Of a DNA stretch of 33,703 nt, positions 1 to 33,703 are shown piece after piece (the first letter of the stretch is position 1; every line of letters starts with the position of its first letter). This DNA is from a virus. Position numbers and translations under genes: made by a program. The notes under the pieces are model-generated. The model had not been told where the DNA came from. It did not search any database and saw nothing but the letters and a program-made list of their open reading frames with translations. The stretch spans positions 1 to 33,703 of IMG/VR virus record IMGVR_UViG_3300037450_000152; one strand, written 5' to 3'.

Positions 1-1
1 T

Positions 2-37
2 TATGTTAATGACAGTACAGAAATGAGATTCAAATAA
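2..37 (+). CDS. 3' end of an upstream gene (partial)
   Basis: An open frame enters from the left edge and stops at TAA 35-37, leaving 11 codons that end in EMRFK. A ribosome binding site (AAGGA, 36-40) for the next gene overlaps this stop, as at other gene junctions here. Too little is visible to name a product, and another frame (ATG at 3, stop at 26) cannot be excluded. Confidence 0.4.
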   Translation, partial: YVNDSTEMRFK

Positions 38-46
38 GGAATGATT

Positions 47-211
47 ATGAGACAGAAAACTTTGACAAAGCAATGCAATGCTTGTGGATTCTGTATAATG
101 ACTGACAACAATCAACTATCTTGTGCCTGGGGAAACAGTAAAGCTCTTAAAATATTAGTTCCTACAAAAAGAAAGAAAGGACAACCAAATTGCAGACTTT
201 TGAAGAAATGA
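47..211 (+). CDS. 54-aa cysteine-rich small protein
   Basis: A small ORF starting at ATG 47 with AAGGA at 36-40 as ribosome binding site (spacing about 6); an in-frame ATG at 41 sits too close to that site. The product is basic and has a CNACGFC cluster (Cys10, Cys13, Cys16) followed by Cys26 and Cys49, so a small metal-binding (zinc-ribbon-like) fold is possible. The last third is rich in Lys and Arg (around TKRKKGQ), which would suit nucleic-acid binding. It overlaps the next gene. No family is recognised; the function is unknown. Confidence 0.6.
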   Translation: MRQKTLTKQCNACGFCIMTDNNQLSCAWGNSKALKILVPTKRKKGQPNCRLLKK

Positions 212-444
212 AGTTAGAGTCTATTGAAAAATTAAGTGAGGATCTTTTATATCATAGTAAACAAAGAAAAAGCATTAGAAGAATATTAATAAAGCGTATT
301 AGAGAAAATTTAGACCTATTTGCAATTCCTAAATACGCAAAACTTTATCACAAAATTAGAAGTGGAAAATATTTAGAAGATTTAACAGATGTAAATGTAG
401 TTGAATATTGTAAAAATATTACAGCAGCAAACAAAAAGTTTTAA
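190..444 (+). CDS. 84-aa basic hypothetical protein
   Basis: An unrecognised protein with a charged helical N-terminus and a Lys/Arg-rich middle (residues 24-40). Two starts are possible: TTG at 190, supported by AAAGGA about 9 bases upstream, and ATG at 208, which forms an ATGA junction with the previous stop (209-211) but has only a weak ribosome binding site. I list the longer form. It is followed 15 bases later by the next gene. No motif gives a function. Confidence 0.6.
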   Translation: MQTFEEMKLESIEKLSEDLLYHSKQRKSIRRILIKRIRENLDLFAIPKYAKLYHKIRSGKYLEDLTDVNVVEYCKNITAANKKF

Positions 445-459
445 CTATGGGAGTTTAAA

Positions 460-888
460 ATGGGAACTAAAGCAGATTTCTATATTGACAATAGAGGTGA
501 TATGATCTGGATGGGTAGCATATATGAACAAGGAGAACCATGGCATATGCCTATCCCATTGCTTGCACAAGTCAATCCCACAATGTTTTCTGAACAACTA
601 AGTGAATTTCTTGAAAGAATTAAACACATGGATCAAAATTGGCCATGGAATTGGGAAGATAGTCGAACAACAGATTATTCATATATTCTTGATTGTGAAA
701 GAGGAAAAGTAATTGGATTCTCTTCAACAGATAGAATGATCTTTGATCCATTGAAAGTAGCATGTGGTGAGGATTTAAACTCATCAAAAATTGCAAACGC
801 TGTACCAAATTTTCCAAAATTAGGAGATGGACATGGACAGAAGTCTTCCAAATCTTTACAAAGAATACGGAAGCTACTCAAACTATAG
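460..888 (+). CDS. 142-aa hypothetical phage protein
   Basis: A soluble protein of unknown function starting at ATG 460 after GGGAG at 449-453. The N-terminus (MGTKADFYIDNRGDMIWMGS) looks like a compact folded domain rich in Trp and aromatic residues (PWHMP, WPWNW). The C-terminal 20 residues are basic. Its last 56 bases overlap the start of the topoisomerase gene in another frame. The overlap is long for this genome, so the C-terminal tail is probably under weak constraint. No signal peptide or membrane segment is seen. Confidence 0.7.
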   Translation: MGTKADFYIDNRGDMIWMGSIYEQGEPWHMPIPLLAQVNPTMFSEQLSEFLERIKHMDQNWPWNWEDSRTTDYSYILDCERGKVIGFSSTDRMIFDPLKVACGEDLNSSKIANAVPNFPKLGDGHGQKSSKSLQRIRKLLKL

Positions 889-2143
889 GAACTTCCCTTT
901 TGATCTCGATGGATTAAAACCCGTTGAGAGGAGAGTCTTATTATCAGCATTTAAAATTGCAAGAACCAAATTTGCAAAATGCAGACAAGTTGATACTTAT
1001 ACTTGTGGTCATTATCATCCTCATGGAGAATGCTATGGAACAATTGTACAATTAGTTAAACAAGGATTCTTAACTGGACAAGGAAATTTTGGTTCAAGCG
1101 TTGGAATTGAATCAGTTGGTGCTGCTGCTCCAAGATATACAGAATGTAGAATCAATGATTATACATTAAATCTAGCATTCAAAATGATTAAATATGTCCC
1201 ATGGTTACAGACAGAACTTGATGATAAAGAACCATTTTATTTACCAACCATGTTTCCAATATGTTTAATGGGCAAGGAGTATACGCAAGGGATTGGATTT
1301 GGTTTTAGAACCTTCATCCCTTGCTATGATGTAAAGGATTTATATGAAAGATTATTATGGTTATTACAAAAAGTAAAAATAAAACCCACAATAAAACCAA
1401 TCACCGATTGCATCATATATTCACATCCAGAACCCTTAGAACAATTGCTCACCACTGGCAAAGCGAAAATTAATGTGAGAGGAGTAATTAGAAGGGAACC
1501 AAGAATAAATAAGGTTACATTAGAATCTTGGCCACCTGGGAAAAGATTTCAAACCATTTTTAATAAATTATCAAAGCATTTTGAAAGTGGTGATATTGGA
1601 TATACAGATTTGTCTGTATCCCAAACTCGAGTTGTATTTCAAGTTCTGAAATCAAGAAATAGAGATGTAATATATCGAAAATTTGTATCAGATTTAAAAG
1701 AAGCAATTAATGGAACAATATCATTTGAAACAATAACTGTTGATAAAGACCAAAAGGTATTCCACAAATCAATTGATCAGATGTTATTAGATACATACTC
1801 CGCTTATTGTCAGACGACAGAAAATATGATCAATGAGGAAATTAAAAGAATAAATGAAACTATTGTAGAGTATACAGCATTAAAAAAAATTAGACCAATA
1901 ATTGCAAGTGGAATTGCTACAAAATTATCACAGGAAAACATATTAAATGAAATTGCAAAAATGACAGATGTATCTAAACAGATTGCTAAAGAATTGATTA
2001 ATAAATATAAAATAAGCAAACTATTAACACTGGATACAGATACATCTCAATTAAACAGAAAGATAAGTGAATTAAGTGAAACCTTAAAACAGATAGTTCC
2101 CTACGTATTGGAGGATTTTGATGAGTTCGTTAAAAACAGATAA
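833..2143 (+). CDS. Type IIA DNA topoisomerase, DNA-cleaving A subunit (GyrA/ParC/T4 gp52 type)
   Basis: Breaks and rejoins DNA through a tyrosyl-DNA bond to relax or decatenate phage DNA. Start ATG 833 is preferred over ATG 827, because AGGAG at 822-826 gives a spacing of 6 for 833 and zero for 827. Visible family signatures are DGLKPVERR (26-34), HYHPHGE (60-66), TGQGNFG (81-87) and the active-site segment AAPRYTECR with catalytic Tyr102. At 436 aa it is close to T4 gp52 (about 440 aa) and lacks the long C-terminal DNA-wrapping domain of bacterial GyrA. The ATPase (GyrB/gp39-like) partner is not in this window. Some residues at the end lie in a coiled-coil-like helical region, as in the family. 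Confidence 0.93.
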   Translation: MDRSLPNLYKEYGSYSNYRNFPFDLDGLKPVERRVLLSAFKIARTKFAKCRQVDTYTCGHYHPHGECYGTIVQLVKQGFLTGQGNFGSSVGIESVGAAAPRYTECRINDYTLNLAFKMIKYVPWLQTELDDKEPFYLPTMFPICLMGKEYTQGIGFGFRTFIPCYDVKDLYERLLWLLQKVKIKPTIKPITDCIIYSHPEPLEQLLTTGKAKINVRGVIRREPRINKVTLESWPPGKRFQTIFNKLSKHFESGDIGYTDLSVSQTRVVFQVLKSRNRDVIYRKFVSDLKEAINGTISFETITVDKDQKVFHKSIDQMLLDTYSAYCQTTENMINEEIKRINETIVEYTALKKIRPIIASGIATKLSQENILNEIAKMTDVSKQIAKELINKYKISKLLTLDTDTSQLNRKISELSETLKQIVPYVLEDFDEFVKNR

Positions 2144-2471
2144 TAGAGGAAATATTGAATGTCCAAAATGTCGTGGAGCAGGTTTTATGAAAATATTACC
2201 TATTGAATTGGTAGATATCTGTGATAGATGTTTTGGAGAAAAACATCTTGATTGGGTTACAGCAGTTATGATTAAAAGAAGAGAACAAGATCTACAATAT
2301 AATAATATGAGACATTCATATGTTTTAGATAATATTAATCGTCTTCATCATGAAATTATACAACAAGGCAGTTCATTAGGTTTTGATATAAGAGTTGATA
2401 TAGAAATAAAACCATATGAATATCAAACAAGATTTTATAATCAAATAAGTTTAAATTATGGAGGTAGTTAA
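2121..2471 (+). CDS. Small protein with DnaJ-type zinc finger
   Basis: A 116-aa protein with a CPKCRGAGF...CDRCFGEK pair (Cys14, Cys17, Cys34, Cys37), the CxxCxGxG pattern of the DnaJ cysteine-rich zinc finger, followed by a Trp. The remainder is helical then beta-rich, with no J domain, so this is not a full DnaJ. Start ATG 2121 is chosen over the TTG at 2118 because GGAGG (2110-2114) is correctly spaced. It overlaps the topoisomerase gene by 23 bases. The same kind of finger occurs in assorted phage proteins of unknown role; the function here is unknown. Confidence 0.75.
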   Translation: MSSLKTDNRGNIECPKCRGAGFMKILPIELVDICDRCFGEKHLDWVTAVMIKRREQDLQYNNMRHSYVLDNINRLHHEIIQQGSSLGFDIRVDIEIKPYEYQTRFYNQISLNYGGS

Positions 2472-2472
2472 C

Positions 2473-2901
2473 ATGTTTCGCATTGAAAAAAGATTCACAA
2501 TCCCAATGGGTCATAGATTAAGCAAACACGAAGGGAGGTGCTCATCAATCCATGGTCATAATTTTGTAATTCATGTAGGAATTAAAACTTTTGAACTAAA
2601 TAAAAATGATATGATTATTGATTTTTCAGATTTAAAATCATTTGTAAATGCATTACTTGATGATTATGACCATACGTTATTAGTTAATAAAAATGATACT
2701 AAATGGTTGACACCATTAGCAAAGGAAATTGGTCTTCGAGCAAGTATTTTTGATCATGATAATCATGATCCAACAGCTGAAAGACTTTCAGAACAACTGT
2801 TTTTAAAATTAAAAACTATACTTGAACCGTTAGGGTTTGAAATGGATTATGTTACAGTTTACGAAAATGAAAACTCCAAAGCAACATTTTCTGAGGAATA
2901 A
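2473..2901 (+). CDS. queD: 6-carboxytetrahydropterin synthase (QueD / PTPS family)
   Basis: Converts dihydroneopterin triphosphate to 6-carboxy-5,6,7,8-tetrahydropterin, the second step of 7-deazaguanine (preQ0) synthesis. The family hallmarks are all present: the zinc ligands His14, His27 and His29, the motif GRCSSIHGH with catalytic Cys23, then DFSDLK, a YDHTLLVN segment, DPTAE and the C-terminal VYENENSKATF. Its 142 aa fit the QueD/PTPS size; the CxxxHGH arrangement favours QueD over eukaryotic-type PTPS. Start ATG 2473 follows GGAGGT (2460-2465); an in-frame ATG at 2458 precedes that site and is not used. FolE2, which makes its substrate, is encoded at 23472-24329. QueE and QueC are not seen. 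Confidence 0.92.
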   Translation: MFRIEKRFTIPMGHRLSKHEGRCSSIHGHNFVIHVGIKTFELNKNDMIIDFSDLKSFVNALLDDYDHTLLVNKNDTKWLTPLAKEIGLRASIFDHDNHDPTAERLSEQLFLKLKTILEPLGFEMDYVTVYENENSKATFSEE

Positions 2902-2904
2902 CTT

Positions 2905-3369
2905 ATGATCATTTTCAAATACAATTTGCTTAAAATATTAAAACGAATGGATGATATTTTTTATAAAGAAGGTAGTATTCCAGAACCAATATTAAAAGAA
3001 TTTTGTGAAACAATGCTTGCAAGTCCAATAGCTTCATCTACATTTGTTGCAATGTTTGATTCTTGCTCAATTATAGGGAAACAAAATAATTTCAGAAAAA
3101 AATTTTATAAATTATCAAGATACATTGATAAACAAATTGTCTATAAGGCAAGTAAAGTTGAAATATTTAAAAGATATGATAAAGAGATGAATAACGTATT
3201 TAATTCTAAGAATGTCTTACAAAGAGCATTTATGGACTTGCGTGGCAGGTATAGACAGAATAGTGATATTTTCGATTTTAGTTTATTAAATTCTGACAAT
3301 GTGGAAGTTGAAATGGTACAAAACCATAAACAATCATATCAATTTGATCCAGCAAATTTAATGATATGA
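2905..3369 (+). CDS. 154-aa hypothetical protein
   Basis: An unrecognised, mainly helical, basic protein starting at ATG 2905 after GAGGAA in the tail of queD. The only visible pattern is alternating hydrophobic and Lys/Arg-rich helices; no metal-binding, nucleotide-binding or membrane motif is seen. It lies three bases after the queD stop and 18 bases before a helicase gene, so it is likely co-transcribed with both. The function is unknown. Confidence 0.75.
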   Translation: MIIFKYNLLKILKRMDDIFYKEGSIPEPILKEFCETMLASPIASSTFVAMFDSCSIIGKQNNFRKKFYKLSRYIDKQIVYKASKVEIFKRYDKEMNNVFNSKNVLQRAFMDLRGRYRQNSDIFDFSLLNSDNVEVEMVQNHKQSYQFDPANLMI

Positions 3370-3387
3370 AAAGTATAAGGAGTAAAC

Positions 3388-4785
3388 ATGAATATTATTA
3401 AAAGATCTGGATTTCTTATTTCAAGGGAATATCAGAATAGAGAATTCTATCGTATGATTAAAGAACATTTAACAAGAAGAACAAAAAACTTTCAAAATTC
3501 AACATTTGATATACACACTTTTTATTTAGAGTCAGATGACTATTTATTAATACCAAGATTGTTTCCTATAAAAAAATACATCTTTGATTTTAAAATAGAA
3601 GATATAAGTCAAGATGGTGAAGACATTGAAATTGAACATAACATTGTTCCAAGAGGTGAAGCACAAAAAAGAGCAATGGCAAAAATGTTGAATTCTGAAA
3701 ATTGTATTCTACAATTATCGCCAGGAGTTGGAAAAACCGTTATCTCAATCAATACAATTGCAACTAGAAAAAAGAAATCTTTTATCTTGGTTCATAGAGA
3801 TGCATTAGCAGAGCAATGGCAAAATAGATTAAAATCATTTACCAATCTTGAAGATGATAGCATTTCAAGAATAACATCTGCAACATTTGAAAAGGATCTA
3901 AATAAATCAGTAATCATCAGCACAACACAAACATTCATATCTCTTTTAAAAAGAAATAGAGAAAAATTTTTAAGATCACTACATGATGCAAATATTGGAA
4001 TATTTATTGCTGATGAAGTTCACACATCTGTTGGTGCTCCAACATTTTCAGAATGCTCTATTCACATGCCATCAAAATATACATATGGGTTAAGTGCAAC
4101 TCCATATAGATATGATGGAAATGGAGATATAATTGAATACCATCTGGGAGAAATATTTTCTGATGATGATGTAGAAGGAACAATGGATGTAAGAGTAACT
4201 GCAATATTACTTGACTATCAAATTGATACTCCTAAAAGGTATACTTATATTAGATGGGGAGGTGAATTTCAAAGGGCAAGATACTTCAATATGATGAAAA
4301 AATCTCAAACATTTTTAAGAGTTGTAAAAGGATTACTATTAAAATTCAAAGAAGACAGAGATCTATTATGTCTTTCAGAACGAATTAAATTAATTGAAGA
4401 ACTCTATAACTGGTTACCATCAGATAGTAAATCAAAATTTTGTGGTTCAGCTAAATTAGATCAATTAGATTATAAAATGACATTTACAACTCCTGGTAAA
4501 TGTAGAGATGGAATTGATGCACCTCAAAAAGATTGTGTTATAATGACTTCACCAATTACAAATATTGAGCAATTAACTGGAAGAATTATTAGGGAACACC
4601 CAAATAAAAAAACTCCAATTGTAATTGATATGATTGATTATGGATGTAAAGAGATATCAAGAACATTTCCTAATCGAATAAAATTTTACGATAAAAAGAA
4701 TTGGCCAGTTAAATTTCTATTAGCTACAAAAACAAAGATAGTTCAATTAGATCAAGAACGTGCATATCAAATAATTAATGGGTGA
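3388..4785 (+). CDS. Superfamily 2 DNA helicase, UvsW-like
   Basis: A 465-aa ATP-dependent helicase/translocase. Walker A is SPGVGKT (111-117, Lys116), Walker B is ADEVH (Asp209-Glu210) and the motif III-like segment is GLSATPYR. In the second RecA lobe QLTGRIIRE matches motif VI, with arginine finger candidates. The N-terminal about 95 residues form a separate domain before the helicase core, as in T4 UvsW. Size and order fit UvsW (about 500 aa), which unwinds branched recombination intermediates, and the nearby gp46/gp47-type genes support this. A RecG- or XPB-like role cannot be excluded. Start ATG 3388 has AAGGAG upstream. Confidence 0.88.
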   Translation: MNIIKRSGFLISREYQNREFYRMIKEHLTRRTKNFQNSTFDIHTFYLESDDYLLIPRLFPIKKYIFDFKIEDISQDGEDIEIEHNIVPRGEAQKRAMAKMLNSENCILQLSPGVGKTVISINTIATRKKKSFILVHRDALAEQWQNRLKSFTNLEDDSISRITSATFEKDLNKSVIISTTQTFISLLKRNREKFLRSLHDANIGIFIADEVHTSVGAPTFSECSIHMPSKYTYGLSATPYRYDGNGDIIEYHLGEIFSDDDVEGTMDVRVTAILLDYQIDTPKRYTYIRWGGEFQRARYFNMMKKSQTFLRVVKGLLLKFKEDRDLLCLSERIKLIEELYNWLPSDSKSKFCGSAKLDQLDYKMTFTTPGKCRDGIDAPQKDCVIMTSPITNIEQLTGRIIREHPNKKTPIVIDMIDYGCKEISRTFPNRIKFYDKKNWPVKFLLATKTKIVQLDQERAYQIING

Positions 4786-4790
4786 GTGTA

Positions 4791-5000
4791 ATGACCAAAC
4801 GAGAGGAATATATTGAAAAAGGTCCAATGCAATTTATTTATTATATGACTCTATTAAGAGATAGTCCCTGTCAAATATGTTTTGTTCAACCACTGTGTTC
4901 TAAATCATTTATGGATGGTAGTGCTTGTGATTTATTTATGGAATTTATTGAAAAGAAAGAAAAGGAAGTAGAAGTAGAAGGTGTATGGATTTATACATGA
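4791..5000 (+). CDS. 69-aa cysteine-containing small protein
   Basis: A small acidic protein with four cysteines spaced as CQIC...C...C (from about residue 27 to 46), so a single metal-binding site is possible. ATG 4791 is preferred; an in-frame GTG at 4782 overlaps the helicase stop but has no ribosome binding site. The C-terminus is a Glu/Lys stretch ending in VEGVWIYT. It lies between the helicase and SbcD genes. No family is recognised. Confidence 0.6.
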   Translation: MTKREEYIEKGPMQFIYYMTLLRDSPCQICFVQPLCSKSFMDGSACDLFMEFIEKKEKEVEVEGVWIYT

Positions 5001-5021
5001 GAAAGAAAAAATGGAGGAAAA

Positions 5022-6041
5022 ATGAAATTTGCATTTGTAGCAGATATACATCTATCAAGATATGGTCAAGATCCAATAGAACCAACATCAGGTCTTCCAG
5101 AAAGATTACATGGAATATTAAATTCTCTATCTTTTATAATAGATCATTGTAGAAAAAATAAAATAAAAGACATTGTAATTGGCGGAGATATCCTACATGG
5201 AAAATCAATTATTTATGCATTAGCACAAGATGTTATGTTACAACTTTTCAATGATTGTCACGATATCCACTTTCGAGTTATTGATGGTAATCATGATTTA
5301 TCTGGAAAAGGAGAAGATGCCATTTCCGCTCTAAGATCATTAGAAAAGATTCCCAATGTTGAGTGGATAAGCAAGAAAATATATGAAGAAGAAAACATGG
5401 TATTCGTTCCTTATTCAACCAAGGTAGTTGAACAGGTTAAAGAATCAGAATCTGATATTCTCATATCCCACTTTGGATTAAGTGAAGGTGTTTTAAATTC
5501 AGGAATAAGCATCATTTCAAATATTAGTATGTCCGATTTAAGACCAAGATACAAACTTGTTCTATTAGGTCATTATCATAAACCACAAGAAATTATAGAA
5601 GATAATATAAGTATGTATTATGTGGGTTCTCCAGTCCAATTAGATTGGGGAGAAAAAGGAGATATTAAAAGATTTTTGATTGTTGATTCAAAAACATTGA
5701 AAGTAGAGTCAGTTCCAACTAAAGGTTATAGAAAATTTATGGAATTTGAGTTAACGTCAAAGCATAAAAAGGAAGTATTAGAACTTGCTAAAGAAGCAAA
5801 ACAACAGGGACATTATGTTAAACTTCTAAAAAGAGAAAAGATTGATATTACAGGTTTTGAAGAATTTAACGTTGTTGATAAAACAGAAGTTGATGTAACT
5901 GATAGGGGCATAACAAGTTCAATGTCGCAGAGAGAGAAATTAGAAAGGTATCTTGAAATAAAAGAAATTCCAGAAAATGAGCGTCAGGAATATTTGGAAC
6001 AGGGACTTCAGATAATTGACGCCTGCGAGGTAAGTATATGA
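5022..6041 (+). CDS. sbcD: SbcD/Mre11-like nuclease subunit (T4 gp47 type)
   Basis: The metallophosphoesterase subunit of the SbcCD/Mre11-Rad50-type complex, which trims DNA ends for recombination-dependent replication. Phosphoesterase motifs appear in order: VADIH (Asp8, His10), GGDILHG (Asp56), DGNHD (Asn90, His91), ISHFG and LGHYH. At 339 aa it matches T4 gp47. GGAGGA at 5012-5017 precedes ATG 5022. It overlaps the SbcC-like gene by an ATGA junction (6038-6041), suggesting coupled translation of the two partners. The C-terminal about 100 residues form the capping or SbcC-binding region, with less clear similarity. Confidence 0.94.
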   Translation: MKFAFVADIHLSRYGQDPIEPTSGLPERLHGILNSLSFIIDHCRKNKIKDIVIGGDILHGKSIIYALAQDVMLQLFNDCHDIHFRVIDGNHDLSGKGEDAISALRSLEKIPNVEWISKKIYEEENMVFVPYSTKVVEQVKESESDILISHFGLSEGVLNSGISIISNISMSDLRPRYKLVLLGHYHKPQEIIEDNISMYYVGSPVQLDWGEKGDIKRFLIVDSKTLKVESVPTKGYRKFMEFELTSKHKKEVLELAKEAKQQGHYVKLLKREKIDITGFEEFNVVDKTEVDVTDRGITSSMSQREKLERYLEIKEIPENERQEYLEQGLQIIDACEVSI

Positions 6042-8233
6042 GAGAAATAACATTACATGAAATAGGAATGGAAAATTATGGACCTTATATTGATCCAATG
6101 ATTCTTCCTTTTCCAAATGATAATGTAACACTTCTAACCGGTCCAAATGGGGTTGGGAAAACAATGGCATTGGATGCAATACCATTTACATTATTTGGAA
6201 CCACCAGCAAAGGATTGAAGGGAGATGATCTTGTAAATAACGTTGTTGATAAAAAGTGTCATACCTGGGTTAAGTTTTCAATAAATAAAGATCAATATTT
6301 AGTGAAAAGATATCAAAAGTATGCAAAGTTTGGTGGTAACAATGTTGTATTAAATAAAAATGGAGTTGATATTAAATCAGGATCTAGAGAAGTTATACCT
6401 GAAATAGAAAGATTATGGTGTACACAAAAAAGTTTTATGAATACTTTAATGTTTGGTCAGAAGGTGAAAGACTTCTTTACCGACTTAACCGACTCAAGAC
6501 AAAAAGAAATATTTAGAAAATTATTAGGTCTTGATAACTATGTTGATTATTATAAAGAAGCAGATGCTATTATGAAGGGACTCTTTACACATCTTCAAGA
6601 ACAACAGCAAGAGATAGCAGTTAATCGTGGAGTGCTTGCTGAAATACATGAAAGAATAGAGGAACTAAAAAAGATAAAGATACAATTTGAAGTTGATATA
6701 TTAACTAGAATAAAAGAGCTTAAGCTATCAGTTGATCATTCTGATCGTATTATTGAAAAATGGAAAGAGAATATAAGTGAATTAATATCAAAAGATCATG
6801 CTCCAGCACAGGTCCAAATAGATATAAATTTTTTACAAAAAGACATAGAGGATATACAAGCAGAAAATAATTCTCAAGAACAACAACTATCAATAAAAAA
6901 GACAAATAAAATATATGAGTTAAAAAGTAAAGCAGATGAAGCTAAACAAGCATTGATTTCTGAGTATAATAAAATTAAAACCGAAACAACAAATGAATGG
7001 CATCAAAAGGGATCTGAAGTAGATAGCAATATTAGAAAAATAACTGAAGAGAAACATAAACTTGAAATAGATGCTCAGACATTTAAAACACAAATTTTAT
7101 CATTTAAAAATGAGATCAACAAAATAAATCAAAGTGTTTTCGAATCTGAAATATCATCTTGTCCAGTTTGTCTACAAAAAATTACTGATGATGTTAAAGA
7201 ACATTTAAAAAATGAGATCAATAAAACATCACTTGCTATTAAAAATTGTGAAGAAGAAATTGAAAAACTTAACCAGCTTATATTAGCTCATACTAAGAGT
7301 ATAAACGATCAAAAACAAAAAATAAAACGTTATGATAATCACTATGAAAATGAGTTAATTATATTAATAAACAAACACAAAGAACATATTGAAGAAGTAG
7401 ATCAAAGAATAGAAGATGTTCTTAATAAAGTTGAAGCAACTGCAAAGCAACAGCTGCGTCTTATTCAATCTAATTCTCTTAAAAAGAATCAAAAATTAAA
7501 TGAGACAATGCAACAATTAATAAATAAAAAAATGGAGGTAGAAAAAGTTAAACAAGAACTTGATTCAGCTGAGGAATCATTAAAAGCAGCAGAAGCTTCA
7601 AAGGAATTTATTTTAAAAGAGATTAGTCAAAAAGAGAAAGAAGAATATGATGATACTCAACTCAATGGTTATATTGCCAGATCAATTCAATTTACAAAAG
7701 ATATAAATGAAGCTATTAAAAAAATTGTATCTGAAAAAAGGAAATATGATGTAGTCGAGTTTTGGAAATCTGCTTATTCACCCACTGGTATTCCATCAAC
7801 ATTAATTGATGAAGCTATACCATTTATGAATAAAAAGGTAGCTCAATATTTAGAAGAAATATCAAATGGTCGATATATTATTTCATTTGATACTCAGGAT
7901 ACAATCAAGTCAGGAGAAATCAGAGATAAAATTTCAGTTAAGGTTTTAGATACACAAACAAGAGCAAATAAAAGACTTCAACTATCAGGAGGTCAAACAA
8001 GATTGGTTGATATTGCAACTGTATTAACTCTTGGGGATTTACAGTCAAAGAATTTAGGAATGAAAGTAAATCTTTTAATATTTGATGAAATCTTTGATAG
8101 TTTAGATGCTCAAAATATTGACTATGTATCTAAAGTCTTAACAAGATTGAAAAAAGGAAAGTCAATATATTTAATTTCTCATACACATCAAGATCAATTA
8201 GAAGCAGATCATATTCTAGAATTTAAAACATAA
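6038..8233 (+). CDS. sbcC: SbcC/Rad50-like ATPase (T4 gp46 type)
   Basis: The SMC-family ATPase partner of the SbcD-like nuclease. The N-terminal lobe holds Walker A GPNGVGKT (35-42). Two long Lys/Glu-rich coiled-coil arms flank a zinc hook, SCPVC (Cys375, Cys378). The C-terminal lobe has the ABC signature LSGGQ (649-653) and Walker B LLIFDEIFDSLD (Asp683, Glu684), then a His in LISHTH. At 731 aa it is longer than T4 gp46 (about 560 aa) because of longer coiled coils. The complete motif set points to an active ATPase. It is translationally coupled to the nuclease gene. Confidence 0.95.
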   Translation: MREITLHEIGMENYGPYIDPMILPFPNDNVTLLTGPNGVGKTMALDAIPFTLFGTTSKGLKGDDLVNNVVDKKCHTWVKFSINKDQYLVKRYQKYAKFGGNNVVLNKNGVDIKSGSREVIPEIERLWCTQKSFMNTLMFGQKVKDFFTDLTDSRQKEIFRKLLGLDNYVDYYKEADAIMKGLFTHLQEQQQEIAVNRGVLAEIHERIEELKKIKIQFEVDILTRIKELKLSVDHSDRIIEKWKENISELISKDHAPAQVQIDINFLQKDIEDIQAENNSQEQQLSIKKTNKIYELKSKADEAKQALISEYNKIKTETTNEWHQKGSEVDSNIRKITEEKHKLEIDAQTFKTQILSFKNEINKINQSVFESEISSCPVCLQKITDDVKEHLKNEINKTSLAIKNCEEEIEKLNQLILAHTKSINDQKQKIKRYDNHYENELIILINKHKEHIEEVDQRIEDVLNKVEATAKQQLRLIQSNSLKKNQKLNETMQQLINKKMEVEKVKQELDSAEESLKAAEASKEFILKEISQKEKEEYDDTQLNGYIARSIQFTKDINEAIKKIVSEKRKYDVVEFWKSAYSPTGIPSTLIDEAIPFMNKKVAQYLEEISNGRYIISFDTQDTIKSGEIRDKISVKVLDTQTRANKRLQLSGGQTRLVDIATVLTLGDLQSKNLGMKVNLLIFDEIFDSLDAQNIDYVSKVLTRLKKGKSIYLISHTHQDQLEADHILEFKT

Positions 8234-8242
8234 GGGGGATAA

Positions 8243-9265
8243 ATGGTAAGAATAGTGAATTGGTTGTTGACAAGGAGATGTAACTTAAGTTGTGATTATT
8301 GTGGAATTGTTAAAAACTATCCTGATATGCCTCAAGAGTATCCTCTTATGAGTCATTATGTAAAAAATGAAATGACTACAAAGCAAGTTATAAAAGGATT
8401 AGACCAATTTCAGTTGCATAATCCAGATTGCTTTCACATCTTCTACGGAGGTGAACCATTATTAAGGAAAGATTTAGCTGATATCATCAACCACTGCAAT
8501 GACAATGATATTCACTACACGATAATATCAAATAATACAAACCAGATTATTCCATTGATTGATAAGTTATTTGATGAGGTAGCATACATTCAAGGATTTA
8601 CAGCATCTGTTGATCCATCATTTAATGAGAAAAATAGGTTTGACAGAATAATAAAAAGCATATCTGGTTTTGAAAATCTTTTAAGACTTAAAGATCGTAT
8701 CAATGATGTTGTTGCTGAAATAACTGTTATGAGACACAATGTAAATCAGCTATATACGCTTGTTAAATTATTAACAGAAAATGGTATAAGTAGTGATATA
8801 ACATTTGTTGATATAGCGAAAAGTCCATTTTATGATTTCTCAAATATAGCTGATGAAAACTTATTGGTAGAACGATCTTCTGAATTAGGTGATGTTTTTA
8901 GTTCATTACAAAATAGTGATTTAGATATTCATATGAAAGATATTTTACTACCGAAGATATGGGAAATTCTTCCATCTGATTTAGATTGTGAATTAGAGAA
9001 AGATCTTCATAATGTAACCGTTGATGCAGATGGAACGATTAGATTGTGTTTAAGGATAAGAGGAACTCATGCTCCAAAATTAGTTAAGGTAGCAAATTTA
9101 ATTGATTCAAAAGGTAACATATCATTTATTGCACAAAAGGCAATTGCAAAAGATAAAGAAGTTCATTGTCAAGGATGCAATCACACATGCTTATTGATGA
9201 GTAAACATATTAATGAAACAGATCAAGGGACTGAGGATTTAATTCACCTTGACAGGAGGGTATAA
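8243..9265 (+). CDS. Radical SAM protein with SPASM/twitch-like C-terminus
   Basis: A 340-aa radical SAM enzyme. The [4Fe-4S]-AdoMet motif is CNLSCDYC (Cys13, Cys17, Cys20), followed by FYGGEPLL, the GGE SAM-binding motif. The C-terminal region has further cysteines (CLRIRG and CQGCNHTC), suggesting an auxiliary Fe-S cluster of the SPASM or twitch kind. That architecture is typical of peptide- or protein-modifying radical SAM enzymes. It is much longer than QueE (about 210 aa) and has this extra cysteine cluster, so I do not assign it to the preQ0 step despite queD and folE2 in the window. The substrate is unknown; no obvious precursor peptide adjoins it. GGGGGA precedes ATG 8243. Confidence 0.85.
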   Translation: MVRIVNWLLTRRCNLSCDYCGIVKNYPDMPQEYPLMSHYVKNEMTTKQVIKGLDQFQLHNPDCFHIFYGGEPLLRKDLADIINHCNDNDIHYTIISNNTNQIIPLIDKLFDEVAYIQGFTASVDPSFNEKNRFDRIIKSISGFENLLRLKDRINDVVAEITVMRHNVNQLYTLVKLLTENGISSDITFVDIAKSPFYDFSNIADENLLVERSSELGDVFSSLQNSDLDIHMKDILLPKIWEILPSDLDCELEKDLHNVTVDADGTIRLCLRIRGTHAPKLVKVANLIDSKGNISFIAQKAIAKDKEVHCQGCNHTCLLMSKHINETDQGTEDLIHLDRRV

Positions 9266-9267
9266 AA

Positions 9268-9585
9268 ATGGCAGCAGAAGAACAGATTAGAAATGCAATA
9301 AAATTTTGGGAGACTATCTATGAAGCTGGAGAAGGAACAGTTCGATTTATTAAAAAAAGTGGAAATGCTCGAACTATGAATTGTACATTAGATTTTAGTA
9401 AGATTCCTCAACAGCATCATCCCAAGAGTGTTAATATGGCAAAGATATTAAAGTTAATGCAAAAAAATGGAATAATCCACGTCTATGATTTAGATAAAAA
9501 AGATTGGAGGTCAATTCCATTTGAAAAAGTAGATTGGTTGGAAACCGCCAATAAACGATATAAAATTGTACCTTATAAAAGATAG
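9268..9585 (+). CDS. WYL_2/DUF2693-like small protein
   Basis: A 105-aa protein with the pattern of the DUF2693 (renamed WYL_2, Sm/SH3-barrel-like) family: VRFIKKSGNARTMNCTL around residues 25-41 and VYDLDKKDWRSIPFEKV near the C-terminus. Members are small, mostly phage-borne and poorly characterised; an SH3-type beta barrel that binds nucleic acid or protein is the usual suggestion. It starts at ATG 9268 after AGGAGG, two bases after the radical SAM gene. The assignment is from remembered motif shape only. Confidence 0.6.
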   Translation: MAAEEQIRNAIKFWETIYEAGEGTVRFIKKSGNARTMNCTLDFSKIPQQHHPKSVNMAKILKLMQKNGIIHVYDLDKKDWRSIPFEKVDWLETANKRYKIVPYKR

Positions 9586-9593
9586 GAGCATAT

Positions 9594-9974
9594 ATGGGAA
9601 TTATAGATCAACTTTTAAAGGAAATACCATCAGATGATATTACAATACAGATTAAAGAAATGTGTAATAAAATATGGGAAGAAGAAAAGGATAAGATAAA
9701 AAAATATCATCACGTATTACCAAGTGGAGCAAATATATTTCTTGCATTACAAGTTCCCGCTAAAGCTAAAAGAGATGTATCATTTTTAACATTGGAAAGA
9801 GATCCGATGGATGAATATATCTCTAATTACTATTCAATAAAAGAAACTGATATACAAAAGGCAGACCTACCTCAGATGCCAAGAAGATATCAATCTCATA
9901 GACTTGAGGGAAGATCATCAAAAAAGATCTTAATTGAATTTGCAAAACTTGTAAAATTTTATAGAGGGGAATAA
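9594..9974 (+). CDS. 126-aa hypothetical protein
   Basis: An unrecognised soluble protein starting at ATG 9594 after TAGGAG. The N-terminal half is helical and charged; the middle has a beta-rich segment (GANIFLALQVPAKAKRDVSF) and the C-terminus is basic (RRYQSHRLEGRSSKK). It ends three bases before the 884-aa E2-like gene, so it may be part of the Ubl operon, but nothing in its sequence shows a related function. Confidence 0.7.
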   Translation: MGIIDQLLKEIPSDDITIQIKEMCNKIWEEEKDKIKKYHHVLPSGANIFLALQVPAKAKRDVSFLTLERDPMDEYISNYYSIKETDIQKADLPQMPRRYQSHRLEGRSSKKILIEFAKLVKFYRGE

Positions 9975-9977
9975 CGA

Positions 9978-12632
9978 ATGGATATGAAGAAAGATATATT
10001 TGAAGACTTTGATATTCGTATCAATAGAAAATTTACATCCCTATTACTTTCGAACCAAAAAGAAGGAACATCATATGAAGATCATACACAAGCAATACCA
10101 ACGAAACGACTAAAAATATTACCAACCTCAGAATATCTTAAAAAATATAAAACATTAACAGTACAATCTCCAACGATTTTACCTCCAGGTTGTAGATATA
10201 TTGAATCAACTCAAAAGGGAGGAAAAATATATGTTATTGAGGAACCACCACAATTTAGAACAGTAGCAATGGCATTAAGTTTTGATATTATGTATGAAGA
10301 AATAAGGGCAAATGGATTATTAAAAGAATATGGTATTGAAGGTTGGTTATCAACTTGTTCTAAAAATAGAGATGAAAGTTATTTTAAATTAAATCTAGCA
10401 TTTCCATATGTTATATTTCTGTTCTATTTAACTGAAAATAGAAATGTTTCTCTAGGTTATTCTTTTTTAAGAACTAATCAAATGGTAGGTTTATCTGATT
10501 ATCTTATAAAAATGCCATTGACAAATATTTCAGAGAGTCAAAAGATATGTTTTGGTAATCGACTTAATGATACAGAATATAAAACAGATTTCGAAGCAAT
10601 CGCATCAGCAATTGATGTATTTTGGACAAGTATTTTTAATGTAGATTATACATATAATATTAAATCATATAGTAATGTTGCAGGAATATCAAACTTTTTA
10701 GAATGGCAATATCTATCAAGAAAAGATCCAATGTTTATATATCGAGTTGACTGGATTAAATATAAAAAAAATATTTTTGAACTTATTAATCATGTAAAAG
10801 GTTTTTCTCATGGTAACAATCGAGGAACTGATTATGAAACTGGTGGTGATATTTATAATTCATTCTTAAATACTTTTACAAAACCTGCAGTCATTGCTGA
10901 AATTGAAAAAGGAAAGATTCGAAAGAAAATTGTACGGATTTATTATGATATTGCTAGTGGTTATTATTTAAATGCATTGCTTAAAATAGAGGTTGGTGAT
11001 TCATTTGAAAATGTAAAAAAGACAAAAAAATATTATATAATCTCATTCATTGGTATGAAAGGACAAAATCCATCAATCATAAGACTTTCATTAAATGAAA
11101 AACTCTTTAACTTCAAACTAACTGTAAAATCAATTGAATATTTAAAAGAAAGGATTGAAGAACAGCGTTATATTAAAACAATTCAAGTTAATGGATTAGA
11201 ACTTAAAGCGAATGATATTATTAAATATAAAGATGCTGCTAGAGCAACAATATATAAAAAAGTTTACTATATTAGAAAATCTTTAGATGATCGACCAGAA
11301 ATAAGACTAGGTAATAGATATTTTTTAGCTCAAAATCTTCCAAAAGGATTGGAGAAAATAGATGTAGGCGATTCTAAAATATATGAAATGGATTTGAAAA
11401 AAGGTGAAGAATATCTCTATTGCCATTCTTATAAATCTAACCACACTATTGTCATGCAAATTGAAAGATGTGTATTTGATGGTATTGATATTGGAGCAGG
11501 TGGTCAATTAATATATAGATTTAAATCTTTAAATAGAGACACAAGAAATCATCTAACAATACCCATAAATGAAATTCAACATATTACATATAGAAAAATA
11601 TTTCCGAAAATAGATAAGTCAACAAGGTGTAACAATCCTCTGGTGCTTTCAACTGGAAGGACTTTAAGAAAATTCACAACTTATACTGATGCAGGACATG
11701 AAGTTCCAGCTTCTATTTATAGATCTCCTACTAATTATTTGTGTGACATTGATACACAAAATCAAAAGGCAGATAAAGAATCAATGGAGTTTCTCGTCAT
11801 AGACGATAAAACATTTGAAGTTGAAACCCATTCTGGTATTATTAGATTTGAAATTGGTGATCTAGTTATAGTTGCAAATTGGACAAATCCTTTAAACATT
11901 CTAAATATTAGAAGAATTGAAGCATTTAAAATAGAAAGAAAGACAAGATCAACCAACATATCATTCATATTAATAGACAAAGCAGGAAATCTAACAGAAG
12001 AGGTTTACGTAAGTGGTAATGTTATTCGTATTGGATATATTAGAAAAATTATCACTAAATTTGAAGGATTATCTTCTGGAACAAAGATAATTGCAACTAA
12101 AGGTAGAATATCAAATTTTCCAAAAAAAGATTACAATATTATAATTGGTATTATTGTTGATGGTCCTAATCCATTAGTCTTATGTTCAAATGGTTGTACT
12201 TTATGGTATCAAGACGTTATGGAAAACTTTAAACAAATTCCAATAACTTCTATAAAATGGAAAAATGCAGATCATGCTGACCTAGAACCAAAGAAAATTA
12301 AACCTCAATCAGGAGACATTACTACAGTTTCTTACAATAGTTCTCCAGGAGAAACAGGTTTTCTAATGATGCAATTAGACCAGTCAAGAGCTCTTAGATA
12401 TCATCAATTATCAGCTTACCATAGATCATATGATAGTTATAGCGCATCCAGTGATAAATTATTTCAAGAGGAATGTATATTCAACTGTATACCAAACCCA
12501 AGAATTTCAAAATCTCAACAAGATAAAATTGGATATGTTCGTGCAACCCCTAACTTCCATGGAGGTTTTATTCTGAATGATAAGTCAAAATTCCTCTATG
12601 TAAATGACCCAAGGAGCTTTATTAATGTTTAA
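9978..12632 (+). CDS. Large protein with probable E2-like (PRTRC-B/Prok-E2_D-like) N-terminal domain
   Basis: An 884-aa protein. Residues about 50-200 follow the layout I associate with prokaryotic E2-like domains of the PRTRC protein B type: SPTILPPGCRYI, a hydrophobic strand pair (FPYVIFLFYLT), then KMPLTNISESQKICFGN, matching a P-L-x-N...C-x-G-N active-site loop with candidate Cys191. The remaining about 600 residues are beta-rich and unrecognised, with several short strand-turn units (for example SGIIRFEIGDLVIVANW) that could be SH3/KOW-like barrels. There are no membrane segments. It precedes and overlaps the JAB gene by 8 bases and lies in line with E1, Ubl and a second E2-like gene, which supports a Ubl-transfer or scaffold role. 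The E2 assignment is an inference from motif pattern; a structural protein is the alternative. Confidence 0.55.
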   Translation: MDMKKDIFEDFDIRINRKFTSLLLSNQKEGTSYEDHTQAIPTKRLKILPTSEYLKKYKTLTVQSPTILPPGCRYIESTQKGGKIYVIEEPPQFRTVAMALSFDIMYEEIRANGLLKEYGIEGWLSTCSKNRDESYFKLNLAFPYVIFLFYLTENRNVSLGYSFLRTNQMVGLSDYLIKMPLTNISESQKICFGNRLNDTEYKTDFEAIASAIDVFWTSIFNVDYTYNIKSYSNVAGISNFLEWQYLSRKDPMFIYRVDWIKYKKNIFELINHVKGFSHGNNRGTDYETGGDIYNSFLNTFTKPAVIAEIEKGKIRKKIVRIYYDIASGYYLNALLKIEVGDSFENVKKTKKYYIISFIGMKGQNPSIIRLSLNEKLFNFKLTVKSIEYLKERIEEQRYIKTIQVNGLELKANDIIKYKDAARATIYKKVYYIRKSLDDRPEIRLGNRYFLAQNLPKGLEKIDVGDSKIYEMDLKKGEEYLYCHSYKSNHTIVMQIERCVFDGIDIGAGGQLIYRFKSLNRDTRNHLTIPINEIQHITYRKIFPKIDKSTRCNNPLVLSTGRTLRKFTTYTDAGHEVPASIYRSPTNYLCDIDTQNQKADKESMEFLVIDDKTFEVETHSGIIRFEIGDLVIVANWTNPLNILNIRRIEAFKIERKTRSTNISFILIDKAGNLTEEVYVSGNVIRIGYIRKIITKFEGLSSGTKIIATKGRISNFPKKDYNIIIGIIVDGPNPLVLCSNGCTLWYQDVMENFKQIPITSIKWKNADHADLEPKKIKPQSGDITTVSYNSSPGETGFLMMQLDQSRALRYHQLSAYHRSYDSYSASSDKLFQEECIFNCIPNPRISKSQQDKIGYVRATPNFHGGFILNDKSKFLYVNDPRSFINV

Positions 12633-14217
12633 AATTATAGTCGCTGACGGAAAACAAGAATTACCCGATGATGATATTTATTATATAGTCGCAAAAGAGG
12701 GTATCTATATTAAAAAGAAATTGGGAATAATGGATAGTGTATCACCTGTAAAAAATATTTCAATATTAGAAAGTGTTCAAGCAACAGCAAAGATGAACAT
12801 TGAAAAGATACCAGCAATAGCTGTAGCTAAAATAGCTAATTTCTTTCGTGCTATTCAAAAGCAGCATAGATCAGAGGCAATTGTAATATTATTTTATAAT
12901 GAAGAAACTAAAAAATACAAGTTAGTTCCACCATCACAAAAAGTTACACCTGGAGGTATTGAATATAATAGATCAATTGTTATAGATGGTTGGACAATGA
13001 TTGGCGATATTCATAGTCATAGTTCAATGTCTGCATTTCATTCAGGAACAGATCAGGGGGATGAGAATTCTTTCGATGGACTTCATATTACATTTGGAAA
13101 TATGGATTGTGAATTTATAAGTATTTCAGCTTCAATTGTTTCAAATGGAAATAGAGTGATGATCAAACCAGAAGAATATATGAAAGGGACAGAGTTAAAG
13201 CAGGAAGTTGATGAAATTGAAAAAATTCCCACCACCAGGATTTATAAATGGGTAGACGGAAAAATGGTCGAAGAGACTCCAAATTATCAAACCAAAGGTT
13301 TTAAAACTTATCGAAGATATGATAAACGATACAAAATAATCAGTGAAAATACTGTTAAAGCTAAAGTACCAGATTCATGGTTGAGTAAAGTTGAGTATGG
13401 TATACAACATATCTATGGAAATTCCAAGCTTGAAAATGTATGGCAAAATTATTATCAAGGTGGTCAATGGGCACGTGGTCGATGGACTGGACATAATAAT
13501 AGAGGATGGAATGAAAATTTTGATCCAACTGTATGGAATAAAGATAAAATTTCTAAACCCAATGTACCACCTCAAAATGTTGGAGTTAAAACTGAACCTA
13601 TTAAATTTCCACCACATAAACAAGGTCCATTTGTCACTGACGTAACTCCTCCAGAAAAACCCATTCCTTGTGAATCTTGTGCATTCAGAGAAAGAGCACC
13701 TGAATTTGTTGCTAAATTATTAGTAGAACAAAACGATGGAATAATTGAGGAAGAGATCAAGTGGCCAGGTTGGTCAGAAAAAGAAATATATGAATGTGAA
13801 AAATGTAACATAGTCATAACATTTAACTATAATGATCGAGGCGAAATTGAAGATGAAATATTATGTCCATCTTGTAACTCAGACGATCATCTAACTATGA
13901 TTGATATGGATGATGATAGAAATTATTCTTCTAATTCAGAAATTGATGGAAGAATCAGTTGTAAAACTTGTGGTAGTGCTTTTGATTCAACAATGCTTCA
14001 AACCGATGATGCTGGCGGTTCTTGTCCATTCTGTGGAACATTATTATCACCTAAAGAAAATCTAGAAAGTATATCTGAAAAAGATATTGCTGAATATCAT
14101 GCAGAAAAAGAAAATCCAGATCCAAGCAATATGATACCAGATCCTGATCAAAATATTAATAAACGAAAAGTGAATCCATTGGAATGGATGTTTGGAAAAT
14201 TTGGGAGGAGAATATGA
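12625..14217 (+). CDS. JAB/JAMM metallopeptidase with C-terminal zinc ribbons
   Basis: A probable Ubl-specific deconjugating or maturing protease of 530 aa. The JAMM zinc motif is perfect: HSH (His130, His132), seven residues, then SGTD (Ser140, Asp143). The upstream catalytic Glu is probably one of those in the EAIVILFYNEE region. A Gly/Trp/Asn-rich linker (about 265-330) leads to cysteine pairs at 349/352, 391/394 with 414/417, and 446/449 with 467/470, giving two zinc ribbons plus one orphan CxxC. ATG 12625 is chosen over ATG 12604 because AGGAG (12611-12615) lies between them at the right spacing. It ends in an ATGA-type overlap with the E1-like gene. In PRTRC-type loci JAB proteins accompany E1, E2 and Ubl genes. 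The ribbon-bearing tail is unusual. Confidence 0.85.
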   Translation: MFKIIVADGKQELPDDDIYYIVAKEGIYIKKKLGIMDSVSPVKNISILESVQATAKMNIEKIPAIAVAKIANFFRAIQKQHRSEAIVILFYNEETKKYKLVPPSQKVTPGGIEYNRSIVIDGWTMIGDIHSHSSMSAFHSGTDQGDENSFDGLHITFGNMDCEFISISASIVSNGNRVMIKPEEYMKGTELKQEVDEIEKIPTTRIYKWVDGKMVEETPNYQTKGFKTYRRYDKRYKIISENTVKAKVPDSWLSKVEYGIQHIYGNSKLENVWQNYYQGGQWARGRWTGHNNRGWNENFDPTVWNKDKISKPNVPPQNVGVKTEPIKFPPHKQGPFVTDVTPPEKPIPCESCAFRERAPEFVAKLLVEQNDGIIEEEIKWPGWSEKEIYECEKCNIVITFNYNDRGEIEDEILCPSCNSDDHLTMIDMDDDRNYSSNSEIDGRISCKTCGSAFDSTMLQTDDAGGSCPFCGTLLSPKENLESISEKDIAEYHAEKENPDPSNMIPDPDQNINKRKVNPLEWMFGKFGRRI

Positions 14218-14900
14218 CAGAACTATCTATTAAAATTATTGGACTTGGTGGTGTTGGTTCAGTATTATGTGAAAAGATTTCTAGATTTTTAAATTATGCT
14301 ACAAATATACAAGCAAGTTTATTACTTGTTGATGGCGACACATATGAAAGCAAAAATTACCAAAGGCAGGAATTCACACAAATGGGAAATAAATCCGAGA
14401 TCAAAGGTGGAGATCTAGAAGATAAATTCCCAAATATAAATTTAGATTATTATCCTGCGTATATAAATGAGACAAATATTAATGATGTTATAAAGACAGG
14501 AGATATTATATTTCTATGTGTTGATAATCACAAGACCAGAATGATCACATCCAAATACTGTAATAATTTAAATGATGTTACTTTGATTTCTGGTGGGAAT
14601 GAATTTACAGATGGTAATGTACAAATTTATGTCAGAAAGGGGGGAAAAGATTTAACACCTGACCTATGTGCTTATCATCCAGAGATTGCAAATCCCGACG
14701 ACAAATTACCTGAAGAAATGAGTTGTGAAGAGTTAGCAAACTCAGAACCACAACTTTACTTCACAAATGTATGGGTAGCTACACTAATGTGTGCTGCATT
14801 CTATAACGTAGTTATTAAAAATTCAATTGGGGCATCAGAAATTTATTTCGATATGATACAGATGTCAACAATTGCACAAACAAGAGCACTTAAATTATAA
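14214..14900 (+). CDS. E1/ThiF-like Ubl-activating enzyme
   Basis: Predicted to adenylate the C-terminus of a Ubl protein. The Rossmann nucleotide loop is GLGGVGS (10-16), and the E1 signature VDGDTYESKNYQRQEF supplies Asp40, Asp42, Asn48, Arg51 and Gln52. FLCVDNHKTR (100-109) matches the DN..R segment. Cys171 in EEMSCEELANSEPQ is the best candidate for the thioester cysteine, in the place where PRTRC ThiF-type proteins have a conserved SC. At 228 aa this is a minimal single-domain E1 with no rhodanese or extra catalytic domain. ATG 14214 has GGGAGGAG just upstream and shares ATGA with the JAB stop; an upstream ATG at 14184 inside the JAB gene is not used. Confidence 0.88.
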   Translation: MTELSIKIIGLGGVGSVLCEKISRFLNYATNIQASLLLVDGDTYESKNYQRQEFTQMGNKSEIKGGDLEDKFPNINLDYYPAYINETNINDVIKTGDIIFLCVDNHKTRMITSKYCNNLNDVTLISGGNEFTDGNVQIYVRKGGKDLTPDLCAYHPEIANPDDKLPEEMSCEELANSEPQLYFTNVWVATLMCAAFYNVVIKNSIGASEIYFDMIQMSTIAQTRALKL

Positions 14901-14932
14901 CCTAAAATAGAGAATACAGGAGAATTACAATC

Positions 14933-15421
14933 ATGGCAAATGAATATAATAGAGCGAATCTTGAAGAAATGACGGTAAAAGAACTCCGTCGTCTATGCGT
15001 TGATAAACTGGGAATTCCCGGTATGACCAAAAAGCGTAAAGATATTGTCGTTGACGCTATTTTGAAACTGCAAGGTCCATCAAAAGGACCCAAACCATCC
15101 AAGACCTCCATCAAACCACCCATCAAGACAGGTCCAATTACAGAAATGGATTTTACTGGAAAAAGTATTCTGAAAAGACCATATGGAGCATTTGGAGCAA
15201 AAATGGATACCACAATTCAGGTATCTTGTGGTGCTAGTTCGGGAGCTTTTCCAGTTGAAGGAAAAAGCGTTCGAGAGGTTGGAGAATTTCTCAGAGAGGT
15301 TCTCAACGTGGACAAATTATCAACCGGACTGGTAAATGGCAAAGAAGTGCAGGGAGACTATAAACTCAGATCTGGAGATAGTTTAGAGTTTATGAAACCT
15401 TCTGGGCGTAAAGGTTGTTAA
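14933..15421 (+). CDS. SAP domain-ubiquitin-like fusion protein ending in Gly-Cys
   Basis: A 162-aa two-domain protein. Residues 10-44 (LEEMTVKELRRLCVDKLGIP and on, with TKKRKDIVVDAIL) fit a SAP-type DNA-binding helix-extended-helix. A Pro/Lys linker (47-68) follows. Residues 92-157 read as a beta-grasp Ubl/MoaD/ThiS fold: TTIQVSCG strand-turn, a helix KSVREVGEFLREVL, then LVNGKEVQGDYKLRSGDSLE, the NGK..dy.L..GD pattern of ThiS, MoaD and PRTRC-C proteins. The tail is SGRKGC, so Gly161 is followed by one Cys, which could be the conjugation end or be removed by the JAB protease. It lies between two E1-like genes with its own ribosome binding site (AGGAG). This is the likely modifier of the system. 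Confidence 0.75.
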   Translation: MANEYNRANLEEMTVKELRRLCVDKLGIPGMTKKRKDIVVDAILKLQGPSKGPKPSKTSIKPPIKTGPITEMDFTGKSILKRPYGAFGAKMDTTIQVSCGASSGAFPVEGKSVREVGEFLREVLNVDKLSTGLVNGKEVQGDYKLRSGDSLEFMKPSGRKGC

Positions 15422-15434
15422 ATCTGATGTCTAC

Positions 15435-15470
15435 GGATGGGGATTCTTATGGATTCCCATCCATCTCTTT
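15435..15470 (+). terminator. Hairpin after the SAP-Ubl gene, probable terminator or attenuator
   Basis: A 12-bp stem (15435-15446 with 15451-15462, two G-T pairs) closes a TTAT loop; the arms are GGATGGGGATTC and GGATTCCCATCC. It is followed by ATCTCTTT, a weak pyrimidine tract. It lies in the 67-base gap between the Ubl gene and the second E1-like gene. Full or partial termination would raise Ubl mRNA relative to the downstream genes; 3'-end protection is an alternative. Confidence 0.65.
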
Positions 15471-15488
15471 CAAAGGAGATCTTAATCG

Positions 15489-16391
15489 TTGAAATTTAAT
15501 AGCATAACAATAATCGGAACAGGAACATTAGGAGGACATCTTTGTAAACATCTTGCTGAAAGTTCAGAAATAAATAAGTTAACGTTAGTTGATCAGGATT
15601 TAGTTGATTCAAAAGATACAGAATTGGGTATTTTTAAACCGGTGGATATACTTGAACCAAAAGTTCACGTTCTCTATCGAATGTTTTCTAGTTATAAAAT
15701 CGAAATTGAACCGATAGTAAAATTTTATAAAGAAGGTATTACATTATTACCATCATCTGATCTTACAATTGATTGTCGAAATGTATTTGGAAAAAGAGAT
15801 CTAAATATTGATATAAAAATGTTTATAACAGATAGGCTCTTGGTATTAGATTTTCAGAAAAAATATAAAGATGAAAATCAACTTAAGGGTGAGTATCGTC
15901 TTAAATTGTCAAAACATGAAATAAGCACAGCTGCATATTATGCTACAAATTTAATAACTTGTGATAATATTTTGGAGGAACTATTAAAAAGTAGATCAGT
16001 AAAATATATTGACATTGATATAATTAAATCAACCATGTCGCAAAGTATAAATGATTCAAAACAAAAATGCGATCTAATTTATGATTTAGACGAAGATACT
16101 AGGAGATTAAAAAGAGTTAATGAAATTGTACAACCAATAATAAAAAAGAATAAAGAAAGACCTCTAAAATTAGCAGTCAAAGAGAGAGATTCAATCGTTA
16201 GAAATGTTTTTGAATTTCCAAAAGTAGCAGAGACAACATATCAAATAATACCACAGAATACTTTAAAGAATTCTAAAGACGTGATTGATGTTTTGAGAAT
16301 AGCTGTCAAAGACATGGAAGATGTTTCTAAAATTATTCCGGTCCTTATGCATGACAAAATTTATATTTTACGCGAAACAGGAGGTGCTTGA
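15489..16391 (+). CDS. Second, degenerate E1/ThiF-like protein
   Basis: A 300-aa protein with a ThiF-like N-terminus: IIGTGTLGGHL (8-18, glycine loop) and LVDQDLVDSKD (33-43, Asp35, Asp37), then a GIFKPVDILEPKVHVL segment comparable to the ..DIG..K.. stretch after the E1 nucleotide loop. The Asn and Arg-Gln residues that contact ATP in the first E1 are missing, and no cysteine stands out as catalytic, so it may be an inactive partner, as in heterodimeric E1s such as AOS1-UBA2. The C-terminal half is helical, basic and unrecognised. Translation begins at a TTG (15489) with AAAGGAGAT upstream; no better ATG is near. It joins the E2-like gene through a TGATG overlap. Confidence 0.65.
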   Translation: MKFNSITIIGTGTLGGHLCKHLAESSEINKLTLVDQDLVDSKDTELGIFKPVDILEPKVHVLYRMFSSYKIEIEPIVKFYKEGITLLPSSDLTIDCRNVFGKRDLNIDIKMFITDRLLVLDFQKKYKDENQLKGEYRLKLSKHEISTAAYYATNLITCDNILEELLKSRSVKYIDIDIIKSTMSQSINDSKQKCDLIYDLDEDTRRLKRVNEIVQPIIKKNKERPLKLAVKERDSIVRNVFEFPKVAETTYQIIPQNTLKNSKDVIDVLRIAVKDMEDVSKIIPVLMHDKIYILRETGGA

Positions 16392-16852
16392 TGGGTAATG
16401 AACATCAACATAAACATATACACATACCCGCTGATTTGAATATTCAAGCTCCATCTATTGATTTTAATATTTACTATATAACAATAATTCCAAGAGGTGG
16501 TATAGAAAATGGGATTCCATTTAAAATAACTTCCATTAGTGAGTTCTACCATATAAAAGCATTTCATATTACAACTTATAATAATAGATTAAGACAAGTT
16601 GGAATAGTTGGAAGACATCCTAATGCAAATCCTGATACAGCATTTCTTTGTTTATCAGATTATTTCATAGGTAAAGAAGTTTCAGATATTGAGAAACTTA
16701 TAAGGGATATAGTTATTATCATTCAAAGTTATGATCTTGATGATGCTTTTTTTAAACCAAAACGAGATTCATATATCAGAGAATCACTTGATACTGCATA
16801 CATTGCTAATTATAAAGAAAGGAACTATAGATTATGGAGGAAAAACCAATAG
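16391..16852 (+). CDS. Compact E2-like (UBC-fold) Ubl-conjugating protein
   Basis: A 153-aa protein predicted to carry the Ubl as a thioester. The clearest feature is GRHPNANPDTAFLCLSDYF (74-92): HPN followed by CLS with Cys87, the same order as the eukaryotic E2 signature HPN...CL. Strands before it (FNIYYITIIPRG and FYHIKAFHITTY) and amphipathic helices after it (VSDIEKLIRDIVIIIQSY) fit the UBC/RWD fold. The N-terminus is His-rich (EHQHKHIHI). ATG 16391 with AGGAGGT five bases upstream is preferred to the TTG at 16388. It is translationally coupled to the degenerate E1-like gene. A catalytically silent RWD protein is possible, but the Cys and the preceding His are both kept. Confidence 0.7.
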   Translation: MGNEHQHKHIHIPADLNIQAPSIDFNIYYITIIPRGGIENGIPFKITSISEFYHIKAFHITTYNNRLRQVGIVGRHPNANPDTAFLCLSDYFIGKEVSDIEKLIRDIVIIIQSYDLDDAFFKPKRDSYIRESLDTAYIANYKERNYRLWRKNQ

Positions 16853-17034
16853 ATAGTTATATTCGAGAAATTATTGAAGAATCTATTGAAAAACATGACT
16901 GGGGAATAAAGAAAGAAGATGCACAACAAATTATTGAAATCTTAGTTCCAACGATTGATAAAATGATATCACATAGAATAAAACAACATTTACGATTCCT
17001 AGCAACCAATTTGATAGATTCGCTAACCCCATAG
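16834..17034 (+). CDS. 66-aa hypothetical protein
   Basis: A small helical protein (MEEKPIDSYIREIIEESIEK at the start) that overlaps the E2-like gene by 19 bases and ends 15 bases before the rpoC-like gene. AAAGG about 10 bases upstream supports ATG 16834. Alternating hydrophobic and charged residues predict two or three helices. It might belong to the Ubl operon or be a small RNA polymerase accessory, but nothing in the sequence decides this. Confidence 0.65.
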   Translation: MEEKPIDSYIREIIEESIEKHDWGIKKEDAQQIIEILVPTIDKMISHRIKQHLRFLATNLIDSLTP

Positions 17035-17049
17035 GAGGAGAAATTCAGG

Positions 17050-19734
17050 ATGCCAAAGATACTCAATTATCAAGAATTTTGTGAACCATTAGACGAAGTG
17101 ACGTCTCTAAAAGTAATAGCAAAAAAGAAGTTTCATCCTGAAGGTCTATTTTCAGAGCAAATCTTTGGACCAGTTAAGAATTATACTTGTCAGTGTGGAA
17201 CATATTATGGACCATCTAATGTAAAAACTGGTAGTAAATGCAATTTATGTAAAGTTGATATTGTAAATAGTGATGTAAGGAGAACAAGATTTGCAAAAAT
17301 TATTCTACCATTTCCAATAGTAAATCCTCTATTTTATGATCTATTAGTTGAGGTTGCTGGAAAGAGTATAAAATCAGCTTTAGATGAATTGATGAGAAAT
17401 GAAAAAAGTTATATGTATATTGATGGTATTGAACATGTGGTTTCATCAGATGACACACCAAATCTAACATCTAAAACACTCTATGAAAGAACAGATGCAA
17501 TTTATAAATTGATCAGTGATGTTGCACAAGGATTAGCAAAAGAAGGAATTCAAGAATGGAAAACAATATTACAAAATATTGATTCGCTTTTAATCAATCA
17601 AGTAATTGTATTACCTCCAGACTTAAGACCTGTTTCAAGAGGTGGTGCTGGAAAGCATCTAATGGACAAAATTAATAGATATTATGTTCAGATTCTAACT
17701 AATAAAACTTTAATGCAAGGAACGGTTCTAAACGTTCAGAGAGATAAAAATTTATATTATACATATTTTAAACAAATACAGAAAAATATCAATGAACTTT
17801 ATAATAGAATTCTTGAAAAAATGGCAAAGAAGGAAGGTTTAATTCGTGGGAATATTTTAGGAAAAAGAATAGACTTCTCTGGTCGAGCTGTGATAACTCC
17901 AGATCCTTCTTTGTCATTAAATGAATGTAAGCTTCCATATTTTATGGCATTAGAAATATTTAAACTTCCAATTGCAAAACGAATAATTGAAATAGGAAAA
18001 TTTAAATTATTAAATAATGCGTTAGATTTTGTTGACAAATGTATTGACTTTAAAAAACCAGATCTTTTCAATATATGTAAAGAAACAGTTGAAGGTGAAC
18101 TATGTATATTAAATAGACAACCATCTCTTCATAGACTTGGAATGTTAGGATTTAAAATTTTAATTACATCTGATCATGTTATTAAAATTCATCCACTGGT
18201 ATGTGCTCCATTCAACGCGGATTTTGATGGAGATCAAATGGCAGTTTATATTCCTATTACACAAGATGCTAAACTTGAAATATTTGAAAAAATGTTACCG
18301 TCTCAAAATTTAAACAGTCCATCAAATGAAAATCTAACAACAATTCCCAGTCAAGATATTATATTAGGAATTTACTTTCTAACCACAGGAGTTTTCGATG
18401 GTCAACTGGATGATACAAATGGTTTAAATATTTTCAATGATATACTTCCAAATAATTATCCAAGAATTGAAGAATCTATAAATGAAAAGAAGCTTTTATT
18501 TATTCTAAATGATATAAAAGATTCTTATCCAACTGACGTAGTTGTTAAGGTTTTAGATAAAGTTAAATCAATTGGATTTACATATGCAACATTATTTGGT
18601 TGCACTATGTCATTAGAAAATTTTCAAACTAAACAATTAACAGATTTAAGAGATATAATATATTCAAAAAATACAATTAGAGATCAATTAGTAGCATTAT
18701 CAAATAAAGGAATCATAAAAACTTTAAGAAATAGTTTTGAATATTCATATATGATTGAGTCTGGTGCTAGAGGTAGCTGGGATCAAGTAAAACAGATTAT
18801 CATGACCAGAGGTTTTGTATCAAATTTTGATGGGGAAATCTTGCCAATCCCTATCAAACATAATTTAGTTGAGGGATTAACTGAAAAAGAATTCTTCTAC
18901 TCAACATATGGATGTCGAAAAGGTCTTCTTGATATAGCATTAAATACAGGAACATCAGGTTATCTTTCAAGAAAATTAATTTTCACTTGTGCCAATCTAC
19001 AGATTGATACAGAATTAAATGATTGTGGAACAACTGATCTTCTTGAAGTTTATGTTAAAACTGAAAGAAAAGCTAGAATGTTAATTAATAGATATCAATT
19101 TATTAAAGAAAAATTACAAATTATCACCAAAGAAAATTATAAAGATATAATTGGAAAAACAATTTGGATAAGAAGTCCAATATTATGTAAAGCTCCTAAA
19201 TTGTGTCATACGTGTTATGGAGATTTATACAAAAAATTAAATAGTAGATTTGTTGGAATAATTGCTGCACAAACCCTTGGTGAGAGAGGAACTCAATTGG
19301 TGCTTAGAACTTTTCATACATCAGGTTCAGCTGTTATACAAGGAGAAGATTCAGAAAATGATTCATTAAAACAGAAAGATATTATTGGAGATTTAGCAAC
19401 TGTATCACAGCTTCTTCACAAGTTTAAAAATAAAATGTATAGTAATATAGTTGAAGAATTATTTGAAGTATATAATAAGGACATTTATCATGTTCACTTT
19501 GAATGTGTTGTTGCTCAATTAATGTGGAAAGAACAGAAAAAATGGAGACTTTTAAAAGATAGACATTTATTCTCACCAGATTATTATTCAATACAATCAG
19601 TTCCAAATCGAGAAAGTTGGATATTAGCAATGGCATTTTCAAATCCAAAAAGAAGTATTTTACAAGGGATTATCAACCAAGGAAAATACTCAGGTATAAT
19701 GGATAAGATTCTAAAAGGGGAAAGAATATCATGA
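17050..19734 (+). CDS. Phage RNA polymerase beta'-like subunit, single chain
   Basis: The catalytic large subunit of a phage multisubunit RNA polymerase. Visible beta' landmarks: GLFSEQIFGP (32-41), zinc site CQCG...CNLC (Cys47, 49, 64, 67), LGKRIDFSGRAVITPDP, NRQPSLHRLGMLG, the active-site magnesium motif NADFDGDQM (389-397; Asp391, 393, 395), RGSWDQVKQI (from 574), GCRKGLLDIALNTGTSGYLSRK (trigger-loop region), a second Cys cluster (DCGT...LCHTC) and AAQTLGERGTQL...FHTSG. At 894 aa it is much shorter than bacterial beta' (about 1200-1400) yet holds the core regions in one chain, unlike phiKZ-type phages where beta' is split. GGAGGAG precedes ATG 17050. Confidence 0.94.
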   Translation: MPKILNYQEFCEPLDEVTSLKVIAKKKFHPEGLFSEQIFGPVKNYTCQCGTYYGPSNVKTGSKCNLCKVDIVNSDVRRTRFAKIILPFPIVNPLFYDLLVEVAGKSIKSALDELMRNEKSYMYIDGIEHVVSSDDTPNLTSKTLYERTDAIYKLISDVAQGLAKEGIQEWKTILQNIDSLLINQVIVLPPDLRPVSRGGAGKHLMDKINRYYVQILTNKTLMQGTVLNVQRDKNLYYTYFKQIQKNINELYNRILEKMAKKEGLIRGNILGKRIDFSGRAVITPDPSLSLNECKLPYFMALEIFKLPIAKRIIEIGKFKLLNNALDFVDKCIDFKKPDLFNICKETVEGELCILNRQPSLHRLGMLGFKILITSDHVIKIHPLVCAPFNADFDGDQMAVYIPITQDAKLEIFEKMLPSQNLNSPSNENLTTIPSQDIILGIYFLTTGVFDGQLDDTNGLNIFNDILPNNYPRIEESINEKKLLFILNDIKDSYPTDVVVKVLDKVKSIGFTYATLFGCTMSLENFQTKQLTDLRDIIYSKNTIRDQLVALSNKGIIKTLRNSFEYSYMIESGARGSWDQVKQIIMTRGFVSNFDGEILPIPIKHNLVEGLTEKEFFYSTYGCRKGLLDIALNTGTSGYLSRKLIFTCANLQIDTELNDCGTTDLLEVYVKTERKARMLINRYQFIKEKLQIITKENYKDIIGKTIWIRSPILCKAPKLCHTCYGDLYKKLNSRFVGIIAAQTLGERGTQLVLRTFHTSGSAVIQGEDSENDSLKQKDIIGDLATVSQLLHKFKNKMYSNIVEELFEVYNKDIYHVHFECVVAQLMWKEQKKWRLLKDRHLFSPDYYSIQSVPNRESWILAMAFSNPKRSILQGIINQGKYSGIMDKILKGERIS

Positions 19735-19910
19735 GAAGTTCAAAACGAATACCTGAATTGTTAAGAATAATATCGAAGATCTGGTATAAATATCCGGACC
19801 TTCGATTAGGTCAACTAATATTAAATGGTTGTCCGACAGATGCAGGATTATATTATATGGAAGATGAAGATCTTATAGAAAATTTAAAAAGATCCTATGA
19901 GGAGGAATAA
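19731..19910 (+). CDS. 59-aa small protein between the RNA polymerase subunit genes
   Basis: A short gene sharing an ATGA junction with the end of the rpoC-like gene (ATG 19731) and ending two bases before the rpoB-like start; GGGGAAAG is its ribosome binding site. The sequence contains PDLRLGQLILNG...YYMEDEDLIENL, a pattern I recall from a widespread family of small phage and bacterial proteins of unknown function that begin R.P.....L..IW...PDLRLGQL. No catalytic role is known. The tight position may mean co-expression with polymerase rather than a polymerase function. Confidence 0.75.
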   Translation: MRSSKRIPELLRIISKIWYKYPDLRLGQLILNGCPTDAGLYYMEDEDLIENLKRSYEEE

Positions 19911-19912
19911 AT

Positions 19913-22900
19913 TTGAAATTAATCAATCCAATTTTTAAAATTCAAGATAAAGATAATAATATCTTTACCATTCGTGAAAAGGATCAAAAAGAAATCTTAT
20001 TTGTAGCAAGAGAGATATTACAACCTGCAATAGATTTAGGGTTCACATTAAATGAACTTACTTTAAAAGATTCTAGATTTTCATCTGGAGAATTATCTAA
20101 AACAGTTAAACAAACTCTTGCAATTAAATTACAAAAAGCAACTTCCCATATTGATTTAAGTTTACATATTCCCAAATTAGTGGATAATAATTATATCATA
20201 ATTAATGGACGTAGAAAAATTCCTCTTTTTCAATTATTTGATATTCCAGTTGTAACAAGAGGAGAAAATATTAAACTGCGAACTAATGTAGCAACCCTTA
20301 TGATTTTAAAAGATAGAGATCCTCCATTTGTTAAAGTAAGTTTCTTAGGAAAGAAGGTTCCTCTATCAATACTAATGTTTGCATATTATGGTATTGATGT
20401 AATGATAGCAAATCCTGAATTAGATCTTCCAAATGTTAAAGTTGAAGATTTAAATCAAGAAAACTTAATGGACTTATTAATACATGATTGTAAACTTATA
20501 TATAACGAATTACAAAGTAATACAACACAAGATGATTTTATTCTAGAAATTGGTAGGGTTTATTCAAAATATAATTCTAAATCCAAGGGACATGATATTA
20601 TTTATGCTCTTGACTTAATCCCTCAAGTTGATATATTTACAAGAGCTTTCTTACAAACGGGATCATTATTAGAAGAATTAATTGATACAATTAAAGGTGG
20701 AGAAATAGATGATATATTATTTACAAATAAAAGAGTAAGATGTTTTGAATATATGATCTTCTCCAAGTTATCAAAAATTATATTTGATCTATGTTTTTCA
20801 AATCGAACTACCAAACAACCAAAATTTAATACAAATTCAACTCAAATATTAACTGAATGTAATGTATCAGACATTGTCCAATTCGATTTTTCAATCAATC
20901 CAATTGAGGAATTAACAAAGCTTTCAAGGATAAGTTTATTAGGACCTGGTGGATTTAAAAGAGAAAATATTCCAAAGCACCTAAGAGATATATGCCCCAC
21001 AATGTTTGGTCGTTTATGTCCAGTAGACACCCCAGATCGCGATAACTGCGGTGTATTACAAAACCTAATACCTAATGTCAAGTTAGACGAACATCTCCGA
21101 TTTACTAATGATATATGCGAGAATCAACCTATTTCAATACCTGTATCATTCACTCCATTCTGTGAACATGATGATCAGACAAGATTACAAATGGCAGCAT
21201 CTCAAATGAGACAAGCAATTATGTTAAAAGAATTTGAACAACCTATGATCAAATCAGGTTGTGAAGGTTTATATACAGATCATACTCAATTTATTAAACG
21301 TGCAAAAAAGAATGGTGAAGTTGTTTATCTTGATGAAAAATATTTAATGGTTGTATATGAAGATAAAACAGTTGAAATTTTTGATGTCGCATATAGAAAT
21401 ATTTATGTTGAGCATATGGATACAGTAAAACTTTATGTCAATGTTGGAGATAGATTTAAAGCTGGAGAAATATTAGCTGAAAGTAATTTTATTCAAAATG
21501 GAGAAATTACTTTTGGAAAGAATTTATTAACAGGTGTGATGGTTTATTATGGACATAATTATGAAGATGGTATTATTATATCTGATAGATTAGTCAAAGA
21601 TGATATATTCACATCAGTTCATTTTAAAGATTTATCATTTACAATTCCCCCAAATAAAGTTTTATTATCTTTATCAGATTCCGAATATAAACCATTGCCA
21701 GATCCTCTTGAACTCATTCGCATGGGGAAACCATATGCAATTTTAAAAACTATTTCATCTGACGATTTATATTCAATTTTTACAGAGCGTATTAAATTAG
21801 AAGCAGAGAAAACATTTATAATACCTAGTATAAAAGTTTATGCAAATGATTGGAATAAAGATATACCTGAATATAAGGAATGGGTCGAAAAAACTATTAA
21901 AAAACAACAGGAAAAGGAAACAGGTCTAAGACAAATTATTAAAGAAAAATTACCAAGAGATCTTGCTGTAAAATTCATAAGACAAAAAGATTTAGAAATC
22001 TTTTCATTTATTGGTAAATATAAAAATAAGAAAGAAAAAATAAATGGAATCTATGTTGAAATGTCTGGAATTTTTCTAAGATCTATCAAGGTTGGAGATA
22101 AGATTGCAAATAGGCATGGAAATAAAGGAGTTATATCTAGAATATTACCACATAAAATGATGCCACAATTGGAAGATGGAAGACATTTAGATATTTGTAT
22201 TAACCCTCTTGGTATCATATCTCGAATGAACATTGGACAATTATTTGAGTTGCATCTATCAATGTCATTGTATCACTTACAGAAAAATATGTTACAGATG
22301 TTAAAAGAAGAAAAAACACAAGAACAAATTAGAAAGTATCTAATAGATTACATTAAAATTATTGACAATACAAAAGAAGGATGGTATGAAGAACAATTTA
22401 CTCAACAGCTTCCAGATACTATTGATGCTTTCTTTATTGAATCATTATCATTAATACAACCTCCATTTGAATCTTGTCATATAGAAGAGTTGGAAAAAGC
22501 ACTAACTTATACTCAAACAGACTTTAAGTATAAAGTATATGATCCAATTGCAAGAAAATTTTTATTAAATGAAGTTGCAGTAGGTCATATATATTTTTTA
22601 AGAATGGTCCATATAGCAGAGGAAAAGTTAGCAGCTAGAGGAATTGGATCATATGCAAAACGAACTTTACAACCATTGGGCGGAAGAAAAAATAAGGGAG
22701 GACAAAGATGTGGTGAAATGGAAACAGCTTGTATCATTGGGCATGACGCTCCAAAGAATTTATTTGAATTTCTAACAACAAAATCAGATTGTATAGATTT
22801 GAAAAACGAGTATATTAGAAGTTATATTAGCACAGGACAACCTCAACATGTGTTGGACAAAATAAATCTAAATCCAATGCCTGAGTCCGTTAAGTTGCTA

Positions 22901-22960
22901 AATTCTTATTTAACAGTTTTAGGAGTAGATCATAATGACAACATCGACAACATTCTATAG
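19913..22960 (+). CDS. Phage RNA polymerase beta-like subunit, single chain
   Basis: A 1015-aa beta-like subunit. Landmarks: LLGPGGFKRE (from 342), MFGRLCPVDTPDRDNCGVLQ (compare bacterial YGRICPIETPEGPNIGLI), GDKIANRHGNKGV (728-740, the lysines that contact RNA and the active centre), LPHKMMPQLEDGRHLD, INPLGIISRMNIGQLFELH and, near the end, KLAARGIGSYAKRTLQPLGG...GGQRCGEMET, then LTTKSD. All the core regions are on one chain, while phiKZ-like phages split beta. No alpha, omega or sigma gene is seen in the window. Translation starts at TTG 19913 after GAGGAGG; there is no ATG nearby. It follows the beta' gene, the reverse of the bacterial rpoB-rpoC order. Confidence 0.94.
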   Translation: MKLINPIFKIQDKDNNIFTIREKDQKEILFVAREILQPAIDLGFTLNELTLKDSRFSSGELSKTVKQTLAIKLQKATSHIDLSLHIPKLVDNNYIIINGRRKIPLFQLFDIPVVTRGENIKLRTNVATLMILKDRDPPFVKVSFLGKKVPLSILMFAYYGIDVMIANPELDLPNVKVEDLNQENLMDLLIHDCKLIYNELQSNTTQDDFILEIGRVYSKYNSKSKGHDIIYALDLIPQVDIFTRAFLQTGSLLEELIDTIKGGEIDDILFTNKRVRCFEYMIFSKLSKIIFDLCFSNRTTKQPKFNTNSTQILTECNVSDIVQFDFSINPIEELTKLSRISLLGPGGFKRENIPKHLRDICPTMFGRLCPVDTPDRDNCGVLQNLIPNVKLDEHLRFTNDICENQPISIPVSFTPFCEHDDQTRLQMAASQMRQAIMLKEFEQPMIKSGCEGLYTDHTQFIKRAKKNGEVVYLDEKYLMVVYEDKTVEIFDVAYRNIYVEHMDTVKLYVNVGDRFKAGEILAESNFIQNGEITFGKNLLTGVMVYYGHNYEDGIIISDRLVKDDIFTSVHFKDLSFTIPPNKVLLSLSDSEYKPLPDPLELIRMGKPYAILKTISSDDLYSIFTERIKLEAEKTFIIPSIKVYANDWNKDIPEYKEWVEKTIKKQQEKETGLRQIIKEKLPRDLAVKFIRQKDLEIFSFIGKYKNKKEKINGIYVEMSGIFLRSIKVGDKIANRHGNKGVISRILPHKMMPQLEDGRHLDICINPLGIISRMNIGQLFELHLSMSLYHLQKNMLQMLKEEKTQEQIRKYLIDYIKIIDNTKEGWYEEQFTQQLPDTIDAFFIESLSLIQPPFESCHIEELEKALTYTQTDFKYKVYDPIARKFLLNEVAVGHIYFLRMVHIAEEKLAARGIGSYAKRTLQPLGGRKNKGGQRCGEMETACIIGHDAPKNLFEFLTTKSDCIDLKNEYIRSYISTGQPQHVLDKINLNPMPESVKLLNSYLTVLGVDHNDNIDNIL

Positions 22961-23357
22961 GAGATACGATTCAGAAGTATGGACTGGAGTTACATCAAAT
23001 TCAACATCAACATCTATGCCACCAACACATGATTCGTCAACATATTATGAACAAATAGCAGTAGATAATATGGCAAAAGCATTAGCAGATCAAATTGATG
23101 AAGACATATTAAAAAATCTTAGTAAAATAGATGGTAGAAAATATCCACATACAAGAGAATATATAAAATTCATAAATACAAATGCATTTAAAACTGTGAG
23201 ATTTAATCCAGACAATCTATGGAGTGAACCCAAATGTTTAAAACAGGATACTGCTCAATCTGTAAAGGAGAAATTACAATCAGATATCACACCCCCGATA
23301 AAAACTTTACAATTAGAAATGGACAAATCACTAGGAACGATATTCACAAAGGAATGA
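22935..23357 (+). CDS. 140-aa hypothetical protein
   Basis: An unrecognised protein starting at ATG 22935 with AGGAG at 22921-22925 inside the end of the rpoB-like gene (26-base overlap). The first about 35 residues are Ser/Thr-rich and probably disordered; a helical segment (MAKALADQIDEDILKNL) follows. Its last 124 bases overlap another plausible gene in a different frame. Either both are real or this one ends up less constrained there. The function is unknown. Confidence 0.6.
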   Translation: MTTSTTFYRRYDSEVWTGVTSNSTSTSMPPTHDSSTYYEQIAVDNMAKALADQIDEDILKNLSKIDGRKYPHTREYIKFINTNAFKTVRFNPDNLWSEPKCLKQDTAQSVKEKLQSDITPPIKTLQLEMDKSLGTIFTKE

Positions 23358-23479
23358 TCACCGATCAACCAGAACTATTATTTGAATGTTCAAATGATAG
23401 AGAACATTATTTTCATATACCTGAAGGATGGGAAGAAAATATTAGAGAAGAATTTTATAGAGGAGCATATTATGAGTGA
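23234..23479 (+). CDS. 81-aa protein with CxxC motif, overlapping two genes
   Basis: A small protein starting at ATG 23234 (GGAG nine bases upstream), with CSIC (Cys8, Cys11), then DIHKG and, later, LFECSNDREHYFH, so Cys and His residues could hold one zinc ion. It overlaps the preceding ORF by 124 bases and the folE2 start by 8. The ordered Cys/His pattern and the close fit to folE2 make it credible. A small folded metal-binding protein is the best description; its function is unknown. Confidence 0.55.
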   Translation: MFKTGYCSICKGEITIRYHTPDKNFTIRNGQITRNDIHKGMITDQPELLFECSNDREHYFHIPEGWEENIREEFYRGAYYE

Positions 23480-24329
23480 TAATGAATGCCTTCCAGATAT
23501 ACAATGTACAGCTCCAGCATTACAAACTGCTATTAAGCAAGTCGGAGTTGAAAATGTTGAGGTCCCGTTTACCTTGGAATCTAAAAATGGTGGATTTCAT
23601 CAGTTAACAGCAAATGTTACAATGATGACCAGCTTGGATAAAACCACAAAAGGGATCTCAATGTCTAGATTGTTATTAACATTAAAACCATATCTAGAAC
23701 TTCCGTTGAAAAGTAAATTAATTAGAGAAATCATTGAAAAGATGTTAGAGAATGTTGGAGGCACATCAGCATTTATGAGATTTGAATTTAGGTTACCAAG
23801 AAAAATAAAATCAATTAAAAGTGATAACATATTTCCAATCTATTACAAATGTAAATTTGAGGGACAGGTGTATAAAGATAATTCCAATGAAAAATTTAGA
23901 TTCTTTCAAGGAGTCACAGTTCAGTATGCATCTTATTGTCCATGCTCTGCTGAACTATGTAATGTATTAGATGAAAGTGGATTTCCTCATAATCAAAGAT
24001 CATTTGCACATATATTAACAGAAATAGATACTGAATCTCATTATGTTTGGTTAGAAGATATAATTGATGCAGTTGAGAATAATATAAATACATTACCTTA
24101 TCCAATAATAAAAAGAGTAGATGAGCAAGAGATTGCTAGAGTTGCAGCAGAGAATCCAATGTTTGTTGAAGATGCAATTAGAATTATATCTGATTCTATT
24201 GATAACATACCAGGTATAACTGATTGGATTATAAAATGTATCCATGAAGAATCCATACACACATCTGAAGCAATAGCAGTTAATTGGAAAGGTATTATCC
24301 AAGGATTTGATGGAAGGCGATATATTTAG
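23472..24329 (+). CDS. folE2: GTP cyclohydrolase IB (FolE2)
   Basis: Converts GTP to 7,8-dihydroneopterin triphosphate, the entry step to folate and to 7-deazaguanines. FolE2 signatures: LPDIQ near the start, the early V-G-V..V..P strand, TKGISMSRLL (compare KGTHMSRF) and the metal/active-site segment YCPCSAELC...FPHNQRS with Cys156, Cys158 and His173. Its 285 aa match the family. ATG 23472 with AGGAG six bases upstream is preferred to an in-frame ATG at 23382. It is unrelated to FolE (type IA), and is told from QueF by the CPCS...HNQRS segment. With QueD it supplies the first two steps toward preQ0. FolE2 enzymes can work with metals other than zinc, which may free the phage from host FolE limits (inference). 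Confidence 0.92.
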   Translation: MSDNECLPDIQCTAPALQTAIKQVGVENVEVPFTLESKNGGFHQLTANVTMMTSLDKTTKGISMSRLLLTLKPYLELPLKSKLIREIIEKMLENVGGTSAFMRFEFRLPRKIKSIKSDNIFPIYYKCKFEGQVYKDNSNEKFRFFQGVTVQYASYCPCSAELCNVLDESGFPHNQRSFAHILTEIDTESHYVWLEDIIDAVENNINTLPYPIIKRVDEQEIARVAAENPMFVEDAIRIISDSIDNIPGITDWIIKCIHEESIHTSEAIAVNWKGIIQGFDGRRYI

Positions 24330-24362
24330 TTAAAAACTACTACTTTCTTAAGGAGATAATGA

Positions 24363-24731
24363 ATGGATAGAGATGAAAAGATTAAAAAAATCAATGAGTT
24401 ATATTTCAAAGAAAGAAATTATCAACTTTGTGCATTTGGAGAATATGAAAATATACGTTCTTTAAATTTAGCAAGTTTTCTATTATTGATTGAAGAATAT
24501 CTGCAAAAAGCTAAAAAAAGTTATACAGGACCTTGGACTAAAGAACTTCCAACCTGGTTAAAATCGTGCGATGAATATCATCTCGATGAATCAGCACCAG
24601 TAGAAACTTATGAAGAACTTATTAAAGTATTTACATTGGCAGGGGCAGCATTGGAAACATATGCTAATATTAATTTGAAGGAATGGAGAGAAAATATCGA
24701 AGATGATCTAAAAAAATGGGAAAAGGAGTAA
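24363..24731 (+). CDS. 122-aa hypothetical phage protein
   Basis: An acidic, helical protein starting at ATG 24363 after AAGGAG (24350-24355). Segments such as AFGEYENIRSLNLASFLLLI and KSYTGPWTKELPTWLKSC, then PVETYEELIKVFTLAGAALE, have the look of a conserved phage protein I have seen without a named function. No catalytic motif is evident. It sits between folE2 and the Glu-rich 264-aa gene. Confidence 0.75.
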   Translation: MDRDEKIKKINELYFKERNYQLCAFGEYENIRSLNLASFLLLIEEYLQKAKKSYTGPWTKELPTWLKSCDEYHLDESAPVETYEELIKVFTLAGAALETYANINLKEWRENIEDDLKKWEKE

Positions 24732-24738
24732 TAGAATA

Positions 24739-25533
24739 ATGAATGAAAATTTAAATGAACTGATTCAACAAACACCAGCAGATGAAGCAATGAAATTTGA
24801 TGTAAACAATCTTGACCTTTCATCAGAAGAAACTCAAGAAGAAGAACCTGCTCAAGAAGAACAAATTGAAGCTGGTCAGGAAACTCAAGCAGAAGAAACT
24901 CAAGCAGAAGAAGCAACCAATCAAATACCAATTGTATGTCTTGGGGATTGGTTTCGGATGTACAATGCAGTTCTGACCAATATTCATCAATGCAGAACTG
25001 ATGTTACAGGGGTTGTTTCAGAAGAGTATCTGTTAGTTTCAATTGATGATCCTGAAGGGGCAGAAGTTTCAGAAGGTGTTAGAAAAAGATCCTTAAAATT
25101 ATTTGATGATGCTCTAACACAATCAGTCCTAAATTTAGAACCATCAGATATGCAAATCTATAAAAATTCCTTTAAGGTCATTTATCCAATTGATGAAAAT
25201 ACATTTATCAAAATGTATGCTGTCAAGACTGGATTGATCTCTATGTTCTGCCATGCATTAGAAGGTGGACTTCTTCCATATGCAAAGGTTGTTGCAAAAA
25301 GAAAAGATGAGTTTATAGAAGTTCAAACGGACGATATTGAGCTTTATAGACAACAATTGGCAGAACCAGTCAATATGGAAACGCTTCATTTATTATATAA
25401 GCAAAGTGTAAAAGCTGGAAATTTCACTTCAAAAGGACAAGCAATCAGTTGGATGTTAGCTCGACAAGATACCATTACAGATGTCAATCATCATCTTGAG
25501 ATTGATAAAGTTATAATGACCTTGTTAAGTTAA
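24739..25533 (+). CDS. 264-aa protein with Gln/Glu-rich N-terminal tail
   Basis: Residues about 29-60 are an acidic low-complexity stretch built from QEE, AEE and TQAEE units (encoded partly by a perfect 15-base tandem repeat), probably disordered. From residue 62 a folded domain begins (NQIPIVCLGDWFRMYNAVLT), with a helical C-terminus. There is no motif for catalysis or membranes. It has its own ribosome binding site (AAGGAG) and is followed by a strong hairpin, so it may be the last gene of a transcription unit and abundant. A virion or scaffold-type protein is possible but unproven. Confidence 0.7.
   Translation: MNENLNELIQQTPADEAMKFDVNNLDLSSEETQEEEPAQEEQIEAGQETQAEETQAEEATNQIPIVCLGDWFRMYNAVLTNIHQCRTDVTGVVSEEYLLVSIDDPEGAEVSEGVRKRSLKLFDDALTQSVLNLEPSDMQIYKNSFKVIYPIDENTFIKMYAVKTGLISMFCHALEGGLLPYAKVVAKRKDEFIEVQTDDIELYRQQLAEPVNMETLHLLYKQSVKAGNFTSKGQAISWMLARQDTITDVNHHLEIDKVIMTLLS
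24883..24912 (+). repeat. 15-base tandem repeat, two copies
   Basis: Two perfect copies of ACTCAAGCAGAAGAA in direct tandem, adding TQAEE-TQAEE to the protein at 24739. Being a multiple of three, the unit can expand or contract without a frameshift. Confidence 0.9.
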
Positions 25534-25541
25534 CTACCATG

Positions 25542-25590
25542 CTCGGATGAGGGTTAAAACTACCCCCTGGTTTTGCTCTCATTCGAGTTT
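25542..25590 (+). terminator. Long hairpin in the 70-base gap, possible terminator
   Basis: A 10-bp outer stem (25542-25551 with 25578-25587, one G-T pair) encloses an inner 5-bp stem (AAAAC 25556-25560 with GTTTT 25570-25574) and a C-rich loop. Only TTT follows, so intrinsic termination would be weak. It fills the gap between the 264-aa gene and the next, ending 6 bases before the AGGAG of that gene; control of translation or a processing site is also possible. Confidence 0.55.
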
Positions 25591-25603
25591 ACAAGGAGCT
25601 TGT

Positions 25604-26332
25604 ATGAAAATAAATCCTGATTTAGAATTAGTCATAAAGGAGGTTTATATTTATGATATTGAATCATGCCATTATACACTTATGAAAATGAATGGTTACG
25701 ACCTACAAAATGTAGATCCAAATGATAAACTATCTAGAAATATTGCAATTGGAAAAATGATGCAAAAGAATCCAAGACTCACAGAGTTTTTAAGAAGTAC
25801 AACAACATCATTAATTGATGAATATATAACAGCAAATGAAATTGAGGAGGATGATATTGTTATCAGGCAATATGATGGTTTATTACTTACTAAACTTCTT
25901 CATAAAAATAACATACAAGAAATTCCTTTAAATTTAAGAAAAACATTTGATGTATTCATTTCATCTATAAAAAAAGATATGTACATTGCAATTGATACAA
26001 TGCAAAGACCATCAATTAAAGGGGTGCCTTTTAGATATCCACATATGGATCAAATTTATAAAAAAATGTGTCAGTTGAATTTCTTTAATAAACCAGAATT
26101 ATTTAAAGGTTTAGAAAAAATTAAAAGATTAATTCTTGATTCAAATGATGTGAGATTATTTGCTATTCCTACAAAAAATAATAAATTAAGTATCTTTCTT
26201 TTAGGATATGGGGAGATGGAAATATCACAAGGGACAGTTAAATTAATTGATACAGATGAAATTGATAAACGTAGATATTTTAATATCTATATGACACCAT
26301 TTACAAAAAGTATCGTTTCACAATATGCATAG
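25604..26332 (+). CDS. 242-aa protein of unknown function, faint polymerase-palm-like pattern
   Basis: The start at ATG 25604 is set by AGGAG (25593-25597); an in-frame ATG at 25547 lies inside the hairpin and is rejected. The N-terminal part contains YIYDIESCHYTLMKMNG (an Asp followed by an aromatic and Leu, like polymerase motif A), RNIAIGKMMQ, and IVIRQYDGLLLTKLL (hydrophobics around an Asp, like motif C). The spacing and order are suggestive of a small DNA-polymerase-like palm, but no fingers or exonuclease motif is visible and I cannot confirm homology. The C-terminal half is unrecognised. It belongs to a run of genes leading into the virion block. Confidence 0.65.
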   Translation: MKINPDLELVIKEVYIYDIESCHYTLMKMNGYDLQNVDPNDKLSRNIAIGKMMQKNPRLTEFLRSTTTSLIDEYITANEIEEDDIVIRQYDGLLLTKLLHKNNIQEIPLNLRKTFDVFISSIKKDMYIAIDTMQRPSIKGVPFRYPHMDQIYKKMCQLNFFNKPELFKGLEKIKRLILDSNDVRLFAIPTKNNKLSIFLLGYGEMEISQGTVKLIDTDEIDKRRYFNIYMTPFTKSIVSQYA

Positions 26333-26340
26333 GAGGTTAT

Positions 26341-26946
26341 ATGAAATTATTGAATATTGCAGCAGGAAAAATGCCATATCTCGAAGATACTGTTAAAAAT
26401 AACGATTCTTTATTTATCGTTAATTTAGATACCATGTATTACAATTATGATGCGCCAGAACTTATTGAAGCATATTATCATGGGTTAGATGGAAATACAT
26501 CTCCGGAATCAAAAAAAATATTCTATTGTAAAGAAGATGTAGTTTCATTTCTGGAAAGAACACAAATGACATTTGATGTAGTTACAATCTATAGATTTCT
26601 TGAGCATGTCTCCTTCACACAGGTATTGTATTTTATATATTTAGTTTCAGGAGTTGTTCGTAAAGGGGGAATTGTTGATGTAATTGTTCCAAATTATAGA
26701 ATTTTGGCGCAGATGATTATTGAGGAATCTATGAATAATGAATATTTTGAACATGATAATATTTTATTGACAACAGAATTGTTAAATGAACCATCTTGTC
26801 CACATGCCTCTATTTGGACTCCTGCTAGAGCTGTACATTTTTGGGAGTTTGAAAAAAGATTTATAGTTCACAATGGAAAACTCTCGTCACAATTTGACTA
26901 TGATGGTCGTGATGTATATCTAAGATTTCAAGCAGAGAGGATCTAA
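26341..26946 (+). CDS. Class I SAM-dependent methyltransferase
   Basis: A 201-aa protein with a Rossmann methyltransferase core. Motif I is LNIAAGK (4-10), followed by an acidic residue in FIVNLD (motif II position), FDVVTIYRFLEHV (motif IV region) and VRKGGIVDVIVPN, matching the ..lkpGG...i..p strand after the core. The layout resembles type 11/UbiE-like small-molecule or glycan methyltransferases; there is no DPPY or IPCQ motif of DNA methylases. The substrate is unknown. AGGAGG at 26331-26336 precedes ATG 26341. Confidence 0.75.
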   Translation: MKLLNIAAGKMPYLEDTVKNNDSLFIVNLDTMYYNYDAPELIEAYYHGLDGNTSPESKKIFYCKEDVVSFLERTQMTFDVVTIYRFLEHVSFTQVLYFIYLVSGVVRKGGIVDVIVPNYRILAQMIIEESMNNEYFEHDNILLTTELLNEPSCPHASIWTPARAVHFWEFEKRFIVHNGKLSSQFDYDGRDVYLRFQAERI

Positions 26947-27284
26947 TGGATATAGAAACCATAGGAAACTTTGTAAATAAAAAACCGTTAGTATCCAAAC
27001 CACGTGAAACCCTAATGACAAATATGTATATGTCAGATTATGTCATTTCACTTACAAGGACACAAGAAAATCCAAAAGATAGATTTGTTAAAGTGTTAAA
27101 AAATAGAAATTCAGGGAAAACAGGAAGAGCAGATCCTCAATTAACAATTGAACTTTGTTGTCATATGATTGCTATGTCTGTTTTTGGAGATACATCAATG
27201 AAACTATTTCGAACGGAACTTGAAGAACTAATAAAACAAACAATAATGAAAAAGTTAGGAGATAGTCATGACCCCTTTCAGTGA
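26946..27284 (+). CDS. 112-aa hypothetical protein
   Basis: An unrecognised basic protein whose ATG overlaps the methyltransferase stop by one base, with GAGAGGA upstream. It contains a Lys/Arg/Asn-rich stretch (RFVKVLKNRNSGKTGR, residues about 46-61) followed by a helical C-terminus with Cys-Cys. It overlaps the next gene by 17 bases. Nothing indicates its function. Confidence 0.7.
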   Translation: MDIETIGNFVNKKPLVSKPRETLMTNMYMSDYVISLTRTQENPKDRFVKVLKNRNSGKTGRADPQLTIELCCHMIAMSVFGDTSMKLFRTELEELIKQTIMKKLGDSHDPFQ

Positions 27285-28203
27285 AAGAGCAGAGGACATG
27301 GGACTTGATATTTCAGGTGCCCATAAAGGATTATATTCATATGAAGATCGTTATTCTAAAATAGCATACAGATCATTAGCTTCTATAGATCTCCAACATT
27401 TTCAAGAAGATCTAGATCAAGCTCATCCAACTGATGGTCTACCTTGTCCAATGATTGGAATTTGGACATCACCTTCAGATGCTTCTAATTATGCATACGT
27501 TGGTTTCGTTTCACAAATGTATAAGTTTATTGGAAATGCACCTCTAATTGATAGAGTTAGAGGATCATTAACAGAGGTTGGTACTCCAATATTAAACACC
27601 AATATTATTCTTCTTGATGATTTGACTGCTATTAGAGAAGAAATTGTTTTACAGAGCAGTTTAAGTTCTCAACAAGCAGGCGATATTCATCCTGTTATGA
27701 TCATTGGTAATAGTTACAATGGTCAGAGATCCGCTTCTGTTGGTTTTGGTATTGCTGTTGATGAAGGAGAAAATATTGGAACCACCACATTTGGATTTTC
27801 ACTAGGCGAGATGAAAATGGTTCATGTTGAAAGTTCAAATACAAGATTAACATCTGGTATCAATCTCTATCTTGAAGTATTCAATGATCATATAATTGAT
27901 ATGATTGATAGAACTTTTCAAACACAATTAACAGAAGAACAAATGTTTGGCACTCTGGATGTCATTGAAAAATATGGAAAAAGAAGAGCAAGTAAGATAA
28001 CCGATATTCTATCAGCTCTGCAACCAGCACCAGTAGAAGGACAACCACCTCCATTACCAAGTGCATGGAATGTCTTCTTAGCTATCACAAGATACTGTGC
28101 TCTTGAACCAAATTTAAATATGAAAAGAATGCTAGAAAACATCGCTGAAAGCGTTTTGGTTGTTCCAACTAGAATGCTTGAAGTATTGGAGCAATTACAA
28201 TGA
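27268..28203 (+). CDS. 311-aa hypothetical protein, possibly DUF932-like
   Basis: A soluble alpha/beta protein starting at ATG 27268 after GGAG. The middle has VMIIGNSYNGQRSASVGFGI and TTFGFSLGEMKMVHV, a conserved-looking core that reminds me of DUF932-type phage and plasmid proteins, though I am not sure. A Pro-rich linker (PAPVEGQPPPLPS, about 254-266) precedes the C-terminal helices. There is no signal peptide or catalytic motif. It lies just before the virion gene block. The function is unknown. Confidence 0.7.
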   Translation: MTPFSERAEDMGLDISGAHKGLYSYEDRYSKIAYRSLASIDLQHFQEDLDQAHPTDGLPCPMIGIWTSPSDASNYAYVGFVSQMYKFIGNAPLIDRVRGSLTEVGTPILNTNIILLDDLTAIREEIVLQSSLSSQQAGDIHPVMIIGNSYNGQRSASVGFGIAVDEGENIGTTTFGFSLGEMKMVHVESSNTRLTSGINLYLEVFNDHIIDMIDRTFQTQLTEEQMFGTLDVIEKYGKRRASKITDILSALQPAPVEGQPPPLPSAWNVFLAITRYCALEPNLNMKRMLENIAESVLVVPTRMLEVLEQLQ

Positions 28204-28298
28204 TTATAAAAATATTATTCGTAATAGGTTATATGTTATTAAGTTGTGCTGTTTTAATGATAGCAAATCATGGAGATCCAAAAATAGATATAGAATAA
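28200..28298 (+). CDS. 32-aa membrane or lipoprotein-like peptide
   Basis: A short gene sharing ATGA with the end of the previous one (ATG 28200) and with GGAG eight bases upstream. Residues 2-22 are hydrophobic (IIKILFVIGYMLLSCAVLMI), enough for one membrane helix, with LLSC as an imperfect lipobox. The short polar tail is NHGDPKIDIE. A spanin-like or small membrane protein is possible; the exact role is unknown. Being short, it could be a chance ORF, but start and stop fit the genome's pattern. Confidence 0.55.
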   Translation: MIIKILFVIGYMLLSCAVLMIANHGDPKIDIE

Positions 28299-28303
28299 GA
28301 TTA

Positions 28304-28375
28304 GGCGGGGAATCAGGATGTATGCTTCGGACCTTTATGGGACAAGCGAGTGCCATTATTCCCCGTCTTTTTTTT
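28304..28375 (+). terminator. Intrinsic terminator with long structured loop, before the virion genes
   Basis: A 10-bp GC-rich stem (28304-28313 GGCGGGGAAT with 28358-28367 ATTCCCCGTC, one G-T pair) is followed by eight T residues (28368-28375), the classic layout of an intrinsic terminator. The 44-base loop is far longer than usual and can fold further, for example TGGGAC with GTGCCA (one mismatch) around AAGCGA. It may therefore be a small structured RNA or regulated attenuator. It occupies most of the 109-base gap between 28299 and 28407. Confidence 0.75.
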
Positions 28376-28407
28376 GGAACAAAATATAAAAGAAGGGGAG
28401 TTGATCT

Positions 28408-29643
28408 ATGGCAACTAGATTTTGGTCACCATCAAGAACATATGAGTTTGAAGTAAAAGTGGCAGATAGAGACCTCACCCCAGATTTATATAAGTTGACA
28501 ATCCTAACTTCAATTGATTTTCCATATCAAACATTTATATTGGAATTTTTTCTAGATGCAAATGATTTGATATTAGAAAAAATATATAGTCAACATGAAA
28601 TTAAATTAACAGCAAAATTAATGGCAACAGCTCCTGATCTTGTAAACGACCAAATTGATTTTTCTCTCATGTATTTGACAGAAAATATTCCATTACAAAT
28701 ACAAAATACGATACAAAGTCAACAAGACGTCCAAAGATCTTCAATTACAATAAGTGCAGTTTCTAGAAAAGCATTTACCACAATGTCAACTTATATAAAT
28801 GACGTATTCGAGAACACTACTCTTGATGCAATTATTTCAAATTTAGTTAGTAAAGCAAAAGGTCAATTGAAGCAAGATAGTGTTGGAAAAAATGCTGAAA
28901 AGATAGATCAAATTATTATTCCTCCAACAACTCTCTATCAATCATTAAAATATTTAAATAGAACTTTTGGTATATTTGATGGATGGTTAGCATTATGGTG
29001 CACACACGATAATAAAGTCTATCTAAAAAATCTAACATCCAAAATGAAATCATCTTACCTATTTTCAATATATCAATTTGCAACTAATGTTAAAAATGAT
29101 GAACTCACAACAATCCTGGATGAAGAAATCTATTATACTAGGTATGATGTTAAAACTTCATATTCAGGAAATTCTAAATTTGTCGTTTTTGCACCAACAA
29201 TGAAACATGTTGTTAAACCAAAAGATAAATTAAGTCAAACAATTGAAATTGATCTAGAAAGTTTTTGTAAAACATATGGTCTAATATCACAAAGAAACAA
29301 AATCTTTTTTGATAGTGCAGCTATATCTTCATCTAATAGAAAAAGAGTTTATAAAGATCATACAGGTTATGAAGCAAGCAATTCATTTATTAATTCCAAT
29401 ATGGCAGAAGAAATTGGTGACTTATCAGAAATTGAAATAAAGCTAGAACGTTTCTTGAAAATGCAAAGTCTTATGAATGTTGGAGAAGCAGTAACGTTCA
29501 TTTCAAAGATTGATGATTATAAAGATTTAACTGGAGTATATATTCTAAGATCATCTCAATTGAATTTTATGAAAGCAAAAGATTGGGAATCTTCTGCAGA
29601 TCTAAAACTAATTAGAACAAATAGAATTATATCTAAAGGTTAA
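28408..29643 (+). CDS. Baseplate hub-like tail protein (tentative)
   Basis: A 411-aa beta-rich protein starting at ATG 28408 with GGGGAG upstream. N-terminal strands (FWSPSRTYEFEVKVADRDLT) and the segment SLKYLNRTFGIFDGWLALWC are reminiscent of phage hub proteins (T4 gp27/VgrG-like), in which a domain with ..yL......G..f.... precedes a barrel. The C-terminal ILRSSQLNFMKAKDW fits the same picture. There is no lysozyme domain. The placement directly before the terminase gene and after a terminator suits a virion gene. The assignment is weak and could be another tail component. Confidence 0.5.
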   Translation: MATRFWSPSRTYEFEVKVADRDLTPDLYKLTILTSIDFPYQTFILEFFLDANDLILEKIYSQHEIKLTAKLMATAPDLVNDQIDFSLMYLTENIPLQIQNTIQSQQDVQRSSITISAVSRKAFTTMSTYINDVFENTTLDAIISNLVSKAKGQLKQDSVGKNAEKIDQIIIPPTTLYQSLKYLNRTFGIFDGWLALWCTHDNKVYLKNLTSKMKSSYLFSIYQFATNVKNDELTTILDEEIYYTRYDVKTSYSGNSKFVVFAPTMKHVVKPKDKLSQTIEIDLESFCKTYGLISQRNKIFFDSAAISSSNRKRVYKDHTGYEASNSFINSNMAEEIGDLSEIEIKLERFLKMQSLMNVGEAVTFISKIDDYKDLTGVYILRSSQLNFMKAKDWESSADLKLIRTNRIISKG

Positions 29644-29673
29644 AAACTTAGAACAAATGTTAAAAGGAGCTAT

Positions 29674-31323
29674 ATGTCTCAGCAATTACAAAAATTAGCT
29701 CAAAAATATATAGAAGAATTTATTAAATGTAAAGCATCGTTTGATTACTATTGTAGAAATTACGTTTTAATTGAGCTTCCAGGAAGAGATGAGAAGTTAA
29801 CTCCTTATAGAAAACAAACTGAATTAATCGATCTAATTGAATTTCAACACTATGTTCTCGTATTAAAGAGTAGACAGATTGGAATCTCAACAATTATTCA
29901 AGCATACTCTTCTTGGTTAACTGTATTCTTTGATAATGTTGTAATAGGAATTATTTCAAAAGATGGAAGAGAAGCAACTGACTTTGCTAGAGCTGTTAGA
30001 GGAATTGTAGAAAAACTTCCAGATTGGATGAAACCATTAAAGGGTATATTGGGAAGAGGATTTGCAAAAAGAACAGAGCAATCATTTATTTTAACAAATG
30101 GTAGTAAAGTTTTCGCTTCACCAGTAAATCCAAATGCTCCAGAAAAGACACTTCGTGGAAAAGCAATTACATTTTTAGTTATCGACGAAGCAGCATTTGT
30201 TCATTATATTGATACTGCTTGGACTTCTATGGTTCCAGCTCTTTCAACAAATCAAATGCAAGCACGCAAAGCAGGAATTCCATTTGGAACAATTGTCTTA
30301 TCAACTCCAAATAAAACAATTGGTGTTGGTCAATGGTATTTTGAGAGATATTTGAAATCAATATCAGGCGATGATATCTTCAAACCTTTTGTTATTCATT
30401 GGAAAATGATTCCTGAACTTTGTGATGATCCTGAATGGTATGAAACTCAATGTAGATTATTTGACCATGATAAAAAGAAAATCGCTCAAGAGTTAGAACT
30501 AAAGTTTCTCCCAGCAGAGGGATCATTCTTTGAAGCTGAAACAGTTGAAAAGATGCAAGAAGGAGCTATGATTCCTCTCGACAAAATTAAACTGTATAAT
30601 GGAGAAATATGGTCATTCAGTCCGCCAATCGCTGGAACCACTTATATCATAGGAGTTGATACAGCTCCTGAGCATGGAACAGATAAATCAGCTATCACAG
30701 TTTGGGATTATACAACATTGGAGCAGGTGTGGGAATATCAAGGTAAATGTAAAGTCCTTGATTTTGTTAATGTTGTTAAGGTTGCTGCCACAACATATAA
30801 AAATTCTGTCATAGTTGTAGAATCAAACTCATATGGTAACCAAGTTGTAGAACATTTAAATGCAAGTGAATATTCTCCACAATTATATAAAGAGAAACGA
30901 GGAAAAGATACAATGGTTCCAGGTTTATCAACTAACTCTAAAACTAGACCATTAATGATTGATGCGCTATACTCATATATGACTCAATATCCTGAGTCTG
31001 TAAAATCAGAAAGATTAGCATTAGAACTAACTGGTCTTGTATCAAAAGCTAGTGGAAAAGTTGAAGCTGATACTGGATGTACTGACGATATAGCATTGTC
31101 AGCAGCTTTATGTTTTTATGTTAGAAAATACGATCCACCCCTAGCATTATCAATGAATATGACAGATGGTTCAATGATAGCAAGTGATTTAAAAGATGTT
31201 CTTAATTTTAATGTTGGTCACTCCGATGTTGAATTTACTGATCAAAGTATTATGAATTATATCAAAAATAAACCAGAAGAAAATTTAGGGTATATAGATA
31301 CAATAAGTTTCTTCAAGGGGTAA
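29674..31323 (+). CDS. terL: Terminase large subunit
   Basis: The DNA-packaging ATPase-nuclease, 549 aa. The ATPase domain has the deviant Walker A LKSRQIGIST (64-73), with the lysine at Lys65 rather than before the Ser/Thr, as in many phage terminases. Walker B is FLVIDEAAF (Asp171, Glu172), then the coupling motif VLSTPN. The RNase H-like nuclease domain has GVDTAPEHGTDKS (Asp329), VVESNS (Glu383) and GCTDDIALS (Asp471/Asp472). All active residues are present. AAAGGAG precedes ATG 29674. No small terminase gene is recognised beside it. Confidence 0.95.
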   Translation: MSQQLQKLAQKYIEEFIKCKASFDYYCRNYVLIELPGRDEKLTPYRKQTELIDLIEFQHYVLVLKSRQIGISTIIQAYSSWLTVFFDNVVIGIISKDGREATDFARAVRGIVEKLPDWMKPLKGILGRGFAKRTEQSFILTNGSKVFASPVNPNAPEKTLRGKAITFLVIDEAAFVHYIDTAWTSMVPALSTNQMQARKAGIPFGTIVLSTPNKTIGVGQWYFERYLKSISGDDIFKPFVIHWKMIPELCDDPEWYETQCRLFDHDKKKIAQELELKFLPAEGSFFEAETVEKMQEGAMIPLDKIKLYNGEIWSFSPPIAGTTYIIGVDTAPEHGTDKSAITVWDYTTLEQVWEYQGKCKVLDFVNVVKVAATTYKNSVIVVESNSYGNQVVEHLNASEYSPQLYKEKRGKDTMVPGLSTNSKTRPLMIDALYSYMTQYPESVKSERLALELTGLVSKASGKVEADTGCTDDIALSAALCFYVRKYDPPLALSMNMTDGSMIASDLKDVLNFNVGHSDVEFTDQSIMNYIKNKPEENLGYIDTISFFKG

Positions 31324-31326
31324 AAA

Positions 31327-32211
31327 ATGTCTGAAAATATACATGAATTGTTTGCACCTCCTGTTGGACTTAAGTTAGTTAATGTTATTGATGGTATGAA
31401 GCTATATTCATCAGCAAAACTAATGAAAAACTTTTTACTAGCTTTTGAAAAATCCAGCAGAGGAAGTGACAAAGTTAAGATAATTAAAGCATTAATGAGC
31501 AAAGGATTAATAGTTCCTTGCTTTAAATCAAAAGGCGTTTTTCCTTTCTTAAAATATAAAATTTTTGGAGATCAACAATCAAAAGCAATTTTGGGAATGT
31601 ATCATCTAGAAACTAAAAAAGTTTATATTTTAATTGACAATAGTTCTACTATATTTGGAACTTCTTCTAATGATGAGTTAATATCAACAACCCTACATGA
31701 GACAATGCATCTAGCAGCTGGTAGAAATATGAAAGGTTTCTTAAAAGTTATGATGCCAACTTTAAGAACATTTTATTCAGAAGCATTCACTCAAATTTTT
31801 TCTTTAAAATCCGTTCCCAAAATTGACAAAATTATATATCATTTAGCATTGTATGAAAGTTCAAAAAATCTAAATGTGAATAAACAGTTAACCACATATT
31901 ATCATTTACTTTATGATACATTTAATAATTCAACAAATTTAGACGAGACACAATTTAGATTAAAAATACAAAATTATATTGTATCTATGAAAATATTCTT
32001 TGTAAGTTTCTCATCATTTGTAAGATCATATAGAAAATGGCAAAGTATATTTATTGAGTTGAATCATGCATATGAAAAAACATTTGGCAAAAGAAATATT
32101 TATACATCACCATTTCAAGAATTAGTTTCTGTTTCAGAAGTAGCTTGTGTTATGGCAGAAATGAAATCTAAAGACCAGAGAGTAAATTCAATATTAAAGA
32201 TATTGAAATAG
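31327..32211 (+). CDS. HExxH metallopeptidase-like protein
   Basis: A 294-aa protein with STTLHETMHLAAG, an HExxH zinc motif (His124, Glu125, His128), and a downstream Glu152 in FYSEAF that could be the third ligand (spacing of about 23 residues after the motif). The rest is helical and basic with no signal peptide. It begins four bases after the terL stop and sits before the tape-measure-like gene, where many phages place capsid or tail genes; it may be a virion maturation protease or a packaged peptidase, but an inactive structural role is also possible. No named family is recognised. Confidence 0.65.
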   Translation: MSENIHELFAPPVGLKLVNVIDGMKLYSSAKLMKNFLLAFEKSSRGSDKVKIIKALMSKGLIVPCFKSKGVFPFLKYKIFGDQQSKAILGMYHLETKKVYILIDNSSTIFGTSSNDELISTTLHETMHLAAGRNMKGFLKVMMPTLRTFYSEAFTQIFSLKSVPKIDKIIYHLALYESSKNLNVNKQLTTYYHLLYDTFNNSTNLDETQFRLKIQNYIVSMKIFFVSFSSFVRSYRKWQSIFIELNHAYEKTFGKRNIYTSPFQELVSVSEVACVMAEMKSKDQRVNSILKILK

Positions 32212-32222
32212 GAGATTGAAAC

Positions 32223-33703
32223 ATGGCGGATGAAAAATCCCGAGAACCAGGCAGTATTACTAAAACTGCTGATGCTCAAAACGAAAGGATATCAGGTATA
32301 AGTAACGTTTCTAAAACAGTTTCAGAAATGCAAAAAACAACTCAACGTAAAATTGAACAAACTCAAGAGTCAATTGATTATGGTGCATCTACAGGAACAT
32401 CTGCTAAAGAAATGAATAGTGTTCTCTCTAATTTTGGAAAAACAATAAGTGCATTCACTACAGGTATTCAAAATGTATCAATGAGTACAGCTAAAGCAAC
32501 CAAGGATGCCATTGGTGATTATGGAAAAGCAGTAGGTCAAGACATTAATTTTAATAAACAAAATATGGTTGCCATGGCGCTTTCTAGAACAACTCCATTA
32601 TTTGGTTACTTTGCTGCTAAATTTATGGAAACAGATGTCTTCAAGAAAGCTAAAGATAGAATGAAAGAATCCATTGCCAGCACATTTAAGGGCATTGGAT
32701 CAAGTATTGCAAATATTTTTAAAGGAAAAGAAAAAGCACATAGCGATGCTGTCCCTAAAATGCAACGAGGTGGTTACGTTGAAAAAGGAGGTATGGTAGA
32801 AGTCCATCCCGCTGAAGTTGTCATGCCAATCGAAAAGATTCTTGAACGTATAGATGATTCAATATCTGTTGCAAGAGAGATGTCTGAAATTACATCAAAA
32901 AGTCAGATGAAGTCATTGGCAAAAATGTCAACATTTGTTTCAGCTGAAAGAGATAAAGAACCAGTTGGTATGACTAAAGGTTTCTTGCGTGCATTGAGAG
33001 AGGTTCAAACTCAATATGAAGAACCTTCAAACGTTCGTATGTTGAGAGCTGTGTTGTCAATTCAAGATACATTAGGAGCAACCATTGGAACATGGCAACA
33101 GGTATGGACTAAAATGCTTGTTGAACATCCTACCTTTAGACAATTAGCATTTACTATGAAATCTCTTGGAACTATATTTGGAGCTCCGTTCAAAGCAATA
33201 GGTATTCTCTTTAAACAAAGGGGTGGTTATACTAGTCATGTTTCTAAATCTGGAAATCCTTTTGAACAAATAGGTCATAATACTGGTATTTTATATACTG
33301 GAACAATGCATAGACTTGATAACATTGCTATGTATACTAAAGCATCAGCTGTAATATTACAAGATGTAGCTGGCGTAGTTTCGGGTGGAAAACTTAAATA
33401 TGGAAATTTAGAAGCTATTTCAGAGGGAACGAGAAGTATCTTTGGTTGGTTAAGATTTGGATTTCATAATATTATGAAATGGGGTCCTGCTCTCATTGGT
33501 GCTGGTTTAGATTTACTACTGGGAGGAGGGGGAACAGGATTTCAAGCAGGAAAACGTCTAGGTGAAATGGCAACACGCCCAATGGAATGGTTTGAAAAAC
33601 TTAAATTCTGGAAAACATTTGAAAGACGTAAGAAGATGGATTTTGCATTGGGTTCTGGAGTAGGTGATTTTGCTCAACTAGCTTATGATCAACATAAGAA
33701 AAA
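32223..33703 (+). CDS. Tape-measure-like tail protein, 5' part (runs off the window)
   Basis: An open frame from ATG 32223 (GGAG upstream) continues to the right edge, at least 493 codons. The N-terminus is polar with Gln/Thr/Ser-rich helices; around residues 180-200 lies MQRGGYVEKGGMVEVHPAEVV followed by MPIEKILERID, the GG.v..g.mv.v.paEvV.P pattern common in phage tape-measure proteins and tail-associated proteins. A hydrophobic segment with Gly runs (LIGAGLDLLLGGGG) near the right edge may be a membrane-insertion region. Being incomplete, it cannot be sized. A virion-interior protein is an alternative. Confidence 0.65.
   Translation, partial: MADEKSREPGSITKTADAQNERISGISNVSKTVSEMQKTTQRKIEQTQESIDYGASTGTSAKEMNSVLSNFGKTISAFTTGIQNVSMSTAKATKDAIGDYGKAVGQDINFNKQNMVAMALSRTTPLFGYFAAKFMETDVFKKAKDRMKESIASTFKGIGSSIANIFKGKEKAHSDAVPKMQRGGYVEKGGMVEVHPAEVVMPIEKILERIDDSISVAREMSEITSKSQMKSLAKMSTFVSAERDKEPVGMTKGFLRALREVQTQYEEPSNVRMLRAVLSIQDTLGATIGTWQQVWTKMLVEHPTFRQLAFTMKSLGTIFGAPFKAIGILFKQRGGYTSHVSKSGNPFEQIGHNTGILYTGTMHRLDNIAMYTKASAVILQDVAGVVSGGKLKYGNLEAISEGTRSIFGWLRFGFHNIMKWGPALIGAGLDLLLGGGGTGFQAGKRLGEMATRPMEWFEKLKFWKTFERRKKMDFALGSGVGDFAQLAYDQHKK

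Follow-up and report, generated by a model that had tools for sequence, protein, structure and literature searches.

Can a bacterial virus encode a complete pathway for attaching a ubiquitin-like (Ubl) protein to other proteins? The question is raised by six adjacent genes at positions 9978 to 16852 of the 33.7-kb stretch of DNA analyzed here (hereafter the window), which corresponds to IMG/VR record IMGVR_UViG_3300037450_000152 and by gene content derives from a large tailed phage. The phage genes of the window include gp46/gp47, a UvsW-type helicase, a topoisomerase, QueD, FolE2, the β' and β subunits of RNA polymerase, and a terminase-like gene, and the six-gene set is flanked by the recombination genes on one side and the polymerase genes on the other. 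The initial annotation had described six consecutive genes of the Ubl-conjugation type with overlapping junctions. All six open reading frames are indeed present, as are the overlaps ATGA at 14214-14217 and TGATG at 16389-16393.

The genes, all on the plus strand, are referred to in 5' to 3' order as E2D (9978-12632), JAB (12625-14217), E1a (14214-14900), SAP-Ubl (14933-15421), E1b (15489-16391), and P6 (16391-16852). The starts that fit both the relatives and the ribosome-binding sites are 9978, 12625, 14214, 14933, 15489 (a TTG codon), and 16391, and a Shine-Dalgarno-like stretch precedes each gene. Immediately upstream (8243-9974, plus strand) are genes for a radical-SAM protein, a WYL_2 Sm-like protein, and a 126-residue protein ending in RGE, all syntenic in relatives. 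Downstream, a small helical protein that is also seen in relatives (16834-17034, plus strand) separates P6 from the polymerase β' and β genes (17050-22960, plus strand), which were recognized by their Pfam Rpb1 and Rpb2 domains.

E1a is an active-type member of the ThiF/E1 family. The reading frame beginning at 14184 matched the Pfam ThiF profile with an E-value of 5.3e-20 and, over nearly its full length, the PRTRC_ThiF profile (5.4e-8), the latter with a score of 32.4 bits that does not pass the cut-off of 144.75. The family profile matches UBA5 and MoeB in the PDB. When numbered from the ATG at 14214, the protein displays the motifs GLGGVG, DGD, N-x2-R-Q, a lysine, VDN, and Cys 171, and thus every feature of a ThiF/E1 enzyme, namely the glycine loop, D-x-D, N-x2-R-Q, the lysine, the aspartate, and the catalytic cysteine, is accounted for. 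Arg 61, Gln 62, Asp 114, and Cys 181 (numbered from the start of the reading frame, Cys 181 being Cys 171 from the ATG) do not vary among 56 sequences. The E1 loop with its Asp/Asn/Arg/Gln set, as first proposed, is therefore present, and the candidate catalytic cysteine lies at 14724-14726 (plus strand). The second E1-like protein, E1b, is homologous to E1a (hhalign, 2.4e-11) and matches Pfam ThiF (1.4e-8 for the frame at 15489), but it lacks the usual catalytic residues. None of 50 sequences has an arginine or a glutamine at the corresponding active positions, and no candidate catalytic cysteine was found in any of the 50, the sole conserved cysteine being located in a core strand. Because both the Arg/Gln pair and the cysteine are missing, E1b is, on sequence grounds, probably a pseudo-E1 partner.

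The JAB protein, numbered from the ATG at 12625, contains an exact JAMM motif, H130-x-H132-x7-S140-x2-D143, as had been claimed for it. The motif HSHSSMSAFHSGTD is encoded at 13012-13053 (plus strand), and its two histidines, serine, and aspartate, together with the upstream glutamate of the full Glu...HxH-x7-S-x2-D pattern, are retained in 57 of 57 relatives. The protein resembles PRTRC_A (TIGR03735, 5.4e-15), with 55.5 bits against an NCBIfam cut-off of 101.8, which is not passed, and it also matches Pfam Prok-JAB (0.001). Five zinc-ribbon-like CxxC pairs in its C-terminal tail (13669-14034, plus strand) are invariant in 12 close relatives and shortened or lost in distant ones.

The putative modifier, SAP-Ubl, consists of a SAP/Rho_N-like domain (14951-15073, plus strand), a linker, and a β-grasp domain with a C-terminal G-x-K-G tail (15194-15418, plus strand). 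The first domain, which is missing in relatives that have only the core genes, matched Pfam Rho_N in the window protein (5e-5), and within the family Rho_N, TGS, and ThiS were matched in 11, 12, and 10 of 12 members, respectively (best values 5e-5, 6e-4, and 7e-4). The β-grasp assignment is a prediction from the TGS and ThiS matches and from no structural model. The Ubl had been described as ending in Gly-Cys. The window protein does end in G-R-K-G-C, but the terminal cysteine is not widely shared: of 55 relatives, 32 end with the conserved G-x-K-G itself and 16 have one extra residue.

Two proteins are candidates for the E2 component. The assignment of the first gene as E2-like was upheld only in part. 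E2D, with 884 residues, gives a Pfam Prok-E2_D match (0.003 in the window protein; 11 of 12 relatives, best 5e-5), but the E2-like region (approximately residues 70-255) occupies only about its first third, and a search with Foldseek using the AlphaFold2 model (pLDDT 86.9) returned no UBC fold. The model shows the order strand, loop, cysteine, helix. An active-site-like segment, P180-x2-N183...C191, is encoded at 10515-10550 (plus strand), with Asn 183 and Cys 191 kept in 47 of 47 sequences. E2D has neither the histidine of an HPN motif nor the downstream histidine of PRTRC E2s; the position of the conserved histidine C-terminal to the catalytic cysteine in type 6d E2s is occupied by Asn 221/Asp 223. 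The remainder of the protein (approximately residues 304-880; 10887-12617, plus strand) is a tandem array of Tudor/KOW/SH3-like barrels with repeated Gly-Asp motifs (G340-D341, G627-D628, and G779-D780). All Foldseek matches fell on this array, the best being SPT5, the AGDP3 Agenet domain, and the SETDB1 Tudor domain, with low TM-scores. Note that in one related contig the two halves of E2D are separate genes, with the barrel array as a gene of 717 residues.

The second candidate, P6, carries an HPN motif followed by Cys 87 (numbered from the ATG at 16391; segment at 16616-16651, plus strand). The histidine and cysteine are conserved in 49 of 49 sequences, the proline in 48, and the asparagine in 47. 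In the AlphaFold2 models of both P6 (pLDDT 86.8) and E2D, a helix begins 13 residues past the cysteine, and the pattern of an E2, HPN then cysteine then a helix about 13 residues on, is thus met by P6. A search of the PDB with the P6 profile gave three matches, two of which were E2s aligned in register at HPN..C, in a set where E2s account for approximately 316 of 177,635 sequences; an HPN..C stretch also occurs in formylmethanofuran dehydrogenase. An hhalign comparison of P6 with four E2s scored 30, versus a maximum of 17.8 in 100 column shuffles. The match spans only the active-site stretch, and of the four E2 sequences UBE2D2 was verified against the PDB. Pfam UQ_con was matched in 2 of 49 family members (best 0.006), which is too weak to stand alone. 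The HPN...Cys protein of the initial annotation is accordingly borne out with respect to motif, profile, and helix spacing, but not with respect to fold: Foldseek gave no UBC fold at E ≤ 0.001, a mimivirus E2 appearing at rank 19 with E 0.70 and TMt 0.42. P6 is probably an E2 as judged by sequence and secondary-structure spacing, without confirmation from Foldseek. The notion that it is an internal duplicate of the E2D domain was abandoned, as hhalign pairs the two active sites without significance (P 0.13). P6 is also the fastest evolving of the set, with a rough dN/dS of 0.8-1.1 (two comparisons; uncertain, given an alignment of ∼30% identity), and still its HPN...Cys motif is fixed. E1a, the Ubl, and β' are under strong purifying selection (0.09-0.23 by the same rough measure, with E1a about 0.1). 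With that uncertainty in mind, the rapid change of P6 fits an E2 that meets fast-changing partners.

It had been stated at the outset that a gene order conserved in no relative would refute the assignment. Searches based on E1a and on the Ubl yielded dozens of contigs, most of them fragments, with the same order; such conservation and synteny rule out chance or mis-called reading frames. A scan by the neighboring phage RNA polymerase β' gene, which removes the sampling bias of E1- and Ubl-based searches, gave 61 distinct contigs that extend far enough upstream, and 57 of them carry JAB-E1a-Ubl-E1b-P6 in that order. The module is thus core phage equipment, and its interpretation as accessory cargo is excluded. 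Four contigs depart from the pattern: L180 (91.9 kb) carries E1b and P6 but none of the other four genes, L181 has none of the six, L186 has the four-gene core only, and L195 shows a distant arrangement. The SAP domain, E1b, and P6 occur only in combination: all three are missing in the core-only contigs and hence were gained or lost as a group. A strict link between the module and the phage polymerase does not hold, since Rpb1_2 is unmatched in three core-only contigs, among them one of 340 kb. No host could be assigned from contigs binned with metagenome-assembled genomes, which point inconsistently to Thermoplasmatales, Falkowbacteria, Woesearchaeota, and Neisseriaceae, and a match in Acinetobacter phage MD-2021a was set aside because its neighboring genes resemble a bacterial chromosome.

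More distant relatives occur in isolated phages. JAB matches were found in Salmonella phage Arash, Vibrio phages D69, D181, and D148, and Bacillus phage KLEB27-3, and E1 matches with the gene order E2-JAB-E1 in Arash, D69, and KLEB27-3. These phages yielded no Ubl and are also without E1b and P6. Their E2-JAB-E1 genes are annotated mostly as hypothetical or structural proteins.

On the basis of these data, the gene set probably encodes a cascade for conjugating a Ubl to proteins, as an expanded phage variant related to PRTRC. All component families are recognized by profile, and the catalytic residues are invariant or nearly so across dozens of sequences. Gene content, order, conservation, and catalytic motifs were observed directly; there is no biochemical evidence, and every reaction step is inferred. 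In the proposed scheme, JAB would trim the Ubl to its G-x-K-G end where residues follow, such as the single cysteine here. E1a would then adenylate the terminal glycine with ATP and form a thioester through Cys 171, with E1b serving as a non-catalytic partner, comparable to the inactive adenylation half found in BilD and in eukaryotic E1s. The Ubl would next pass to the cysteine of P6, of E2D, or of both and from there to target proteins, from which JAB could later remove it. The gene set contains no E3. Three features, namely the SAP domain of the Ubl, the Tudor/KOW-like barrels of E2D, and the constant location of the set ahead of the polymerase genes, hint at targets on nucleic acid or transcription complexes, which is no more than a guess. 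Equally tentative is the broader picture of a large phage clade with its own complete, essential Ubl pathway, in which E1 is divided into an active and an inactive protein and two E2s are present, and by which a DNA-binding modifier is attached to transcription and nucleoid proteins of phage or host during infection.

The same genes might instead supply sulfur. The Ubl would then be a ThiS/MoaD-like thiocarboxylate carrier, matured by JAB and activated by E1a, that feeds radical-SAM, QueD, or FolE2 biosynthesis; its profile matches are to TGS and ThiS, most relatives carry a radical-SAM gene close by, the window encodes QueD and FolE2, and some operons with JAB-E1-Ubl sets have been linked to sulfur transfer (Iyer et al. 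2006, PMC1779556). Protein conjugation fits better, because the cysteine of the E2-like proteins is invariant and six large relatives yielded neither a rhodanese nor a cysteine desulfurase. Core-only relatives, moreover, have no radical-SAM gene in the available region, and a sulfur carrier is considered very improbable. A narrower objection accepts the four-gene, PRTRC-like cassette and regards E1b and P6 as a separate two-gene function, P6 being no E2 and E1b no E1 partner. L180 has the pair without the cassette and L186 the cassette without the pair, P6 was not placed in the UBC fold by Foldseek, and an HPN..C stretch recurs in formylmethanofuran dehydrogenase. Against these points stand the hhalign score well above the shuffles, the in-register E2 matches, the near-perfect conservation of HPN...C, the homology of E1b to E1a, and the co-occurrence of the SAP fusion with E1b and P6, and the separation of the pair thus seems quite unlikely. 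Nonetheless, in light of L180, P6 may not depend on this Ubl.

If conjugation does occur, its purpose could lie in conflict, with the cascade mainly disabling host defense proteins or, in the manner reported for the Bil system, modifying structural proteins of rival phages. The rapid evolution of P6 around a fixed motif, relative to E1a, agrees with such a role, and bacterial Ubl systems, CBASS and Bil among them, take part in conflict with phages (PMC10097602; PMC11354881). The fixed place and order in 57 of 61 relatives are unlike typical accessory defense cargo, however, and PADLOC matched generic E1 domains only, leaving this role unlikely. Also unlikely, but not dismissed, is a function in the virion, whereby the Ubl is placed on structural or packaged proteins, the polymerase for example, during particle maturation. 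Gp246-Gp248 of Arash (E1, JAB, and E2) and RNA polymerase subunits were detected by mass spectrometry in purified particles, but the authors of that study note that abundant enzymes may simply persist in particle preparations (PMC10585845). Arash is, in addition, a distant relative in which the Ubl was not found. The conjugation cascade itself remains the preferred interpretation, and the fast-evolving P6 makes the question of its targets directly testable.

Most Ubl systems known so far in bacteria are antiviral defenses or uncharacterized plasmid cassettes. Were giant phages to carry a complete set as a fixed part of their core genome, bacterial viruses would be among the users of ubiquitin-style signaling. 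No paper on a phage E1-E2-JAB-Ubl set was found in a literature search that did not extend to most subscription papers and preprints.

The closest known arrangement is the PRTRC plasmid cassette (type 6d; PMC1779556), with the order ParB-E-C-x-F-B-A-ThiF, in which the run B-A-ThiF is repeated by E2D-JAB-E1a of the phage. Similarity to Prok-E2_D, PRTRC_A, and PRTRC_ThiF is common to the set, the latter two with scores below their NCBIfam cut-offs. The PRTRC Ubl (PRTRC_C) ends in G-x-K-G, as does the phage Ubl tail, although no significant profile match connects PRTRC_C with the phage Ubls. The Ubl gene precedes the E2 gene in PRTRC cassettes, whereas in the phage it follows E1 and carries a SAP domain; E1b, P6, and the barrel array on E2D are additional. 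No ParB gene is present in the module, and no match above the cut-off was found in nine phage records. Protein F was not matched in those records, but the control genomes gave no match either. No gene for protein E was recognized in the module, its family profile not having been searched. Given the absence of ParB above the cut-off, the unmatched F (with its silent control), the sub-cut-off scores, and the missing downstream histidine, the phage set is PRTRC-related but is not a PRTRC system. The initial proposal, which named PRTRC loci as the closest arrangement and pointed to a SAP-Ubl fusion and to two E1-like and two E2-like proteins within a phage, is supported, the conjugation chemistry being inferred. 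If correct, it would provide the first clue to the function of PRTRC-type systems.

The CBASS Cap2/Cap3 and Bub systems share E1-type domains, a JAB, and the logic of protein conjugation with the phage set, and indeed Cap2 and BubCD are among the PDB profile matches of the phage E1s. Their E1 and E2 are fused, whereas those of the phage are separate genes, and there is no cGAS-like gene in the window. PADLOC models gave no Bil or CBASS match to the gene set beyond generic E1-E2 adenylation domains. The Bil system (BilABCD) has a Ubl, an E1, an E2, and a JAB in common with the phage, but it is a defense operon, whereas the phage genes belong to the viral core, not to a bacterial defense island, and encode a single Ubl domain joined to a SAP domain. 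The BilD E1 is composed of an inactive and an active adenylation half (PMC11354881), which by analogy are perhaps split here into E1b and E1a. Such a natural split pseudo-E1/E1 arrangement would bear on the origin of the heterodimeric E1s of eukaryotes.

Upstream of the six-gene module lies the coding region for a radical-SAM protein (window 8243-9265), the top matches of which are NirJ/PapB/PqqE-type enzymes, all falling under the cut-offs. In most relatives a radical-SAM gene is likewise positioned upstream of the module. Also located upstream is the gene for a 126-residue protein of no known family (window 9594-9974). Its C-terminus reads ...YRGE, and the terminal ...RGE is retained in 11 of 12 relatives.

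Small proteins beginning with MKIK-x-DF[VI]TNSSS[ST]S[YF] are encoded in the relatives L029 (2843-3223), L033 (2566-2949), L035 (2622-3005), L123 (2393-3467), and L180 (5921-6256), among others, and in many cases a radical-SAM gene follows directly downstream. It is possible that these proteins serve as substrates or, alternatively, that they share a common N-terminal signal. Some relatives additionally contain, immediately 5' of the gene for the E2-like protein E2D, a gene for a further SAP-bearing protein that lacks a Ubl domain (L046, 5037-5477; also L159, L160, L175, and L196).

The two largest close relatives, G001 (L011) and G002 (L014), each contain two polymerase genes bearing the Rpb1_2 domain, and thus each probably encodes two phage RNA polymerases. 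The QueD-like (PTPS) and FolE2 genes (window 2458-2901 and 23382-24329, respectively) suggest that the phage has a 7-deazaguanine pathway.

The record CAKLQH020000004.1 (L119), labelled Acinetobacter phage MD-2021a, was set aside; the surroundings of its moeB gene resemble a bacterial chromosome. The viral contigs L073 and L074 (178-179 kb), only one of which was searched for a Ubl, with none found there, carry a distant JAB-E1 pair together with a weak match to E2D.
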